Below, piece after piece: positions 1 to 63,036 of a DNA stretch of 63,036 nucleotides. The stretch's first letter is position 1. Each line of letters begins with the position of its first letter. Position numbers and translations under genes: made by a program. This stretch comes from Elusimicrobiota bacterium (GTDB taxonomy: Bacteria; Elusimicrobiota; Elusimicrobia; UBA1565): contig JACRDU010000154.1 of NCBI GenBank assembly GCA_016218495.1, positions 1 through 63,036 of the forward strand, in the 5' to 3' direction. The notes under the pieces are model-generated. The model searched no databases, was not told the origin of the DNA, and worked only from the letters and a program-made list of their open reading frames with translations.

Positions 1-1913
1 AGCGCCCCGCCACGGCCGAAGAGGCGGCGGCCTGGGGCGGCCGGGCCGTGCTGGGCGGGGTCGACGCCGCCGAGGACTCCGCCGCGGCCGGCCGGGACCG
101 CGCCGCCGCCGAGCGGGCCGCCGCCGAGACCGCCGCCGCCCTGGAGCGCTCCGAGTTCGTGCTGGTCGGCGCCGACGGCCGGCCGCGCCAGGCCCTGGAC
201 CTGGCCGCCCTGCGCCGGCTCGAGGCCGAGGGACGCGTACTCTATTTCTCGGCCAAGCCCGACCGCGACGGGCGGCGCCGGGCCCTGCACGCCGTCGAAG
301 CGCGCCAGCGCGGGGCCGACGAGGTGGTGGTCGTCGTCGCCCGGACCGGCGAGGCCCCGCCGGCGGGCCGCTACGAGACCTTGGACGCCGCCCTGCGCTC
401 GCCCGAGGGCGCGGCCCTCGAGCGCCTCGAGGCCGGAGCCCGGGGCCTGAGCGCCATGGCGCGCGAGGCCGAGCGGCAGGCCGAGTCCTCGGGGCGCCTG
501 GGCTGGATAAGCCTCAAGCTGGAAGCCCACGGCTACGCGCTGGGCCCCGACGGGCGGGTCGTCGCCGTCTTCATGGCGGAAGAGGAGCTGACGAAGGCCC
601 GCGAGGACCTGGCCAAGCTCGACGCCAAAGACCCGCGCCGGGCCTGGACCTTCCACCATTCCTGCGACCTGGTCTGGGAGCTGGCCGCGGACGGCTCTTT
701 GGCCGCCGTCTCCTCCCCGGGCGCTCCGCGCCTTTCCTTCGGCACCTCCCCCGCGCGGCGCGTCGCCGGCAAGGTCATCGCCGCCGAGTTGGACGCCGAG
801 GGCCGGCTGGTGAAGGTCTTCCAGGACGAGGCGGCGTTCAAGGCCGCCGCGGCCAAGTGGTGGATCGAGGACCTGGAAGGGCGGGTCTGGAAGCAGGGTG
901 ACGGGAAGATCGCCCCTCTTCACCGCCTCAAGCGCTACATCGACCCCGAGACGCGCCTGCCGGTGCGCCTGGGCCATGACCTGCTCAAGCGCCGGCTCGA
1001 CGAGGCCGCCGACGAGCTGGGCGACGTGGGGCGCTGGGCGTACATGCCCTGGAACTGGGCCAACATCGTGCTGGAGATCCCGCGCGGCATCGTGCAGGCC
1101 CCCATCGAGCTCATCACCGGGCGCGACCCCAACCAGAACGGCTACCTGGGGCGGGTCTACATGTACCGCCGCGACGGCGGCGGCACCGTGCGCCGCGGGG
1201 CCCTGGGCCGGGCCGTGCACTTCCTCGACATCTTCGAGATCCTGCCCGACCCGGTGGCGCGCTACATGGACCCCAGCCAGTTCCCCCGCGAGGTCTTCAA
1301 CCCCGAGCCGCTGCTGCCCGGGCGCTGGGAGCACGAGGTGGGCCCGCGCATCGATTCGCAGGACATCCATTTCGGGGCCGGCACCATGCTGCGCTTCGTG
1401 CGCTGGGCGCGCGAGGACATCGAGGACGCCCGCGGCCGCATCCTGGGCTCCTTCGACGGCGGGGTGCGCTCGGTGTTCCTCGAGACCGTGCGCGGGCGCG
1501 CCGGCTCCTACGACGAGGCACGCCTGGAGTACCGCACCGGCAGCGACGCCGTCGAGGCGGCCCTGCGCGAGGCGGGGGCGGCGCTGGGCGCGGGCGGCGA
1601 CGGACGCCTAGAGGCCGCGCCGGACCACATCGAGGTGGAGCGCGTGACGGCCGAGCTCTCGGTGACTCTGGGGGCTCGCCAGCTGGCCGAGCGCGCCCGG
1701 CGCCTGCGCGAGGCCGCCGAGCGGTTGGCCGCCTCCCCCCGCGCCGACCGCGCCGCCGAGCTCTATTCCGAGGCCGAGCGCCTGGAGGCCGACCTGCGCG
1801 CCGAGCGGGAGCGCCTGGAGGAGGCCCGTCGCGCCTTCGAGGCCGTCAGGCCTCCTCTGGAGAAGGTCCTTCTCCGCACGACGTTCCCCCCGCGGACCCT
1901 TCTGGCCCGCTAA
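1..1913 (+). CDS. Unknown Ala/Arg-rich protein, 5'-truncated by the window edge
   Basis: The reading frame is open from base 3 with no start needed inside the window, so the gene begins upstream; the first internal candidate start is a GTG at 48. About 635 residues are visible. The first ~150 residues are Ala/Glu/Arg-rich. A more ordered middle section, roughly residues 290-470 counted from the GTG, contains EIPRGIVQAPIELITGRDP followed by NGYLGRVYMYRRDGGG. The last ~100 residues are Ala/Glu/Arg-rich and look like a coiled coil. I do not recognise the family. The 3' end overlaps the convergent release-factor-like gene by 68 bases. High third-position GC and the absence of stops over 1.9 kb support coding. 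Confidence 0.7.
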   Translation, partial: RPATAEEAAAWGGRAVLGGVDAAEDSAAAGRDRAAAERAAAETAAALERSEFVLVGADGRPRQALDLAALRRLEAEGRVLYFSAKPDRDGRRRALHAVEARQRGADEVVVVVARTGEAPPAGRYETLDAALRSPEGAALERLEAGARGLSAMAREAERQAESSGRLGWISLKLEAHGYALGPDGRVVAVFMAEEELTKAREDLAKLDAKDPRRAWTFHHSCDLVWELAADGSLAAVSSPGAPRLSFGTSPARRVAGKVIAAELDAEGRLVKVFQDEAAFKAAAAKWWIEDLEGRVWKQGDGKIAPLHRLKRYIDPETRLPVRLGHDLLKRRLDEAADELGDVGRWAYMPWNWANIVLEIPRGIVQAPIELITGRDPNQNGYLGRVYMYRRDGGGTVRRGALGRAVHFLDIFEILPDPVARYMDPSQFPREVFNPEPLLPGRWEHEVGPRIDSQDIHFGAGTMLRFVRWAREDIEDARGRILGSFDGGVRSVFLETVRGRAGSYDEARLEYRTGSDAVEAALREAGAALGAGGDGRLEAAPDHIEVERVTAELSVTLGARQLAERARRLREAAERLAASPRADRAAELYSEAERLEADLRAERERLEEARRAFEAVRPPLEKVLLRTTFPPRTLLAR

Positions 1914-2259
1914 GCCGTCCCTTCTTGCGGGCCTTGCGCCTGCGGATGCGCTCGATTTCCTTGAGGCGTTCCGAGGTACCCGGGGAAACCCGCATCTCGA
2001 TGCGGTCGACGAGCTCTCTGAGGGCCAGGAAGCGGTTCACCGTGCGCCGGCGCTCGCGGTGGCAGCGCACGAGCAGGTCCAGAGGCGGGTACTTCAGCTG
2101 GACGGCGTTGCTCGACTTGTTGACCTTCTGTCCGCCCTTGCCGCCCCCGCGGGTGAAGGCCTCTTCGATGAGGCGGACGTCGATCCGAAGGCGGGCGATG
2201 CGCTCCTTGAGCGCGGCCAGCTTGCCGGGCGAGACGTCGAAGGCCTCGTTTAGGTTCAC
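1846..2259 (-). CDS. RF-1 domain (GGQ) peptide chain release factor-like protein
   Basis: 137 residues. The GGQ signature of class I release factors is seen as TRGGGKGGQKVNKSSNAVQL, followed by a basic Arg/Lys-rich C-terminus (RIRRRKARKKGR), as in ArfB/YaeJ and mtRF-R type rescue factors. The protein is far too short for RF1/RF2 and lacks the codon-recognition domains, so it probably hydrolyses peptidyl-tRNA on stalled ribosomes (family knowledge; the exact subgroup is not settled). I chose the GTG at 2259 because it overlaps the upstream gene's TGA as GTGA; an ATG 30 codons upstream would overlap that gene by 94 bases. The 3' end runs antiparallel into the preceding plus-strand gene. Confidence 0.85.
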   Translation of the reverse strand: MNLNEAFDVSPGKLAALKERIARLRIDVRLIEEAFTRGGGKGGQKVNKSSNAVQLKYPPLDLLVRCHRERRRTVNRFLALRELVDRIEMRVSPGTSERLKEIERIRRRKARKKGRLSGPEGSAGGTSCGEGPSPEEA

Positions 2260-3062
2260 GCCCCGAGCAGCCCGGCGGCCGAGAGCAGCGCGCGCAGCTC
2301 CGTGAGTTCGGCGCCGTGGAGCGGCGAGCGCTCCACGCCCTCCACCCACTTGCGGGCGTCGGGCTTCTTGCCGCCCAAGGTCGCCATGGTGACCGACAGG
2401 GGCCGGCCGTCCAAAGTCCCGAAGACGACCAGCCAGCGCCCGCCCGAAAGCTCCCGGACGGCGGGACGCTCGAAGGAGGCCGAGCCCTTCGCGCGGCCGC
2501 GCTCGAAGCCCCAGAACCAGTCGAGAAAACGGTTGTTGCGGCGGATTTCGACGGCGGAGGCGATGTCGCGCGTCACCGAAGCCAGCATCGACATGCCTTC
2601 GCGGGTGAGCTTGCCGCCCACGACGGCGTCCTTGAGGTTGCCGCGCTCAAACTCTGCGCGCAGGGCGGCGGCGGCCTCCTCGAAGGAGGCGTCCAGCTCG
2701 TCGAGCCCCGAGAGCATGGCGTCGAGGTCGCCCAGCGAGATGCCGTTGCCGACCAAGGACATCCCCATCGACAGGGTCAGCACGTCGAGCCCGGTCTTCT
2801 CGGCCGCGGCGCGCAGCAGGGTCACCTGGAGCTCCTGAATGCGCGGCACGCGGTCCAGCACCCGCGCGGCCTCGGGGTCGGCGGCCTTGGCGGCGTTGGG
2901 CAGGACGGGCGAGGCCAGGCGCGGGGCGAGCAGGTTCGGGGCGGCCAGGCCGGGGGCCGGAAGGACGGGCGCGATGCGGGGCAAGGCCAGCGAAGGTACG
3001 ACGGGGGCCAGGCGCGGCGCACCCACGCCTAGCGCCGCCGAGAGCAGCATGGGCTTGATCAT
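2256..3062 (-). CDS. Exported Ala/Pro-rich hypothetical protein
   Basis: 268 residues. The N-terminus has a short signal-like stretch (MIKPMLLSAALGVGAP), followed by a ~45-residue Ala/Pro/Leu low-complexity segment with repeated LAPRL/LAPP units. Residues ~65-268 are mixed alpha/beta without a motif I recognise (SVTRDIASAVEIRRNNRFLD, then SGGRWLVVFGTLDGRPLSV). It is coupled by GTGA overlap to the release-factor-like gene downstream, so the two are probably co-transcribed. The function is unknown. Confidence 0.65.
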   Translation of the reverse strand: MIKPMLLSAALGVGAPRLAPVVPSLALPRIAPVLPAPGLAAPNLLAPRLASPVLPNAAKAADPEAARVLDRVPRIQELQVTLLRAAAEKTGLDVLTLSMGMSLVGNGISLGDLDAMLSGLDELDASFEEAAAALRAEFERGNLKDAVVGGKLTREGMSMLASVTRDIASAVEIRRNNRFLDWFWGFERGRAKGSASFERPAVRELSGGRWLVVFGTLDGRPLSVTMATLGGKKPDARKWVEGVERSPLHGAELTELRALLSAAGLLGA

Positions 3063-3131
3063 GGCCCTATGATGGCATAGGGGGTCGGGGACGGCGTAGG
3101 ACCTGCGGCCCGGAAGGCGGCGGAAATGGGC

Positions 3132-3416
3132 CTAGGCGTCCCAGGACAGCCGGTTCATCACCTGGGAATAAACGTCTCGCCGATTCATGACGGCCAAAAT
3201 CCAGACTTCATTCTTGACGACCCTATACACCGCCCGATAGTCGCCCACACGCAGAGTCCAATAACCCGCCAAATCTCCTCGCAACGGCTTGCCGTAGGAC
3301 TCTGGGTGGGAAGAGAGACGGTCCTGAATGGCTTTCGCCAAGCGTTTGCGGATGTCTCGATTGATGCCGGATATGTCCTTGACTACCAACGGATGGTAGA
3401 CAAGGAGAAACGTCAC
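3132..3416 (-). CDS. RelE/ParE-family toxin
   Basis: 94 residues, a typical RelE/ParE size. The family pattern is visible: an N-terminal strand and helix (VKDISGINRDIRKRLAKAI), the core DLAGYWTLRVGDYRAVYRV, and a C-terminal strand with basic residues (VMNRRDVY). RelE-type members cleave ribosome-bound mRNA, whereas ParE-type members poison gyrase; the sequence alone does not separate these. The GTG start overlaps the antitoxin stop by 4 bases (GTGA), the usual antitoxin-first arrangement. Confidence 0.88.
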   Translation of the reverse strand: MTFLLVYHPLVVKDISGINRDIRKRLAKAIQDRLSSHPESYGKPLRGDLAGYWTLRVGDYRAVYRVVKNEVWILAVMNRRDVYSQVMNRLSWDA

Positions 3417-3640
3417 TTCCAGACCTGTTCGTGGGACAAGGCCCGCGCGCGCTTGAAGGTTTTGGCGCGCTCCTGGGCCACGCTCACTAGGAAGGCCTCT
3501 TCATATTCTTCCAACGCCTCACGGATCAGGTCGCGGACTTTGGTGGATAAGGACACGCCGTCTTTCGTCGCCAATTTCTTCAGGGTCAAGAATAGCGGCT
3601 TTTCCAAAACGACATTCACTCTCGGATTCAGGCTGGGCAT
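3413..3640 (-). CDS. Ribbon-helix-helix antitoxin paired with RelE
   Basis: 75 residues. A short beta strand (RVNVVLEKPLFLTLKKLAT) followed by two helices (SLSTKVRDLIREALEEYEE) fits a ribbon-helix-helix DNA-binding N-terminus, and the charged C-terminal tail would wrap the toxin. It is first in a two-gene operon with the RelE-like toxin. A strong promoter lies immediately upstream with the predicted transcription start at or next to the ATG, and there is no Shine-Dalgarno sequence, so translation is probably leaderless. Confidence 0.85.
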   Translation of the reverse strand: MPSLNPRVNVVLEKPLFLTLKKLATKDGVSLSTKVRDLIREALEEYEEAFLVSVAQERAKTFKRARALSHEQVWK

Positions 3641-3646
3641 GCCAAG

Positions 3647-3675
3647 AGTGTATCAGAAGTGTTACACCTGGTCAA
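3647..3675 (-). promoter_or_regulatory. Promoter and operator of the RHH/RelE module
   Basis: Read on the minus strand: -35 TTGACC (3675-3670), 17-base spacer, -10 TACACT (3652-3647). The start codon begins 6 bases after the -10 box, so the mRNA is predicted to be leaderless. The spacer contains an inverted repeat GTGTA-N10-TACAC (3648-3667), a plausible operator for autoregulation by the RHH antitoxin. The promoter call comes from sequence; the operator role is inferred. Confidence 0.6.
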
Positions 3676-3728
3676 TGGAGGCCCCGCTCGCGAGGCCTTG
3701 GGTCGAGTCCGCAAAGCAGATTGAAAAT

Positions 3729-3822
<94 letters not shown>

Positions 3823-3842
3823 AGATTGGGAAACGGCTCGCA

Positions 3843-4247
3843 TCATCGTAACTTTTTTCGTGGGGCATTGGCCAATTCGGCCAAAAGCGCCGCCAAACCG
3901 GCTTTTGAGAGCTTGCGCGAGGCAATGTCCATCATGGCCTCGTAGAGACGGCCCTTGGGGTCGTGTATCTCGATTCCGTTGAGGTCAAGAAACACGAGGG
4001 CCGCGGCGAGTCCGGTCCGCTTATTGCCGTCTACGAACGCCTGATTCTCGGAGATATGGTAGGCATAGGCAGCTGCCATTGAGAAAAGGCTCAAATGGAG
4101 GAATTTCCCCCCGAAGCTCGATTCCGGCATGGCCAGAGCGGATTCGAGCAGGCTGCGGTCCCGCAGTGTGGAATCGCCTCCAAAGTGCTCGGCCTGGATG
4201 CGTTGGATTTTCAGGACCTCGGCGAAGGTGAGGAACGAGGGATTCAC
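3843..4247 (-). CDS. Doc-like death-on-curing (Fic superfamily) toxin
   Basis: 134 residues, matching Doc length. The Fic/Doc core reads HISENQAFVDGNKRTGLAAA (residues 64-83), followed by ALVFLDLNG as in Doc. Doc phosphorylates EF-Tu using the motif H-x-F-x-[D/N]-[A/G]-N-K-R. Here the position of the catalytic His is Gln69, while F71, D73, G74, N75, K76 and R77 are kept, so activity is uncertain. His64 lies five residues upstream. The start is a GTG overlapping the AbrB-type antitoxin stop (GTGA). Confidence 0.88.
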   Translation of the reverse strand: MNPSFLTFAEVLKIQRIQAEHFGGDSTLRDRSLLESALAMPESSFGGKFLHLSLFSMAAAYAYHISENQAFVDGNKRTGLAAALVFLDLNGIEIHDPKGRLYEAMMDIASRKLSKAGLAALLAELANAPRKKLR

Positions 4248-4471
4248 TTCGCCAATTTAGCGAAGGTCTTGCCGTGCCTGGACAGGACGCGCTTGAACGC
4301 GGCCTTGAACTCCCTCGCGCGCGCGGGGTCGGTGACGGGTGAGACGATGAGGTTCTTCCCGTCGGTCGAGATGTCGAGCGGGGTGTCCATCGTGATGTGC
4401 AGGAGCTCCATGATCGGCTTGTCGATCACGAGCGCGGCGCTGTTGCCGTGGGCAGTGAGTTTCTTGACCAT
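4244..4471 (-). CDS. AbrB/MazE-type antitoxin paired with Doc
   Basis: 75 residues. The swapped-hairpin AbrB/SpoVT pattern is clear: VKKLTAHGNSAALVIDKPIM at the N-terminus, then LDISTDGKNLIVSPV. The C-terminal 30 residues are helical and basic and would bind the toxin. It is the first gene of a two-gene operon with Doc and uses a GGAGG ribosome-binding site (4476-4480) and a near-consensus promoter. Doc is classically paired with Phd; pairing with an AbrB-fold antitoxin is a known module exchange. Confidence 0.87.
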   Translation of the reverse strand: MVKKLTAHGNSAALVIDKPIMELLHITMDTPLDISTDGKNLIVSPVTDPARAREFKAAFKRVLSRHGKTFAKLAK

Positions 4472-4494
4472 GACCCCTCCGTTACTACAAAGTT

Positions 4495-4523
4495 ATTATA
4501 ATGTAGCACTCACTATTCGTCAA
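4495..4523 (-). promoter_or_regulatory. Sigma-70-like promoter of the AbrB/Doc module
   Basis: Minus strand: -35 TTGACG (4523-4518), 17-base spacer, consensus -10 TATAAT (4500-4495). The predicted start lies ~7 bases downstream, giving a short leader with GGAGG before the ATG at 4471. Confidence 0.7.
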
Positions 4524-4553
4524 GTCCCGGCTCCGTTCTGATATCCTGAAGGG

Positions 4554-5456
4554 ATGAGGGAACGCTGGCGCCGCCGCCGGGCGGACATGGAGGCCGACGG
4601 CCGCCGCTACACGCGCCGGGGCGTCGTCTCCACCTTCAGCGTCCCGATATCGATCGCGCGCCTGGCCGAGCCGGTCCTCAGGGCCGTCGGGCTGCACGCG
4701 CGGGCCCTCGACAACGTCCTGGCCCTGGCCTTGACCGAGGTGGACCTCCCGGTCGCCGGGCTGCCCCCGGCCTTCGAGGGCTACTCCATCCTGCACCTCT
4801 CCGACCTGCACGTCGACAAGGTCCCCGGCCTCATCGAGCGCGCCGCCGAGACGATGCGCGGCGCCTGCGTGGACCTGGTCGTCCTGACCGGCGACATCCA
4901 GTCCTTCGGGGCGCCCGCCGCCCCGCGGGCCGCCGCCGTCGTCGCGGAGCTCCTCGGCGCCGTCTCGGCACGGGACGGCGCCGTGGGCGTGCTCGGCAAC
5001 CATGACAGCCACAGCCTGGTGCCTGCCCTGGAGGCGCGCGGGGTCAGGATGCTGGTAAACGAGCATTTCTCTCTCGAGCGGGCTGGGACGGCGCTGCAAT
5101 TATCCGGTCTCGACGACGTACACCATTTCTACACCGAGGAAGCCGACCGCACGCTGCGGGGGCGCGACAGGAAGGCCTGCTCGGTCGCCGTCGTCCATAG
5201 CCCCGAGTTCGCCGATGTGGCCGCCGAGGCCGGGTACGCCCTCTACCTGTCGGGGCATACCCATGGGGGCCAGGTCTGCCTGCCGGGCGGACGCCCCGTG
5301 TTCACCGCGCTCGACTACCATCAGAGGCTGGCCTCCGGGGTCTGGCGCTGGGGCGAGATGAGCGGCTTCACCTCGCGGGGCGTAGGCGTCACGCACCGGG
5401 CCCGGTTCAACTGCCCGCCCGAGCTCGCCGTGCTGCGCCTGCGGCGCCGGGAGTAG
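4554..5456 (+). CDS. YkuE/YaeI-type metallophosphoesterase
   Basis: 300 residues. All calcineurin-like phosphoesterase blocks are present: SDLHVDK (83-89), LTGDIQ (111-116), GNHD (148-151), VVHSPEFAD and SGHTHGGQ near residue 227. The GHTHGGQ ending is typical of the YkuE/YaeI/LpxG group, which hydrolyses phosphodiester or pyrophosphate bonds, in some members UDP-2,3-diacylglucosamine of lipid A synthesis. A basic N-terminus followed by a hydrophobic stretch (~residues 24-45) suggests membrane association. The substrate cannot be fixed from sequence. It stands alone, convergent with the Sel1/caspase gene. Confidence 0.88.
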   Translation: MRERWRRRRADMEADGRRYTRRGVVSTFSVPISIARLAEPVLRAVGLHARALDNVLALALTEVDLPVAGLPPAFEGYSILHLSDLHVDKVPGLIERAAETMRGACVDLVVLTGDIQSFGAPAAPRAAAVVAELLGAVSARDGAVGVLGNHDSHSLVPALEARGVRMLVNEHFSLERAGTALQLSGLDDVHHFYTEEADRTLRGRDRKACSVAVVHSPEFADVAAEAGYALYLSGHTHGGQVCLPGGRPVFTALDYHQRLASGVWRWGEMSGFTSRGVGVTHRARFNCPPELAVLRLRRRE

Positions 5457-5463
5457 GTCCGCC

Positions 5464-6972
5464 TCAGCGGATCCGTACGGCGGGAGCGGCCGCCGGGAGG
5501 AGCTGCGGGGTCTGGTCGCGGTTCTTGAGCCGGGCCGCGTCCTGGACCTTCGGGGTGAGGTAGCCGTGGAGGGACTGCACGGTCACATGCCCCCCCTCGT
5601 TCTTGGCGGCGCCTGAGAGGCCTTTGAGGAGATAGTAGGTGAAGGCCCCGTGCCCCTGCTCGTCGAGGGTCCCGGAGACCTGGTTCTTGTCCGACGCCGT
5701 CAGGGCCACGACCCGCTCGGGCAGCTCGGCCGCTTCGACGGAGACGACCAGGGGGCGCGTCCCTTTGGCGATGACCGAGCGTCCGCCGGCCCCGGAGAAG
5801 CAGGAGTCCAGCGCCACCACGACGCTCCTGGCTTTGAGCTTTCCCAGCCTCGCGTAGAGCTCGCGGAGCGGGTAGGCCGTGCTGTCGAGGTCCTCGGGGT
5901 CGCCGTCGGCCGGGACCAGGTAGGCCTGGCCGCTGGCGGGGTCGGGCGCGCCGTGCCCGGAGTAGAAGAAGAAGACGGTGGAATCCTCCTTGACCCGGTT
6001 GGGGAGCCAGGTGTTGAGCGCCTGCGCCAGCTTGGCCCGGGTGGCCAGCGGGCCGCTCAGGAAGTAGATGTTGCGGGCCGGCGTGCCCAGCGCCATCAGG
6101 TGGGCGCGCACCGCTTCGGCGTCGCGCTCGGCGAATTCGGCCGCGGGCAGGCTGGCATAGCGCTCCACGCCGACGACGACGGCGAAGCTCGCAGGGTTCT
6201 CGGGCAACGCGTAGCCGGGCGCGTCGACGTCGGAGGAGATGGTCTTGGGAGCGGGGGCGGGTTGGGCCGGGGCTTGGGGCGCCTCCGCGCTCAGGGACGC
6301 CAGGTTGACCTTGGCGGTCTCGTCGCCCTGCTCCGCGGCCTTGCGGTACCAGGCCAGGGCCTCCGCCGCGTCTTGGGGCACTCCGGTTCCGGTCTGCAGC
6401 ATCCAGCCCAGCATCGACTGCGCCGAGGCTATTCCGCCCTCCGCCGCCTTGCGGTATAGGACGGCGGCCTCAGTCTCGTTCTTCACGACGCCGGTGCCTT
6501 CCAGGTACATCCCGGCCAAGGTCGCCTGGGCGGGGATGTTCCCCCACTCCGCGGCCTTGGTCAGCCACTCGGCGGCCGCCTTCTCGTCTTTGGCGACGCC
6601 GCTGCCGGTCAGATAGAGCACTCCCAGGTTCGCCTGAGCCTCGGGCTGGTTCCTCTCCGCGGCCCGGCGGTACCAGACGGCGGCCGTCTTCGGGTCTATG
6701 GCCGTCCCGTAGCCCTGGTGGTACATCAGGCCCATGCGGTACTGCGAGTCCATCTCGCCGTTAACAGCGGCCTTGCGGCACATAGCCAGGGCTTTGACGA
6801 AGTCCTGGTCGACCCCCTTGCCCTCCAGGAGCATGGTGCAGAGCTCGTTTTGCGCGGGGGCGTCGCCCTGGGCGGCGGCCTTCGCGTACCAGACGGCCGC
6901 CTTCTCGAGGTCCAGGCCGACCCCGTTGCCGAGGCGGTAAAGCATGCCGTAGGAGCGCTGGGCCTGGGCCAT
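5464..6972 (-). CDS. Sel1-repeat plus caspase-like (C14) peptidase, 3' part of a gene split by an amber codon
   Basis: 502 residues from the ATG at 6972. Residues 1-225 are about six Sel1-like repeats (WYRKAA/AQ..LG pattern, ~36 residues each). A Pro/Ala linker follows, and residues ~255-500 form a caspase/metacaspase-type domain with FAVVVGVERY, catalytic His340 in YSGHGAPD and catalytic Cys391 in LDSCFSGAGGR. The frame is continuous with the signal-peptide Sel1 frame upstream, separated only by TAG at 6988-6990 inside a Sel1 repeat (WYR-stop-AADQVMAQAQ). The intact protein would be exported. As it stands, the 3' part would need readthrough or internal initiation. Confidence 0.8.
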   Translation of the reverse strand: MAQAQRSYGMLYRLGNGVGLDLEKAAVWYAKAAAQGDAPAQNELCTMLLEGKGVDQDFVKALAMCRKAAVNGEMDSQYRMGLMYHQGYGTAIDPKTAAVWYRRAAERNQPEAQANLGVLYLTGSGVAKDEKAAAEWLTKAAEWGNIPAQATLAGMYLEGTGVVKNETEAAVLYRKAAEGGIASAQSMLGWMLQTGTGVPQDAAEALAWYRKAAEQGDETAKVNLASLSAEAPQAPAQPAPAPKTISSDVDAPGYALPENPASFAVVVGVERYASLPAAEFAERDAEAVRAHLMALGTPARNIYFLSGPLATRAKLAQALNTWLPNRVKEDSTVFFFYSGHGAPDPASGQAYLVPADGDPEDLDSTAYPLRELYARLGKLKARSVVVALDSCFSGAGGRSVIAKGTRPLVVSVEAAELPERVVALTASDKNQVSGTLDEQGHGAFTYYLLKGLSGAAKNEGGHVTVQSLHGYLTPKVQDAARLKNRDQTPQLLPAAAPAVRIR

Positions 6973-6987
6973 GACCTGGTCCGCGGC

Positions 6988-7476
6988 CTAGCGGTACCAG
7001 GTCGCGGCCGCTGCGAGGTCTCTGGGCAGCCCGTCCCCCCACTCGTACATGAAGCCCATCTGGCTCTGGGCCGGGGCGTAGCCGTCCTCCGCCGCCGAGC
7101 GGAACCAGTTCAGGGCCTTGGCGTCGTCCTTCTCCCATAGCAGGGCGTCGAAGTTCAGCCGCCCGAGCACATACTTCGCGCGCGGGTCGCCTGTTTGGGC
7201 CGCGCGTGAGGCGTTCTCCGCGGCCTGCTTGAGCCACTTCTCGGCCTCATCGCCCTCCTTGGGCGCGGCTCCCGTGACGCGCAGGACGGCGCCGAGGACG
7301 AACTGGGCGAGGAAGTCGCCTTTCTCGGCGGCGGGCCGGGCCAGGCTCTTGGCGCGCGGCAGGTCGTTGGAGGCGAGGGCGGCGAACGCGTCGTCGAGGG
7401 AATCGGCGCGGGCTTCGGGCCGTGCGCAGAGGCAGACCAGCAGGACGGCGGGGAGGAGCCTGAGAGGCGGTCTCAT
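6988..7476 (-). CDS. Signal peptide and Sel1 repeats, 5' part of the amber-split Sel1/caspase gene
   Basis: 162 residues. The signal peptide MRPPLRLLPAVLLVCLCARP ends near residue 24 (EARA-DS). It is followed by Sel1-type repeats (AAEKGDFLAQFVLGAVL; AAEDGYAPAQSQMGFMYEWG). The frame stops at TAG (6988-6990) exactly where a Sel1 repeat has a conserved Lys (WYRKAA), consistent with a single AAG-to-TAG change. The next in-frame codons continue the repeat without loss. I infer one ancestral gene, 5464-7476, of ~670 codons. Confidence 0.8.
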   Translation of the reverse strand: MRPPLRLLPAVLLVCLCARPEARADSLDDAFAALASNDLPRAKSLARPAAEKGDFLAQFVLGAVLRVTGAAPKEGDEAEKWLKQAAENASRAAQTGDPRAKYVLGRLNFDALLWEKDDAKALNWFRSAAEDGYAPAQSQMGFMYEWGDGLPRDLAAAATWYR

Positions 7477-7501
7477 GGCCCAGTATAGCTCTTGGCGGGG
7501 T

Positions 7502-7714
7502 TCAGCCGCCGAAGAGGGACTTCAGCCAGCCGCCCAGGCCCCCGCCAGAGGCCTCCGCCGCGCCGGGAGGGACCTCGTCCACCTTCCCCTTGCAGAACAG
7601 GCAGAAACGGTCCATGCAGCTGGGGCAGAACCACGCCTTGCACTTCTGGCAGCGGAACCAGCGCTTGTTCCTGGCCAGGGGCTTGCGGCACTTGTCGCAG
7701 GTCTCGTTTCCCAC
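7502..7714 (-). CDS. Small zinc-ribbon protein
   Basis: 70 residues with four CxxC knuckles (CDKC, CQKC, CPSC, CLFC), enough for two zinc sites in a RING or double-zinc-ribbon style. The C-terminus is a Gly/Leu tail ending GGWLKSLFGG that could form an amphipathic helix. It lies between the Sel1/caspase gene and tonB on the same strand. The function is unknown. Confidence 0.7.
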   Translation of the reverse strand: MGNETCDKCRKPLARNKRWFRCQKCKAWFCPSCMDRFCLFCKGKVDEVPPGAAEASGGGLGGWLKSLFGG

Positions 7715-7727
7715 GGGTGGATTCTAA

Positions 7728-8456
7728 CTAATTGGATTTGAATTGCACGTGCACGGTGAGGAACTTCTCGCGGAAGGCCGGGGGCAGGGGCGGCAGGGGC
7801 CCCGAGGCCCGCACGGCGGCGACCGCGGCTGAGTCCAACGCGCGCTCCCCGGAGGTCTGTTCGACGCGCACGTCGACCAGGGAACCGTCGCGCAGGATGG
7901 TGAACATGACCAGGGCCTCTCCCGGGAAGGCCGGCATGTTGCCCGACCAGCGGTCCCAGAGCTTCTGTCGCAGGCTGGTCAGGTACCATGGATACGGGAA
8001 GTCCGGCATGTCGGCCGACACCGAGCCGATGCCGGCGCCGGAGCCGCCGGCGCCCTGGGCGGCGGCCGGGGCCGCCGCGCCCGATGGCGGGCCGATGAAG
8101 GTGGGCTTGAGGGCCGGAAGCTTCGGGGCGCGGTCGGGCCGGGCCGCGTCCAGGAAGCTGGGCTTGGGCAGCGGCTTGAAGGAGGGCTTCAGGTTGAAGG
8201 AGTCGGGGTCCTTCTGCTTCTCGGGCTTCGCCGCCGCGGGCTCCGGGGCGGCGGCCTCCGGCGGGGCGCCGCCCGCACGGCGGTTCATGATGGCGTCGGA
8301 GCCTCCGATGAAGTCGATGCGGTAGACCTGCTGCGGAGGGGCGCCGGAGCGTCCCGGGACGATGACGGCGGCGGCGAGGAGGACGGCATGGAAGGCCGCG
8401 GAGCGCTTGAGGAACGGCGCCATCGGCGGCGCTTCGGGGACGCCCGCGTAGCTCAT
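7728..8456 (-). CDS. TonB-family energy transducer
   Basis: 242 residues. One N-terminal membrane segment (residues ~18-35, FHAVLLAAAVIVPG) is followed by a Pro/Ala/Lys-rich periplasmic spacer (~60-135). A TonB C-terminal domain follows, with YPWYLTSLRQKLWDRWSG, then VMFTILRDGSLVDVRVEQTSG and LDSAAVAAVRASGPLPPLP. It would couple inner-membrane proton flow (ExbB/ExbD) to outer-membrane transport, or act like TolA. It is last in the exbB-exbD-tonB operon. Confidence 0.88.
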   Translation of the reverse strand: MSYAGVPEAPPMAPFLKRSAAFHAVLLAAAVIVPGRSGAPPQQVYRIDFIGGSDAIMNRRAGGAPPEAAAPEPAAAKPEKQKDPDSFNLKPSFKPLPKPSFLDAARPDRAPKLPALKPTFIGPPSGAAAPAAAQGAGGSGAGIGSVSADMPDFPYPWYLTSLRQKLWDRWSGNMPAFPGEALVMFTILRDGSLVDVRVEQTSGERALDSAAVAAVRASGPLPPLPPAFREKFLTVHVQFKSN

Positions 8457-8481
8457 CGGCTGTTGGACACCGTCCGGGACC

Positions 8482-8898
8482 CTATCGTTCCGCCGCCGAG
8501 ATGACGCCCAGGCCCAGCTTTCCCACGCCCAGCTTCTTGGCCACGTCGAGGACCTGCACTATCCGCTCCACCGGGACGACCTTGTCGGACTGCACGAGCA
8601 CGGTCTTCTGGGAGGATTTCCCGAGCTTGAGCGCCAGCTCGCTCTCCAGGACCTGCAGCCGCACCGGACGGCCGTCGAGGGTGATGTTCCCCCGCGCGTC
8701 GATCTGGACGCTGACCGTGGAGTCGCTGTCGCCCGGCGCCCCTTGGGTCGAGGACGGCAGGCGCACGGTGAGCTGGTGCTGGACCAGCACGGGGGTGAGC
8801 ACCATGAAGATGATGACGAGGATGAGCGAGACGTCGATGAGCGGGATCAGGTTCGGGTCGACGATGGGGCGCCGCCGCTCGAACCTGCCGTGGGCCAC
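8482..8898 (-). CDS. ExbD/TolR-family biopolymer transport protein
   Basis: 138 residues. The single transmembrane helix near residues 14-35 is preceded by PNLIPLIDVSLILVIIFMVL, which carries the conserved membrane-embedded Asp of ExbD/TolR (Asp in LIDV). The periplasmic domain follows, with an ISAAER end. It lies 3 bases after the ExbB stop, and its partners are ExbB upstream and TonB downstream. Confidence 0.93.
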   Translation of the reverse strand: MAHGRFERRRPIVDPNLIPLIDVSLILVIIFMVLTPVLVQHQLTVRLPSSTQGAPGDSDSTVSVQIDARGNITLDGRPVRLQVLESELALKLGKSSQKTVLVQSDKVVPVERIVQVLDVAKKLGVGKLGLGVISAAER

Positions 8899-8901
8899 CG
8901 C

Positions 8902-9525
8902 CTACCTCGCCGGGGCCGTCAGCCGTTCCAGCACGTCGTCGACGAGCCAGCGCATCTCGTCCTGGAACCGGTTGGCGCGCGTGGTGAAGTAGTTGTAGGC
9001 GAGGACGGCGGGGATGGCCACGAAGAGCCCGGCGGCCGTCCCCACCAGGGCCTCGGCGATGCCGACGGCCACCACGCCCGGCCCGGCGTTGGCGGCGCCG
9101 GCCAGGTCGCGGAACGCCCGCATCACGCCCATGACCGTGCCGAACAGGCCGACGAAGGGGGCCACGCTTCCGACGGTGCCGAGCACGGGCAGGCCCTTCT
9201 CGAGCAGGGCCACCTCGCGCTCGAGGACGCGCTCCGTGGCGGCGCGCCGCTCGCTGAGACCCTCGTGCCCGGTGAGGCTGGCCAGCACCACGGCGGAGGC
9301 CGGGCCCGGGTGCTGGCGGCAGTGGGCCATCAGCTCCTTGAGCTGGCCTTTCTCGATCTGGTGCTTGGCGTGGCGCAGGAAGGCGTCGAGACCGCCCATC
9401 GCGCGCTGATAGACGCTCCAGCGCTGCCAGATGAGGGCGAAGCAGTAGACGGAGGCGGCGGCCAGCAGGGCCAAAGTCAGGCCGCCGGCCTTGACGACCT
9501 CGAGGAAGCCGAAGTGGTTGCTCAT
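8902..9525 (-). CDS. ExbB/TolQ/MotA-family proton channel protein
   Basis: 207 residues. Membrane segments lie near residues 12-34, ~118-140 (VLGTVGSVAPFVGLFGTVMG) and ~155-178 (GIAEALVGTAAGLFVAIPAV); the last two are the signature ExbB/TolQ helices with the conserved Thr/Gly residues. It is the first gene of exbB-exbD-tonB. With ExbD it forms the proton-driven motor. Confidence 0.93.
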   Translation of the reverse strand: MSNHFGFLEVVKAGGLTLALLAAASVYCFALIWQRWSVYQRAMGGLDAFLRHAKHQIEKGQLKELMAHCRQHPGPASAVVLASLTGHEGLSERRAATERVLEREVALLEKGLPVLGTVGSVAPFVGLFGTVMGVMRAFRDLAGAANAGPGVVAVGIAEALVGTAAGLFVAIPAVLAYNYFTTRANRFQDEMRWLVDDVLERLTAPAR

Positions 9526-9545
9526 CGGAGGCGATTATGCCAAAT

Positions 9546-10982
9546 TCACGCCGCGACGAACGCGGCGTAGGCGGCGTCGCACAGGGCTTCGCGGCCCGCC
9601 GCGCGCTCGTCCTCCCCCCGCGCGGCGTGCGCGCCCAGGCGCTCCTCGAAGGCGCGCCGCGGCCCGGGCTTGAGCATGGCCAGGAAGGCGTCGCGCGAGG
9701 GCTTGCGGCGCAGCGCCTTCTCGGCGTGGCCGGCCAGGATGGGATGGGTCCCCTCCCAGATCTCCTGGATGAAGGCGTCCTCATGGAGGCGGGGCAGGGG
9801 AGAGAAGTCGCGCAGGGTGCCGTTGCCGGCCAGGACCAGGCGCGCGCGGCGCAGCTGCGAGGTCCCGAGCTTGGAGACGCAGACCTTGAGGAGAGGGACC
9901 AGCACGTCCTCGGCGGGGTCCCCGGCTTCGACGCAGCCCAGCATGGCGAAGAAGGCGTGCAGGGCCGCCGCGCGCTCCCTCTCCAGGGCGGCCAGCTCCG
10001 CCTTCACATGGGGGAGCTCGCAGACCCGGCGGCCGAGGACCACGCGGGATTCGGCGTAGAGCCGCGCCTCGAGCAGGGCGCGGCCCATGAATCCGAGGCT
10101 GGCCGCGGCGACATGGATGCGCGAGGTCTTCAGCACGACGCCGAGCAGGAGGGCCAGCCCGCGCGAGGGGCGTCCGATGAGCTCCGCGTAGGCGCCGCGG
10201 AACTCCACCTCGGCCGTGGCCTTGCCGCGCGTGCCGGAGAGGTCCTTGAGGCGCAGGATGTGGGCGTCGTTGAGCGCCCCGTCGGGCCGGCGCCGGGGCA
10301 TCAGGAAGAGGGCCACGGAGTCGGAGCCCGCGGGCTTGGCCGTGGTCACCCAGAGCTCTCCGGGGTTCGAACAGAACCACTTGAGCCCGATCAGGGCCCA
10401 GGTCCCGCCGGGGCCGGGGGCGGCGGCGCACTCGTTCTCGGAGACGTTGCTGCCGCCCTGGCGTTCGGTGACGAACTGGCCTCCCGTCAGCGGGGTGTCG
10501 ACATCGGGGTTGCGGGCCAGCGGCAGCCACTGGGCCCTTTGGCCGGGGGTTCCGTGGGCCTCGAGCAGCTGGATGAGCCCGTCGGTCATGGCCAACGGAC
10601 AGGTGACCCCCCCCTCCCCCGAGTAGTTGAGGAGGATGGCCTTGGCCATGCGCTCCGCCCAGGGGAAGGGCGGAAGGACGCCCAGGGACATCGCCAGACG
10701 CCGGGCGTCGAGCTGCTCGGGGCAGTACTCGATGCGGTCGACGCGTGCGCCCCAGCGGTCGTAGCGGGTCAGGCGCGGGAGGTTGTGGTCGGCGTGGGCC
10801 CGCTCGACGAGCTCGCCGTAGCGGCCGCCGGCGGCTTCTCCGGCGGCGTCGAGGGCGGCGAGGGTGGGCGCGCGCCGCTCGGCGGGCAGCCTGCGTTCGA
10901 CGGCCGCCCGCAGCGCGGCGTCCTCGCGCCAGAAGTTCCGGCCCAGGGCCCCGTGGAAATCGGTTTCGACGGCCATGTCCAC
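9546..10982 (-). CDS. Acyl-CoA dehydrogenase family protein (AidB-like)
   Basis: 478 residues. FAD-dependent acyl-CoA dehydrogenase features are present: VTCPLAMTDGLIQLLE, then TGGQFVTERQGGSNVSENE (FAD-contacting loop), WALIGLKWFCSN, LKDLSGTRGKATAEVEF, and the catalytic-Glu region IQEIWEGTHPI. The QGGSNVS loop and the WEGT ending resemble the AidB branch more than chain-length-specific fatty acid degradation enzymes. The substrate is unknown. It is transcribed divergently from the subtilisin gene across a 125-base spacer and is not part of the pfa-ole operon. Confidence 0.88.
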   Translation of the reverse strand: MDMAVETDFHGALGRNFWREDAALRAAVERRLPAERRAPTLAALDAAGEAAGGRYGELVERAHADHNLPRLTRYDRWGARVDRIEYCPEQLDARRLAMSLGVLPPFPWAERMAKAILLNYSGEGGVTCPLAMTDGLIQLLEAHGTPGQRAQWLPLARNPDVDTPLTGGQFVTERQGGSNVSENECAAAPGPGGTWALIGLKWFCSNPGELWVTTAKPAGSDSVALFLMPRRRPDGALNDAHILRLKDLSGTRGKATAEVEFRGAYAELIGRPSRGLALLLGVVLKTSRIHVAAASLGFMGRALLEARLYAESRVVLGRRVCELPHVKAELAALERERAAALHAFFAMLGCVEAGDPAEDVLVPLLKVCVSKLGTSQLRRARLVLAGNGTLRDFSPLPRLHEDAFIQEIWEGTHPILAGHAEKALRRKPSRDAFLAMLKPGPRRAFEERLGAHAARGEDERAAGREALCDAAYAAFVAA

Positions 10983-11107
10983 AGACTAGCAAAGCGCGGC
11001 GCCCCCAACAATATAGGCCCTCGGCCCTACGCGCGCCTGGGCCATGGTCCTCTATTTGTGTCAAACTTAAGGGGTGTATTCTTCCTAGGTCTTACGGAGG
11101 TGGTGGA

Positions 11108-12343
11108 ATGGTGGCGTCGAAACGGCCGCTTGCCGCGGCCTTAGCGCTGGTGGTGGTGTCGTATGCCGCGTCGTCAGCGATGGCGCAGGACCCGTCGAAG
11201 TCCCGTACCCAGATCGTTTCCTTCCAGGAAGGCCTCTCCCCCGAGGCTCGCGCCGCCGCCGTCACGGCGGCGGGCGGGCGGGTCGAGAAGGACCTGCCGT
11301 TCGTGGACGCCGTCGTCGTCTCGTTCGGGATCGCCCCGCAGGCCGCGATGCGCCTCAAGGCGAACCCCGCCGTCGAGGCCGTGGAACCCAACGAATACCG
11401 CAAGTGGATCGAGGCCGCTCCGGCCCCGCTCTCGTCGGTGGCCTTCCCGACCCCCGCCGCCGCGCTCAGGACGGCGGCCCCGGTCCCCTCGCTGGGCCCC
11501 GGCGAACCCAAGGCGGACGCGGAGAAGCCCTCCGAGGTCCCCTGGGGCGTCGAGCGCCTGCACGCGCCGCAGATCTGGAGCCGGGCGACCGGCAAGGGCG
11601 TGAAGGTGGCGGTGATCGACACCGGCATCGACGCCACCCACCCGGACATCGCCCCGAACCACGCCGGCGGGTTCAACGCCGTGGAGCCGGGCTCCGAGCA
11701 GACCGACGAGCACGGCCACGGCACCCACGTCGCCGGCACGGTCGCCGGCGCGTCCAACAAGATGGGCGTCATCGGCGTGGCTCCCGAGGCCCGGCTCTAC
11801 GGGGTCAAGGTCCTGGACAAGGACGGCGGCGGCACCACCGACATCGTGGTGGCCGGCATCGCCTGGACCGTCGAGAACGGCATGCAGGTGGTCAACATGA
11901 GCCTGGGCGGCCCGTCGTCGACGGCGCTCAAGAAGGCCGTCCAGAAGGCGGCCGCGGCGGGCGTCGTCATCGTGGCGGCGGCCGGCAACGACCCGGAGGC
12001 CCCGGTCTCGGCTCCGGCCATGTATCCGGAAGCCATAGCGGTCAGCGCGTCGACCGCGCAGGACGGCCTGGCGGACTTCTCCACCACCGGCCCCGAGGTG
12101 GACTTCATCGCCCCTGGGCATGAGATCGTCTCGGCCTGGCCGGGCCGCAAGCTGGCGAAGCTGTCGGGCACCTCGATGGCCTCTCCGCACGTGGCGGGCC
12201 TGGCCGCGCTGGCCGTGCAGCTGGGCGCCAGGGGGGCGGCGGGCGTGAAGGCCGCGCTCAAGAAGGCGGCGGTCCCGCTCTCCGGCCTCAACGAGGCCCA
12301 GCAGGGCAACGGCATCGTCGAAGTGGACCGCTGGTTCAAGTAG
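11108..12343 (+). CDS. Secreted subtilisin-like (S8) serine protease
   Basis: 411 residues. The signal peptide (residues 1-26) ends AMA-QD. An inhibitor-I9-like propeptide spans ~33-100 (QIVSFQEGLSPEAR...AVEAVEPNEYRKW). The S8 catalytic domain follows: Asp171 in AVIDTGID, His204 in HGHGTHVAG, oxyanion Asn in AAAGND, Ser356 in SGTSMASPHVAG. The start ATG at 11108 is chosen for its GGAGG (11096-11100), 7 bases away, and the signal peptide. The gene is monocistronic and followed by a strong terminator. It is probably exported, with no sorting tail visible. Confidence 0.95.
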   Translation: MVASKRPLAAALALVVVSYAASSAMAQDPSKSRTQIVSFQEGLSPEARAAAVTAAGGRVEKDLPFVDAVVVSFGIAPQAAMRLKANPAVEAVEPNEYRKWIEAAPAPLSSVAFPTPAAALRTAAPVPSLGPGEPKADAEKPSEVPWGVERLHAPQIWSRATGKGVKVAVIDTGIDATHPDIAPNHAGGFNAVEPGSEQTDEHGHGTHVAGTVAGASNKMGVIGVAPEARLYGVKVLDKDGGGTTDIVVAGIAWTVENGMQVVNMSLGGPSSTALKKAVQKAAAAGVVIVAAAGNDPEAPVSAPAMYPEAIAVSASTAQDGLADFSTTGPEVDFIAPGHEIVSAWPGRKLAKLSGTSMASPHVAGLAALAVQLGARGAAGVKAALKKAAVPLSGLNEAQQGNGIVEVDRWFK

Positions 12344-12360
12344 CCGTCCGCGCCGCTGAG

Positions 12361-12393
12361 AGGGGGCCGGGGCTTGCGCCCCGGCCCCCTTTT
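12361..12393 (+). terminator. Rho-independent terminator after the subtilisin gene
   Basis: A perfect 13-bp GC-rich stem (12361-12373 with 12378-12390), loop TTGC, then T4. It lies 17 bases after the protease stop and 15 bases before the asparaginase start. Confidence 0.88.
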
Positions 12394-12407
12394 GCTAGGA
12401 TTCGCCC

Positions 12408-12908
12408 ATGAGCGAGCATAGCGTCCTGATACTCGTCACCGGCGGCACCTTCGACAAGGAGTACGACGAGATCTCCGGCCGGCTTTTCTTCAAGCAGACC
12501 CATCTCGCCCAGATGTTGGCTCTGGGCCGGGCGCGCCTCAAGGTGCGCATCCGCCAGCTGATGCTCAAGGACTCCTTGTTCATGACCGGCGCGGACCGCG
12601 CCAAGGTGGCCGCCGCCTGCCGCGCGGCGCGCGAGAAGCGCATCATGGTGACCCACGGCACCGACACGATGGTGAAGACGGCGCGCTTCGTCGCCGAGGC
12701 GCTGGCCGGGTCGGACAAGACCGTCGTCTTTACCGGCGCCATGATTCCCTACGCCTTCGGTACCTCGGACGGCCTCTTCAACCTGGGCGCGGCGCTGGCC
12801 TACGCCCAGGCCCTCCCCCCCGGCTCCTGGGTGGCGATGAACGGCAAGGCCTTCCCCGCCTTCAAGGTCCGCAAGGACCGCCGCCGCGGCCGCTTTGTCC
12901 CGCTATGA
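12408..12908 (+). CDS. Asparaginase N-terminal domain protein
   Basis: 166 residues, about half the length of a full type I/II asparaginase. The amidohydrolase motifs are present: VTGGTFDKEYDE (nucleophile Thr in TGGT) and VTHGTDTMVKTARFV (HGTDT with the second Thr-Asp), then TGAMIPYAFGTSDG. The C-terminal domain is absent, and the protein ends with a basic tail (KVRKDRRRGRFVPL). Stand-alone N-domain proteins of this size are a known family, so this is probably not a truncation. The 3' end overlaps convergent vapC by 6 bases. Confidence 0.85.
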   Translation: MSEHSVLILVTGGTFDKEYDEISGRLFFKQTHLAQMLALGRARLKVRIRQLMLKDSLFMTGADRAKVAAACRAAREKRIMVTHGTDTMVKTARFVAEALAGSDKTVVFTGAMIPYAFGTSDGLFNLGAALAYAQALPPGSWVAMNGKAFPAFKVRKDRRRGRFVPL

Positions 12909-13328
12909 GCGCGGCGGATAGGTCTTGACGCCCGCGGCGCTGGCGGCGCCGGCCAAATGCTCATCGAGCGTCGCCAAGCCGGCTCCCAGCCGTTGCGCGA
13001 GCTCCAGATAGGCCGCGTCATAGGCGCTCAAGCCCCGTTCGCGGGCCACGGCGCACCAGCGCCACGCCGCTTCGGCGCCTGATTCGGTGTGGGTCTTCAG
13101 AGGCATCGAGCGGAAGGCCTCGATGACTCGCGCCGTCTCAGACGCCGAAATGCGTCCGCGGTGCTCGGCGACGATGAGGGCGTTGGCGACCTCGTGCCAC
13201 CAGAGCGCCGGGATTTCGAGCGTCGAGCCCGGCTTCAGAGCGCGCAGGAAGCGTTCCGCCTGAGCGGAGCGCTCGTCGGGAAGGGCCCAAGCCAGCGCCA
13301 GAGAGCCGTCCACGACCCAGGCCGTCAC
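12903..13328 (-). CDS. VapC-like PIN-domain toxin
   Basis: 141 residues. PIN-domain acidic residues are recognisable: Asp in WVVDGSLALAWAL (residue ~7), Glu in WWHEVANAL, Asp in SAYDAAYLELA and Asp in LATLDEHLAGA. PIN toxins are Mg-dependent RNases that cut tRNA or rRNA. It is coupled by ATGA overlap to the Phd/YefM-type antitoxin upstream. Confidence 0.92.
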   Translation of the reverse strand: MTAWVVDGSLALAWALPDERSAQAERFLRALKPGSTLEIPALWWHEVANALIVAEHRGRISASETARVIEAFRSMPLKTHTESGAEAAWRWCAVARERGLSAYDAAYLELAQRLGAGLATLDEHLAGAASAAGVKTYPPRS

Positions 13329-13582
13329 CGCCGGCGCCCTTCGTCTATGAGGGAGCGGGTTGAGACCTTGCCCCGCACCTCGGATCGGATTTTGCGGAAG
13401 GAATCGGCGAGGGCGGGGTAGTCCGCAGGCTCCTCAGGGGGGCAGGGCACCAGGCGGGCCACGGGTTTGCCGTGGCGCAGGATGAGGTAGCTCGCGCCCC
13501 GCTCGGTCTCGCGCAGCAAAGACGAGAGATGAGTCTTGGCATCGAAGGCGCTGACGGCTTCGTCCGGCCGAGGGTACTTCAT
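13325..13582 (-). CDS. Phd/YefM-type antitoxin
   Basis: 85 residues. The Phd/YefM pattern is present: VSAFDAKTHLSSLLRETERG, then YLILRHGKPVARLVPC, with a charged toxin-binding C-terminus. It is first in a two-gene operon with the PIN toxin. The upstream promoter puts the start of transcription next to the ATG, and there is no Shine-Dalgarno sequence, so a leaderless mRNA is likely. Confidence 0.9.
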   Translation of the reverse strand: MKYPRPDEAVSAFDAKTHLSSLLRETERGASYLILRHGKPVARLVPCPPEEPADYPALADSFRKIRSEVRGKVSTRSLIDEGRRR

Positions 13583-13585
13583 ATC

Positions 13586-13617
13586 AACTAGTATAACAGA
13601 CTAGTTTAATTTGTCCA
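13586..13617 (-). promoter_or_regulatory. Promoter and operator of the Phd/VapC module, overlapping the oleD stop
   Basis: Minus strand: -35 TGGACA (13617-13612), 16-base spacer, -10 TATACT (13595-13590), ATG 7 bases further. An inverted repeat AACTAGT-N7-ACTAGTT (13586-13592 and 13600-13606) covers the -10 and spacer and is a good operator candidate for Phd. The right arm contains the oleD TAG stop (13601-13603). Confidence 0.55.
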
Positions 13618-14605
13618 GCCCCTTTCTTGCCGCGGACGCCCTCAGACGCTCGAGCCCTTCCTCTATAGTCACTTGCGGGGCATACCCCAGGTCGCGCCGG
13701 GCGGCGCTCAGGTCGAACCAGTGGTGGGTGGTCAGCTCCTCGGCCATGAAGCGGGTCATACGCGGCTCTGATGCGATGCCCAGGAGCCCATAGACGGTCT
13801 CAAGCACGGCGCCGGCCAAGCGGGCCATGCCGGGTGAGACCGACTTCGTCACCGGCGGGGCCCCGCTGGCGGCCAATATCCTGCCCACCAGGTCCCACAG
13901 CTCCAGCGGCTCGCCGTTCGAGATGAAGTAGGCCTTTCCCGCGCAGGGCGCGCCCGGCGCCAGCTTCTCGGCGGCAAGCAGATGCGCGTCCACCGCGTTG
14001 TCGATGAAGGTCGAATCCACCTTGCAGGGGCGCCCGGAGATGCGGCGCAGGGCTCCCGATTTCGCCCGGGAGATCAGGCGAGGGACGATATGGTTGTCAC
14101 CCGGACCCCAGATGAGGTGGGGACGCAGGGCCACGACGGCGAGGTCGGGGCCGTTAGCGGCCAGCACCATCCTCTCGGCTTCGGCCTTCGTGCGCGGATA
14201 GGCGGCCAGGAAATGGTCGGGGTAGGGCGCGGACTCGTCGGCGCCCTCAAGGTCCTTCCCCCCCACCACGCTGGGAGAGCTGGTGAAGACCAGGCGCCTC
14301 ACCCCGTGGCGCCTGCAGGCGTCGAGGACGTGCCTGGTCCCCTCCACGTTGGATTTCCAGAATTCGTCCTCCGGCCCCCAGACTCCGGCCTTGGCGCCCG
14401 CGTGGAAGACGAGGTCCACGCCCGCGACGGCCTCCGAGACGGCTCGCGCGTCGCACAGGTCGCCTTGGAAGAGCTCCACCCCGGGCTTTTTGAGCTCGGG
14501 ATAGTCTCCGCGCGAGAAGCTCCGGGCCTGATGCCCCTTGGCGAGCAGGGCGCGCACGATGCCGGAGCCGAGGAAGCCCCCGCCGCCGGTGACCAGGGCC
14601 TTCAT
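13601..14605 (-). CDS. oleD: OleD: NAD(P)H-dependent 2-alkyl-3-oxoalkanoate reductase
   Basis: 334 residues, extended short-chain dehydrogenase fold. The nucleotide-binding motif VTGGGGFLG is at 5-13; the active-site Ser/Tyr/Lys triad is FTSSPS (~110) and Tyr136-x3-Lys140 in AAYPRTK. In head-to-head hydrocarbon synthesis OleD reduces the beta-keto acid made by OleA to the beta-hydroxy acid used by OleC. The name rests on the SDR type plus its place directly after oleA-oleB-oleC; alone it could pass for a 3-beta-HSD/epimerase-like protein. The ATG at 14605 overlaps the oleC stop (ATGA); an upstream in-frame ATG at 14710 would lie deep in oleC. Confidence 0.9.
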   Translation of the reverse strand: MKALVTGGGGFLGSGIVRALLAKGHQARSFSRGDYPELKKPGVELFQGDLCDARAVSEAVAGVDLVFHAGAKAGVWGPEDEFWKSNVEGTRHVLDACRRHGVRRLVFTSSPSVVGGKDLEGADESAPYPDHFLAAYPRTKAEAERMVLAANGPDLAVVALRPHLIWGPGDNHIVPRLISRAKSGALRRISGRPCKVDSTFIDNAVDAHLLAAEKLAPGAPCAGKAYFISNGEPLELWDLVGRILAASGAPPVTKSVSPGMARLAGAVLETVYGLLGIASEPRMTRFMAEELTTHHWFDLSAARRDLGYAPQVTIEEGLERLRASAARKGLDKLN

Positions 14606-16236
14606 GCCAGGCGCGCGGCGGCCCAGACGGACAGGCTCTCGCGCTGGATTTTTGCGTTGTGCCGGATGTCCACGGGCAGGGAGGGATGGAACAGGATGTC
14701 TTCCAGGCACTTGCTCTCAGGGAAGCCGGCTGCCAGGTCCAGCAGCTCCGCGCGCAGGGCGGCGTCCCCCGGGCGCCCGCGCTCCGGCTGGACGACGAGG
14801 ACGGGGCGTTGGGCGCCCTTCGGGCCGACGCCGACCAGGGCGGCCATGCGCACGCCGTGATGGGCGTTGAAGATGCCCTCGACCCTGTCGGTGTAGAGCG
14901 GCCCCTTCGCCGTCTCGACGCGCTGGGACTTGCGCCCGCAGAACCAGGCCCGGCCGGCTTGGTCGATGAAGCCCAGGTCGCCCATGCGGTGTCCGACGGA
15001 GCCGTCCGGGAAGCGGACCTTGGCCAGCGCGGTGGCCTCCGGGCGTTCGAAGTAGGAGAGGGTCACCTGCGGGCCCCTGACCAGGAACTCCCCCACCTCG
15101 CCGGAGGGCAGGGCCAGGTCGTCGGACCAGTCGGGGACGGGGGCGTCGAGGATGCGCATCACTCGCAGGTCGACTCCGTTCAGGGGACGGCCGACGCAGG
15201 TGCCGAGCCCCTTGGCCGCGTCCGCCGCGGTCTGGGCCAGGACCTCCCGCGACCCCACGGCGCAGACCGGCAGGGCCTCGGTGGCGCCGTACGGCGTGTG
15301 GATCTCGGCGTCGCCGGTCAGCATCGCACTGACCCGGCGCAGCACCTTGGGCGTGACGGGTGCCCCCGCGGAGAGGACGCGCTTGAGGGAGGGCAGCAGC
15401 ACGCTGTCCTCCTGCGCGGCCCGGCCGACCCTGTCGAGCAGGGCCGGGGAGCCGAAGAGGTTCGTGACCTTGTAGAACCGCACGGGGTCGAGGATGTTGC
15501 GGGGGTTGACCGACCCCGGCCGGGTGAAGTCCATGTCCGGAATCACCGCCGTCATGCCGAGGGCGGGGTCGAAGAGGCCGAAGAGCGGGAAAGTCGCCAG
15601 GTCGGTCTCCCCCGGCTCGATGCCGAAGCGCGTGCGCAGGAGCTCCACCTGGGCGGCGAAGTTCCCGTGCGTATAGAGGGCCCCCTTCGGCGCCCCCGTG
15701 CTACCGGAGGTGAAGAGCACGGCGGCGGGCTCATCGGGGGCCGTCGGGGCCGCCGGGAAGTCCTCCGTGCCGGCCCGGCGCACGGAGTCGAGGGTCGGGG
15801 TCCCCGGCCAGCCAACCGGCCCGGCGACGACGCTGATGCGCACGCTGTCCCGCGCCCAGCCGAAGAGCTGGCGGGCGGCGTGAGCCAAGGGGACGCCGAG
15901 GAAGACCTCGGGGGCGGCCTCCTCCAGGCAGCGGCCGAACGCCTGCCGCCCGAGGCCGGGGTCGATGAGGACGGGCACGGCGCCCAGCCGGAACAGCGCG
16001 AAGGCGGCGGCGAAGAAGTCGGGCCCGGGGCGGATCATCACCGCGGCGCGCATGCCGCGCCGCACGCCGTAGGCGGCCAGGCCGGAGGCCACCCGGGCGC
16101 AATCGGCTTCGAGGGCCTTGAAGGAGACGGAGTGGGCGCGGCCGCCCTGCAGGAAGACCATCGCCAGGGCGTCGGGGCGGCTCGCGGCCATGCGGGTGAC
16201 GGCCTCGGCGATGTTGACCGGGGGGGCGGGCGTCAT
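14602..16236 (-). CDS. oleC: OleC: AMP-forming beta-lactone synthetase
   Basis: 544 residues, ANL superfamily. Motifs: P-loop FTSGSTGAPKGALYTH (175-190), TPYGATEALP, GHRMGDLGFID, and C-terminal VDIRHNAKIQRESL with the conserved Lys. OleC adenylates a 2-alkyl-3-hydroxy acid and closes the beta-lactone rather than making a CoA thioester (family knowledge). The fatty-acid-like binding domain and the position between oleB and oleD support OleC over an ordinary acyl-CoA ligase. The start ATG at 16236 overlaps the oleB stop (ATGA), and the stop overlaps the oleD start. Confidence 0.92.
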   Translation of the reverse strand: MTPAPPVNIAEAVTRMAASRPDALAMVFLQGGRAHSVSFKALEADCARVASGLAAYGVRRGMRAAVMIRPGPDFFAAAFALFRLGAVPVLIDPGLGRQAFGRCLEEAAPEVFLGVPLAHAARQLFGWARDSVRISVVAGPVGWPGTPTLDSVRRAGTEDFPAAPTAPDEPAAVLFTSGSTGAPKGALYTHGNFAAQVELLRTRFGIEPGETDLATFPLFGLFDPALGMTAVIPDMDFTRPGSVNPRNILDPVRFYKVTNLFGSPALLDRVGRAAQEDSVLLPSLKRVLSAGAPVTPKVLRRVSAMLTGDAEIHTPYGATEALPVCAVGSREVLAQTAADAAKGLGTCVGRPLNGVDLRVMRILDAPVPDWSDDLALPSGEVGEFLVRGPQVTLSYFERPEATALAKVRFPDGSVGHRMGDLGFIDQAGRAWFCGRKSQRVETAKGPLYTDRVEGIFNAHHGVRMAALVGVGPKGAQRPVLVVQPERGRPGDAALRAELLDLAAGFPESKCLEDILFHPSLPVDIRHNAKIQRESLSVWAAARLA

Positions 16237-17135
16237 CGGACCGCGGCGGCCGGATGCGCGGCGAGGAAGCCCTTCACGAGGCGGGCGGCCGCCTCGGGCT
16301 CGTCTTCGAAGATGTAGTGCCCGGACTCGGGGAAGGCGTGGAACTCGGCCTCGGGGCAGCGCCGCCGCCATTCGGAGAGGAACTTCGCGTCGAAGACGAA
16401 GTCGCGCTCGCCCCACAAGACGAGCTTCGGCACGGAGGCCAGGCCGCCGAGGCCTTCCTGGGTGGCCTTGGCGAAGGCCCAGGCCCGGTCTCCCTCGCGC
16501 ATCGGGATGTCCTCGACGAAGCGCAGCGTGGCGATGCGTTCGGCCCAGGAGCCGTAGGGCGCCGTGTAGAGGCTCCTGACCTCGCGGCTCATGGGGCGCT
16601 TGGTCACGCAGAACCGGGCCGCCCCCGCCGAGAAGGCGTTGAATCCCCTGACGAGCAGGGCGCCCAAGGCCGAACGGGCCAGGGCCAGCTGCCATGGCAG
16701 CAGGCCGCCGGGGGGCATCATGAAGGCGGCGGTATTGGCGAGCACGATGCGGGAGATCCTCTCGGGATGGCGCACGGCATAGGACATCCCTATCATCCCC
16801 CCCCAGTCGTGCAGCACCAGCGTCAGCCCCTTCGTGAGGGAGAGGTGTCGGAGGAGGGCGTCGAGGTCTGCCACGCGCCGCTCGAGCGTGTAGTCGTAGC
16901 GGTCGTCTCCCGGCTTGTCGGAGAGGCCCATCCCGATGTGGTCGAGCGCCACGCAGCGGTAGGCCGGCGACAGGGCCGATACCAGGCCGCGGTACAGGAA
17001 GGACCAGCTGGGGTTGCCGTGCACGAAGACCACCGGCTCCCCGCTCCCCTCGTCGATGTAGTGCAGCCTGTGTCCGGCGATGTCCAGGAAGCGGGACTTG
17101 AACGGGTAGTGCTTCCTCAGCAGGGCGTCGTCCAC
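16233..17135 (-). CDS. oleB: OleB: alpha/beta-hydrolase beta-lactone decarboxylase
   Basis: 300 residues, haloalkane-dehalogenase-like fold. Motifs: oxyanion loop VFVHGNPSWSFLYR, nucleophile Asp110 in LHDWGGMIG (an Asp nucleophile, as in OleB and haloalkane dehalogenases), acid region LWGERDFVFD, catalytic His in ESGHYIFEDEP. OleB converts the cis-beta-lactone from OleC to the cis-olefin with loss of CO2. Taken alone it would be called a haloalkane dehalogenase; the neighbours decide. GTG start one base after the oleA stop. Confidence 0.92.
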   Translation of the reverse strand: MDDALLRKHYPFKSRFLDIAGHRLHYIDEGSGEPVVFVHGNPSWSFLYRGLVSALSPAYRCVALDHIGMGLSDKPGDDRYDYTLERRVADLDALLRHLSLTKGLTLVLHDWGGMIGMSYAVRHPERISRIVLANTAAFMMPPGGLLPWQLALARSALGALLVRGFNAFSAGAARFCVTKRPMSREVRSLYTAPYGSWAERIATLRFVEDIPMREGDRAWAFAKATQEGLGGLASVPKLVLWGERDFVFDAKFLSEWRRRCPEAEFHAFPESGHYIFEDEPEAAARLVKGFLAAHPAAAVR

Positions 17136-17136
17136 C

Positions 17137-18195
17137 CTACCACTCCCAGCCCAGCATCAGGCAGTTGAGGCCGCTGCCGATGCCGAGGAAGGCGACCTTG
17201 TCGCCCGGCACGATGGCTTCGCGCTCCTCGGCCAGGGCGGCGGTCAGCGGCAGGGAGACCGTGCCGATGTTGCCGAGGTGCTCATAAGTGGTGAAGTCCT
17301 TCTCTTCGGGGATGCCGAAGGCGGCCAGGATCTCCTTCTGGTGGCCTTTGCCGACCTGATGGCAGACGACCTTGTCGACCGCCTCAGGCGTCCAGGCCAG
17401 CCCCTCGAGGAAGGCCTTCCAGCAGTCACGGCCCAGGGCCACGCCGTTTTTGAGCACGGAGACCGCGTCGGTGCGCATCACCTGCTCCACGGGCTGTCGG
17501 GAGCGAAAGCCGTTCTTGGGCAGGGGCTCGAGGCCCCAGCGGCAGATGCGGTGGTGCTCGGGGGCCGCTCGGAAGGCCCCGCCGAGCAGGCGCCGGCGGC
17601 GGGAGCCGAAGGAGCCGTCGGTCAGGAGGACGGCCACCGCGCCGGAGCCGCCGGTCAGCGTGGCCAGGGAGTCCTTGAAGGAGTCGAGCCCGGCGTCCGC
17701 GCCCATCCGCTCGATGGTGGCCTCGTTGATCTCGCGCGCCGTCTCACAGGAGACGACCAGGCCCGCGCGGATCTGTCCCAGCTCGATGCGGTTGGCGACC
17801 TCCACGATGCCGTTGAGCACTCCCAGGCAGGCGTTGGAGATGTCGTAGACCGCCGCGCCGCCGCCGACGCCCAGGGCCTCGGCCACGGCGCAGGCCGTGG
17901 CGGGCTCGAACTGCTCCCGGCAGACGCCGCCGTAGACGAGCGCGCCCAGGTCCGAGGCCCGCACTCCGGAAGCCTCGAGGGCCTTCCTTCCGGCCCGGGT
18001 CGCCCCCTCCGAGAGCCTGAACCCCGGCTCCCACCAGCGCCGCTCGCGGATGCCGGTGAAGGCCTCGAGCTGACCGGGGGAGAGGTGCAGCGTCGTGTAG
18101 GTGCGCTCCAGGCGCGATTCGAGCTCGGCCGAGCCCACGACGACCGGCGCCAGTTCATAGCCGAAGGCGTCGAGATGGACCTTCGAATACCTCAC
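17137..18195 (-). CDS. oleA: OleA: thiolase-superfamily head-to-head acyl condensing enzyme
   Basis: 352 residues, the family length. It matches OleA landmarks I know from Xanthomonas OleA: Cys123 in DISNACLGVLNGI, Glu97 in CREQFEPATA (the Glu that reaches the partner active site), His279 in VCHQVGKGH, Asn309 in EHLGNIG, and the C-terminal LGIGSGLNC block. OleA joins two fatty acyl thioesters by a non-decarboxylative Claisen reaction to a 2-alkyl-3-ketoacid. The GTG at 18195 overlaps the stop of the giant synthase gene (GTGA), so its translation is coupled to the polyene synthase. FabH is a weaker alternative, since the Glu and LGIGSGLNC signatures argue for OleA. Confidence 0.94.
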   Translation of the reverse strand: MRYSKVHLDAFGYELAPVVVGSAELESRLERTYTTLHLSPGQLEAFTGIRERRWWEPGFRLSEGATRAGRKALEASGVRASDLGALVYGGVCREQFEPATACAVAEALGVGGGAAVYDISNACLGVLNGIVEVANRIELGQIRAGLVVSCETAREINEATIERMGADAGLDSFKDSLATLTGGSGAVAVLLTDGSFGSRRRRLLGGAFRAAPEHHRICRWGLEPLPKNGFRSRQPVEQVMRTDAVSVLKNGVALGRDCWKAFLEGLAWTPEAVDKVVCHQVGKGHQKEILAAFGIPEEKDFTTYEHLGNIGTVSLPLTAALAEEREAIVPGDKVAFLGIGSGLNCLMLGWEW

Positions 18196-21100
18196 GCGTC
18201 CGCCGCGCTGAGGGAGAATCCCTTCATCTGATAGATGAGCAGGCCGTCCACGCTCAGGAAGCCGTCGGCCGTGACGCGGCGGGCCGCGTCGTCGTATTCG
18301 GTCACCACGGCCTCCACGGTGACGAGCGAGTTGCGGGGCACGACCTGCCCGCGGTAGACCCACTCGTGCGGGCGGCCGAGGGCCATCGGCGTGAACCGGG
18401 CGGAGGGCGCGACCGAGGCCGCCCAGCGGCGGCGGGCCAGATGCTTCAGGAGCTGTTGGAAGGATTCGAGGCCCAGCGAGCCGGGGCAGACCGGGTCTTG
18501 GTAGAAGTGCGCCTTGAAGAACCACTCGCCCGGGTCGACCTTCTTGACCCCGCGGATGAAGCCCAGCCCCTTGGGCCCCCCGGAAGGGTCGAGGACGGTG
18601 ATGGAGTCGAGCATGCTGAAGCCGCGTTCGGGGAGGGCCAGGGGCGGGGCGGCGGCGCGGACCTCCCCGGGGCCGGCTGGAGCGTCCGTGGCGGGGGCCC
18701 AGGGGGTCACGCCGAGGATCCCCTTCTGGTCGCTCAGGGCTTCCTTCGAGAAGAAGCCGAAGTAGGTGGTCCCCTTGTAGACGAGGCGCTCCCCGGCGCG
18801 GACCTCCAGGTCGTAGTCCTGGATGATCATCCCCACGGATTGCGAGACCTTCGTCATCTTCACCCGGGTGGACAAGGTCCCCGTGTCCGGGAATACCTCG
18901 GAATGGAGGACGGCCTTGCCGCCCAGGTTCCGGAACGACAGGTCGGTCTCGGAGCGCAGCGCCGAGCCCAGATAGGCCGCCAGCCAGCCGCAGGGCTGCA
19001 GCGCCGCCTCGAGGAGGACCCCGAAGGGCATGCTCCTCTGGCGGTTGGCCTTGAAGTACCAGGCGTCGGGCTCCACGTCGTGTTCGGCGACGACGGCGCC
19101 GCCCGCCTCGAGGACGAAGGGGCAGCAGCCCGAGATGTCCACGATGCGGTCGAGGAACTTGTAGGGAGGGCCGGGCAGGCGGGCGATGACCCGCTCGGCG
19201 TCGAAGACCCTGTAGGGCGCGCCGAAGGCCTCGGAGGGCTTGCCGACGGCGAAGGCCGTGATGCTGGCGTCGTCGAAGAGGACCTTCTTGTCGGGTGCAG
19301 CCCGGCGCCCGGCCCAGAGGGCCTCGACCTCGTCGCGCGTCGCCCCGGCCAGGCGGCAGGACATGTCGGTGATGAGGACGACGGGCTTGCCGTCCGAGTA
19401 CATCAGGGCGTCGGCGACGGCGTAGGGCTCGGGCCCGTAGCCCAGCTCCTTGATGGAAATCTCATAGACGACCTTCTTCGTCGTCGCCAGGACCTGCCCG
19501 CGGCACTTGAGCTGGGACTTCACCCCCGGCACCGGCTCGAATCGGCCTTCCCCGCCCTTGATCCAGCCCAGGCGCATCAGATGGACCCGCAGGGTGTGCA
19601 TGCAGCACTCATACATGAGCGTGCCGGGCATCACCTGGTCGTCGACGAAGTGGCAGGTGATGAACCAGTCGTCGGGGTGGATGTCCGCTTCGGCGCGTAT
19701 GAGGCCAAGGCCGTATCGCCCGCCCGCCGGGTCCAGGCTCAGCACGCGGTCCAGGAGCTTCATGCGCGCGCCCCCGGCCCCGGGCAGCCTCAGCGGCGAG
19801 TCGATGCCGGAGAAGGCGGGGCCGAACGCGGCGGCCGGGACGCCGCGGCGCAGGGCTTCGACGGCGGCCTCATCGTAGGCGACGGGGCCGGCCGGCATCG
19901 GGGCCAGCGGCTTCCAGTCCGCGGGACGCTTGCCGGGGACGGGGCGCTTGTCCAACTCGGTGAAGACGATGCCCTTCCCGGCGTCCAGAGCCGCCGCCGT
20001 GAAGAAGCCGGCGCAGCCCTTGCGCATCGTCAAGAGGGGCTTCCCTTCCACGGTCGAGTCGAACTCGAAGAAGAAGAGCCAGGTATCGCCCTGCTGCGTG
20101 AAGCGCAGGATGCGGATGTCGTAGCGGATGACCGCGCCGGGGGCGGGCAGGGCGTCATGGAAGGTCACCACGGCGTCGAGCAGGCGGTAGACGGCCTTGC
20201 CCTTCGTCATCGAGTCGATCCCGAGGTAGCCCGAAAGGAAGAGGTCGGCCTGGCCGGCCTCAACGGCGATGCAGGTGGGGATCCTGCCGCCGTCGAGGTA
20301 CCAGGCGTCCGGCAGGATGTCGTGTTCGGTCGTCACGGCTCCCGAGCCCATGGAGTTGGGCGTGCCGCTCACCGCCGTGATGCGGTCGGCCAGCATCAGA
20401 GGCTCGTCGGGCAGGCGAACCCGGGTCGGGTAGGAATCGACGTGGGCGAAGGCCTCCCCGAGGACGGCGCCGATCTTCCCGACGGCGAACTCCATGCAGG
20501 CCTTGCGGTCCATGAACGGCGCCGGACCCGCGGGCGCCGGGGCGACCGGCGCCGCCGGCGCGGGCAGGGCCCCGCCCTGAAGGAGGGCGGCCTGCAGGGA
20601 TAGGGCCCGCCCCTGGAGCTCTGCGCTGACCGAAGCCAGCTTGAGGAACTGGGCATGGGCCGAGGCCCGCGCGTCCTGGGCGTCCTGGAAGCCTTTGGTG
20701 AGGGTCGACGCCGGAGCGGGGCGCTCGAGGACGGCCACCGGTACGGATGAGGGAGCCGGGACGGCCGGCCGGGGGCGCGGCGCGGGCGCCGGGGCCGCCG
20801 GACTGGGCGCGGGAGCGATGGGGGCTCGGAGCCGCGGCGCGGGCGGCTCGCGCCGGACGATGAGCGGACGCCGGACCGGGATGACGACGGAGCCGTCCCT
20901 GGAGGCCTCGGGAGGACGGTGGCCGACCGCGGCGGTGGCCTCGCCGTAAAGGCGCCCCAGGTCGACCGGGACGCGCTCGGCGGCCAGCATGCCGAGCAGG
21001 CGCAGGACGGTGGAGACGTCGTCCTGGTCGCGCACGCAGGCGGAGCGCGCGGCATGGGGCTTGCCGTCCAGGATCTTCGCCACCATCCGCGAACAGGTGT

Positions 21101-24100
21101 TGCGGGGCCCCATCTCGAGGAATATGCGGACGCCGTCGTCGTAGGCGCGCGTGATGACGGCGGGGAAGTCGACCCCGTTCAGGGCCTGGGCGGTGACGGC
21201 GTCGGCCGCGCTCTCGCTCGTGACGGGGTAGGGCCGCGCCCACGCTCCGCTGTAGACCTGGACCCCTTCGGGCGCCGTCGTCGGCAGGAGGTTCAGGGCC
21301 CGGTAGGCGTCCTCGACCTCGCGGGCGACGCCGCAATGCAGGGTGGTCACCCCGTGCAGCGGCAGGAAGGTCCCCCCGACCCCCTCGACGAGCTTCTTCA
21401 CCGCATGGCGGGCCCCGCCGACCACGCACTCCTTGGGGGTGTTGACGATGAGGAGGAAGACCTTCTCCATCTTGTCCGTGGTCGCGCGCACCAGCTTCTC
21501 GGGGCGGTCCACGACGCCCAGGACCCAATCCACGGCCTCGTGGGCGGCCAGGCCCCAGCTGCGCCGCGCGGCGTTGCACGGGCCGGCCAGCTCGCTCACG
21601 AAGAGCGGCGAATCCTCGATGCGCCGCAGCATCTCGTCGCGGTCCCGCCAGGCGCGCGTCGCGACGAGCGAGGCGCTCTCCCCGAGGCTGTAGCCGATGG
21701 CGGCGGACGGCTCCACCCCGAAGGAGCGCACGAGGTCGCTGATGACCGCCCCGTGGGAGACCTGCCCGATGATCATCGACTTGTGGTCCTGGGCCAGGGT
21801 CTCGAGGGCGGCGTCCTGCCAGCCTTCGGGCCAGGACAGGCGCCATGGCGCGAAGAGCTCGGGGACGAACTGGTCCTTGAGCCGGCCGACCTCGCCGTCG
21901 AGGGCGCGGAACACCTCCGGCCATTGGGCGGCGGCGCCGAGCCCCATGCCGATGTATTGGTTCCCCGAGCCCGGGAAGACGAAGGCCGTGCGGCCCAAGC
22001 GGCCGAGGGGCTCGGGCGAGTAGAAGACCCGGTCCAGGCCCTGGACGGGAGAGGCGGGGTCTTCGAGCAGGGACTTCTCGACGCCCAGGGCCTGGGCGCG
22101 CAGTTCGGCGGCGTCGCGCGCCACGAAGGAAACGGCGTGGGCCCGGCGTGCGGTGGCCGGGGAATGGCCCCACCAGGCGCGGGCCAGGGACTCGATGCCC
22201 ATCGAGGAGGAGTCTTCGAGCCATGTGCGCAGGCGGCGGGCCGCGAGGATGAGCTCGGGAGCGGAGTCCGCCTCGATGACGAAGAGGCCTTCCGGCCGGG
22301 CGCCCAGGGGTTGGCGGCGTTCAGCGGGCCGTTCGCAGTTGGGCGGGACCGCGTCGAGCTGTTCGAGCACGGCGTGAACGAAGTTCCCGCCGAGCCCCAT
22401 GGCCGACACGCCGGCGCGGCGCGGCCCTTCCGCCCGGTTACGCAGCCAGTACTGGGGAACGCGCGGCGCGTGGAAGCGGTCGGCGAACCCGTCGAGCTCG
22501 GCCCGCGCCTCAGAGATCTCGAGGGGGGGCAGGATCTCCTGATACAGGGCCAGGGACGCCTTCACGAAGGAGGCCAGCCCCGAGGCGGCCCCGGTGTGGC
22601 CGACGACCGGCTTGACGCTGCCCAGCGCCAGGCGGCGGCGGGGGGAACGGCCGCCGAAGAAGGCGGCCAGCGCCTTAGCCTCCGCCGCGTCCTCGGCGGG
22701 AGAGCCGCTGCCGTGCGTCTCGACGAATTCGACGGTCTGGGGGCGCAGGCCGGCGTCCTCATAGGCCCGCTCGAGCGCCAGGCCGTAGCCCTCGGCGGCC
22801 TGCGGCTCCTTCGCCGAGGCGGCGCCGATGCCGCGGAGCACCGCATAGACCCGGTCGCCGTCGCGCAGGGCGTCGTCGAGCCGCTTGAGGACGACGGCGG
22901 CGGCCCCTTCTCCAGGCACGCAGCCGTCGGCCGATTCGTCGAACGGCCGGGCCCTCCCGGACTTCGCGTAGGGGCGCAGGGCGTTGCGCGCCGCCAGGGC
23001 GCGGGGGTCGCCCGCCAGGTCCACGGCTCCGACCAGGGCGCAGTCGAGCTCCCCCCGCCTCAGGGCCGAGGCCGCCGCTTCGAGGGCGCGCAGCCCCGCG
23101 GTCTCGTCCGAGGCGATGGTGAAGCTGGGGCCTCCCGCCTTGAACTCGCGGGCGATGCGGCTGGCGATGATGCCGCCCAGCGCCCCCATCGTGCGGTTGG
23201 CCGACAGGGCCGGCCCCGCGGCGTCGCGGACCTCTTGGGGCATCGCCCAGCGCGCGTGGAAGTCCCCCGTGCGCGGGTCGAGCTCCATGCCGATGTAGAC
23301 GCCGGTATTCTCGTGGTCCCGGTTGAGGGCGCCGGCGTCCTTGAACGCGGCGTCGGCGGTCTGCAGCATCAGCACCTGCTGGGGCAGGAGGTCGGCGAGC
23401 TCCTTGGGCGGGATGCGGTAGGCTTGAGGGGCGACCGAGAGCTCCCCGATGAGCCGTTCGGAGGCCTCGGCCGGGAGGCGGCCTCCCAGGACGGCCTCCT
23501 GGAAGCGGCGCAGGCCCTTCAGGGCGCCGAAGCGGGCGGCCAGGCCCACCACGGCCACGTCGGGCCGGGGCTGTTCGGCGGGCGGCGCCGACTTCAGGCG
23601 GCCGCGGCGCACCCGCGAAGGGACATGTTCTTCGAGCAGGACATGGGCGTTGATTCCGCCGAACCCGAAGGCGGAGACGGCGGCGCGCCGGGGAACTCCC
23701 GATGCCCGCGGCTCCCAGGGCGCGGCCTCGGTCTGGACGCGGAACGGGGTCCCCTCGAGCTCGGAACCGACCGGAGTCCGGGAGAAGTTGGCGCTGGGCG
23801 GCAGAATCCTCTCACGCAGGGAGAGCAGCACCTTCATCGTCCCCGCGGCTCCGGCGGCCGTCAGCAGGTGCCCGACGTTGGACTTGACGGAACCCAGGGC
23901 GCACTGGGCGGGCTTCCAGCCCTCGGCGCCCCAGAGCTCGCGCAGGCTCTTGAGCTCGACGGCATCTCCGACGGGGGTCCCGGTGGCGTGGCACTCGACG
24001 AGGTCGATGTCGCGCGGCGACAGGCCGGCCTGACGGTAGGCCGCGCGCATGGCGCGCAGCTGGCCTCCGCCGTCGGGGGCCAGCAGCGAGCCTCCGATGT

Positions 24101-24962
24101 CGTTGGAGAGCCCCACCCCGCGGACGACGGCGTAGACCTTGTCGCCGTGGCGCAGGGCGTCCTCGAGGCGTTTGAGGACGAAGATGCCGGCGCCTTCCCC
24201 CACCACGAGGCCGTCTCCGGAAGCGTCGAGCGGGGATGGCCGGCCGGTGGGCGAGAGGGCGCGCAGCTGGGCGAATCCCATCTGGGTGTAGAGGCAGTCG
24301 GGGCGGGAGACGCCGCCCGAGAGCATGGCGTCGGCCCGGCCTTCGCGCAGGGCGTCCACGGCCAGCTTGAGGGCGTAGAGGGAGGACGCGCAGGCCGCGT
24401 CCAGGGTGAACCCCGCTCCTCCTAGCCCCAGGGCCTGGGCCAGGAGCCCTGCGGGCAGGCCCGCAGGGGAGAGGTCGTAGGGATGGGATTCCTGCGCGGG
24501 CGGCAGTGCTCGCCCCGCGGCCCTTTCGAGCTCCAGGGCGAAGTGGCGGCGGCCGAGGGCCGAGAAACGGTCCGTGGGCAGGGCGATGTTGCCGATGGCC
24601 ACGCCGACCCTGCGCCGGTCGACCTTCGCGGTCTCGGCGTCCCGCCAGGCGCTGCGCCCGGCATGGAGCGCGAAGTGGAAGACCGGGTCGAGCCCCGAGA
24701 GGAGGGAGGGGTCCAGCTCGAAGCCGGACGGGTCGAACTGGAACCCTTCCACGAAGCAGCCCCGCGTGGAGTAGACCTTGTCCGGGGAGGGACGAGGCTC
24801 CGCCGCGAAGGCCGCGCTCTTGGAGAGGAGCCAGCGTCCTTCGGGGGCGTCCTGCGCCGCGCAGACCTTGCGGGAGATGTTGGACCAATAGTCGGCCAGC
24901 GTCGGGGCCTTCGGGAACAGGCCGCCGATGCCGACGATGGCTACGGGTCCGTTATCCTTCAT
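18192..24962 (-). CDS. PfaB/C-type PUFA synthase subunit: KS-CLF-AT with four FabA-like dehydratase modules
   Basis: 2256 residues. Order: KS (~1-455; Cys191 in DAACASS, VECHATGT, SNVGHLLTAAG); second KS-like domain (~470-875) with the active Cys replaced by Glu620 (TIASDETAG), i.e. a chain-length-factor type; AT (~985-1370; Ser1092 in GYSLGES, PfaB-like); Pro/Ala linker (~1375-1480); then four hotdog modules. Modules 2 and 4 keep the FabA His (His1771 in TCHFVDDQVMPG; His2152 in KAHFYQDPVCPG), while modules 1 (~1480-1640) and 3 (~1930-2050) lack it, suggesting paired inactive/active double hotdogs. This KS-CLF-AT-DH order matches myxobacterial Pfa3 rather than Shewanella, where AT sits in a separate PfaB. 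No AGPAT or thioesterase follows. Acts with PfaA and PfaD. Confidence 0.93.
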   Translation of the reverse strand: MKDNGPVAIVGIGGLFPKAPTLADYWSNISRKVCAAQDAPEGRWLLSKSAAFAAEPRPSPDKVYSTRGCFVEGFQFDPSGFELDPSLLSGLDPVFHFALHAGRSAWRDAETAKVDRRRVGVAIGNIALPTDRFSALGRRHFALELERAAGRALPPAQESHPYDLSPAGLPAGLLAQALGLGGAGFTLDAACASSLYALKLAVDALREGRADAMLSGGVSRPDCLYTQMGFAQLRALSPTGRPSPLDASGDGLVVGEGAGIFVLKRLEDALRHGDKVYAVVRGVGLSNDIGGSLLAPDGGGQLRAMRAAYRQAGLSPRDIDLVECHATGTPVGDAVELKSLRELWGAEGWKPAQCALGSVKSNVGHLLTAAGAAGTMKVLLSLRERILPPSANFSRTPVGSELEGTPFRVQTEAAPWEPRASGVPRRAAVSAFGFGGINAHVLLEEHVPSRVRRGRLKSAPPAEQPRPDVAVVGLAARFGALKGLRRFQEAVLGGRLPAEASERLIGELSVAPQAYRIPPKELADLLPQQVLMLQTADAAFKDAGALNRDHENTGVYIGMELDPRTGDFHARWAMPQEVRDAAGPALSANRTMGALGGIIASRIAREFKAGGPSFTIASDETAGLRALEAAASALRRGELDCALVGAVDLAGDPRALAARNALRPYAKSGRARPFDESADGCVPGEGAAAVVLKRLDDALRDGDRVYAVLRGIGAASAKEPQAAEGYGLALERAYEDAGLRPQTVEFVETHGSGSPAEDAAEAKALAAFFGGRSPRRRLALGSVKPVVGHTGAASGLASFVKASLALYQEILPPLEISEARAELDGFADRFHAPRVPQYWLRNRAEGPRRAGVSAMGLGGNFVHAVLEQLDAVPPNCERPAERRQPLGARPEGLFVIEADSAPELILAARRLRTWLEDSSSMGIESLARAWWGHSPATARRAHAVSFVARDAAELRAQALGVEKSLLEDPASPVQGLDRVFYSPEPLGRLGRTAFVFPGSGNQYIGMGLGAAAQWPEVFRALDGEVGRLKDQFVPELFAPWRLSWPEGWQDAALETLAQDHKSMIIGQVSHGAVISDLVRSFGVEPSAAIGYSLGESASLVATRAWRDRDEMLRRIEDSPLFVSELAGPCNAARRSWGLAAHEAVDWVLGVVDRPEKLVRATTDKMEKVFLLIVNTPKECVVGGARHAVKKLVEGVGGTFLPLHGVTTLHCGVAREVEDAYRALNLLPTTAPEGVQVYSGAWARPYPVTSESAADAVTAQALNGVDFPAVITRAYDDGVRIFLEMGPRNTCSRMVAKILDGKPHAARSACVRDQDDVSTVLRLLGMLAAERVPVDLGRLYGEATAAVGHRPPEASRDGSVVIPVRRPLIVRREPPAPRLRAPIAPAPSPAAPAPAPRPRPAVPAPSSVPVAVLERPAPASTLTKGFQDAQDARASAHAQFLKLASVSAELQGRALSLQAALLQGGALPAPAAPVAPAPAGPAPFMDRKACMEFAVGKIGAVLGEAFAHVDSYPTRVRLPDEPLMLADRITAVSGTPNSMGSGAVTTEHDILPDAWYLDGGRIPTCIAVEAGQADLFLSGYLGIDSMTKGKAVYRLLDAVVTFHDALPAPGAVIRYDIRILRFTQQGDTWLFFFEFDSTVEGKPLLTMRKGCAGFFTAAALDAGKGIVFTELDKRPVPGKRPADWKPLAPMPAGPVAYDEAAVEALRRGVPAAAFGPAFSGIDSPLRLPGAGGARMKLLDRVLSLDPAGGRYGLGLIRAEADIHPDDWFITCHFVDDQVMPGTLMYECCMHTLRVHLMRLGWIKGGEGRFEPVPGVKSQLKCRGQVLATTKKVVYEISIKELGYGPEPYAVADALMYSDGKPVVLITDMSCRLAGATRDEVEALWAGRRAAPDKKVLFDDASITAFAVGKPSEAFGAPYRVFDAERVIARLPGPPYKFLDRIVDISGCCPFVLEAGGAVVAEHDVEPDAWYFKANRQRSMPFGVLLEAALQPCGWLAAYLGSALRSETDLSFRNLGGKAVLHSEVFPDTGTLSTRVKMTKVSQSVGMIIQDYDLEVRAGERLVYKGTTYFGFFSKEALSDQKGILGVTPWAPATDAPAGPGEVRAAAPPLALPERGFSMLDSITVLDPSGGPKGLGFIRGVKKVDPGEWFFKAHFYQDPVCPGSLGLESFQQLLKHLARRRWAASVAPSARFTPMALGRPHEWVYRGQVVPRNSLVTVEAVVTEYDDAARRVTADGFLSVDGLLIYQMKGFSLSAADA

Positions 24963-24965
24963 GGT

Positions 24966-27900
24966 TCAAGCGGCGAGCGGAGCGCGGAACGCCGCGGCCA
25001 GCGAGGCGTCGATGGTGTGCTCCGAGCCCTCGATGCGGGCGACCAGCGCGCCCTTGTCGTCGAGGAAATCGGCATCGGCCGTCGCGGACTGGCCGCTGTG
25101 GCGCGTCACGCGCAGCACCAGCCGCAAGCCCGACTTCGGGAAGTCCCTGAACTGGCGGTAGCGCCCGAGGAAGGAGGGCAGGCAGGGAGCGCCATGGAGT
25201 TCGACGGCCCAGAGGATGGCGGCCTGCAGCGCGCAGTCGAGCGCCAGGGGGTCCGCCAGCCAGCTCGAGCGCAGCGGCGTCTCGATCCACTCCGACGGGG
25301 CGGGAGCGGCTTTGAGCGCCGCCGTCAGGCCGTCAGGCCCGCACGAATCCACGGCGGCGATCCCTTGGAACGCCGGGCCGTGGAAGAGGACTTCCCCGTA
25401 GGCCTCGGCGGCCGAACGGGGATAAGGTCCCTGGGGCTTGAGCGCCGCCGGCGCCGGCGCGTCGGACCGCCGGCCGAGGAGGACGGTCCCCCGGGCGTGG
25501 ACCAGGCCGTCGGCGCCCTGCAGCTCGACCGGGACGCGGTACACGGCGCCGTCCTTGGAGGCCTTCCCGGCGCAGGCCTTCACCGCCCGCGGCCCGGAAT
25601 CGAGGATGACGCCTTTGAGCACGCGCAGGTCGTCGATGCCGCAGAATGCGAGGCCGGGATGGGCGTGCATCGCCCCGTGGCCGAGCCATTCCACCATCAT
25701 CGCCAGGGGCATGACGGGCTTGCCGTTGATGACGTGGGAGGCCAGGAACGGATGGGTCTTGGCGTCGAGCGTGCGCTCGAAGGCGACGGGGAGCTTCGCG
25801 GGCTCCTTGTCGACGGGCCGCTCGACGGCCCGCTCGACGGCCGTGGCCAGCTTCGTGGCGGTGACGACGGTCTCGGTCCCCGTCGCGCGGAGCTCGGCGA
25901 GCAGGTGCATGCCCCCGCCGCGCAGGGGCAGGAGCCCCACGCCCTCGGCCTCGAAGATCTTCTTGAGGGCGGGGGTGACCATCCCCCCCTCCCACGGCCC
26001 CCAGTTGATGGAGACGACGCGGGCGCCCTTGAGGCGGCGCGACAGGCTCTGGGCGGCCTTGTTTAGGGCCTCGTTGGCCATCGCGTAGTCGGATTGACCG
26101 ACCCGGCCGTAACGGCCGCTGACCGATGAGAAGAGCACCACGGCCTTGAGCGCCGCCGGGTCGACGGCTTCGAGCAGGGTCCGGAGCCCGGCCACCTTGG
26201 TGTCGAACACGGAGTCGAACAGCTCGGGGGTCTTTTCTTCGATGTGGCGGTCGGCCAGGACGCCCGCGCCATGGATGAGGGCGCGCACCGGCCCTGGAAG
26301 CCCCGTCAGCGCCGAGCGCACCGAGGCGGAATCCCTGAGGTCCGCCGCCCGGTAGAGCACCTTGGCCCCGGCTGCCTCGAAGCGGGAGATGTTGGCGGCC
26401 AGCTCGCGATTGGCCGTCAGGCGGCGGTAGGCCTCCTCGATGGCCTTGGGGGTGGGCTTGGAGCCGTTGAGGTTCTTCATCACCGCCTTCTTGATCTCGG
26501 CCTCGGCGGAAAGCCCCTTGAGCCAGTCGGGTTCGGCCGCCGGCGGCTCGGTGCGGCCCAAGAGGACGAGGACGGGCTTCACGGCCTCGACCAGCGCCAG
26601 CGCGGTCTCTGCGGTGACTCCCCGGGCGCCGCCCGTGACGACCACCACGTCCCCTTCGCCCAGCGGCAGCGGCCCCGCCCCGGCGGCGACGCTGCGCGTC
26701 TCCAGGCCCACGGCGCCGGAGGCGGACAGGCCGACTTCGGCCGGGCCGGAGAGGCTGAGCTCGGAGATGACCGCTCGGGCGGCGGCGTCGGAGTCGGCCC
26801 AGGCGCGGTCGCAGTCGAGGGCCTTGCAGCGCAGTTCGGGCCATTCCAGGCGCGCCGTCTTGGCCAGCCCGGCCAGCGCGCCGGAGAGCGGATCGGCGTC
26901 GTGGGGCAGCGTGCCCAGGCCGAAGGCCCCATCGAGCCGCGAGACGGTGGCGAAGACCGCGCCCGGATTGGCGCGCAAGAGCGGCGCGGCCGCCCTCACG
27001 AACTGGAAGGCGTCCTTGAGCCAGCGCTCCGAATCGGCCGACCACAGGCCGCGCCCGTCGAGGCTCCAGGAGGGAGCGACGACGACGAGGCCGCCGAGCT
27101 GGGCCGGGGCCTTGGGCGGCTTGCCGAACGCGACGGCCGTCGGCTTGTGGCCCAGGCTCTTGAGCTGGGCGATGAGGGCCTTGGGGAGCGCCGAGCCGTC
27201 GCCGAGGACCCAGAGCTCGGAGCCCGCGGGCAGGGCCGCCGGGCGGCGCGGCGTGTCGGCCAGGGAGACGGCTTCGAGGACCTGGCGTTCGATGACGGTC
27301 CCCGCGGCCTTCTGGATGGGGACGGCGGCAGGGAGCGGCTTGGCGGCGGGGACCGTGGAGACGGGAGCTGCGCCCTTGGACAGGAAGGCGATGATTTCGC
27401 GCAGGGTCCGCAGGGTCCCCACATGCTCGGGCCCTACGACGGGGGCCTCGGGCAGCCTGTCGCGCAGGGCGGCGAGTATCTCGACGCGCTTGATGGAGTC
27501 GATGCCGAGGTCGGATTCGAGCCCCATGTCGAGGTTGAGCGTCTCGGCCGGGTAGCCGGTCTTCTCGGATACGACGGCGAGGAGGGCTTCTCCCACCTTG
27601 CCCGAGGAGACCGAGGCAGGTGCGGGAGCAGGAGCCGGTGCGGCGGCTCCCGAGGTCAAGAAGGCGATGATCTGGCGCAGGGTGCGCAGCGTGCCCACGT
27701 GCTCGGGGCCCACGACGGGGGCCTCGGGCAGCCTGTCGCGCAGGGCGGCGAGTATCTCGACGCGCTTGATGGAGTCGATGCCGAGGTCCGACTCGAGCCC
27801 CATGTCGAGGTTGAGCGTCTCGGCCGGGTAGCCGGTCTTTTCGGATACGACGGCGAGCAGCGCCCCTTCCACCTTGGAGGCCGGGAGCCCGGCGGGGGCG

Positions 27901-30900
27901 GCGACGGGCGCGGGCGGCGCGCCCGCCTCCGTGCTCCCCGCTTTCATGAAGTCGATTATCTGGCGCAGGGTCCGGAGCGTGCCGACATGCTGCGGTCCGA
28001 CGACGGGGGCCTGCGGCAGCCGGTCGCGCAGGGCGGCGAGGATCTCGACGCGCTTGATGGAGTCGATGCCGAGGTCGGACTCGAGGCCCATGTCGAGGTT
28101 GAGGGTCTCGGCCGGATAGCCGGTCTTCTCGCTGACGACGGCCAGCAGGGTCTCGGCTATCTTCGAGCTCGAACTATCCGCGCGGACAGTCGCCGGCGCG
28201 GGCGAACTGGCCACGTGGGCGGTTGCGGGCATCGATGCCGGCGCGGCCGGCATGGCCGGGGGCCGCATCGAGACGGGAACTCCGCCGACGAAGCCGCGGG
28301 CCTGCTGCTCGATGAGGGCGAGGAGGGTGCGCTGGGCGGTCTCCTGGCTCTCAAGGTACTGCTTGTGGAGAGTGGAGGCCTGCTCCTGCAGGCGCTGCAG
28401 AGCGGCGATGCCTTCCTGCGTGATGCTGAGCGCGGCCGACGGCGCGGCGGCCGCCTGGACGGGAGCGGCGTAAGACGGCGCGTGGGGCTGCGCCGCTGAG
28501 GCGACCCTGGGCTGCGGCGGCATGGGGACGTCGCGCTTCGGGTTGACGGGCGTGGCGCCGCAGAGCGGCACGACGGCGCGGGACTTCTTGACCGGGACGG
28601 CGGCGGGCGAACCGTCGTCCTCCCAGGGCTTGAGGTCCACGGCGAGGCCGAGGGCGGCCAATTGGGCCAGGGCCTTGGCCAGGTCGGTCGTGCCCGAGCC
28701 GCGGCCGTTGGAGGCGTCGACGGAGAAGGAGGAGAAGTCCTTGCCCTTGAGGATGGCCTTGACGAGGCCCGTGAGGCGTCCGCCGGAGCCGACCTCGAGG
28801 AAGGTCCGCGCGCCGGCCTCGTGCATGGCCAGCACCTCGCGCATGAACTCCACGGGGGCGGCCAGCTGACCGGAAAGGAGGTCCTTGGCGGCGTCCTCGC
28901 CGTCGGGATAGAGGCCGGCGGTGGTGTTCGCGTAGACCGGGAAGGCGCCTTTCTTGAGGGGCATCGGGGAGAGGCCTTCGCGCAGGGGCCCCTTCGCGTC
29001 CGAGACGAGGCTGCTGTGGAAGGCGGCCGCCACGGGGAGCATGGTGTTGCGGATGCCGCGGGCGTCGAGGGCCCTCGCGGCCTTCGCCACCGCCTCCTTC
29101 GAGCCGGAGAGGACGCCCTGCTCGGGCGCGTTGCGGTTGGCGAGGACGACGTCGAGCTTCTCTTCGGCGAGGACCTTCTCGATCTCGGCGAGCGGGGCCA
29201 GCGCGGCCAGCATGGCGCCCTTGTCCCCCCCGCCGGCGGCCATCAGGCGCCCGCGCAGGCGGGAGAGCTTGAAGAGGTCGGGCGTCGACAGCCTGTCCGC
29301 GGCCCACAGCGCGGTCAACTCGCCGTAGCTGTGGCCGGCCGCCATCTGGGGCTTCACGCCGAAGCGGGCGAGGACGCCCGCCGCCCCGACGCTGACGGCG
29401 CCGAGGGCCGGCTGGGCGTTGTCGGTGGCGCGCAGGACGGCCTCGTGCGCGTCGCGCGCGGCGGGGGTGAAGGCGGGCTGGGGATAAAGACGGTCGCTGA
29501 GCCGTTCGCCGAGCGCCGCGTCGGCGGCGGCGAGGGCGTCGAGCATCTCGGGGAACTGGCAGGCCAGGTCGCGGCCCATCCCCACATACTGCGAGCCCTG
29601 TCCGGGGAAGAGGAAGGCGAGACCGCCTTCCGGGGCCCCCGTGCCGACGAAGGCGGCGTCGGGCTTGACGGGCTTGCCCTTTTCGACGACGGCGGCCAGG
29701 CGGCAGGGTGCCGTCCGGTCGAATTCGCGGCGGGACTGACCCGCGGCGGCGCGGAGCTCCGCCCAGGGCAGGGCTTCCAGGGCCTTGAGACGCGCGCGCA
29801 GGCCGGCCTCGTCGGGGCCCGAAAGGGCGACGAGCTCGACGGACCCGTCCCAGTCCACCCCGGTCCGGGCCGCGCCGTGCTCCTCCAGCACGGCGTGGAA
29901 GTTCGAACCGCCGAAGCCGAACGCGGAGACGGCCGCGCGCCGCGGATGTCCGGCCGTGGGCAGCCACGGGCGCTTCTCGGTGTTGACGTAGAGCGGGATG
30001 TCCCCGGCCGCCAGCTCGGCAAGGGGTTCGCTCACCTTGATGGTGGGCGGCAGGACCTTGTGCTTGAGGGCCAGCACGGCCTTGATGAGGCCGGCGGAGC
30101 CGGCGGCGGCCTTGGTGTGCCCGATGTTGGACTTGACCGAGCCCAGGGCGGCCCAGGTCCCCTCGGCGCGGGCCTTGCGGTAGACCTCGGTCAGCGCGAG
30201 CACCTCGGCGGCGTCGCCGACCTTCGTGCCCGTGCCGTGGGCCTCGACGAGCTCGACGGTGTCTGGGGAGACTCCGGAGAGCTCATAGGCGGCGCTCAGG
30301 GCCTTCACCTGCCCCTCGGAGCTGGGAGCGTAGATGGCCTTGCCCCGGCCGTCGGACGAGGTGCCGATGCCCTTGAGCACGGCGTGGATGCGGTCGCCGT
30401 CGCGCTCGGCGTCGGCGAGGCGCTTGAGGACGACCATCCCGATGCCTTCGCCGAGGATGGTGCCGTCGCCCTTCGCGTCGAAAGGCTTGGAATCGCCGGT
30501 CGGCGAGAGGGCCGGCGTCTTCGAGAAGCACATGTACATGAATATGTCGTTGAAGGTGTCGACCCCGCCGGTGACGACCATGTCGGCGTGGCCGGAGACC
30601 AGCTCCATCCCGGCCATGTGGGTCGCGCTCAGCGAGCTGCCGCAGGCCGCGTCCACGACGCAGTTCGTGCCGCCGAGGTTCAGGCGGTTGGCGATGCGGC
30701 CGGCCACGACGTTGCCGAGCAGGCCTGGGAAGGAGTTCTCCTGCCAGTCCACGTAGGAGTCGGAGATGCGCTTGACCACGGCGTCGGCCGTCGGGCCTTC
30801 GATGCCGGCCTCCTTGAGGGCGTTGCGCCAGATGGGATGCCCCAGGCGGGCGCCGAGCGGGATGGCCAGCTCCAGCGTCCCGGTGACGCCGAGGATGACG

Positions 30901-31262
30901 CTGACCTTGCGGCGGTCGAAGGACTTCTCGGGGCCGTATCCCGCGTCGCGCATCGCGGCCTGGGCCACGACGAGGCCCAACAGCTGGGCGGGGTCGGTGG
31001 CGGTGATGTTGTTGGGGGTGATGCCGAACTCGGTGGGGTCGAAGTCGACGGGGGACAGGAAGCCCCCGCGCCGGCCGTAGGTGCGGTCCGGGGACTTGGG
31101 GTCCTGGTTGTAGTAGTCGGAGAGGCTCCAATGCGTGGGCGGGACCTCGGTGATGCCGTCGACGCGCTCCTTGATGTTCGACCAGTAGGCCTTGGGGCCG
31201 TCGGCCTTGGGGAAGATGCAGCTCAGGCCGATGATCGCCAGGGGGGTCTGTTTGGGGTTCAT
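24966..31262 (-). CDS. pfaA: PfaA-type PUFA synthase subunit: KS-AT-3xACP-KR-DH
   Basis: 2098 residues. KS (1-~455): Cys207 in DAACGSSLS, VEAHGTGT, SNIGHTKAAAG. AT (~545-850): FLFPGQGSQYVGMG, Ser645 in GHSYGE, probably malonyl-specific. Three near-identical ACPs with phosphopantetheine Ser1068, Ser1164 and Ser1256 in LGIDSIKRVEIL. KR (~1310-1790): VVVTGGARG near 1540, Tyr1726 in SDYAMANEALN. C-terminal PKS-type DH (~1815-2098): His1843 in HVINGKPVMP and the LDCALQ block. It builds the chain iteratively with the KS/CLF, AT, DH and trans ER of its neighbours. The ACPs need a phosphopantetheinyl transferase that is not in this window. The ATG overlaps the pfaD stop. Confidence 0.95.
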   Translation of the reverse strand: MNPKQTPLAIIGLSCIFPKADGPKAYWSNIKERVDGITEVPPTHWSLSDYYNQDPKSPDRTYGRRGGFLSPVDFDPTEFGITPNNITATDPAQLLGLVVAQAAMRDAGYGPEKSFDRRKVSVILGVTGTLELAIPLGARLGHPIWRNALKEAGIEGPTADAVVKRISDSYVDWQENSFPGLLGNVVAGRIANRLNLGGTNCVVDAACGSSLSATHMAGMELVSGHADMVVTGGVDTFNDIFMYMCFSKTPALSPTGDSKPFDAKGDGTILGEGIGMVVLKRLADAERDGDRIHAVLKGIGTSSDGRGKAIYAPSSEGQVKALSAAYELSGVSPDTVELVEAHGTGTKVGDAAEVLALTEVYRKARAEGTWAALGSVKSNIGHTKAAAGSAGLIKAVLALKHKVLPPTIKVSEPLAELAAGDIPLYVNTEKRPWLPTAGHPRRAAVSAFGFGGSNFHAVLEEHGAARTGVDWDGSVELVALSGPDEAGLRARLKALEALPWAELRAAAGQSRREFDRTAPCRLAAVVEKGKPVKPDAAFVGTGAPEGGLAFLFPGQGSQYVGMGRDLACQFPEMLDALAAADAALGERLSDRLYPQPAFTPAARDAHEAVLRATDNAQPALGAVSVGAAGVLARFGVKPQMAAGHSYGELTALWAADRLSTPDLFKLSRLRGRLMAAGGGDKGAMLAALAPLAEIEKVLAEEKLDVVLANRNAPEQGVLSGSKEAVAKAARALDARGIRNTMLPVAAAFHSSLVSDAKGPLREGLSPMPLKKGAFPVYANTTAGLYPDGEDAAKDLLSGQLAAPVEFMREVLAMHEAGARTFLEVGSGGRLTGLVKAILKGKDFSSFSVDASNGRGSGTTDLAKALAQLAALGLAVDLKPWEDDGSPAAVPVKKSRAVVPLCGATPVNPKRDVPMPPQPRVASAAQPHAPSYAAPVQAAAAPSAALSITQEGIAALQRLQEQASTLHKQYLESQETAQRTLLALIEQQARGFVGGVPVSMRPPAMPAAPASMPATAHVASSPAPATVRADSSSSKIAETLLAVVSEKTGYPAETLNLDMGLESDLGIDSIKRVEILAALRDRLPQAPVVGPQHVGTLRTLRQIIDFMKAGSTEAGAPPAPVAAPAGLPASKVEGALLAVVSEKTGYPAETLNLDMGLESDLGIDSIKRVEILAALRDRLPEAPVVGPEHVGTLRTLRQIIAFLTSGAAAPAPAPAPASVSSGKVGEALLAVVSEKTGYPAETLNLDMGLESDLGIDSIKRVEILAALRDRLPEAPVVGPEHVGTLRTLREIIAFLSKGAAPVSTVPAAKPLPAAVPIQKAAGTVIERQVLEAVSLADTPRRPAALPAGSELWVLGDGSALPKALIAQLKSLGHKPTAVAFGKPPKAPAQLGGLVVVAPSWSLDGRGLWSADSERWLKDAFQFVRAAAPLLRANPGAVFATVSRLDGAFGLGTLPHDADPLSGALAGLAKTARLEWPELRCKALDCDRAWADSDAAARAVISELSLSGPAEVGLSASGAVGLETRSVAAGAGPLPLGEGDVVVVTGGARGVTAETALALVEAVKPVLVLLGRTEPPAAEPDWLKGLSAEAEIKKAVMKNLNGSKPTPKAIEEAYRRLTANRELAANISRFEAAGAKVLYRAADLRDSASVRSALTGLPGPVRALIHGAGVLADRHIEEKTPELFDSVFDTKVAGLRTLLEAVDPAALKAVVLFSSVSGRYGRVGQSDYAMANEALNKAAQSLSRRLKGARVVSINWGPWEGGMVTPALKKIFEAEGVGLLPLRGGGMHLLAELRATGTETVVTATKLATAVERAVERPVDKEPAKLPVAFERTLDAKTHPFLASHVINGKPVMPLAMMVEWLGHGAMHAHPGLAFCGIDDLRVLKGVILDSGPRAVKACAGKASKDGAVYRVPVELQGADGLVHARGTVLLGRRSDAPAPAALKPQGPYPRSAAEAYGEVLFHGPAFQGIAAVDSCGPDGLTAALKAAPAPSEWIETPLRSSWLADPLALDCALQAAILWAVELHGAPCLPSFLGRYRQFRDFPKSGLRLVLRVTRHSGQSATADADFLDDKGALVARIEGSEHTIDASLAAAFRAPLAA
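27400..28160 (-). repeat. Three tandem ACP-encoding direct repeats inside pfaA
   Basis: Three ~200-base segments (around 27970-28160, 27670-27870 and 27400-27600) are nearly identical at DNA level, each encoding ETLNLDMGLESDLGIDSIKR. They are separated by ~80-base Pro/Ala linkers of differing sequence. The identity suggests recent duplication or gene conversion. Copy number is likely variable and easy to mis-assemble with short reads. Confidence 0.92.
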
Positions 31263-32800
31263 GCGAGGAGTCTCTCTTTGCCGAGGGATTCTTGGAGCCG
31301 GTCGAGGGTCTGCGGGGAGAAGCGGGCGAGCTCAGGTGCGACGGCGGCGCCCTGTACGCGCAGGATGTTGAGGCGTGTGAGATACGCCGCGCCGAGCAGG
31401 AGGTTGAGGGCCACGACGGCGGCCTGGCGTTCGGCTGGGGCGGCCAGGAAGCTGCCCTTGGCCCATTCGTTGAAGGCGCCCATGGCGGGGCCGCACCAGA
31501 CCTGGTAGTCCATCCGGCGCGCGGGGTCTCCGGCGTTGGCCCAGCGCGAGGCCAGCCCCAGGTACCAGCGGAACACCAGCGCCATGCGGTGCTTGGGGTC
31601 GGCGTCGCCCTTGGCGGCCTCGCGCGGGTCGCGCTTGAGGAAGAACTCGCGGGTCTGGGCCCAGATGGTCTCGAGGGGCGCCTTGAAGAGGTTCTTTTCA
31701 AGGAAGGCCCGCTCCGCCGGAGGGATGGCGTCCATCGAGGGGTATTCGTCGTAGACTTCGTAGAGCTTGGCCGCGCGCATCGCGAACATGGTGCCGCGCT
31801 TGAGGACCTGCACCTTCACGCCCATCTCGAACATGTCGGCGGCGGGAGCCATCGCCGTGTCGGCCTGCTGGGCCTCGGCGAGCATCTGGCGCACGGCGTC
31901 GCAGGTCCCCGACTCGACGCAGGCCTGGTTGACCGAGCCGGTGAGGACGTAGGCCGCGCCCATGGCGAAGGCGCCGGCGGCGGCGGCCGGCGTGGAGATC
32001 CCCCCCGCCGCACCGACGCGCAGAGGCATGGAGAAGGCGTGCTTGGCCTGCAGCTCGTCGCGCAGGGCGAGGAAGCTGGGCAGCATGCTGACCAGCGGGC
32101 GGTTGTCGGTGTGCCCGCCGGAGTCGGCCTCCGCCGTCACGTCCTGGGCGATGGACACTTCCTTCGCCAGGGCGGCCTGCTCGGCGCTCAGGTGCCCGGA
32201 GGCCACGAGCTCCTTGAGGATGCCGTCCGGAGCGGGCGCGAAGAACTTGCTGGCGACCTCGACGCGGGAGGCCTTGGCCACGACGCGGTTCGGGGTGAAG
32301 GCCTTCCCGTCCGGGCCGCGCCTGATGCCGTGCAGGCGGTAGCCCACCAGGGGCGTGGTCAGGCCCAGATAGGCCGAGGCTTCCACCAGCCGAACGCCCT
32401 TGCGGATGTAGAGGTCGGCGATGGCCGCTTCCAGGTCCGGCTCGTTGGGGCTGTGGATGAGGTTGAAGCCGAAGGGCAGGTCCCCGAGGGCGGCCTTGAG
32501 GCGGTCGATGGCCGCCTCCACGCGCTCGGGCGAGAGGCCGGCCGAGCCGAAGAATCCCAGCATCCCGGCCTTGGCGGCGGCCTCGACGAGGGCCTCGGAG
32601 GCGATGCCGTTGGCCATGGCCCCCGTGGCATAAGCGTACTTGAGGCCGTAATCCTTGATGAAGGAGGCGTCGCCGAGGGCTTCCGGAGCGACGGCAGGGA
32701 CGAGAATGTCGCCGTATCTGAAGGGGATGCGGACCCTCAGCAGGCTCTCACGCAGGATGTCGGAACCTGCCTCGGCGGGGATGGATTTGATGCTCGGCAC
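31259..32800 (-). CDS. pfaD: PfaD: FMN-dependent trans-acting enoyl reductase of the PUFA synthase
   Basis: 513 residues, the PfaD length, with a nitronate-monooxygenase/2-NPD-like TIM barrel. Signatures: [46 protein letters not shown] (active-site His region), [20 protein letters not shown] and YVLTGSVNQ (FMN phosphate site), and the PfaD-specific C-terminal helical part [13 protein letters not shown]. It reduces selected enoyl-ACP double bonds, deciding where unsaturation stays. The GTG start has AGGA upstream (32805-32808). First gene of the seven-gene operon, overlapping pfaA by 4 bases. Confidence 0.95.
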
Positions 32801-32850
32801 GCTGTCCTATTAAGGAAGCGATTCTACCAAAATTTGTTAGTATCCGGACC
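32801..32850. promoter_or_regulatory. 50-bp divergent control region between the pfa-ole and moxR operons
   Basis: All transcription of pfaD-oleD and of the moxR operon appears to start in or near these 50 AT-richer bases. Toward pfaD, an extended -10 TGGTAGAAT reads on the minus strand (32829-32821) with no good -35 box. Toward moxR, TAGTAT at 32838-32843 is a weak -10 candidate 7 bases before the ATG. Both calls are by eye and tentative. Confidence 0.45.
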
Positions 32851-33833
<983 letters not shown>

Positions 33834-33837
<4 letters not shown>

Positions 33838-34715
33838 AGTACCTCGACCCGCTGGTCCTGGCGCGGCTCAAGACCCTGCGCTTCGACCTGCGCCGCCACC
33901 GCGCCGAGGGCCACCTCGGGGGGCGCCACCAGGGGTCTCGCCGCGGGTTCTCGCAGGAGTTCGCCGAGCATCGGGCGTACGCGCCGGGCGACGAGCTCAA
34001 GCGCCTGGACTGGAAGGTCTACGCGCGGACCGACCGCCTCTTCGTCAAGGAATACCACGAGGAGAAGAGCCTGCGCACCTACGTGCTCGTCGACGCGTCC
34101 GGCTCGATGGGCTATCGCGGCCGCGGCCCCGAGACCAAATGGGAAGCCGCTTGCCGGCTGGCCATGTGCGCGGCCTACCTGATCACCGCTCAGGGCGACG
34201 CCGCGGGGCTGGCCACATTCGACACCGAGCCGCGCTCGCTGATCCCCCCGCGGCGCAGCCTCGAGCACCTCGAGCTGATGGACGCGCTGCTGGCCAAGAC
34301 CGCCCCGGCGGGAGAGACCGACCTCGGCGGCGTGCTGCGCAAGGTGGCCGAGCTCCTGCCGAGGCGCTCCTTGGTCCTGCTCGTCTCCGACCTGCTGGGG
34401 GACCCCGAGAAGGTGGCCTCGGTGGTGCGGGCCTTCCGCGCGCGGCGGCACAGGGTCTACGCGTTGCAGGTGCTCGACCCCGAAGAGCGGGACTTCGGGC
34501 TGGACGGCCCCATCGTGCTGGAGAGCCTCGAGGACCGCTCGCTGCTGCGCGTGGAGGCCGGCCTCGTGCGCGCCTCGTACCGGGAGGCCTTCTCGCACCA
34601 GCAGCGGCTCTATGAGGCCGCCTTCCATGGCTCCGGCGTGCGCCACGAGGTCATCTACACCGACGAACCTTGGGAGGCCGCCCTGACGCGGCTGGCCGCG
34701 GGAACGGGGGGCTGA
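33834..34715 (+). CDS. DUF58 domain protein (VWA-like partner of MoxR)
   Basis: 293 residues. The DUF58 signature is clear: [21 protein letters not shown], followed by a VWA-like domain with MIDAS sequence DASGSMG and downstream SDLLGDPE. No membrane segment is evident. GTG start overlapping moxR (GTGA). DUF58 proteins are the constant neighbours of MoxR ATPases; their exact role is unclear. Confidence 0.92.
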
Positions 34716-34718
34716 GCC

Positions 34719-36803
34719 TTGGACTTCCTCAACCCCGCGGCGCTCTGGCTGACTCCCCTGGCCGCCGCGCCGCTGGTCCTGCACCTGCTCTCCCTGCGCC
34801 GCGCCCGGAAGCTGCCGTTCTCGGACCTCTCGCTCCTGCGCCGCGCGCACGCCAAGTCCTTGCCCGCCGCGCGCCTGAGGCAATGGCTGATCCTGGCGGC
34901 CCGCTGCCTGGCCTTGGCCGCGCTGTGCCTCGCCTTCGCCCGGCCCGTCGTGCGCGGGTCCGCCTCAGGCGAAGGGCCGGACGCCGGGATGGACCTCGTC
35001 GTCTTGCTCGACACTTCCTGGTCCATGGGCGCCCGGGAGCGGGGCCGCACCCGGTTCGAAGCCGCCCAGGCCGCCGCGGCGGCGCTGACGCGGCTGGCCG
35101 GGACCGCCGGGAGGGTGGCCGCCGCGGGGGCCTCCCTGGGCCTCGACGGCCCTCTGGTCTTCGCGCGCTCCCCGGAGGAGGCGGCGGCCGCGCTGGGCCG
35201 CTTGAAGGTCGGGCCCCGGGGCACCGACCTGGCCGCGGCGGCGGCGGAAGCCTGCCGATTCCTCTCCGCCGACCCGCGGCCGCGCCGCCGCGTCGTGGCG
35301 GTGCTGTCCGACAACGCCGCCTCGGGGATGCGGGGCTTCGCTGGCCGGCCCGGCGCCTGCGCCCCGGAGACCCTGCTCCTCGGCCTTGCCTGGGACGCGC
35401 CTCCTCTCAATGCCGCGCTCCTCGACGCGGAGCCCGTCGTGCCGTCGGCCGGCGGAGAGGGCCCTCGACTGTCCGTCCGGGCCGCGCTCTACGGGGCGGG
35501 CCGCCGCCGCGTCGCGCTGGACCTGGTCGCGGGCGGGCGCCGCGCCGCGCGCCGTGCGGCGGAGCTCTCCGCCGGATCGGCCGCCTCATATGCCCTGGCG
35601 CTGCCGACGGACGCGGGCCCCGAGCTCTGGGGCCGCGTGGAGCTGACCTCCGATACCCTCGAGGCGGATGATGCATGGAACTTCGCCATGCGCCTGGACC
35701 CCGCCCCTCGGGCGCTCCTCGTCGCCGGCTCGCCCAAGTCGCTGGAGGCCGGCGGCGGGGGCTATGCCCTGCGCACCCTGCTGGCCGAGGGCGGCCGCCT
35801 CCCGTACCGGCTCGACACGGCCGATTCCGGCCGGGTGGGCCGGCTCGACCTGTCGCCGTACAAGGTTGTCATCCTCGACGACCTGCGGGCCTTGTCCCCG
35901 GATTCGGCCGAGCGGCTGCTGCGCTTCGTGCGGGAGGGCGGCGGCCTGTGGGTCATCGCGCCTTCGGCCGCGGGTCTGGCGGGCCTGGAGCGCGCGCTGC
36001 CCGCCGTGCTCGGCGCCGAAGAACCCGCCGCCGCCGCGGCCGGCGTCCGGCCCGTCGCGGCCCCGTCCGACGGGCCGCAGCGCTTCTCTTGGGACGAGTT
36101 CGAGCTCGGGCGCGTCGCGCTCACGCGCCGCTTGGCGGCCGTCCCCCGGCCGGGGGCCGCGGTGTGGTTCCGGGACGCCGCCGGGGCCCCGCTGCTGGTC
36201 GCCGCCGACGAAGGCCGCGGGCGCGTCCTGCTGTGGGCCGCGGGCCTGTCCGTCGACCGGACGAACCTGTCCTTGAAGCCCGTCTTCGCGGCCTGGGTCG
36301 ACGCCGGCGTGCGCTGGCTGGCGCGCTACGACGGCCGGCCGCGCTGGCGCGCCCTCAAGGTCGGGGAGCCCCTGGAGCGCGTCTGGGACCCTTCGGAGCG
36401 GGCGCCTTCGCGCGTGTCGCTGCGCGGCCCCGGCGGCCGGCGCACGGCCCTGCTCGTCAAAGACCGGCGCGTCGTCTTCGAGGACACACGGGAGCCCGGC
36501 CACTACGTCTTGGAGTGGGACGGAGGCCCGGAGGACGGCGCTCGTCCGGTGGCCGAAGCGTGGGCCGTGAACCTGGACCGTTCCGGAGCCGAGAGCGACC
36601 TGACCCCCGCCGCCGTCCCGCCGTGGAAGGCCCTGCGCCCGGGCTCTCTTCGCGAGGACTTCGACGCGGCGGTGCACGGGCGCGAGGCCCGCAGCGGCCT
36701 GCTGGCGGCCGCCCTCCTGCTGCTCCTCGTCGAGCTGGTCCTTTCCTCCCCTCCCCGCTCCGGCCCCGCCCCCGCGCCCCGCCGCAAGGAGGCCGTCGCG
36801 TGA
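34719..36803 (+). CDS. BatA-type membrane protein with VWA domain
   Basis: 694 residues. The N-terminal BatA module starts MDFLNPAALWLTPLAAAPLV (membrane segment 1), with a second segment near residues 50-72 (LILAARCLALAALCLAFARP). A VWA domain with DTSWSMG follows, then a long periplasmic region with a GATase-like flavodoxin segment (LSPYKVVILDDLRALSPDSAERL), and a C-terminal membrane helix (LLAAALLLLLVELVL). TTG start 3 bases after the DUF58 stop. Likely an envelope-anchored partner of the MoxR/DUF58 pair. Confidence 0.87.
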   Translation: MDFLNPAALWLTPLAAAPLVLHLLSLRRARKLPFSDLSLLRRAHAKSLPAARLRQWLILAARCLALAALCLAFARPVVRGSASGEGPDAGMDLVVLLDTSWSMGARERGRTRFEAAQAAAAALTRLAGTAGRVAAAGASLGLDGPLVFARSPEEAAAALGRLKVGPRGTDLAAAAAEACRFLSADPRPRRRVVAVLSDNAASGMRGFAGRPGACAPETLLLGLAWDAPPLNAALLDAEPVVPSAGGEGPRLSVRAALYGAGRRRVALDLVAGGRRAARRAAELSAGSAASYALALPTDAGPELWGRVELTSDTLEADDAWNFAMRLDPAPRALLVAGSPKSLEAGGGGYALRTLLAEGGRLPYRLDTADSGRVGRLDLSPYKVVILDDLRALSPDSAERLLRFVREGGGLWVIAPSAAGLAGLERALPAVLGAEEPAAAAAGVRPVAAPSDGPQRFSWDEFELGRVALTRRLAAVPRPGAAVWFRDAAGAPLLVAADEGRGRVLLWAAGLSVDRTNLSLKPVFAAWVDAGVRWLARYDGRPRWRALKVGEPLERVWDPSERAPSRVSLRGPGGRRTALLVKDRRVVFEDTREPGHYVLEWDGGPEDGARPVAEAWAVNLDRSGAESDLTPAAVPPWKALRPGSLREDFDAAVHGREARSGLLAAALLLLLVELVLSSPPRSGPAPAPRRKEAVA

Positions 36804-37540
36804 GGGCCCGGCTCGCGCTCCTGAGCGTCTGCCTGGCCGTCTCGGCCGCGTCGGCGCAGACCGGCGACCTCTTCGTCTGGTCCCAGCTCCGCTACGAGGG
36901 GGTCTGGGACCCGTATCCAGGGGCCCACGCCGAGGTGCAGCGCTGGGTGGCCGAGGTGACCAGCGTCCTCTCCGCCCCTCAGCGCCGGGAGCTCTCCCTC
37001 TCCGAGCCCGAGCTGTTCTCGTCGCCGTTCCTCGTCCTCGCGGGGAAGCAGGCCCCCGCTCCCGCCGATGACGCCGCGGTGGGCCGCCTGCGCGACTACC
37101 TGACCTCCGGGGGCTTCCTCTGGGTCGACGATTCCTCGGGCCTCCCGGCCGGTGGGTTCGACCGCTGGGTGCGCGGGACGCTGGCGCGGGCCCTGCCGGA
37201 CGCCGAGCTCCGGCCGCTGCCGCCCGAGCATGTGCTCTTCAAGACCTTCTTCCTCGTCAAGCGCCTCGGCGGGCGGGTGAAGGTGGCCTCTTCGGTGGAG
37301 GGCGTCGAGTGGGGAGGGCGCCTGGCCGTCGTCTACACCCGCAACGACCTCCTGGGGGCTTGGGCGCGCGACCCCCTCGGGAACTGGCTGCAGGCCTGCG
37401 TGCCCGGCGGCGAGGCGCAGCGGATGGACGCGCGCAAGCTCACCCTGAACATCGTGATGTACGCCCTGACCGGGAACTACAAGGCAGACGCCGTCCATCA
37501 GCCGTTCCTGCTCGAGAAGATGCGCCAGGGGGCCCCGTGA
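36800..37540 (+). CDS. DUF4159 domain protein, exported
   Basis: 246 residues. The signal peptide (RARLALLSVCLAVSAASAQT) has cleavage near residue 20. The rest matches the DUF4159 pattern: FLVLAGKQAP, LRDYLTSGGFLWVDDSSG, PPEHVLFKTFF, LAVVYTRNDLLGAW and a C-terminal LTLNIVMYALTGNYK. GTG start overlapping the BatA stop (GTGA). DUF4159 proteins are frequent companions of MoxR-BatA operons; the function is unknown. Confidence 0.87.
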   Translation: MRARLALLSVCLAVSAASAQTGDLFVWSQLRYEGVWDPYPGAHAEVQRWVAEVTSVLSAPQRRELSLSEPELFSSPFLVLAGKQAPAPADDAAVGRLRDYLTSGGFLWVDDSSGLPAGGFDRWVRGTLARALPDAELRPLPPEHVLFKTFFLVKRLGGRVKVASSVEGVEWGGRLAVVYTRNDLLGAWARDPLGNWLQACVPGGEAQRMDARKLTLNIVMYALTGNYKADAVHQPFLLEKMRQGAP

Positions 37541-39720
37541 CCGGCTGGCGCCTGGCCTTCGAGGCCGCCCCATGGGAGGCCGGCCTGGCGCTGGCGGCCC
37601 TGGCGGCCGCGTTCGCCACCCGCCGCTGGATGGAGGGCCTGCCGCGGGGAGTCCGCGCCTTGCGCATGGCGGCCTGGGCGCTGCTGGCGCTCCTCCTGGC
37701 CAAGCCCGTGGCGCACCGCTTGGAGGAGCGCTCGGCCCTCCCCCGCCTCGCCGTCCTGGTCGACGCCTCCCCGAGCATGGCCGCGCCCGACGACGAAGGG
37801 CGCCCGCGCGCCGCGCGGGCCGCGGCGTGGCTCTTGTCCCGTCGCGCGGCGCTGGAGGCCCGGGCCGAGGTCTCCCTCTACGCGGGCGCGGCCGGCGCGC
37901 GGCGCCTCACCTGGGACGAGCTCGCCGTCCTCGAGGCCGGCCGGGTCGCGCTGGACCTGCCGGTGGCTCTGGCCGACGCCGCGGCCGCCGCCCCGGCGCC
38001 GGACCGGGTCTGGCTGGTCTCCGACGGGAGCTTCGAGGAGTCATCGCTGCAGGAGGCCGCGGCCCGCGCGCGCGTGCCGGTCGACACGGTGGCCGTCGGG
38101 CCGCGGGCCGAGCGTCCGGGCCTGGCCCTGGGGAGGGTGGAATCCCCTGATTTCGTGTTCCTCCACGGCCGTTTCCCCCTCGTGGCCCGCGTCGAGACCC
38201 GCCTGCTCGAAGGAAAGCCGGTCCGCCTGCGCCTGCTGCGCGGCGGGGCCGAGGAGGCCTCCGTCGTGCTCCAGGCCTCCGGGCCCTACGACGTGCTGAC
38301 CGCCACCTTCTCCGTGACGGCGTCCCAGCTCGGCCGCCAGGAGTTCACCGTGGCCGCGGAGGCCGGCTCGCTGCGCGCGTCGCGCTCCTTCGCGGTGGAG
38401 GCCATCCGGCAGAAGTACCGCATCATGTACCTGGCCGGCCGCCCGTCGGTGGAATACGCGCACCTGCGCCACCAGCTCAAGGCGGACCCGAACCACGAGC
38501 TGGTGTCGTTCGTCATCCTGCGCAATCCGGAGAACATCAGCCCCGTCCCGGACAACGAGCTCTCCCTGATCCCCTTCCCCGCCACGGAAATCTTCGTCAC
38601 GAACCTGTTCCAGTTCGACCTTTTCATCCTCGAGAACTTCGCCTATTGGCGCTTCAGCCTGCCGGCGGCATATCTGGAGAACCTCCGCCGCTTCGTCGCC
38701 CAGGGCGGGGCTCTCCTGCTCATCGGGGGCTCCAACGCCCTGTCCAAGGGCGGCTATAAGGGGACACCGCTCGAGGAGGCCCTGCCCGTCACCCTGGCCG
38801 ACACGCCCGACGAGTTCGTCCCGGGCCTCTTCGCGCCGAAGGTGGCGGCGCCCGAGCACCCGCTGCTCTCGATGGGCTCCGGTCCCGAGGAGGCCGCGGC
38901 GCTCTGGAAGGCCCTGCCCCCCCTCGACGGGTTCACGCGCTTCAACGCCGTGCGTCCCGGGGCCTCGGTGCTGCTCTCCCATTCCGCCGAGCGGACGGCG
39001 GCGGGAGGCCCCCTGCCGGTCGTGGCGGTGCGCGAGTACGGGAAGGGCAAGGTGATGGTGGTCGGCACCGATTCGTCCTGGCGCTGGAAGCTGGCCGGCG
39101 GGAAGGACTGGCGCATCGCCGGATTCTACGCCCGGTTCTGGTCGCGCGCCGTGCAGTACCTGACGGGCAGCCTGGAGCTCAAGAAGGTCGCCTTCAGCCC
39201 CCTGCCCGACCGCCTCGGGTCGCGCGAGCCGCTGACCCTGACCCTGCGCGTCTTCGACGAGCACTTCCGTCCCCTCTCCGGGCGGGACCTGGACCTGCGC
39301 CTGGCCTGGGAGCGGCCGGACGGCTCGCGCCGGGCCCCCGCCGTCGTGGAGCGCGAGGCCGGGGAATTCGTCGTCGAGCTCACCGGCCTCGACGAAGGCC
39401 GGCAGAAGGTGACGGCGACGGCCCGCCGCGCCGGTCAGCCGTGGGGGACCGATGCGGTCGAGTTCCGCTGGGAGCCCCCGCGCGCGGACGCCCCGCTCGA
39501 CCGGGCGCGCCTGAAGGCGTTGGCGGAGGCTTCGGGCGGGAGCAGCGCCGACGTGCACCGGGACGCGGCCGACGCGCTGGCCAGGGCGCTCCCCGCTCCG
39601 CGCCGGGAGAAGGCCGTGTCCTCGCGCCGTGCGGCGTGGACTTCGTCCGTCTGGGCCTGGCTCCTGGCCGGGGTGCTGCTTTCGGAGTGGCTGCTGCGCC
39701 GGCGCGGGGGCTTCCTGTGA
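37537..39720 (+). CDS. Membrane VWA / glutamine-amidotransferase-like protein
   Basis: 727 residues. Two N-terminal membrane segments (residues ~13-30 and ~45-63) are followed by a VWA-like portion (LAVLVDASPSMAAP), a middle Ig-like part, and a GATase1-like segment (RRFVAQGGALLLIGGSNALSKGG; VVAVREYGKGKVMVVGTDSS). A C-terminal membrane helix ends near WAWLLAGVLLSEWLL. GTG start overlapping the DUF4159 stop. This is the fifth member of the MoxR operon and probably assembles with the BatA-like protein. The MIDAS Asp-x-Ser-x-Ser reads DASPSM, partly degenerate at the Gly. Confidence 0.82.
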   Translation: MTGWRLAFEAAPWEAGLALAALAAAFATRRWMEGLPRGVRALRMAAWALLALLLAKPVAHRLEERSALPRLAVLVDASPSMAAPDDEGRPRAARAAAWLLSRRAALEARAEVSLYAGAAGARRLTWDELAVLEAGRVALDLPVALADAAAAAPAPDRVWLVSDGSFEESSLQEAAARARVPVDTVAVGPRAERPGLALGRVESPDFVFLHGRFPLVARVETRLLEGKPVRLRLLRGGAEEASVVLQASGPYDVLTATFSVTASQLGRQEFTVAAEAGSLRASRSFAVEAIRQKYRIMYLAGRPSVEYAHLRHQLKADPNHELVSFVILRNPENISPVPDNELSLIPFPATEIFVTNLFQFDLFILENFAYWRFSLPAAYLENLRRFVAQGGALLLIGGSNALSKGGYKGTPLEEALPVTLADTPDEFVPGLFAPKVAAPEHPLLSMGSGPEEAAALWKALPPLDGFTRFNAVRPGASVLLSHSAERTAAGGPLPVVAVREYGKGKVMVVGTDSSWRWKLAGGKDWRIAGFYARFWSRAVQYLTGSLELKKVAFSPLPDRLGSREPLTLTLRVFDEHFRPLSGRDLDLRLAWERPDGSRRAPAVVEREAGEFVVELTGLDEGRQKVTATARRAGQPWGTDAVEFRWEPPRADAPLDRARLKALAEASGGSSADVHRDAADALARALPAPRREKAVSSRRAAWTSSVWAWLLAGVLLSEWLLRRRGGFL

Positions 39721-41807
39721 GCGCGGCGGTGTTCGCCTTCTTCGCCCTGCTGGGGGCGCCCGCGGCGGCGCCGGCCGTCAGCGTCGGGGACTCCGGCGAG
39801 TTCATCGCCGCCGCGGCAACCCTCTCCGTCCTGCATCCCCCCGGTTATCCGCTCTATGTCCTGGCCGGGCACGCGTTCGGCAGCCTGCTCCCGTGGGGCA
39901 CCTGGGCCTGGAGGATGAACCTCCTCTCCGGCCTTTGCGCGGCCGGGGCCCTTTCCCTGCTCTTCGCCGCATTGCGCCGCTGGGGCTTCGCGGCCGCGCC
40001 TTGCGCCCTGGGAGTCCTCGTCCTCGGCGCCAGCCCGCTGTGGCTCCACGCCAACGGGCAGGCGGAGATATTCGGCCTGCATCTGCTGCTGGGCGCGGCC
40101 TGCGTCTGGGTGCTGGCGCGCGCTGGACCGCGCGCCTTCGGGGCCCGTTCGATGGCCGCGCTGGGCTTGCTGCTCGGGCTGGCCACCGGGGCCCACCATA
40201 CGCTGGCCCTGGCCGTCCCGGCCCTGCTCGCTTCCGCCTGGCTGGCGGCCCGGCCGTCCGGCCGGCAGGCCCTGCGCGGCCTGGGGGTGCTGTCCGCCTT
40301 CGCCTGCATCGGCTTCAGCGTCCAGGCCGTCCTGCCTCTGCGGGCCCAGGCCGTGCCGCCGCTCGATTGGGGACACCCGGCTGACTTGGCGCGGTTCCTG
40401 CGCGTCTTCCTGCGCCGGGACTACGGCTCGCTCTCGCTGACGGTGGAAGGCGCGGCGGGGAGCCGCCTGGCGGGCGTCTGGGCTCAGACGGCGCGCTGGT
40501 TCTCCGAGGCGGGCGCGGGCCTGGGCGCGGCGGGCGCCGGCCTGGCCCTCCTCGGCGGCCTGGGCCTGGCGCGGGACCGGGAGAAGCGTCCTTTCCTCGT
40601 GCTGGCCACAGGGATGCTCCTGCTGGCGGGGCCCGCCTTCCTGTGGCTGGGCAACCCGCCGTTCGACGCGCAGACCTCTTACGCGCTCAAGCGCTTCTGG
40701 CTGCTGCCTTGGATGGCCGCCGCCCTGCTGGCCGGAGCCGGCGCGGACCGCCTGTGGGCCTGGGGCGCGGCCGGCCGGGCCGCCGTGGGGCTGCTGGCTT
40801 TGGCGGCGGCGCTCGGAGCGCGTTCGTCCCTGCCGGACTGGGGCCAGCGCTGGGACCTGGCCGCCCATGACTACGGGCGGGACCTGCTGCGCTCTCTGCC
40901 TCCCGGCGCCGCGCTCTTCATCGACGGGGGCGACGACACCTTCTACACGCTGGCCGCGGCGCTCTACGCCGACGGCCTGCGCCCCGACCTCGCCGTGGCG
41001 GACCGCGGGGGCCTCGTGTTCCACAGCCCCTACGGCCCGGACTTCCGGGGCCTGGCGAAGGAGGCCAAGGAGGCGCGCAGGCGCGAGGTGGAACTTGCCG
41101 GCGCGGCCTCGCGGCCGACCTACTACGCCACCCTAGAACGCGCGGTGAACCCCCGGGGGACGCTCCTCCTCGAAGGCCTGCTGCGGCGGCTCGAACCCGG
41201 GCGGGGCTCCGCGCAGCTCGCGCGCGAGTCCCCCCTCGGGCCGGCGCTATGGGCCGCCTATGCGGCGCGCCACGACTCCGCCGCGGAACGCGCGCACTAC
41301 CGGATGCGCGCCCTCACCCCCTTCTATCCGGTGATGCGTTCCGCCGCCCTGAGCGCGCGGGGCGACCGTCCCGGAGCGCTCCGGCAGCTGCGCGCGGCCG
41401 TAGCGGCGGGCGGGGACACGCGCTGGGTCCGTTCGACGACGGCCTCGGAGGCCGAGTGGTCGGCTTGGTCCGCCGCCGCGGCGGGCGACTGGGCCGGGGC
41501 GGAAGCGGCCTATCGGCAGGCCCTGCGCGCCGACCCGGCGCGCGCGGAGGCCTGGACCAACCTCGGCGCCGTCCTCGACCGCATGGGCCGGGCCGCGGAG
41601 GCGCGCGCGGCCCATGAGCGGGCCGCAGCCCTGGCTCCGGGCTCGTACCAGTCCCGCTTCAACCTGGGCTCGCTGCTCTATCGCGCGTCGGACTTCGCCG
41701 GCGCGGCCCGGGAGTTCTCGGCGGCGGCCGCCCTGCGGCCCGGCGACGCGGACGCCTCCCTGTGGGCCGGGCGCGCCGCGCACAAGGCGCGGGAGGCCCG
41801 ACCATGA
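39717..41807 (+). CDS. DUF2723 (TMEM260-like) polytopic membrane protein with C-terminal TPRs
   Basis: 696 residues. The N-terminal DUF2723 motif reads SVGDSGEFIAAAATL, then HPPGYPLYVLAGH, followed by about ten hydrophobic segments to residue ~365. The C-terminal half is soluble with TPRs (WTNLGAVLDRMGRAAEARAA; FNLGSLLYRASDFAGAAREF). DUF2723 is related to GT-C protein O-mannosyltransferases and human TMEM260, so a lipid-linked-sugar transferase role outside the membrane is plausible but unproven. GTG start overlapping the upstream stop; it is read through from the MoxR operon. Confidence 0.88.
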   Translation: MSAAVFAFFALLGAPAAAPAVSVGDSGEFIAAAATLSVLHPPGYPLYVLAGHAFGSLLPWGTWAWRMNLLSGLCAAGALSLLFAALRRWGFAAAPCALGVLVLGASPLWLHANGQAEIFGLHLLLGAACVWVLARAGPRAFGARSMAALGLLLGLATGAHHTLALAVPALLASAWLAARPSGRQALRGLGVLSAFACIGFSVQAVLPLRAQAVPPLDWGHPADLARFLRVFLRRDYGSLSLTVEGAAGSRLAGVWAQTARWFSEAGAGLGAAGAGLALLGGLGLARDREKRPFLVLATGMLLLAGPAFLWLGNPPFDAQTSYALKRFWLLPWMAAALLAGAGADRLWAWGAAGRAAVGLLALAAALGARSSLPDWGQRWDLAAHDYGRDLLRSLPPGAALFIDGGDDTFYTLAAALYADGLRPDLAVADRGGLVFHSPYGPDFRGLAKEAKEARRREVELAGAASRPTYYATLERAVNPRGTLLLEGLLRRLEPGRGSAQLARESPLGPALWAAYAARHDSAAERAHYRMRALTPFYPVMRSAALSARGDRPGALRQLRAAVAAGGDTRWVRSTTASEAEWSAWSAAAAGDWAGAEAAYRQALRADPARAEAWTNLGAVLDRMGRAAEARAAHERAAALAPGSYQSRFNLGSLLYRASDFAGAAREFSAAAALRPGDADASLWAGRAAHKAREARP

Positions 41808-43915
41808 CCTCGCGGACGCGGCAAGCGGCCGTCGTCTTCTTCGCCGCCTTCCTCCTCTACCTCGCCAAGATGCCGGCCGCGCTGGCTCCCTACCGCGACG
41901 CCGGCGAGTTCGCCGTGGCCGCGCGGACGCTGGGCGTCTCCCACCCGCCGTCCTATCCCCTCTACGTCCTGTCGGCCCATGCCGCCAGCGGGTTCGGGGC
42001 GGGCGCGGTCTCCTACCGCCTGAACCTGTTCTCGGGGCTCTGCGCGGCGGGCGCGGCCGGCCTGCTGGCCTGGACTGCGGCCGCGCTGGGTCCCTGGGTC
42101 GGCGTGGCCGCGGGGGCGGTCTTCGCGCTGGACGCGGTGCCTTGGAGCGTGGCGATGGTGCAGGAGATGTACGCCTTGATGGCCCTGCTGGGCGTCGGCC
42201 TTTTCGCCTGGGCGGTGCGTCTGGGACCGACGCCCTCCTGGCGCGGCTGGCTCTTCGCCTGCTTCGCCTACGGCCTGGCCCTGGGCGACCGCACCGACCT
42301 CCTCCTCTGGGCCCCGGGCCTGCTCGTGCTGGGCGCGTCGGCGGGCTTCCCGCGCGGCCGCGCGGCGCGCTGGCTGGGGGCCGGCGTCCTGATGGGGCTG
42401 GCGGGCTTGAGCGTCTACCTGTTCCTCCCGCTGCGATCGTCGACCGGCCCGTGGCTCGACTGGAACCATCCGGCGGCGCTCGACGGCTTCATCGGGTCGC
42501 TAACGCGCCGCGGCTACGGCGGGACGCTGGACCTGCTGTCCAAGAGCTATAGGACCGGAGAGAACTTCGCGGCCAACATGGGCGTGTACGGGACGCACCT
42601 GCGCCGGGACCTGGGCCTGGGACCGCTCCTGGCGGCCCTCGCGGGGCTGGCGGCGCTGCTGCGGCGAGACCCGCGCGTGTTCGCCGGGACCGGCCTGCTC
42701 TACCTGTGCAGCGGGCCGCTCTTCTTGTGGCTGGCCAACATGCCGCCGAACCCCCACGCCTTGGCCATCGTCGAGCCGCACTATATGCTCTCCGACGTGC
42801 TCATCGCCTATTGGGCGGCCGCGGGAGCGGCTTGGGCGGCCCGGGGGGCGCAGGGCGCCTGGGTCGCGGCGGCGCTGGCCGTCCTCTTCGTGCTCGAGCC
42901 GGCCGCCGCGGGCCGTTTCGCGCGCATGGACCGGCGCTGGGACCTCTTCGCCCACGACTGGGCCGACAACGCGCTGCGCTCCGTCCCCCCCGGCGCGGCG
43001 CTGGTCGCCAAGAAGGACGTGCAGATCTTCTCGCTCTGGCACCATCAGCTGTCTTTGGGGCGCCGTCCCGAGGTCGCCGCGGTGGCGCAGGGTCTGGCGC
43101 ACAGCCCCTGGCACCAGGAGTCCCTGCGCCGCGCGCGCTCCCCGGTCCGCCTGAGCGCCCTGCGCTCCCCCGAAGACTGGCGGACCTTCCTCGCCGCGAA
43201 CCCTTCGGTCTGGGCGACGATGGACGCCGAGGTCCCGCCCGACCTGCTCTCCGGGGCCCCCAACGGCATCGCGTCCCCGTTGGCCGGGGCGGCGGCCGGC
43301 CCCTCGGCCGGGCCGTTCCTGCTCGTGCGCGGGGACGCGCGCTACGAAGCCCGGCCCGACTTCTTCACGTCCGACCTGGTCGAATCCTACGCGGCGGCCC
43401 ATCAGCGCCGCGGCGCGCTCCTCGTCCAGAAGGGCGACGCGCAGGGCGCGCGGCGCGAGCTGACGAAGGCCTGGTCCCTCAAGCACCGCTCCCCGGAGTC
43501 CGTGGATTTCCTGGCATTCCTCAGGATGCAGGAGCACGACGACGCCGGGGCCGCCGGGCTCTACGCGTCCTCCGCGCGCCTTTATGACCGGACCATCGCG
43601 CTGACCCGGGAATACAACTCGCTGCCCGAGACCCGGCGCGGGGTACAGTGGGCGGCGGCGGACTCCGCCGTGAACATGGGGGTGGCCCTCGAGCGCACCG
43701 GCCGCCGCGACGAAGCGGAGGCGGCCTACCGCCGGGCGCTGGCGTTGCGCCCGACGCTGGCGCGGGCGCACTTCAACCTCGCCGTGCTGTACTGGAACCG
43801 CGACTGGGGCCGGGTGGTCGCCGAGCTCGAGGCGGCGCTGGCCGCCGACCCCGACTACGCCGAGGCGAAGGGCTACCTGCCGACGGCGCGGGCCCGGCTG
43901 GCCGGGGGGCGTTGA
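41804..43915 (+). CDS. DUF2723 (TMEM260-like) polytopic membrane protein with C-terminal TPRs, second copy
   Basis: 703 residues, same layout as the gene before it: YRDAGEFAVAARTLGVSHPP at residues ~30-49, a GT-C-like multi-spanning core to ~380, then soluble TPR-like repeats (GVALERTGRRDEAEAAYRRA; FNLAVLYWNRDWGRVVAELE). ATG overlapping the previous stop (ATGA). The two are diverged tandem paralogues. Last coding gene of the long moxR-led transcript. Confidence 0.88.
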   Translation: MTSRTRQAAVVFFAAFLLYLAKMPAALAPYRDAGEFAVAARTLGVSHPPSYPLYVLSAHAASGFGAGAVSYRLNLFSGLCAAGAAGLLAWTAAALGPWVGVAAGAVFALDAVPWSVAMVQEMYALMALLGVGLFAWAVRLGPTPSWRGWLFACFAYGLALGDRTDLLLWAPGLLVLGASAGFPRGRAARWLGAGVLMGLAGLSVYLFLPLRSSTGPWLDWNHPAALDGFIGSLTRRGYGGTLDLLSKSYRTGENFAANMGVYGTHLRRDLGLGPLLAALAGLAALLRRDPRVFAGTGLLYLCSGPLFLWLANMPPNPHALAIVEPHYMLSDVLIAYWAAAGAAWAARGAQGAWVAAALAVLFVLEPAAAGRFARMDRRWDLFAHDWADNALRSVPPGAALVAKKDVQIFSLWHHQLSLGRRPEVAAVAQGLAHSPWHQESLRRARSPVRLSALRSPEDWRTFLAANPSVWATMDAEVPPDLLSGAPNGIASPLAGAAAGPSAGPFLLVRGDARYEARPDFFTSDLVESYAAAHQRRGALLVQKGDAQGARRELTKAWSLKHRSPESVDFLAFLRMQEHDDAGAAGLYASSARLYDRTIALTREYNSLPETRRGVQWAAADSAVNMGVALERTGRRDEAEAAYRRALALRPTLARAHFNLAVLYWNRDWGRVVAELEAALAADPDYAEAKGYLPTARARLAGGR

Positions 43916-44091
43916 CGGCGCGCGCCCCCTTGTCCCGCCCGCTCCCCGCCGGGGAGCGGCCGTCCTTGTGTCCCGTCGGGGGATGGAGTGGGACTTATGC
44001 CGTGCGCGGCATGAGCCACATAAGAGGGCGGTACGCCTCCTCGAATCGAGTGTCGACCCCAACGACATAAAGTCCTCGCAAGGAAGCGCGC
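43916..44091 (+). other. Intergenic stretch with a 9-bp hairpin
   Basis: Just after the DUF2723 stop, a perfect 9-bp stem CCGCTCCCC/GGGGAGCGG (43939-43947 with 43951-43959) with a 3-base loop is followed by only a broken T stretch, so it is at best a weak terminator. No gene is seen up to the small open frame at 44092. Confidence 0.35.
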
Positions 44092-44190
44092 ATGGGCGAC
44101 ACACAGATTAGCCGCGTCTTCAACCGCACGCCGTCGGCCGTCAGCCAGCTCATCCGCGCGATGGAGACCTCGCGCGTGAGCCGCAACTAA
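44092..44190 (+). CDS. Possible remnant: 32-residue HTH-like fragment
   Basis: A short frame reading MGDTQISRVFNRTPSAVSQL followed by IRAMETSR resembles the DnaA/Tnp-type helix-turn-helix found at the C-terminus of REP-associated (RAYT) transposases (I-x-x-x-F-x-x-x-x-S-A-V-S pattern). An in-frame stop lies seven codons upstream of the ATG, so no longer gene is available. It may be a decayed transposase tail or chance. Lower AT/GC skew than the neighbours gives no further support. Confidence 0.3.
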   Translation: MGDTQISRVFNRTPSAVSQLIRAMETSRVSRN

Positions 44191-44209
44191 ACGGACTCAT
44201 CCGCGCCGT

Positions 44210-44246
44210 AGCCCCCCGCCCGGCTTAGCTGGGCGGGGGGGCTTTT
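44210..44246 (+). terminator. Rho-independent terminator between convergent genes
   Basis: AGCCCCCCGCCC (44210-44221) pairs with GGGCGGGGGGGCT (44231-44243) with one bulged G, followed by T4. It ends the plus-strand transcript. On the minus strand the stem lies just beyond the stop of the TPR gene, with no long T run there. Confidence 0.75.
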
Positions 44247-44249
44247 CCT

Positions 44250-45101
44250 TTAGAAGCTGAAGATGGTTGTTCCCGGGCAGCTCGTTCCGGACGTGCGATG
44301 GCTCTGTTGCATCCGGGTAATGGAGGCGTTGAGCTTCTGGGCCGATTCTTCGCGGTCGGTCCTGGCGAGCATCCCGGAATAGGCGGTCAGCATGGAGGCT
44401 AGTACCGGGCTGCTGTTGCCATAGAGTTCTTCGGTGAGAGCGATCGCCCTGAGGTAGGCATCTTCCGCTTCCGGGTAGCGCTCTTCCAAATCGAGGGTTA
44501 GGGCGAGGTTGATTAGAGTCGTCGCCTCCGTCGTCTTGTTCGGAGACGCGGCGAGGAGGCCCAGGACCCGACGATAGATTTTTTCGGCCTTCGCATAGTC
44601 ACTCTCGTCTTTGTAGAAGGTCCCGAGCGCGAGCAAAGAATGGGGGAGTCTCTTGCGGCCTTTCTTCCCGCCTTTGGAATCGATGTCGACGGCCCGCTTA
44701 AGAAGACCCTCGGCCTCCTCGCTGCGGCCGAAGCTCTGCAGGATAGGGGCAAGGCTGATAAGGGTCGGCACCAGGAGAGACTCGTTGCCGGGGACGCTCT
44801 CCCTGACCTTCAGCGCCCGCCGGAGGAAGGATTCCGATTCTCGCCGGTCCCCGTGCTTCACGAAGACCCCGACGATGTGAAGCGTCTTCGCGAGGCGGGG
44901 GTCTTTGGGGCCGAAAGTCTCCGCTTCCGCCAATGCCGCGCGGGCGCTGCTCTCCGCCTCGTCGCAGCGTCCCTCTTTGGCCGCCGCGTTTGCGTCTTCG
45001 AGCAGGCCCTTCCACCGCGTCCCGTCGGTCTCGGACGCTCGGCCGGAGGCTGCGGCGCAGAGGCAGGCCAACGATACGGCCCATAGGCGATGGAAGATCA
45101 A
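44250..45101 (-). CDS. Exported TPR-repeat protein
   Basis: 283 residues from a TTG at 45101, chosen because GGAGGG lies 5 bases upstream and the frame then opens with a signal peptide (IFHRLWAVSLACLCAAASGR). About five TPR units follow (ALKVRESVPGNESLLVPTL; ALGTFYKDESDYAKAEKIY; INLALTLDLEERYPEAEDAY). The C-terminus has two Cys near the end (SGTSCPGTTIFSF). The TTG overlaps the TGA of the decayed TPR frame upstream (TTGA), suggesting an old operon. The role is unknown. Confidence 0.72.
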   Translation of the reverse strand: MIFHRLWAVSLACLCAAASGRASETDGTRWKGLLEDANAAAKEGRCDEAESSARAALAEAETFGPKDPRLAKTLHIVGVFVKHGDRRESESFLRRALKVRESVPGNESLLVPTLISLAPILQSFGRSEEAEGLLKRAVDIDSKGGKKGRKRLPHSLLALGTFYKDESDYAKAEKIYRRVLGLLAASPNKTTEATTLINLALTLDLEERYPEAEDAYLRAIALTEELYGNSSPVLASMLTAYSGMLARTDREESAQKLNASITRMQQSHRTSGTSCPGTTIFSF

Positions 45102-45790
45102 TTCGTCCCTCCGGCCCAGGTGGTCTCGAGCAGCTTGGAGGTCCCGTGGTCCGCTATCTCGCGCTTCCAACGGTCCAGGTCGGACCGCCCGGATTTCCAG
45201 AACCGTCCGCAGGCCGTCAGATAGTCGACGATGACGGCGGTCTTTCCTTTCGAGAGCAGGGCTCGGGCAAGCTCCAGCCGCGGGCCGTAGGAATTGAGTT
45301 GGGGCGAGCCCTTGGTCTCCCTGGAAAGGACGAGTTACCGGCCGGCCTCGTCTAAGTCGCCGCGCGCGAAGGACAGGAGGCCCAAGTAGAAATGCCCCGC
45401 GTGGACGGCGTCGCCGTTCGCCCAACTCTTCGAGTAATTCGTCGCCGAAGCGAGCATCTCCCGGGCTAAGGAATCCGTTACCGGATTCCGGGCCCCCAGC
45501 CACGCGGCGTCCGCGATGCGCGGCAGAGTGCTGAAACGGGTCTCCGGACTCTTTTCGAGACGGAGATACCGCTCGTATTCATCGTAGGCCAAGCCGGCCA
45601 TCCCCTGCGCGGCGCGCCAAGGCGTCTGCGGGCCGTGGAGCGCCTCGTCGAGATAGTCGGAGGCTAGGCGTTCCGGCCAGCGCGGGTTGGCGGGGTCTAG
45701 CCCTTTGGCGCGCCCCATAAATTCCCGGCCTTGGGCCTGGTCCGCGGGGCATCCCGCATGAGCATGTAGGCGTCGGCCCATAGGCCAGGT
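45098..45790 (-). pseudogene. Decayed TPR-type gene with an in-frame stop and a 5' frameshift
   Basis: A coding-like frame on the minus strand reads EFMGRAKGLDPANPRWPERL (from ~45720) down to YLGLLSFARGDLDEAGR, then TAA at 45335-45337. It resumes in the same frame as LVLSRETKGSPQLNSYGPRL and continues for 78 codons to a TGA that overlaps the next gene. Upstream, the similarity seems to switch frame near 45750 (LWADAYMLMR in another frame). The GSPQLNS region and RFWKSGRSDLDRWKREI are familiar from TPR proteins found beside sigma factors. I infer a TPR gene broken by at least one stop and probably one frameshift. Confidence 0.72.
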
Positions 45791-45845
45791 TATAACCCCC
45801 GCATTTCCGGAATTCAAGGGCGGGGGGGCTCCAAGTTCACACACT

Positions 45846-46015
45846 TTTTGGGGGCGTTGTTGTCCCCCTCCGACGAATCGCTCGGCCCTCCCGCGGGGAG
45901 GGCCTCACAGCCTCGCAGGCGAACGCGCCTGCGAGGTGATTTCTGAGCCACTTCGCTCTGTTTGGGCAGAACCCCGCCCGAAGCACGCAAGCGGCTCCTC
46001 CCGCGTCCTGCTTGC
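45846..46015. repeat. Cluster of short GC-rich palindromes
   Basis: Three hairpins lie close together between the barrel gene and the pseudogene: GGCCCTCCC-GCG-GGGAGGGCC (45884-45904), CCTCGCAGGCG-AACG-CGCCTGCGAGG (45911-45936) and a 6-bp GCAAGC/GCTTGC stem (45987-46015). A GGGGG/CCCCC pair with an A/T run near 45846-45868 could serve as a terminator on the plus reading. No open frame is convincing here. They may be REP-like units or part of a degraded mobile element. Confidence 0.5.
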
Positions 46016-47263
46016 TTACCCGCCGGCGGCGCGCGACCCGCGCGGGGCGGTCCTCGGGAAGTGCGTGTAGCGGAACTGGAACTGGCCGAGCAGGTCCCAG
46101 CCCCCCTGGAACATCAGGTAGGACAGGTCGAAGTTCATCTTCAGGAAGTAGCCCAGCTTGAAGTTGAAGAGGATGGGCTTGCGCGGCATCCCGTTGGGCT
46201 TGAGCACCTCGACGGCCAGCGGGTAGCTGGGCTTGGGCAGGAACAGGATGCTGGCGAAGAAGGTGTCCTTGGACTTGGCCTCGACGGGGCTGGTCGCCCC
46301 CATCGAGAACTGCAGCGCCTGCGGGGAGAGGAACTCGGTGAGCAGCGCGATGCGTTCGGCGGCGTTGCCGTACGCGTAGCCGGTGCTCATGCGCGCCTTC
46401 CAGACCTTCTTCGACGCGACGAAGTAGGTCTCCCCCAGCGCGCGGGTCGTCTTCGCCGACACGTTGACCGAGACGCCGGGCTGGGAGATGGAGGGCTGGG
46501 GCGAGTCGCGGAAGCTGAAGACCCCGTGGGCGCCGACCGCCATCGCGGGGCGGAGGCGGTCCTCGGACTGGATCTGCATCTTGCCGTCGGTGGAGAGGAA
46601 CCAGACGCCCAGGCGGTCGATGAAGTTGGTCTGCTTGGACGACAGCGAGTTCTTGCCGTAGAGCCGCCCGATGAAGTAGGCCGCGTTGATGTCGAGGCCC
46701 ATGCCCGGCGTGTTGTACTGCCCGATGCCGCGGTAGGCGGTCGGCGTCATAACGACGCCCGACAGGCTGACCGGAGGGACCTTGGAGTCGCCCGGAGCGG
46801 GCGGAACGGCCGCCTCGGTCGGCCGGTCGAGCCCGGGCAGGGCCAGCGGGCGCTCCTCGATGGTGAAGACGATGCGGACCATCATCGTCGACACGGCGAT
46901 GGCGCGGAAGTTCTCGGGGGTGGGCATCTCGGGGATGCCGTAGAGCTTGGTGTCGACGGTCACGACGGCGGCCATCGACTTGAGCGACTCGATGTCCCCG
47001 CCGATGTCGGTGGTGGTGAAGAGGGCGCCGCGGCGCGCCCGGACCTTGTTCTGCAAGGAGTACAGGCTGACCCCGCGGTAGCCTTGGAACTGGACGTCCC
47101 CGACCACCCAAGGGCCGCCCTCGATGGACATCGGCACGCCCAACAGCGAGGTGGTGGAGACCGTCGGGGTCGAGGCGGGGGCGGCGAAGCCGGGAACGCC
47201 CTGTGCCGCCGCCGCGGCGGCGAGCGAGACGACGAGCGCGAAGGTCCCCGCTAGGGCTCTCAT
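46016..47263 (-). CDS. Putative outer-membrane barrel protein with POTRA-like N-terminus
   Basis: 415 residues. The signal peptide (MRALAGTFALVVSLAAAAAA) ends near residue 20. An N-terminal POTRA-like unit spans ~55-125 (VQFQGYRGVSLYSL; LFTTTDIGGDIESLKSMAAV; MMVRIVFTIEER), as in BamA/Omp85 assembly proteins. Residues ~150-415 alternate polar and hydrophobic with many aromatics, as in a beta barrel (YFIGRLYGKN; FNFKLGYFLKMNFDLSYLMF). It is shorter than BamA and could be a small Omp85-like or a porin-like protein. Overlaps pgpA by 4 bases. Last gene of the envelope operon. Confidence 0.7.
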   Translation of the reverse strand: MRALAGTFALVVSLAAAAAAQGVPGFAAPASTPTVSTTSLLGVPMSIEGGPWVVGDVQFQGYRGVSLYSLQNKVRARRGALFTTTDIGGDIESLKSMAAVVTVDTKLYGIPEMPTPENFRAIAVSTMMVRIVFTIEERPLALPGLDRPTEAAVPPAPGDSKVPPVSLSGVVMTPTAYRGIGQYNTPGMGLDINAAYFIGRLYGKNSLSSKQTNFIDRLGVWFLSTDGKMQIQSEDRLRPAMAVGAHGVFSFRDSPQPSISQPGVSVNVSAKTTRALGETYFVASKKVWKARMSTGYAYGNAAERIALLTEFLSPQALQFSMGATSPVEAKSKDTFFASILFLPKPSYPLAVEVLKPNGMPRKPILFNFKLGYFLKMNFDLSYLMFQGGWDLLGQFQFRYTHFPRTAPRGSRAAGG

Positions 47264-47766
47264 GCCGTTTGTCCCGTCGCCGTCAGGAGGACGCGCGCCG
47301 CGAAGTTCGCGTACACGCCCGCCATGACGTCGTCCATCACGACCCCGAGGCCCCCGGGCAGGGCTTCGAGGCGCCGGCACGGCGGAGGCTTCGCCGCGTC
47401 GAAGATGCGGAACAGCACGAAGGCGGCCGCCAGAGGGACCAGGCGCCGCTCCATCCCCGCGGCCGCCGTCCAGAATCCGACCACCTCGTCGATCACGATG
47501 CGGGGGTCGTCGTGCGACCCGAGCGCCCGGTCGGCCCGGCCCGCCGTCCAACAGGCGGCGGCCACGCCTACGGCCAGGACGGGCCAGTAGGCCCCGCCTT
47601 CGGGCAGCGCGAACAGCGCCCCCAGTCCGATGGCCGTCCCGACCAGACCCGCGCCGCTCCAACGGCGTTCCCGGAGCAGGCGCGTCCCCGTCGTGAGACG
47701 GTACGGAATATAGCTTAAATGCATCCCCGTCGCAAACGCGACGCAGGCGCGGTCGAGCGGGCTCAT
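47260..47766 (-). CDS. pgpA: Phosphatidylglycerophosphatase A
   Basis: 168 residues. PgpA signatures: HDDPRIVIDEVVGFWTA, FRIFDAAKPPP and GGLGVVMDDVMAGVYANFAA, with hydrophobic helices between them. It dephosphorylates phosphatidylglycerol phosphate, the step after PgsA, whose gene is immediately upstream and overlaps by 4 bases. Confidence 0.94.
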   Translation of the reverse strand: MSPLDRACVAFATGMHLSYIPYRLTTGTRLLRERRWSGAGLVGTAIGLGALFALPEGGAYWPVLAVGVAAACWTAGRADRALGSHDDPRIVIDEVVGFWTAAAGMERRLVPLAAAFVLFRIFDAAKPPPCRRLEALPGGLGVVMDDVMAGVYANFAARVLLTATGQTA

Positions 47767-48353
47767 CGGGGAGGCTTCTCGACGCTCCAGCTCCGGCGCA
47801 GGACCTGGCGGCCGTTGTAGAAATAGACCAGGCCGCTCCAGACGCTGACGAAGGCACAGAGCACGGCCAGGGTCCAGGCCTCAGGGTCCCCGGCCTCATG
47901 CATGGACAATAGGCCCCGGGAGCGGCCGACGACCAGGGCTATCAGGATGAGCACGCAGGCGCTCTGGATGCCCATCTTCCATTTCCCGCCCTGGTCCGCG
48001 GAGATCAGCGTGCCCTGCAGCGCGGCCAGGCCGCGCAGGCCTCCGATCAGCAGCTCTCGGACGATGACGATGAACACCGCCCAGCTGGGGACCTCGACAT
48101 GAGGGTCGCGCACGAAGGCGATGAGGCAGCCGATGATGAGGACCTTGTCGGCCAGCGGGTCGGCCACCGCGCCGAACGGGCTGACCTCCCCGCGGCGGCG
48201 CGCAAGCCACCCGTCGACCCAGTCGGTGGCGACCGCGAAGGCGCAGAACACGAAGGCGGCGAGGTAGAGCTCCGGCCGTTGGGCCCAGAGGCAGGCGAAG
48301 GTCACCAGGGCCAGGAAGAGCCGCCCGAGCGTGACTTTGTTGGGCAGGGTCAT
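47763..48353 (-). CDS. pgsA: CDP-diacylglycerol--glycerol-3-phosphate 3-phosphatidyltransferase
   Basis: 196 residues. The CDP-alcohol phosphatidyltransferase motif D-x2-D-G-x2-A-R-x8-G-x3-D-x3-D is visible as ATDWVDGWLARRRGEVSPFG followed by AVADPLADK. Several membrane helices are present. The start MTLPNKVTLGR at 48353 fits the family's N-terminus and overlaps the rodZ stop. It makes phosphatidylglycerol phosphate for PgpA. Confidence 0.95.
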   Translation of the reverse strand: MTLPNKVTLGRLFLALVTFACLWAQRPELYLAAFVFCAFAVATDWVDGWLARRRGEVSPFGAVADPLADKVLIIGCLIAFVRDPHVEVPSWAVFIVIVRELLIGGLRGLAALQGTLISADQGGKWKMGIQSACVLILIALVVGRSRGLLSMHEAGDPEAWTLAVLCAFVSVWSGLVYFYNGRQVLRRSWSVEKPPR

Positions 48354-49153
48354 TTCGGGGCGAATCGGTACCCGCCGTCGTGTTCGGGCTTGAGCGAGGA
48401 CAGCGAGAGGGGTTCTCCGCCGAGCTCCAGGCGCAGGCCGGCGGGGTCGGAGGCGTGCAGCTCGAAGCGGGCTCCCCGGTAGTCGAGGTGCTTGCCGACC
48501 GGCAGGCGGCCCTCGAACACGAGCTGTCCGTCGCGGCGCAGGCTGACCCAGCCGTCCTTGAGGGAGGTCACGACCAGCTTGGTCGGGTCGGCCGGCGGCG
48601 GGGCGACCGGTCCCACGAACCGTGCCGGGTCCTCGGCGGGAGCCTCGGGGGGGGGAGCGGCGATAGGGGCAGGGAGGGTCTCCTCGACCGCCGGAGGCGG
48701 GGCGGGCGCCTTGCGCCCGGCGAACAGTTTCAGCGTCCCCCAGCCCAGCAGCCCCAGGAGGACGAGGCCGCCGAACAGGAAGACGGGCGGCGAGGCCCAT
48801 GGAGAGGAGTCCCGCTCGTCGGGCGGCAGCGAAGGCTCAGGAGCGTCGTCCGCGTCCTCGTCCGGGGAGCGCGGCGGCGGCGCCGCCTTCTGCCAGAGCG
48901 GCTCGAACTCGAGCTCGAGGTATTCGCAGTAGGTCTTCAGGAAGCTGCGCATGTAGACCGGGGCCGGGAATTCGGCGTAGCGCTCCTCTTCTAGGGCCTG
49001 GAGCAGGCCGCGCGGAATCCGGGTGGCCTGGTAGACGGCTTCGAGGCTCTGTCCGCGCATCTGGCGGCGGTGGCGGAGCGTCCCCCCCACCCCTTCGGGC
49101 TGCGGGCCGGCGTCGGCGGGCTTGTCCTTCCTGCGCGGGGCCTTGTCGCTCAT
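48350..49153 (-). CDS. rodZ: RodZ-like cytoskeletal membrane protein
   Basis: 267 residues. The Xre-type HTH at ~20-95 (LRHRRQMRGQSLEAVYQATR; YMRSFLKTYCEYLELE) is typical of RodZ. A single membrane helix (~122-145, VFLFGGLVLLGLLGWGTLKL), a Pro/Ala linker and a C-terminal DUF4115 domain (LVVTSLKDGWVSLRRDGQLV) follow. RodZ links MreB filaments to the elongation machinery, pointing to a rod-shaped cell. The order rodZ-pgsA is common in bacteria. Confidence 0.92.
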   Translation of the reverse strand: MSDKAPRRKDKPADAGPQPEGVGGTLRHRRQMRGQSLEAVYQATRIPRGLLQALEEERYAEFPAPVYMRSFLKTYCEYLELEFEPLWQKAAPPPRSPDEDADDAPEPSLPPDERDSSPWASPPVFLFGGLVLLGLLGWGTLKLFAGRKAPAPPPAVEETLPAPIAAPPPEAPAEDPARFVGPVAPPPADPTKLVVTSLKDGWVSLRRDGQLVFEGRLPVGKHLDYRGARFELHASDPAGLRLELGGEPLSLSSLKPEHDGGYRFAPK

Positions 49154-49893
49154 TGTTCGAACCTGGGCGGCTTGAAGTCCCGGAAGACGTCGGCGTCGGC
49201 CGGGGGCGTGAAGACGAAGAGGGAGTCCTCGAGGACGGGGTTGAAGACGGCGTCCAGGAACTCCGTGCGCACGCTCAGGGAGCCGACGCGCAGCTCGGTC
49301 GCCGACGGGAAAAGGGTGGCCGGGTCGAGCGTCATGCGCAGGACCAGGGAGCGCGCCGACTCGCCGGCCTTCGGCACCAGGACCAGGGTCGCCGCCGCGG
49401 AGTCGAGCGAGACGTCGTAGGACTTGAGCATGCGCGAATAGGAGCCGAACTCCATCAGGTTCGAGACCGCCGGGTCGGCCTTCTTCCAGTCCGCGAGGGC
49501 GGACTGGACGACCTGGTTGCGGCCGACGCGGTGGATCCAGATGTCCTTCCCATCGGCCACCACGGTCTGGCGCTCGGGGACGAGGTGCTCGATGCGCAGG
49601 CGCTCGGGCTTCTTGAAGGCGACCGTCCCCTCCACCCGGGAGGTGACGCCGGTCTCCGCCATAGTGAGGGACTGGGTGAAGCGCGCCTTGAGGCTCACCA
49701 TCGCGGCGTCCATCTGGGCGAAATGCGCGAGGACGGCGTCCGTCGTCAGCGGGCCGGTGGAAGACCAGGCGAAGGCGGCCGTCGAAGCCGCCACGGCGGG
49801 AGGCGGGGGCGCCGGCAGGGCCTTCGCGGCCTTTTTCCCCGCGGCAAGCACAGGAGAAGCCAGCGCGACCAGCAGAAGCCCCGTAAGCCTCAT
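49150..49893 (-). CDS. LolA-like outer-membrane lipoprotein carrier
   Basis: 247 residues. Signal peptide 1-18, then a Lys/Pro/Ala linker. The LolA-type fold shows as VLAHFAQMDAAMVSLKARFT, VEGTVAFKKPERLRIEHLVP, VADGKDIWIHR and VLVPKAGESARSLVLRMTLD, ending in LFVFTPPADADVF. It would chaperone lipoproteins through the periplasm. The N-terminal extension makes it slightly longer than E. coli LolA. Overlaps rodZ by 4 bases; a 92-bp inverted repeat precedes it. Confidence 0.87.
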   Translation of the reverse strand: MRLTGLLLVALASPVLAAGKKAAKALPAPPPPAVAASTAAFAWSSTGPLTTDAVLAHFAQMDAAMVSLKARFTQSLTMAETGVTSRVEGTVAFKKPERLRIEHLVPERQTVVADGKDIWIHRVGRNQVVQSALADWKKADPAVSNLMEFGSYSRMLKSYDVSLDSAAATLVLVPKAGESARSLVLRMTLDPATLFPSATELRVGSLSVRTEFLDAVFNPVLEDSLFVFTPPADADVFRDFKPPRFEQ

Positions 49894-49919
49894 GCCCGGA
49901 TTCTAGCAATTCCCCGCGT

Positions 49920-50011
49920 GGTGCCAGGGGACAACTGACGCAACTCTCGCAACTCCTGGGGAAAGTTATCCCCGACAGTTGTGCCAGTTGCGTCAGTTGT
50001 GCCCTGGCACC
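49920..50011. repeat. Long inverted repeat (26-bp arms), REP/MITE-like
   Basis: The left arm at 49920-49945 (starting GGTGCCAGGGGACAACTGAC) and the right arm at 49986-50011 are reverse complements over 26 bases with one mismatch. The centre carries a smaller GGGG-A/T-rich-CCCC hairpin (49958-49973) and repeated CAGTTGTGCC units. The outer GGTGCC/GGCACC ends are the kind seen in REP-like elements mobilised by RAYT transposases. It lies between the ftsK stop and the lolA-like start, where it would form a strong hairpin in the operon mRNA. Confidence 0.8.
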
Positions 50012-50016
50012 GGGGG

Positions 50017-52287
50017 TCAGATGCCGGGCTTGGAGAGGTCGACTTGGGGGAAGTGGTGGGTCAGGAAGTCCTCGATCTTGTCGAAGTGGATGTTCCACTT
50101 GTTCGAGCCTTCCGGCTTGTTGATGAAGCCCTTGATCTCGAGCAGGGAGAGCAGGTTCGTGGCCCGCGCGGAGGAGCCGAACTGGGCCTTCAGCAGGTCC
50201 TGGCTCACCCGTCGGCGCTCCAGGACGAGCTTCAGGGCCTGGGTGAACTCCAGCGGCTCGACGCCGAACTGGGCGAGGTCCTCGGTGCCGGCCGGCCCGG
50301 CGATGACGTCGAGCAGACGGTAGTCCGGCTTGCCCTGGAGCTTCAGGTACTCGACCAGGGCCCCGATCTCCCCGGTGGAGACGAAGGCGCCCTGGATGCG
50401 CGCCGGGTCCTGGCCGGGGGTCATGTAGAGGGCGTCGCCCTTGCCGAGCAGGGCCTCGGCCCCGTTCTGGTCGATGATGACCTTGGAGTCGACCTTGGTG
50501 GCCACGCGCATCGCGATGCGGCTGGGCAGGTTCGCCTTGATGACGCCGGTGAGGACGTCCACCGAGGGGCGCTGGGTGGCGATGACCATGTGGATGCCGA
50601 CCGCGCGGGCCATCTGGGTGAGGCGCTGGATGGAGTCTTCGACGATGTCGCGGGCCACGACCATCAGGTCGGCCAGCTCGTCTATGACGACCACGATGTA
50701 GTATTCCTGCCTCTCGCCGCGGGCGGCCGCCTCGCGGTTGTACTGCATGATGTCCCTGACCCGCCAGGCCTGGAACTTCTCGTAGCGGTCCTCCATCACG
50801 CGCACGAGGCCTTTGAGCGCCGTCGAGGCCTGCTTGGCGGAGGTGATGACCTGGACCGCCTCCGGCGGGACCTTGGGGTCGTAGAGGTGCGGGATGCCGT
50901 CGTAGAGCGTCAGCTCGATGCGCTTGGGGTCGATGAGCAGGAACTTGACCCGGTCGGGCGGCATGCGGAACAGGATGGAGCCGATCAGCGAGTGGACCAT
51001 CACGCTCTTGCCCGAGTTCGTCGCTCCTGCGACCAGCACATGGGGCATCGTCTGCAGGTCGGCGGCCAGCGGCGTGCCGTCGGAGGACAGGCCCAGCGCG
51101 AAGGAGAGCGGGGCGTCGTTGCCGGCCATCGCCGGGGATTCGATGATCTCGCGCATCCCGACGAAGGCGCCCTTCGAGTTGGGGATCTCGATGCCGATGG
51201 CGGCCTTGCCCGGGATGGGCGCGATCATGCGGATGCCCTTGGCGCGCATCGACAGGGCTATGTCGTCGGCGCGGGCCACGATGGAGTTGACCGTCACGCC
51301 CTGGCCGGGGCTGACCTCGTAGCGCGTGATGACGGGGCCGGGGCTGATCCCGGTGACCTTGGCGTCGATCTCGAAGGAGGCTAGGGTGCGCTCCAGGCTG
51401 GCCACGGCGTCCCGGATCTCCGCCTCGGACGGGCGGCCGCCGCCGGAGCCGGGGGCCTTGGGGGTGAGGAGGTCCAGCGGAGGCAGGGCGAAGGCGGACG
51501 CGCCGGCGGGCGGCGGGGCGTCGGACTTCTTCTTCGCCGGCTGGGCAGGCTTCGGGGCGTCGATGATGGGCGGCAGCGCGCCGTTGGCCCCGCCCTTCTT
51601 GACGGGCTTCGGTTCCGGGGCGGCCTCGACGGGGAGCGGCGGGGCTTCGGAGGAGCGCGCCGCCTCGGGCATCGCCGCCACGCGGGGCGTCTTGGACTTC
51701 GCTTCCTCGCGGTCCTTACCCCGGGCCGCCGCGGCCAGGGAGCGCATCTCATCGCGTCCCTTCTGCCAGGAACGGAAATCCTCGGAGGCGTGCCGGGCGA
51801 GGGCCTTCATGGCCTCTCCCCACGAGATGTGGAAGAGGATCTGGGCACCGACCAGGGCGCCGGCCAGGGCCAGCGCGACGGTCCCCGGCAGGCCGAGGGC
51901 CCCGCGGCCGAAGCCGGTCAGCCCCTTTCCCACCCAGCCGCCCCAGGCGGGGTTGACCGCGGCGAGCAGGGCCGAAGCGCCAACGCAGAGCAAGGCGCCG
52001 CCGACGGCGGCGGTCAGCAGGCCCTTGGTCTCGTCGGCGCGCCACTGGGCGACCAGCACATAGGTCGCCCAGACCGGCAGGACCCAGGCGGCCGCGCCGA
52101 GGAAGCCCGTCAAGGCGTCATGGATGATCCGGCCCAGTTCTCCGGAAGAGCCCGGCGAAGCCAGCGACCAGGCGAGGAAGAAGACGGCGAAGGCGCTCAC
52201 CGCCCAGCGGCCGGCCTTCAGGAGCACGGACTCGGACTTCTTCTTGGTGCGCTTCTTGTCGGAAGCGCTGCGCAGGAAGATGCTCAC
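50017..52287 (-). CDS. ftsK: FtsK/SpoIIIE DNA translocase
   Basis: 756 residues. Four N-terminal membrane helices (~25-165), an Ala/Pro/Lys linker (~190-280), the FtsK alpha-beta motor with Walker A AGATNSGKS near residue 420 and Walker B VVVIDELADL, and the C-terminal gamma winged helix (LLKAQFGSSARATNLLSLLE; FINKPEGSNKWNIH) that reads KOPS-like sites. It moves chromosome ends through the division septum. It overlaps the upstream wHTH gene by 4 bases. Confidence 0.95.
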   Translation of the reverse strand: MSIFLRSASDKKRTKKKSESVLLKAGRWAVSAFAVFFLAWSLASPGSSGELGRIIHDALTGFLGAAAWVLPVWATYVLVAQWRADETKGLLTAAVGGALLCVGASALLAAVNPAWGGWVGKGLTGFGRGALGLPGTVALALAGALVGAQILFHISWGEAMKALARHASEDFRSWQKGRDEMRSLAAAARGKDREEAKSKTPRVAAMPEAARSSEAPPLPVEAAPEPKPVKKGGANGALPPIIDAPKPAQPAKKKSDAPPPAGASAFALPPLDLLTPKAPGSGGGRPSEAEIRDAVASLERTLASFEIDAKVTGISPGPVITRYEVSPGQGVTVNSIVARADDIALSMRAKGIRMIAPIPGKAAIGIEIPNSKGAFVGMREIIESPAMAGNDAPLSFALGLSSDGTPLAADLQTMPHVLVAGATNSGKSVMVHSLIGSILFRMPPDRVKFLLIDPKRIELTLYDGIPHLYDPKVPPEAVQVITSAKQASTALKGLVRVMEDRYEKFQAWRVRDIMQYNREAAARGERQEYYIVVVIDELADLMVVARDIVEDSIQRLTQMARAVGIHMVIATQRPSVDVLTGVIKANLPSRIAMRVATKVDSKVIIDQNGAEALLGKGDALYMTPGQDPARIQGAFVSTGEIGALVEYLKLQGKPDYRLLDVIAGPAGTEDLAQFGVEPLEFTQALKLVLERRRVSQDLLKAQFGSSARATNLLSLLEIKGFINKPEGSNKWNIHFDKIEDFLTHHFPQVDLSKPGI

Positions 52288-52550
52288 GCGGTGAGTTCGG
52301 ACGGCGTCTTGGGGGTGGTGGCGCCGGCTGGCGAGACCAGGACCGTCAGCTCATGGGGCGCGAGGCGCACGGCCCCCCGCTCGACGAGCATGCCCAGGGC
52401 CGTGAACAGGGAGGTGTGGGCGGCCTTGAGCTCCATCTTCAGCTCCCAGGCCGTCCGTCCGTCCCGTCCTGCCCCGGGCTTGGTCAGGCACTCCAGGACG
52501 CGCGAGGCCAGGGCTTCGAGGTCCCTATGGTAGGAGGCGGAGGCGCTCAT
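52284..52550 (-). CDS. Small winged-helix (DUF2582-like) protein
   Basis: 88 residues. The core VLECLTKPGAGRDGRTAWEL followed by KMELKAAHTSLFTALGMLVE and RGAVRL fits a small winged helix-turn-helix of the DUF2582 kind. It may bind DNA, but no regulator signature tells its target. It sits between accB and ftsK with 4-base overlaps on both sides, so it is made in step with both. Confidence 0.72.
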   Translation of the reverse strand: MSASASYHRDLEALASRVLECLTKPGAGRDGRTAWELKMELKAAHTSLFTALGMLVERGAVRLAPHELTVLVSPAGATTPKTPSELTA

Positions 52551-53065
52551 GCCCTCTCGACCCAGAAGATGTCCTGGCCGACCTTCACGGGCTTGCCGTT
52601 GTCGAGCAGGACCTTCACGATCTTTCCGGAGACCTCGGACTTCACGTCGTTGAAAACCTTCATGGCCTCGATGAGGCAGATGACGTCGCCCGGCTTGACC
52701 ATGTCGCCTTCCTTGGCGAACGGCGGGCTCGACGGGGAGGCGGCCCGGTAGAACACCCCCATCATCGGCGACTTGATGATGGAGACGTTGGCGGGCGCGC
52801 CCGCGGGGGCGGCGGCCGGAGGGGCTCCCGCCGCAGGCGCGGCGGCGGGGGCATAGCCCGCCGGGGCGGCTCCGGCGTAGACCGGCACGGCGACAGGCAC
52901 GGACGGGGCGGACTTGCGGACGAGGCGTACGCGGAAATCCTTGCGGTCGAGTTCCAGGGCCTGCAGGCCCCCCTCGGTCATGAACTTGTAGAGCTCCTTG
53001 AGCTCGGCGAGCGGGCCGCCGGCGGAGGTTCCGTTGGTCGCGGACACGGTCTTCTTGGCCATCAT
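52547..53065 (-). CDS. accB: Biotin carboxyl carrier protein of acetyl-CoA carboxylase
   Basis: 172 residues. An N-terminal helix (LAELKELYKFMTEGGLQALE), an Ala/Pro-rich swivel linker (~60-95) and a C-terminal biotinyl domain: PMMGVFYRAASPSSPPFAKE, then the biotinylation site CLIEAMKVFNDV. It carries the carboxybiotin used to make malonyl-CoA, the extender also needed by the Pfa synthase. accC is not adjacent, which is unusual, as accB-accC pairs are common. Confidence 0.94.
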   Translation of the reverse strand: MMAKKTVSATNGTSAGGPLAELKELYKFMTEGGLQALELDRKDFRVRLVRKSAPSVPVAVPVYAGAAPAGYAPAAAPAAGAPPAAAPAGAPANVSIIKSPMMGVFYRAASPSSPPFAKEGDMVKPGDVICLIEAMKVFNDVKSEVSGKIVKVLLDNGKPVKVGQDIFWVERA

Positions 53066-53111
53066 AGACCTCTCATCGAGTCAACGACGCCATCAAAACT
53101 GACTGCCAGGC

Positions 53112-53148
53112 CTTCCGGGCGCGCCGCGCCGTGCGGCGCGCCCGGAAG
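53112..53148. other. Perfect 16-bp GC hairpin between pnp and accB
   Basis: CTTCCGGGCGCGCCGC (53112-53127) pairs fully with 53133-53148 around a 5-base loop. It follows the pnp stop on the minus strand but has no T run on that side, so it may be an mRNA-stabilising or processing hairpin rather than a terminator. Confidence 0.55.
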
Positions 53149-53163
53149 ATTCTAGCACGGAGT

Positions 53164-55413
53164 CTAGCGATGCGAGCGCTCGCGCCGGGGCGGGAAGCCG
53201 CGGCCGTCGCGGCCGCCTTCGCGTCCCCGTCCGCCGCCGCCGGGACCGTCGCGGCGCGGGCCGGGGGTGTCGTTCTCGGAGCCGGGGGCGATGACGGCCT
53301 TGCGGGACAGCCGGACCTTCCCCTCCTTCGAGACCTCGAGCACCTTCACCTCGACCTCGTCCCCCTCCTTAAATAGGTCGGTGGGCTTGTCGACGCGCTT
53401 GGTGTCCATCTGGGAGACGTGCAGCAGGCCTTCGCGGCCCGGGAAGATCTCGACGAACGCGCCGAACTCGACGAGCGAGACGATGCGCCCCTTGTAGATC
53501 TTGCCGATCTCGGGCTCGGCCGTCATGCCTTCGATCTCGGCCTGGGCCTGCAGGACGGCCGTGGCGTCGACGCCGGACACGAACACGCTGCCGTCGTCCT
53601 CGACGTTGACCTCGCAGGCGTACTCTTCCTGGATGCGCCGGATGTTCTTGCCGCCGGGCCCGATGAGGGCTCCGATCTTGTCGACCGGGATCGAGATCCG
53701 GATGAGGCGCGGCGCGAACTGGGAGAGCTCCGCGCGCGGCGCCGGCAGCGCCGCTTCCATCTTCTCGAGGATGTGGAGTCGTCCCTTGCGGGCCTGCTCC
53801 ATCGCTTCCTTGAGGATGGCCACGGTGAGGCCTTCGACCTTGATGTCCATCTGCAGGGCGGTGATGCCCGAACGCGTGCCGGCGACCTTGAAGTCCATGT
53901 CGCCGACATGGTCCTCGAGGCCGGCGATGTCGGAGAGGACGGTGTACTTGCCGTTCTCCATCATCAGGCCCATCGCGACGCCGGCGCAGGCGGCCTTCAA
54001 GGGCACGCCGGCGTCGAACATCGCCAAGGAGCCGCCGCAGACCGAGGCCATGGACGAGGACCCGTTCGACTCCAGGATGTCGGAGACGATGCGGATGGTG
54101 TAGGCGAAGTCCGCCTCATCGGGAAGGAGGCTGACCAGGGCGCGCTTGGCCAGCGCCCCGTGCCCGATCTCGCGCCGGCCGGGGCCGCGCTCGGGCTTCA
54201 CCTCGCCGACCGAGTAGGCCGGGAAGTTGTAGTGGAGCATGAAGCGGTCCTTATACTCGCCTTCGAGCTCGTCCATCACCTGCATGTCGCCCGGGGTCCC
54301 GAGCGTCGTGGTGACGAGCGCCTGGGTCTCCCCGCGGGTGAAGACCACCGAGCCGTGGGTGCACGGGAGGGCGCTGGTCTTGATCGTGATGGGCCGGATC
54401 TCGTCGGGCTTGCGGCCGTCGGGGCGGACCTTCTCGTTGACGATGAGCCGGCGACCTTCCTCGGACTCCAGGTCATGGATGATGCCGGAGACGTGCTTCT
54501 CCTGGCCCGCCCAAGCCGCGTCGGTTTTGCCCTTCTCGACGACCTCGGCCTCGATGAGGTTCTTGAGCTCCTTGAGGCGGGTGGGCAGCTCGAGCTTGGT
54601 CCGGTAGCCGGCGCGCAGGTGCTTCTGCACGACGGGGCGGGCCTTCTCGATGGTGAAGGTCTTGACCGGCTCCGGATAGTCCGGGGCGACGACGACGGCC
54701 TTCTCGATCTTGCGGCCGTTCGCTACGGACTCGGCGACGACCTTGTCCTGCAGGGCGCAGAGCTCGCCGATGGCCTTCATGGCGATCTCGAGCGCCTCGA
54801 TGACGGTCTCTTCGGAGACCTGGGCGCAGCCGCCCTCGACCATCAGGATGGCGTCCTTCTTGCCCGCGATGATCATCTCGAGGTCCAGCGTCTCGCGCTC
54901 GTCGTGGGTCGGGAACAGGATGAACTGCTTGGTGTCGGCCACGCGGCCGATGCGCACGCCGGCGATGGCGTCCTTGATGGGGGCGTCGGAGAGCAGCAGC
55001 GCCATCGAGGCGCCCATGATGCTCAGCGGGCCGGCGTCGTTCTGCCCGTCCATCGAGACGAGCAGGTTGTAGATCATCGTCTCGCGGTTCCAGCCGTCGG
55101 GGAACATCGGACGGATGGGGCGGTCCGTGCAGCGCGCGTAGAGGGTCTCCTTGTCGCGGGCGCGGGCCTCGCGCTTGAAGAAGCCGCCGGGGATCTTGCC
55201 GGCGGCGTAGGTGCGCTCACGGTACTCGACGGTGAGCGGGATGAAGCTGACGTCCTTGGGGTTCTTGGCCACCGTGGCCGTGCAGAGCAGGACCGTGCCG
55301 CCGATGTGGACGGTGCAGGAGCCGCCCGCCTGCTTGGCGAGGGTGCCCGTCTGGATAAAAATCTCCTTGCCGCCTATCGTCGCCGATAGGCGGATGTTCT
55401 GAAGTTCTTGCAT
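53164..55413 (-). CDS. pnp: Polyribonucleotide nucleotidyltransferase (PNPase)
   Basis: 749 residues. Two RNase PH domains (first: RTYAAGKIPGGFFKREARAR, CTDRPIRPMFPDGW; second: EIRPITIKTSALPCTHGSVV, DFKVAGTRSGITALQMDIK), a KH domain (IGPGGKNIRRIQEEYACEVN) and an S1 domain (GKIYKGRIVSLVEFGAFVEI), ending in a Gly/Arg-rich tail. It degrades RNA 3' to 5' by phosphorolysis. Directly after rpsO (3 bases), the conserved rpsO-pnp pairing. Confidence 0.97.
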   Translation of the reverse strand: MQELQNIRLSATIGGKEIFIQTGTLAKQAGGSCTVHIGGTVLLCTATVAKNPKDVSFIPLTVEYRERTYAAGKIPGGFFKREARARDKETLYARCTDRPIRPMFPDGWNRETMIYNLLVSMDGQNDAGPLSIMGASMALLLSDAPIKDAIAGVRIGRVADTKQFILFPTHDERETLDLEMIIAGKKDAILMVEGGCAQVSEETVIEALEIAMKAIGELCALQDKVVAESVANGRKIEKAVVVAPDYPEPVKTFTIEKARPVVQKHLRAGYRTKLELPTRLKELKNLIEAEVVEKGKTDAAWAGQEKHVSGIIHDLESEEGRRLIVNEKVRPDGRKPDEIRPITIKTSALPCTHGSVVFTRGETQALVTTTLGTPGDMQVMDELEGEYKDRFMLHYNFPAYSVGEVKPERGPGRREIGHGALAKRALVSLLPDEADFAYTIRIVSDILESNGSSSMASVCGGSLAMFDAGVPLKAACAGVAMGLMMENGKYTVLSDIAGLEDHVGDMDFKVAGTRSGITALQMDIKVEGLTVAILKEAMEQARKGRLHILEKMEAALPAPRAELSQFAPRLIRISIPVDKIGALIGPGGKNIRRIQEEYACEVNVEDDGSVFVSGVDATAVLQAQAEIEGMTAEPEIGKIYKGRIVSLVEFGAFVEIFPGREGLLHVSQMDTKRVDKPTDLFKEGDEVEVKVLEVSKEGKVRLSRKAVIAPGSENDTPGPRRDGPGGGGRGREGGRDGRGFPPRRERSHR

Positions 55414-55416
55414 GGG

Positions 55417-55686
55417 TTATTTCCTCAGGTCGAGCTGCTTAAGGATCTTGGCGTACTCGGACACGTCGTGCTTCTTGACGTAGGCGAGCAGGCTGCGGCG
55501 CTGGCTGACGAGGCGGAGGAGCCCCACCTGCGTGGCGTAGTCCTTGCGGTGCGTGCGCATGTGCTCGGAGATCTGCTTGATGCGCTCGGTGATGAGGGCG
55601 ATCTGGACGGCGGCGGAGCCGGTGTCCTTGGGGGTCGCCCCGAACTTGGTCACGATTTCCGTCTTCTTGGTTTTCGTCATGGTCAT
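55417..55686 (-). CDS. rpsO: 30S ribosomal protein S15
   Basis: 89 residues, the standard S15 length. DTGSAAVQIALITERIKQIS, then HRKDYATQVGLLRLVSQRRS and LAYVKKHDVSEYAKIL are diagnostic. Of two close ATGs the first (55686) is chosen since AGGA lies 6 bases upstream. An extended -10 promoter sits directly before it. First gene of the long rpsO-pnp-accB-ftsK transcript. Confidence 0.97.
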   Translation of the reverse strand: MTMTKTKKTEIVTKFGATPKDTGSAAVQIALITERIKQISEHMRTHRKDYATQVGLLRLVSQRRSLLAYVKKHDVSEYAKILKQLDLRK

Positions 55687-55696
55687 GTTGGGTCCT

Positions 55697-55725
55697 ATTA
55701 TATCACAAACCCGGCGCGGCAAGGA
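55697..55725 (-). promoter_or_regulatory. Extended -10 promoter of rpsO-pnp
   Basis: Minus strand: consensus TATAAT (55702-55697) preceded directly by TGA, giving the extended -10 TGATATAAT. A poor -35 (TCCTTG) lies 17 bases upstream. The predicted start leaves only a very short leader before AGGA and the ATG at 55686. Confidence 0.65.
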
Positions 55726-55742
55726 CGTCCAGGTCCCCTACC

Positions 55743-56987
55743 TTAAGGAAGGGAGGCGGAGGCCAGCTCGCGCAGAAGGCCCAGCGAGAAGGCCACGCTG
55801 CGGCGGCGGACCTGTTCCCGGTCGCCGGGGAAGACGCGCTGGGCCGATTCGGTCCGGCCGGGCACCGATACGGCGATGTGGACGAGGCCGACCGGCTTGG
55901 CCTTCGTCCCCCCCCCGGGCCCCGCTATGCCGGTGACGGCGATGGAGGCATCGGAGCCGAAGCGTTCCCGCGCCCCCGCCGCCATCGCGCGGGCGCACTC
56001 GGCCGAGACGGCCCCATGGGCGGCCAGCAGGCCCTCGGGAACGCCGAGGAGGAGGGTCTTGAGGGCGTTCGAATAGGCGACGGCCCCCCCGAGGAACCAC
56101 TCCGAGCTGCCCGGCGCGCTGGTCAGCGCCCCGGCCAGCGTCCCGCCGGTGCAGGATTCCGCCGTCGCCAGCCGCCAGCCGCGCCGCTTGAGGGCGGTCC
56201 CGACGGCCGCCGGGAAGGTCTCTCCGTCCCGCGAGTAGTAGGCCGCCCCCATCGCGGAGGCCACCCGGCGCTCCAGGCGGGCCAGCGCCGGCGACGAAGG
56301 TCCGCAGGCATGGAGCTCGACCAGGCCCAGGTCGGCGAGGATGGTGAACGAGAACTCGGGAAAATCCTTGAGGACGGGGGCCAGGCGCTGGTCGCAGGCC
56401 GCTTCGGCCAGGCCGTAGAAGCGGAAGACGCGGGCGGCGGCCTTCCCGTCGCGCGCGAAGCGGCGCGCCAGCTCCGGCAGGACCCGGCGGTCGAACATCG
56501 GATGCATCTCGGCCGGCGGGCCTGGAAGGAGGTAGACCAGGGCGCCGCCCGGGGCCCTCAGGCGCTGCCCGGGGGCGGAGCCGTGGGGATTGTCGAGAGC
56601 CCGCGCCCCCTCGATCAGGAAGGCCTGGCGCTTGTTGTTCGCGGGGACCTTGAGCTGGTAGCGCGCGTAGCGGCGCAGGATCCGGGAGTAGAGCGCCGGC
56701 TTGTAGGCGAGCGCGCGGCCGAAGGCCGCGGCCGTCGCCTCCCGGGTCAGGTCGTCGAAGGTGGGGCCCAGGCCGCCCGAGACGATGACGACCGCGGAGC
56801 GCGCGGCGGCGGCGGAGACCGCGTCGCGGATGGCGGCCAGGTCGTCGGGCACCGTCGTGCTGCGGGCCAGGGTCAGCGAGGCTTCCTTGAGGCGGCGCGC
56901 CAGGTGGGCCGTGTGGGTGTCCACGCGCCCGGAGAGCAGCTCGCTGCCCACGCAGACCGATTCCGCCCGAGGGGGCTCCGTCGCCAT
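55743..56987 (-). CDS. cinA: CinA-like protein (MoaB-like domain plus nicotinamide-nucleotide amidase)
   Basis: 414 residues. The N-terminal molybdopterin-binding-like (COG1058) domain has CVGSELLSGRVDTHTAHLAR and VSGGLGPTFDDLTREA. The C-terminal CinA/PncC amidase has ATAESCTGGTLAGALTSAPG, SNALKTLLLGVPEGLLAAHG and VTGIAGPGGGTKAKPVGLVH. It acts in NMN deamidation or pyridine nucleotide repair. The ATG at 56987 gives the family N-terminus; the in-frame extension to 57017 adds nothing recognisable. Confidence 0.94.
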   Translation of the reverse strand: MATEPPRAESVCVGSELLSGRVDTHTAHLARRLKEASLTLARSTTVPDDLAAIRDAVSAAAARSAVVIVSGGLGPTFDDLTREATAAAFGRALAYKPALYSRILRRYARYQLKVPANNKRQAFLIEGARALDNPHGSAPGQRLRAPGGALVYLLPGPPAEMHPMFDRRVLPELARRFARDGKAAARVFRFYGLAEAACDQRLAPVLKDFPEFSFTILADLGLVELHACGPSSPALARLERRVASAMGAAYYSRDGETFPAAVGTALKRRGWRLATAESCTGGTLAGALTSAPGSSEWFLGGAVAYSNALKTLLLGVPEGLLAAHGAVSAECARAMAAGARERFGSDASIAVTGIAGPGGGTKAKPVGLVHIAVSVPGRTESAQRVFPGDREQVRRRSVAFSLGLLRELASASLP

Positions 56988-57028
56988 GACAGGATGATAT
57001 AAACATTTTGCTATCATTGGCCTCCCGG
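56988..57028. promoter_or_regulatory. Divergent promoter region cinA / gmk
   Basis: A 41-base AT-richer gap between divergent genes. Toward gmk, an extended -10 TGCTATCAT (57009-57017) lies 11 bases before the ATG. Toward cinA a TTTATAT stretch reads on the minus strand. No convincing -35 boxes. Called by eye. Confidence 0.35.
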
Positions 57029-57619
57029 ATGCGTACAGGCTTCCTCGTCATCATCTCGGCCCCCTCGGGAGCCGGAAAGTCTTCGGTTTGCCGCGCGTTG
57101 CGGGCCCGGGACGGGTCGCTGCGCTATTCCGTCTCCGCGACGACGCGCGCTCCGCGCCCCGGCGAAAAGGATGGACGCCACTACCACTTCCTGACCCGCG
57201 AGGAGTTCCGCCGGCGGGTCCGGCGCGGGGACTTCCTCGAATGGGCCGAGGTCCACGGCAACCTCTACGGGACGCCGAAGGGCTTCATCGAGAAGGAGAC
57301 CAAGGCGGGACGCGTCATCCTGCTCGACATCGACGTCCAGGGCGCCGCGCAGATCGTGCGCAAGCGTTCCGGCGACGTCACGCTCTTCATTCTGCCGCCG
57401 TCGTGGAAGACGCTCGAGCTCCGTCTCCGCCACCGCCGGGACACCAACGATTCCATCCGTACCCGCCTGACGAACGCCAGGCTGGAGCTCAAGGAGGCGC
57501 CCCGGTACCAATACTGGGTCGTCAACGACAGGCTGGAGCGGGCCGTCGGACAGGCCGCCGCGATCATCCGGGCGGAGCGGCTGCGTTCGTGCAGGCAGGC
57601 CCCGCGCCCGATTCGATAG
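57029..57619 (+). CDS. gmk: Guanylate kinase
   Basis: 196 residues. P-loop SAPSGAGKSS (10-19), the GMP-binding region SVSATTRAPRPGEKDGRHYH, FLEWAEVHGNLYGTPKGF and VILLDIDVQGAAQI are the full signature. It phosphorylates GMP to GDP. ATG at 57029 chosen over an upstream TTG, since it gives the standard N-terminus. Followed by rpoZ, a conserved order. Confidence 0.96.
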   Translation: MRTGFLVIISAPSGAGKSSVCRALRARDGSLRYSVSATTRAPRPGEKDGRHYHFLTREEFRRRVRRGDFLEWAEVHGNLYGTPKGFIEKETKAGRVILLDIDVQGAAQIVRKRSGDVTLFILPPSWKTLELRLRHRRDTNDSIRTRLTNARLELKEAPRYQYWVVNDRLERAVGQAAAIIRAERLRSCRQAPRPIR

Positions 57620-57630
57620 ACTGGAGGATT

Positions 57631-57945
57631 ATGCCCACTAAAGCGAAGAAGAAGGCCGAGGAAGACGCCGCAGAAGCGAAGCGCGCGGCGAACCTCGAGC
57701 AGCTGGTGCTCGACAAGAAGGAAGGGAAGTACGCCGTCGTCCAGCGCGTGGCATATTGGGCCAAGCAGCTACGCGGCAAGGAAGAGCACCGCCATCTGAC
57801 CCAGAACGAGATCCTCGAGCTCGCTCTGCAGCAGGTGCTGGCGGGCGAGGTCAGCGAGAAGGACATCGACAAGCTGATGGCCGCCGCGCCGAACGCGGGC
57901 TCCGCCGAGGAGACCGAGAAGCCCAAGAAGAAGTCGCTGCTCTAG
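57631..57945 (+). CDS. rpoZ: RNA polymerase omega subunit-like protein
   Basis: 104 residues. LEQLVLDKKEGKYAVVQRVA then YWAKQLRGK and ILELALQQVLAGEVSEKDID fit omega (conserved K-Y/F-x-L-V-x2-A-x2-A-R/K pattern). Lys-rich at both ends. A GGAGG sits 3 bases before the ATG. The gmk-rpoZ-coaBC order supports the assignment more than the sequence alone, which is diverged. Confidence 0.82.
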   Translation: MPTKAKKKAEEDAAEAKRAANLEQLVLDKKEGKYAVVQRVAYWAKQLRGKEEHRHLTQNEILELALQQVLAGEVSEKDIDKLMAAAPNAGSAEETEKPKKKSLL

Positions 57946-57948
57946 GCC

Positions 57949-58500
57949 ATGGCCCGCTCCCCAAGAGGGCGGGGCCCGGTCCGCCGCATCCTCCTCGGCG
58001 TCACCGGGTCCATCGCGGCCTATAAGGCTTGCCTCATCGTGCGCGGCCTCGTGAAGGCGGGCTGCGAGGTGCGCTGCGCCGCCACGGCGCACGCGCTCAA
58101 GTTCGTCTCGCCGCTGACGCTGGCGGCGCTCTCCCGCGCCCCGGTGGTCACCGACTTCATGGACCCGGCCCAGTGGGACATGGCGCATCTGTCGCTGGCT
58201 TCCTGGGCCGAGCGTGTGCTCGTCGCCCCCGCCACGGCCGACACGCTGGCTCGCCTGGCGGCGGGCCGCGCGAACGGCCCCATCGAGGCGACGGTCCTCT
58301 CGACGAAGGCCCCGGTCTTCCTCGCCCCCGCGATGGACACCGAGATGTGGGAGCACCCCGCCACCCGGCGCAACGCGACGGTCTTGGAGGGGTTCGGTTA
58401 CTCCCTGCTCGGTCCCGTCTCGGGCCCGCTGGCCAGCGGGCGGGTCGGGATGGGCCGCCTGATGGACCCCGAGGAGATCGTCCGGCGGGTCCTGGCGTGA
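57949..58500 (+). CDS. coaC: Phosphopantothenoylcysteine decarboxylase (CoaC part of Dfp)
   Basis: 183 residues, HFCD flavoprotein family. GVTGSIAAYKACLIVRGLVK at the N-terminus, the active-site His in MAHLSLA, the PASANT-like block APATADTLA, and the substrate clamp APAMDTEMWEHPATRRN (Asp where Dfp often has Asn, a common variant). It makes 4'-phosphopantetheine during CoA synthesis. Usually fused with CoaB; here a separate gene overlapping coaB by 4 bases. Confidence 0.92.
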   Translation: MARSPRGRGPVRRILLGVTGSIAAYKACLIVRGLVKAGCEVRCAATAHALKFVSPLTLAALSRAPVVTDFMDPAQWDMAHLSLASWAERVLVAPATADTLARLAAGRANGPIEATVLSTKAPVFLAPAMDTEMWEHPATRRNATVLEGFGYSLLGPVSGPLASGRVGMGRLMDPEEIVRRVLA

Positions 58501-59144
58501 ATGAACTAGCGGGGCGGAGGGTCGTCGTGACCTCCGGCCCGACCCGCGAGCCGCTCGACCCCGTCCGTTTCCTCACCAACGCCTCGAGCGGCCGCATGGG
58601 GGCCGCCCTGGCGACGGCTCTGCTCCGGCGCGGGGCGCGGGTCGTGATGGTCGCGGGTCCGGGCGCGTCTGTGCCGCGCGGCGCCCGCGCCGTCCCCGTC
58701 GTCACGGCCCTGCAGATGCACCGGCGCACCTTGGAAGAGTCCCGCCGCGCCGATGTGGTCATCGCGGCCGCCGCCGTGGGGGATTGGCGCTTCGCTCGGG
58801 TCGCCTCCCGCAAGATCAAGCGCAAGGGCGGCGGCTTGACGGTGAGGCTGCTGGAGAACCCCGACATCGTCGCCGCGGTGGCCCGGGCCCGCAAGGCGGG
58901 GCGCCCTTTCGTCGTGGGATTCGCCTTGGAAACCCACGATTGGATCGCCCACGCCCGCTCCAAGCTGGCTCGCAAGGGGCTCGACCTCGTCGTCGCGAAC
59001 AAAGCCTCGGTGCTGGCTTCCGATAGGACGCGCGTGGCGCTCGTCTCGGCCGATTCGGCGCGCGTCCTCCCGCCGATGTCGAAGAACGCCGCCGCCCGGG
59101 CCGTCGTCGCCCGGGTCGAGGAGATGCTCCGTGAGCGGCTCTGA
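58497..59144 (+). CDS. coaB: Phosphopantothenate--cysteine ligase (CoaB part of Dfp)
   Basis: 215 residues from the GTG at 58497 (GTGA overlap); the nearby ATG at 58501 is out of frame and stops after two codons. CoaB signatures: VVVTSGPTREPLDPVRFLTN, SSGRMGAALA, AAAVGDWRF, KIKRKGGGLTVRLLENPDIV, VGFALET and LVVANKAS. It joins cysteine to phosphopantothenate just before CoaC. Splitting of the normally fused coaBC is unusual but the parts look complete. Confidence 0.93.
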   Translation: MNELAGRRVVVTSGPTREPLDPVRFLTNASSGRMGAALATALLRRGARVVMVAGPGASVPRGARAVPVVTALQMHRRTLEESRRADVVIAAAAVGDWRFARVASRKIKRKGGGLTVRLLENPDIVAAVARARKAGRPFVVGFALETHDWIAHARSKLARKGLDLVVANKASVLASDRTRVALVSADSARVLPPMSKNAAARAVVARVEEMLRERL

Positions 59145-59865
59145 GCTGGCCGCCCTCGCGCGCGAGCTGCGCGCCCGCGCCGAGCTCCTCGACGAGGAGG
59201 AATGGCAGGCTCTCCCGGAGGCTGCGCAGCAAAGGGGCCCGGCCCTTGGCGCAGCGGAAATGAGGAGCGAGGGCCTGACCCTTACGAGAAGCCTGGAGGG
59301 GTTGGCGGCGGAGGTGGAGGCTTGCCGGAAGTGCCCGCTGGGGGCTCAGCGGATCAAGCCGGCCTTCGGCGTCGGCTCGCCCAGCGCGCGCGTGGTCTTC
59401 GTGGGCGAGGGCCCCGGCTACGAAGAGGACAGGCGGGGCGAGCCCTTCGTCGGGAAGGCCGGGCAGCTGCTCGACAAGATCCTGGCGTCCATCGAGCTGT
59501 CCCGGGAGACGGTCTATATCGCCAACGTGGTGAAGTGCCATCCCATGGTGGACCCGTCGGACCCCGAGAAGCGCGGCAACGACCGCCCCCCCACCCCGGA
59601 GGAGATGGCGCAGTGCCGCGGCTACCTCGAGGCCCAGCTCGACCTCATCGCGCCGCGGGCCCTCATCGCCCTCGGCGGCACGGCGGCCAAGTGCCTGCTG
59701 GCCACCGAGGACGGGGTCGGCCGCCTGCGCGGCCGCTGGCACGATTTCCGCGGGGTCCCGCTCCGGGTCACCTACCACCCCGCCGCGCTGCTGCGCGACC
59801 CCTCCCACAAGCGGGACGTCTGGGAGGACATGAAGGAGCTCAAGCGATTCCTGGAGGCGGCATGA
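59131..59865 (+). CDS. Family 4 (Fe-S) uracil-DNA glycosylase
   Basis: 244 residues. Cys65 and Cys68 (CRKCPL), Cys136 (VVKCHP) and Cys162 (AQCRGYL) are the expected 4Fe-4S ligands. The active-site motif VGEGPGYEEDRRGEPFVGKA and the C-terminal VTYHPAALLRDPSHK complete the family 4 pattern. It removes uracil from DNA. A ~60-residue helical N-terminal extension precedes the domain, as in many bacterial members. GTG start inside the end of coaB (14-base overlap). Confidence 0.93.
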   Translation: MSGSELAALARELRARAELLDEEEWQALPEAAQQRGPALGAAEMRSEGLTLTRSLEGLAAEVEACRKCPLGAQRIKPAFGVGSPSARVVFVGEGPGYEEDRRGEPFVGKAGQLLDKILASIELSRETVYIANVVKCHPMVDPSDPEKRGNDRPPTPEEMAQCRGYLEAQLDLIAPRALIALGGTAAKCLLATEDGVGRLRGRWHDFRGVPLRVTYHPAALLRDPSHKRDVWEDMKELKRFLEAA

Positions 59866-60566
59866 AGGCGTCACGCGAAGACAAGGACATCCTCGACAAG
59901 CTGGAGGATTTCTTCGACAGCAAGGTCCAGCCGAAGGTCAAGGAGATCGAGGAGCTTCTCAAGAAGGAGATCGAACTCGGCAAGCTCAAGGCGGAGAGCC
60001 TGATCGAGTACGACCCCGACAGCTCGTTCTCCTATCTGTCGGCCTTCCTGCTCGACAAGGGCGTGGCCGCCATCCATCCGTCGAGCAAGTTCCTCGTGGC
60101 CCGCGTGCTCAAGGCGATGGACTTGGACGAGGCCTCCACCGTCGTCGAGTTCGGCCCCGCCGAGGGCGTGATGACCCGGCGGATACTCCACAGCATGCCC
60201 GAAGACGGGACCCTGCTCTCCATCGAGCTGAACCCCCACTTCGTGAAGGCCGTGCGCCGCATCCGCGACCCGCGCCTGCGCGTCGTGCAGGGCGACGTGC
60301 AGGAAGTGGAGAAGCACATGGCCAAGCTCGGCATCGGCAAGGCCGACGTCGTCGTTTCCGGCATCCCGTTCAGCTTCTTCGACCTCGAGGGCCGCCACCG
60401 CCTGCTCGACAAAATACACTCCGCCCTCAAGCCCAACGGGCGCTTCGTCGCCTACCAGGTCACCACCCACCTCATCCCCATCCTCAAAGAGCACTTCAAG
60501 AACGTGAGCCACCGCCTCGAGCTGCGCAACCTGCCTCCCCACTTCGTCTTCATCGCCAAGAAATAG
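59862..60566 (+). CDS. SAM-dependent methyltransferase, phospholipid N-methyltransferase / KsgA-like
   Basis: 234 residues. A Lys/Glu-rich N-terminal helix (~1-45) is followed by a Rossmann methyltransferase: FLVARVLKAMDL, motif I VVEFGPAEGVMTRRIL, LLSIELNPHFVKAVRRI, VVQGDVQEVEKHM and motif IV VVVSGIPFSFFDL. The FL-AR-ML-x-G-E-G-x-x-T-R-I-L and SGIPFS blocks resemble the PmtA/COG3963 group that methylates phosphatidylethanolamine and the related rRNA dimethylases. The substrate is not settled. ATGA overlap with the glycosylase gene. Confidence 0.83.
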   Translation: MKASREDKDILDKLEDFFDSKVQPKVKEIEELLKKEIELGKLKAESLIEYDPDSSFSYLSAFLLDKGVAAIHPSSKFLVARVLKAMDLDEASTVVEFGPAEGVMTRRILHSMPEDGTLLSIELNPHFVKAVRRIRDPRLRVVQGDVQEVEKHMAKLGIGKADVVVSGIPFSFFDLEGRHRLLDKIHSALKPNGRFVAYQVTTHLIPILKEHFKNVSHRLELRNLPPHFVFIAKK

Positions 60567-60567
60567 C

Positions 60568-62610
60568 TTGCGCATCGCCGAGGTCGCCGTCCCCGTCCCG
60601 CTCGACAAGGCCTTTGACTACGAGGTCCCGGCGGCGATGACGGAGGCGGTCGTCCCCGGAGCCCGGGTCCGGGCGCCGTTCGGGCCGCGCCAGCTGGTGG
60701 GCTTCGTCCTTTCCGTGCGCGACGGCGTCCCCGAGCGGCCTCTCAAGCCCCTGAGCAAGGCCCTCGACCCCCAGCCGATCCTGGGCGCCGAACAGCTGGC
60801 ATTGGCCCGTTGGCTGGCCGAGCGCTACTGCGCGCCGATCGGCGACTGCGTGAAGACCCTGGTCACGGCGAACCTGCGCACCGCCCTCAAGCCCGTCCTC
60901 CTGTCCGTTTCGGAGCCGGCCCGGCCTCCGACGCCGCCCCCGCCGGCGGCCTTTCAGCTCACCGCTTCCCAAGCCGGCGCGTTGGGCAGCCTCGAGGCCA
61001 TGCTCGCGCTGAAGCGCTTCCATGCCGCCCTCATACACGGCGTCCCGGCCTCGGGCAAGACCGAGGTCTATCTGCGCCTCATCCGCCGCGCGGTGGAGCA
61101 CGGAGGCCAGGCCCTCTTCCTCGTGCCCGAAATCGCGCTGACCAAGCCGTTCTTCGCCGAGTTCTCCGAGCAGCTCGGCCTGCCCGTCGCGCTCTGGCAC
61201 AGCCAGGTGGGCGCCAAGGTCCGGCGCGAGACCTGGCTGGGGCTGCGCTCCGGCCGCGTGCGGGTCGTGGTCGGGGCGCGTTCGGCGTCGCTCCTTCCTT
61301 TTAATGACCTGCGCCTGGCCGTGGTCGACGAGGAGCAGGACGAATCCTACAAGGAAGACGATACGGCTCCGTACTACCACGCGCGCGACGTGGTGCTGGA
61401 GCGGGGCCGGGCCTTTGGAGCCCTCGTCATCCTCGGCAGCGCCACGCCCTCCCTGGAATCCTTCTCGCGGGCGGACGCCTCGGGGAAGGCGCCGGACATC
61501 TCGCTCATCCGCATGGACGAGCGCGTGGCGCGGGAGACCCCTCCCCCCCGTGTGCGCGTGCTCGCGCAGACGCCCTACGGGGGGTTCTGCATCACCAACG
61601 ACCTGTTGGAGGCCGTGAAGGAGCGCCTGCGCGTCAAGGAGCAGTCCATCCTCCTCGTCAACCGCCGCGGCTATTCGAACTTCGTCATGTGCAAGGCCTG
61701 CTCCTGGGTGGCGCGCTGCCCGAAATGCTCGATCGCCTTCGTGCACCATAAGGGCGCCCCCGAGCCCGAAGCGGACCTCTTCGGCGGCGCGCAGGGCTAC
61801 AGCCTGCTCTGCCACCATTGCGGGAAGACCGAGCCCGTCCCCCCCTCCTGCGGCCGCTGCGGCAAGGGCCCCCTGCGCTTCGCGGGCGTCGGAACTCAGA
61901 AGGTCGTCGAGGAATTGCGCGAGCGCCTGCCGGGCGTGCGGGTCCTGCGCATGGACGGCGACAGCGTGGCCAAGGAGAAGGCGGCGGAGGCCGGGGTCTG
62001 GGGCCGCTTCCGCGACGGCCACGGCGACATCCTGGTCGGCACCAAGCTCGTCGCCAAGGGTTATCATTTCCCGCGCGTCACCCTCGTGGGCGTCGTGGAC
62101 GCCGATACGATGCTCGGCATGCCGGACTTCCGCAGCGCGGAGCGGACGGTGCAGCTGCTGGTGCAGGCCGCCGGCCGCGCGGGGCGCGCCGACAAGGCCG
62201 GGGAGGTCATCCTGCAGACGGCCCAGCCCGAGCACTACGCCATCCAGGCCGTGGCCCGCGGAGATTATCCGGCCTACGCGCGCCGCGAGATGGAGTTCCG
62301 TTCCGAACTGCGCTATCCGCCGGCGTCGACGCTGGTGCGCATCCTCTTCCTGGGACGCACGCAGAAGGCCACGGTGGCCGCCGCCGAGGCCGCTGCGGCG
62401 GCCCTGCGCGCCGTGATGACGGAGCCCGACGAGGCGCTCGGGCCCGCGCCCGGAGTCCATTCCAAGTTCGAGGACCGTTTCCGCTTCCACCTCATCCTCA
62501 AGGTCTGCGACCCGGCCCGCCTGCGTCCGCTGCTGGCCGCCGCCAAGGCCGCGCCCATCCCCTCCGGGGTCCAGGTCAAGATCAACGTGGACCCCTACGA
62601 CATGTTCTGA
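60568..62610 (+). CDS. priA: Primosomal protein N' (PriA helicase)
   Basis: 680 residues. An N-terminal 3'-DNA-binding domain (VPVPLDKAFDYEVP), a winged helix, Walker A HGVPASGKTEVYLRLI (~155-170), DEEQ box VVDEEQDESYKEDD (~252), ILGSATPSLES, and eight zinc-binding Cys (CKAC, CPKC, CHHC, CGRC). Helicase motifs V/VI appear as GTKLVAKGYHFPRVTLVGVV and VQAAGRAGRA. The loop between the second and third Cys pairs has ~16 extra residues (around APEPEADLFGGAQG). TTG start, one base after the methyltransferase stop. It restarts stalled replication forks. Confidence 0.96.
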   Translation: MRIAEVAVPVPLDKAFDYEVPAAMTEAVVPGARVRAPFGPRQLVGFVLSVRDGVPERPLKPLSKALDPQPILGAEQLALARWLAERYCAPIGDCVKTLVTANLRTALKPVLLSVSEPARPPTPPPPAAFQLTASQAGALGSLEAMLALKRFHAALIHGVPASGKTEVYLRLIRRAVEHGGQALFLVPEIALTKPFFAEFSEQLGLPVALWHSQVGAKVRRETWLGLRSGRVRVVVGARSASLLPFNDLRLAVVDEEQDESYKEDDTAPYYHARDVVLERGRAFGALVILGSATPSLESFSRADASGKAPDISLIRMDERVARETPPPRVRVLAQTPYGGFCITNDLLEAVKERLRVKEQSILLVNRRGYSNFVMCKACSWVARCPKCSIAFVHHKGAPEPEADLFGGAQGYSLLCHHCGKTEPVPPSCGRCGKGPLRFAGVGTQKVVEELRERLPGVRVLRMDGDSVAKEKAAEAGVWGRFRDGHGDILVGTKLVAKGYHFPRVTLVGVVDADTMLGMPDFRSAERTVQLLVQAAGRAGRADKAGEVILQTAQPEHYAIQAVARGDYPAYARREMEFRSELRYPPASTLVRILFLGRTQKATVAAAEAAAAALRAVMTEPDEALGPAPGVHSKFEDRFRFHLILKVCDPARLRPLLAAAKAAPIPSGVQVKINVDPYDMF

Positions 62611-63036
62611 TGCGCGCGGCGATCCTCTTCGCGGCGGGCGGCGTGCCCTTCCTCGTCTACCTCGCCTCGCTCTATCCGGGGCTCTCCTCCTATCGCGACG
62701 CCGGGGACATGGCGGCCAGCGCCTGGACCCTGGGCGTCGCCCACCCGCCCGGCTATCCGCTCTATGTCCTGCTCGGCCGGCTCTGGTGCTCTCTGCTGCC
62801 GCTGGGCAGCGCCGCGTACCGTCTCAACGTCCTGAGCGCGCTGGCCGGAGCGGCGGCCTGCGGCCTGGGCGCCGCCGCCGCCGCCCGCATGGCCGAGGCG
62901 CGCCGGCGTCCGTGGCTGCCGGCCGCCGCGGGCGCGGCCTGCGTGCTGGCGGCCGCGCCGGCCTTCTGGCACCTGAGCCTGCTCAGCGAGATGTACAGCC
63001 TCAACGCCTGCTTCGGCGCGGCGCTGCTCTGGCTGG
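62610..63036 (+). CDS. DUF2723 (TMEM260-like) membrane protein, third copy, 3'-truncated by the window edge
   Basis: 142 residues visible from the ATG at 62610, which shares a base with the priA stop (TGATG). SYRDAGDMAASAWTLGVAHP then PGYPLYVLLGRLW is the DUF2723 start, and hydrophobic segments follow. It closely parallels the two tandem copies at 39.7-43.9 kb. The 3' end lies outside the window. Confidence 0.88.
   Translation, partial: MRAAILFAAGGVPFLVYLASLYPGLSSYRDAGDMAASAWTLGVAHPPGYPLYVLLGRLWCSLLPLGSAAYRLNVLSALAGAAACGLGAAAAARMAEARRRPWLPAAAGAACVLAAAPAFWHLSLLSEMYSLNACFGAALLWL

Follow-up and report, generated by a model that had tools for sequence, protein, structure and literature searches.

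How PUFA synthases release their product is still debated, the proposed exits being AT hydrolysis, transfer to another carrier, AGPAT and OleA. Among the closest described systems, clusters with a fused pfaBC gene have been tied to ole genes, and Geobacter bemidjiensis makes a C31:9 hydrocarbon (Shulse & Allen, 2011, PMC3098273). In Shewanella, another lineage than the one analysed here, Allemann et al. (2019, PMC6463001) found that the Pfa proteins and OleA of S. pealeana gave a 31:8 ketone in FadD-lacking E. coli, and that EPA fell to the same extent with an active-site mutant OleA as with the wild type; they inferred an acyl-ACP substrate and placed OleA on the PfaA ACPs, while PfaT was described as a type II thioesterase and not as the releaser.

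The window, that is, the whole stretch of 63,036 nt that was analysed, belongs to a 4.15 Mb genome (95% complete) whose nearest named relatives are Elusimicrobia MAGs. It carries seven minus-strand genes in the order pfaD-pfaA-pfaBC-oleA-oleB-oleC-oleD, with the following features:

31259..32800, minus strand: pfaD, enoyl reductase of the Pfa synthase (NCBIfam TIGR02814 pfaD_fam, 627.7 bits, cut-off 449; Pfam NMO and FabD_helical_ins)
24966..31262, minus strand: pfaA, KS-MAT(GHSYGE)-ACPx3-KR-DH (TIGR02813 omega_3_PfaA, 1541.6 bits, cut-off 1010; three LGIDSI carrier motifs; Pfam)
18192..24962, minus strand: pfaBC, KS-CLF-AT-four hotdogs (two FabA-like DH pairs), without a C-terminal AGPAT (Pfam ketoacyl-synt twice, Acyl_transf_1, FabA four times)
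21678..21695, minus strand: nucleophile motif GYSLGE of the PfaB-type AT, residues 1090-1095, with Ser1092 (motif scan and conservation among order-mates)
21336..21338, minus strand: catalytic His1209 of the AT, in GVTTLHC (order-mate alignment, kept in all readable sequences)
17137..18195, minus strand: oleA, head-to-head condensing thiolase with Glu97, Cys123, His279 and Asn309 and an insert at residues ~221-236 (PDB OleA matches; catalytic columns)
16233..17135, minus strand: oleB, alpha/beta hydrolase of the haloalkane dehalogenase group, beta-lactone decarboxylase (Pfam Abhydrolase_1; NCBIfam haloalkane dehalogenase models)
14602..16236, minus strand: oleC, beta-lactone synthetase, an AMP-binding enzyme (Pfam AMP-binding; NCBIfam olefin beta-lactone synthetase, 636.5 bits)
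13601..14605, minus strand: oleD, NAD(P)H-dependent 3beta-HSD-like reductase (Pfam 3Beta_HSD, 2e-54; ATGA overlap with oleC)

PfaD and PfaA exceeded their curated cut-offs and, with the three tandem ACPs and the KS-CLF-AT-DH2 order of the third protein, they have the features of a Pfa synthase with a fused pfaBC; by homology, the three proteins are predicted to assemble a polyunsaturated acyl chain, held on PfaA by its three carrier domains. Linked to oleA are a hydrolase, an AMP-binding beta-lactone synthetase and a reductase, as expected of OleBCD, with the OleC score lying below the cut-off of 900 bits and under the strict cut-offs of both NCBIfam beta-lactone synthetase equivalogs. From pfaD to oleD the junctions measured -4, +3, -4, +1, -4 and -4 nt. 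The oleB gene starts at a GTG 1 nt past the oleA stop, and the value between oleB and oleC refers to the likely oleC start at 16236, an ATG overlapping the oleB stop (ATGA); the longer oleC frame would give -19. Judged by eye, the genes upstream of pfaD seemingly run in the opposite direction, and the operon therefore looks complete. Outside it, the genome also encodes a PPTase-family protein.

A preliminary description of this DNA had held that PfaBC ends after its fourth hotdog domain, that oleA starts inside the pfaBC stop codon and that the operon encodes no thioesterase, and all three statements were borne out. Pfam resolved four FabA-like stretches with nothing beyond them and no PlsC/AGPAT domain, the GTG of oleA overlaps the pfaBC TGA as GTGA, and no thioesterase is encoded between pfaD and oleD. 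The best PDB match of PfaBC was 6riw, in a chain named ORF10, and its second KS has no Cys, as expected of a CLF. Among order-mates the tail of PfaBC was at most 12 aa, except for one of 111 aa that is an apparent frame artefact running over oleA. The same PfaBC end with a neighbouring oleA recurs in Elusimicrobiota, Desulfuromonadales/Geobacterales, Planctomycetota, Gammaproteobacteria, Verrucomicrobiota, Gemmatimonadota and an Acidobacteria MAG, and because of this recurrence in several phyla the pattern lies far beyond chance. In family f2, the genes inserted between pfaBC and oleA were considered as release enzymes and discarded, as by eye they looked lipoprotein-like or unrelated.

Five 4HBT-family proteins are encoded genome-wide, one of them a weak, MaoC-like match. 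None lies on the window contig, which thus has no hotdog thioesterase of the kind found in pfaT (orf6)-associated clusters, and a genome-wide search for an alpha/beta-hydrolase type II thioesterase (PF00975) found none. When the 4HBT proteins were considered as PfaT, their PDB matches were other thioesterases (receiver-fused YbgC-like, THEM4-like and others) and nothing pointed to PfaT, Orf6 not being among the queries.

The further claim that the synthase has no off-loading domain is refuted by a PfaB-type AT located between CLF and DH, with the motif GYSLGES around Ser1092 and the catalytic His1209. This motif is distinct from the GHSYGE of the malonyl-loading MAT in PfaA. According to a 2026 crystal-structure paper, PfaB differs from MATs in having Tyr, not His, ahead of the Ser (PMC12895367), and by the features given there the domain is of the PfaB type, with GxSxG, a Tyr preceding the nucleophile and the catalytic His in TLHC. 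Its Ser-His spacing is 117, next to the 116 reported for S. baltica PfaB (PMC12895367). Gly-x-Ser-Leu-Gly and the His were kept in 25/25 readable order-mates, and GYSLG in 24 of these, the remaining one having Leu for Tyr. PfaB has been described as a late-stage or terminal acyltransferase that possibly off-loads to a carrier (PMC12895367), and hydrolytic off-loading by PfaB-type ATs has been reported (Hayashi 2020 and Almendariz-Palacios 2021, as cited in PMC12895367; also PMC8003026). As the AT of PfaBC resembles PfaB and conserves Ser and His, the window synthase has the standard off-loader of Pfa synthases that lack AGPAT.

Such a domain could act first, off-loading the chain as free acid, CoA thioester or on another carrier, with an unlinked ligase making the CoA thioester if needed and OleA condensing acyl-CoA. 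This route would make use of the Ser-His dyad conserved among order-mates and of the hydrolytic or terminal-transfer activity just cited, and it agrees with the use of acyl-CoA in vitro by characterised OleAs (PMC7064751), which counts against an ACP donor. However, the 31:8 ketone is still formed in a fadD-null host, hydrolysis followed by re-activation would be wasteful of ATP, and the near-overlapping pfaBC and oleA genes favour direct hand-over. We consider this route unlikely.

The OleA of the window matched solved OleA structures (3fk5, E 1.6e-54; 3row, E 2.8e-53), a homology that establishes its fold, and keeps the catalytic set Glu97, Cys123, His279 and Asn309, which we take to correspond to Glu117 (of the partner subunit), Cys143, His285 and Asn315 of X. 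campestris OleA. In a quick tree built with a one-matrix model and only 15 outsiders, the pfa-linked OleAs formed one subfamily, with 100% support, apart from the ole-only OleAs and the divergent homologues. Residues fixed in this subfamily and absent or rare outside it include Trp220, Gly282 and Arg325, and position 275 (Lys in the window) is basic in 95% of its members. The insert, which these OleAs often carry, precedes the helix following residue 238 and is 15 aa long in the window, as against 9 aa in Geobacter types and 49-74 aa in some of the Planctomycetota and Gammaproteobacteria; it cannot strictly mark a link to pfa, since about 30 pfa-linked OleAs of Elusimicrobiota lack it. Aligned with E. 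coli FabH, the insert presumably lies beside the ACP-docking Lys214 region, which gives a lead. We tentatively propose that the pfa-linked OleAs may be a dedicated subfamily through which a type I iterative synthase normally releases its product, by way of ACP recognition, and that the insert at residues ~221-236, together with Trp220, Gly282 and Arg325, may belong to a docking or channel surface.

PfaBC and OleA were searched separately in 97 Elusimicrobiota relatives, of which 33 had both, two PfaBC only, two OleA only and 60 neither, so that OleA occurred in 33/35 genomes with PfaBC vs 2/62 without (Fisher P=4e-21, uncorrected for kinship). One of the PfaBC-only genomes (G006) carries an AGPAT-type synthase and the other is 73% complete; the two with OleA only are 77-79% complete. 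In Planctomycetota, 50 of 392 genomes had this PfaBC and, within the sample selected by its presence, 46/49 searched genomes had an OleA-like gene; two of the three without it held the AGPAT kind and the kind with pfaD next to pfaBC. A third sample, also selected by PfaBC and mainly of Desulfuromonadales type (it was drawn as the phylum of G106 and contains Geobacter-type genomes, with no myxobacteria), had an OleA-like gene in 26/30 genomes, although 10 of the 26 were a divergent homologue (28-40% identity) with no oleBCD adjoining. Even among 18 genomes chosen mostly because no oleA was seen next to pfaBC, 15 had OleA somewhere in the genome. The pairing of this PfaBC type with OleA is thus nearly obligate.

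This pairing bears on a scenario with two parallel products, in which the AT would release PUFA for membrane lipid and OleA would only skim a shorter ACP intermediate, as in EPA-making Shewanella. The scenario is the published Shewanella model and accounts for the AT retained in the window PfaBC; in contrast to Shewanella, this PfaBC type almost always comes with ole genes, which here stand within the operon, suggesting a hydrocarbon as the main product. We regard two products as possible, though somewhat doubtful.

It had further been proposed that OleA replaces AGPAT. We compared 147 distinct PfaBC C-termini: oleA lay downstream of 105 (within 60 nt in 66), 26 AGPAT-less PfaBCs had no oleA within reach, nine were too close to a contig end, and seven had a tail of at least 285 aa resembling DH4 and/or AGPAT, the AGPAT calls resting on one weak Pfam match (L189; PF01553, E 0.0013, below cut-off) and, for the others, on similarity to L189 by eye and on length. 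None of the six AGPAT-type loci with enough flank had oleA nearby, vs 105/131 AGPAT-less PfaBCs, a rate inflated because 33 of the loci were fetched via OleA. AGPAT and an adjacent oleA are therefore mutually exclusive in this sample, as a comparison of C-termini with and without oleA could show, but it offered no independent contrasts. In the unrooted tree of the 147 sequences the AGPAT-bearing PfaBCs grouped, along with the tailless L227, as a single distant lineage with 100% support, all 105 oleA-linked PfaBCs lay on the other side, and a third lineage, in which pfaD directly follows pfaBC, had neither AGPAT nor oleA. Treekit returned two independent pairs for AGPAT, neither of which differs in oleA linkage.

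An ancestral PfaBC-AGPAT that lost AGPAT, with OleA taking over release, would explain why the two never occur together, and it fits the planctomycete genome G926, which holds one cluster of each kind (L228 and L231), separate from each other. Against such a swap stand the confinement of AGPAT to a single distant lineage, where the tree offers no independent pair that is informative, the third lineage with neither feature, and the AT, which is retained in AGPAT-type PfaBCs too; with the tree unrooted, we consider it very improbable rather than formally refuted. The AGPAT-type cluster L222 stands in G006, a genome of the window's own family that has no OleA. Taken together, these data reveal synthases of two kinds, whose exits differ; since the AGPAT-bearing PfaBCs form a separate lineage and a third lineage has neither, and no independent swap was seen, they do not support the idea that OleA took the place of AGPAT.

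The reading we favour, and hold to be rather probable as a whole, is that the operon encodes a Pfa-Ole system for a polyunsaturated long-chain hydrocarbon in which direct unloading of the synthase ACPs by OleA would be the main, not necessarily the sole, exit. It is favoured by the near-overlapping genes, the intact catalytic set of OleA, the co-occurrence of PfaBC and OleA, the separate OleA subfamily and the Shewanella fadD-null data, which supply the indirect evidence for an ACP donor; it is weakened by the off-loading-type AT, with intact residues in every order-mate checked, and by the five genomic 4HBT-family proteins. OleA would dock at the PfaA ACPs, where Cys123 would accept one acyl chain by thioester exchange and Glu97 would activate a second acyl thioester for attack on the Cys123-bound chain. 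Condensation of the two chains and hydrolysis would give a beta-keto acid, and the OleA reaction would thereby free both chains from the synthase. Reduction by OleD would follow, after which OleC would close the beta-lactone and OleB decarboxylate it to the polyene olefin, while the PfaB-type AT may stay as a second exit or a late acyl-transfer step. Our confidence in this reading overlaps with that in its rivals, and the values do not sum to one, two parallel products being compatible with OleA as the main exit.

The suggestion of the preliminary description that OleA takes the polyene from ACP thus stands as the best-supported reading, given the Shewanella in vivo data and the strict coupling seen here; what does not stand is its premise of a missing off-loader, as the AT is present, or a demonstrable replacement of AGPAT by OleA, and the idea is not new. 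That OleA unloads a synthase ACP is likely, but was argued by Allemann et al. (2019) from fadD-null E. coli. The present analysis adds that the pairing is broad and nearly obligate, that pfa-type OleAs form a subfamily of their own, for which there are candidate residues and an insert, and that AGPAT-type synthases belong to a different lineage. The compact operon, with oleA translationally coupled to the synthase and a matching OleA subfamily, offers a clean system for the question of ACP vs CoA donors, and it leads one to expect polyene hydrocarbons from Elusimicrobiota, Planctomycetota and further uncultured groups.

In comparison with known systems, the operon shares a fused pfaBC, pfaD, pfaA and often-linked ole genes with the type I (the letter I) secondary-lipid synthases of Geobacter and Gemmata (Shulse & Allen, 2011), while coming from a high-GC member of the Elusimicrobiota, with oleA overlapping pfaBC, and being known from its genes, whereas the product is known for G. 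bemidjiensis. Like pfaABCDE and oleABCD of Shewanella and Photobacterium (Allemann et al., 2019), it would hand a Pfa polyene to OleA and has a PfaB-type AT without AGPAT; there, however, pfaB is not fused to pfaC, the ole genes are either unlinked or form a neighbouring operon, and the thioesterase gene pfaT (orf6) is associated, a function that the window operon does not encode. With pfa1-pfa2-pfa3 of the myxobacteria Aetherobacter and Minicystis it has in common the order ER, KS-MAT-ACP-KR-DH, KS-CLF-AT-DH. Myxobacterial pfa3 has AGPAT at its end, joined in Minicystis by DH4, whereas the window PfaBC has neither, and it falls in another lineage than the AGPAT-bearing PfaBCs of our sample, which contained no myxobacterial sequences. 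Finally, oleABCD of Xanthomonas and Stenotrophomonas, where type II FAS supplies the acyl chains and OleA falls into another subfamily, encode the same four enzymes with the same OleA catalytic residues.

The OleA of the window carries an insert of 15 residues, and at the same site 49–74 extra residues are present in several OleA proteins from Planctomycetota and Gammaproteobacteria.

OleA genes with the 49–74-residue insert: loci L137, L135, L139, L112, L095 and others

For the planctomycete pfa-type oleA genes in five loci (L218, L219, L220, L242 and L253), oleBCD was not found nearby, an arrangement that would lead to a ketone product unless the remaining ole genes lie elsewhere.

In the Elusimicrobiota family f2, the pfaA-pfaBC and pfaBC-oleA gaps each hold one or two inserted, conserved genes that, judged by eye alone, are lipoprotein-like; these genes may connect the product to the outer membrane.

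Inserted lipoprotein-like genes, pfaA-pfaBC and pfaBC-oleA gaps: loci L016, L024, L019, L033, L038 and L039

Genome G006, a close relative from the same family as the window, encodes a PfaBC of another kind, the AGPAT type (L222:3160-11700, 2847 aa), whose tail comprises DH4-like and acyltransferase-like regions. OleA is absent from this genome, and its synthase was probably acquired separately. A different tail, of 157–165 aa with two HTH_3-type DNA-binding domains, was observed at the C-terminus of PfaBC in L186 (11491-11961) and L187, where the domain pair forms one polypeptide with the synthase. In another fusion protein, a YbgC-like 4HBT thioesterase is joined to a response-regulator receiver domain (L045:2590-3708, contig C22 of genome G000).

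The pfa-ole cluster was also found in two MAG records titled Klebsiella pneumoniae (L057) and Akkermansia muciniphila (L085); these species titles are probably misassigned, and neither organism should be regarded as a carrier of the cluster.

Within the AT of oleA-linked PfaBC proteins, Glu1178 is almost universal (NTPKECVVGG at aa 1174–1183 in the window), while related ATs seem to have Gln at this site. The column is a putative match to Gln539 of PfaB, a protein in which Gln has been reported to steady the acyl-enzyme.
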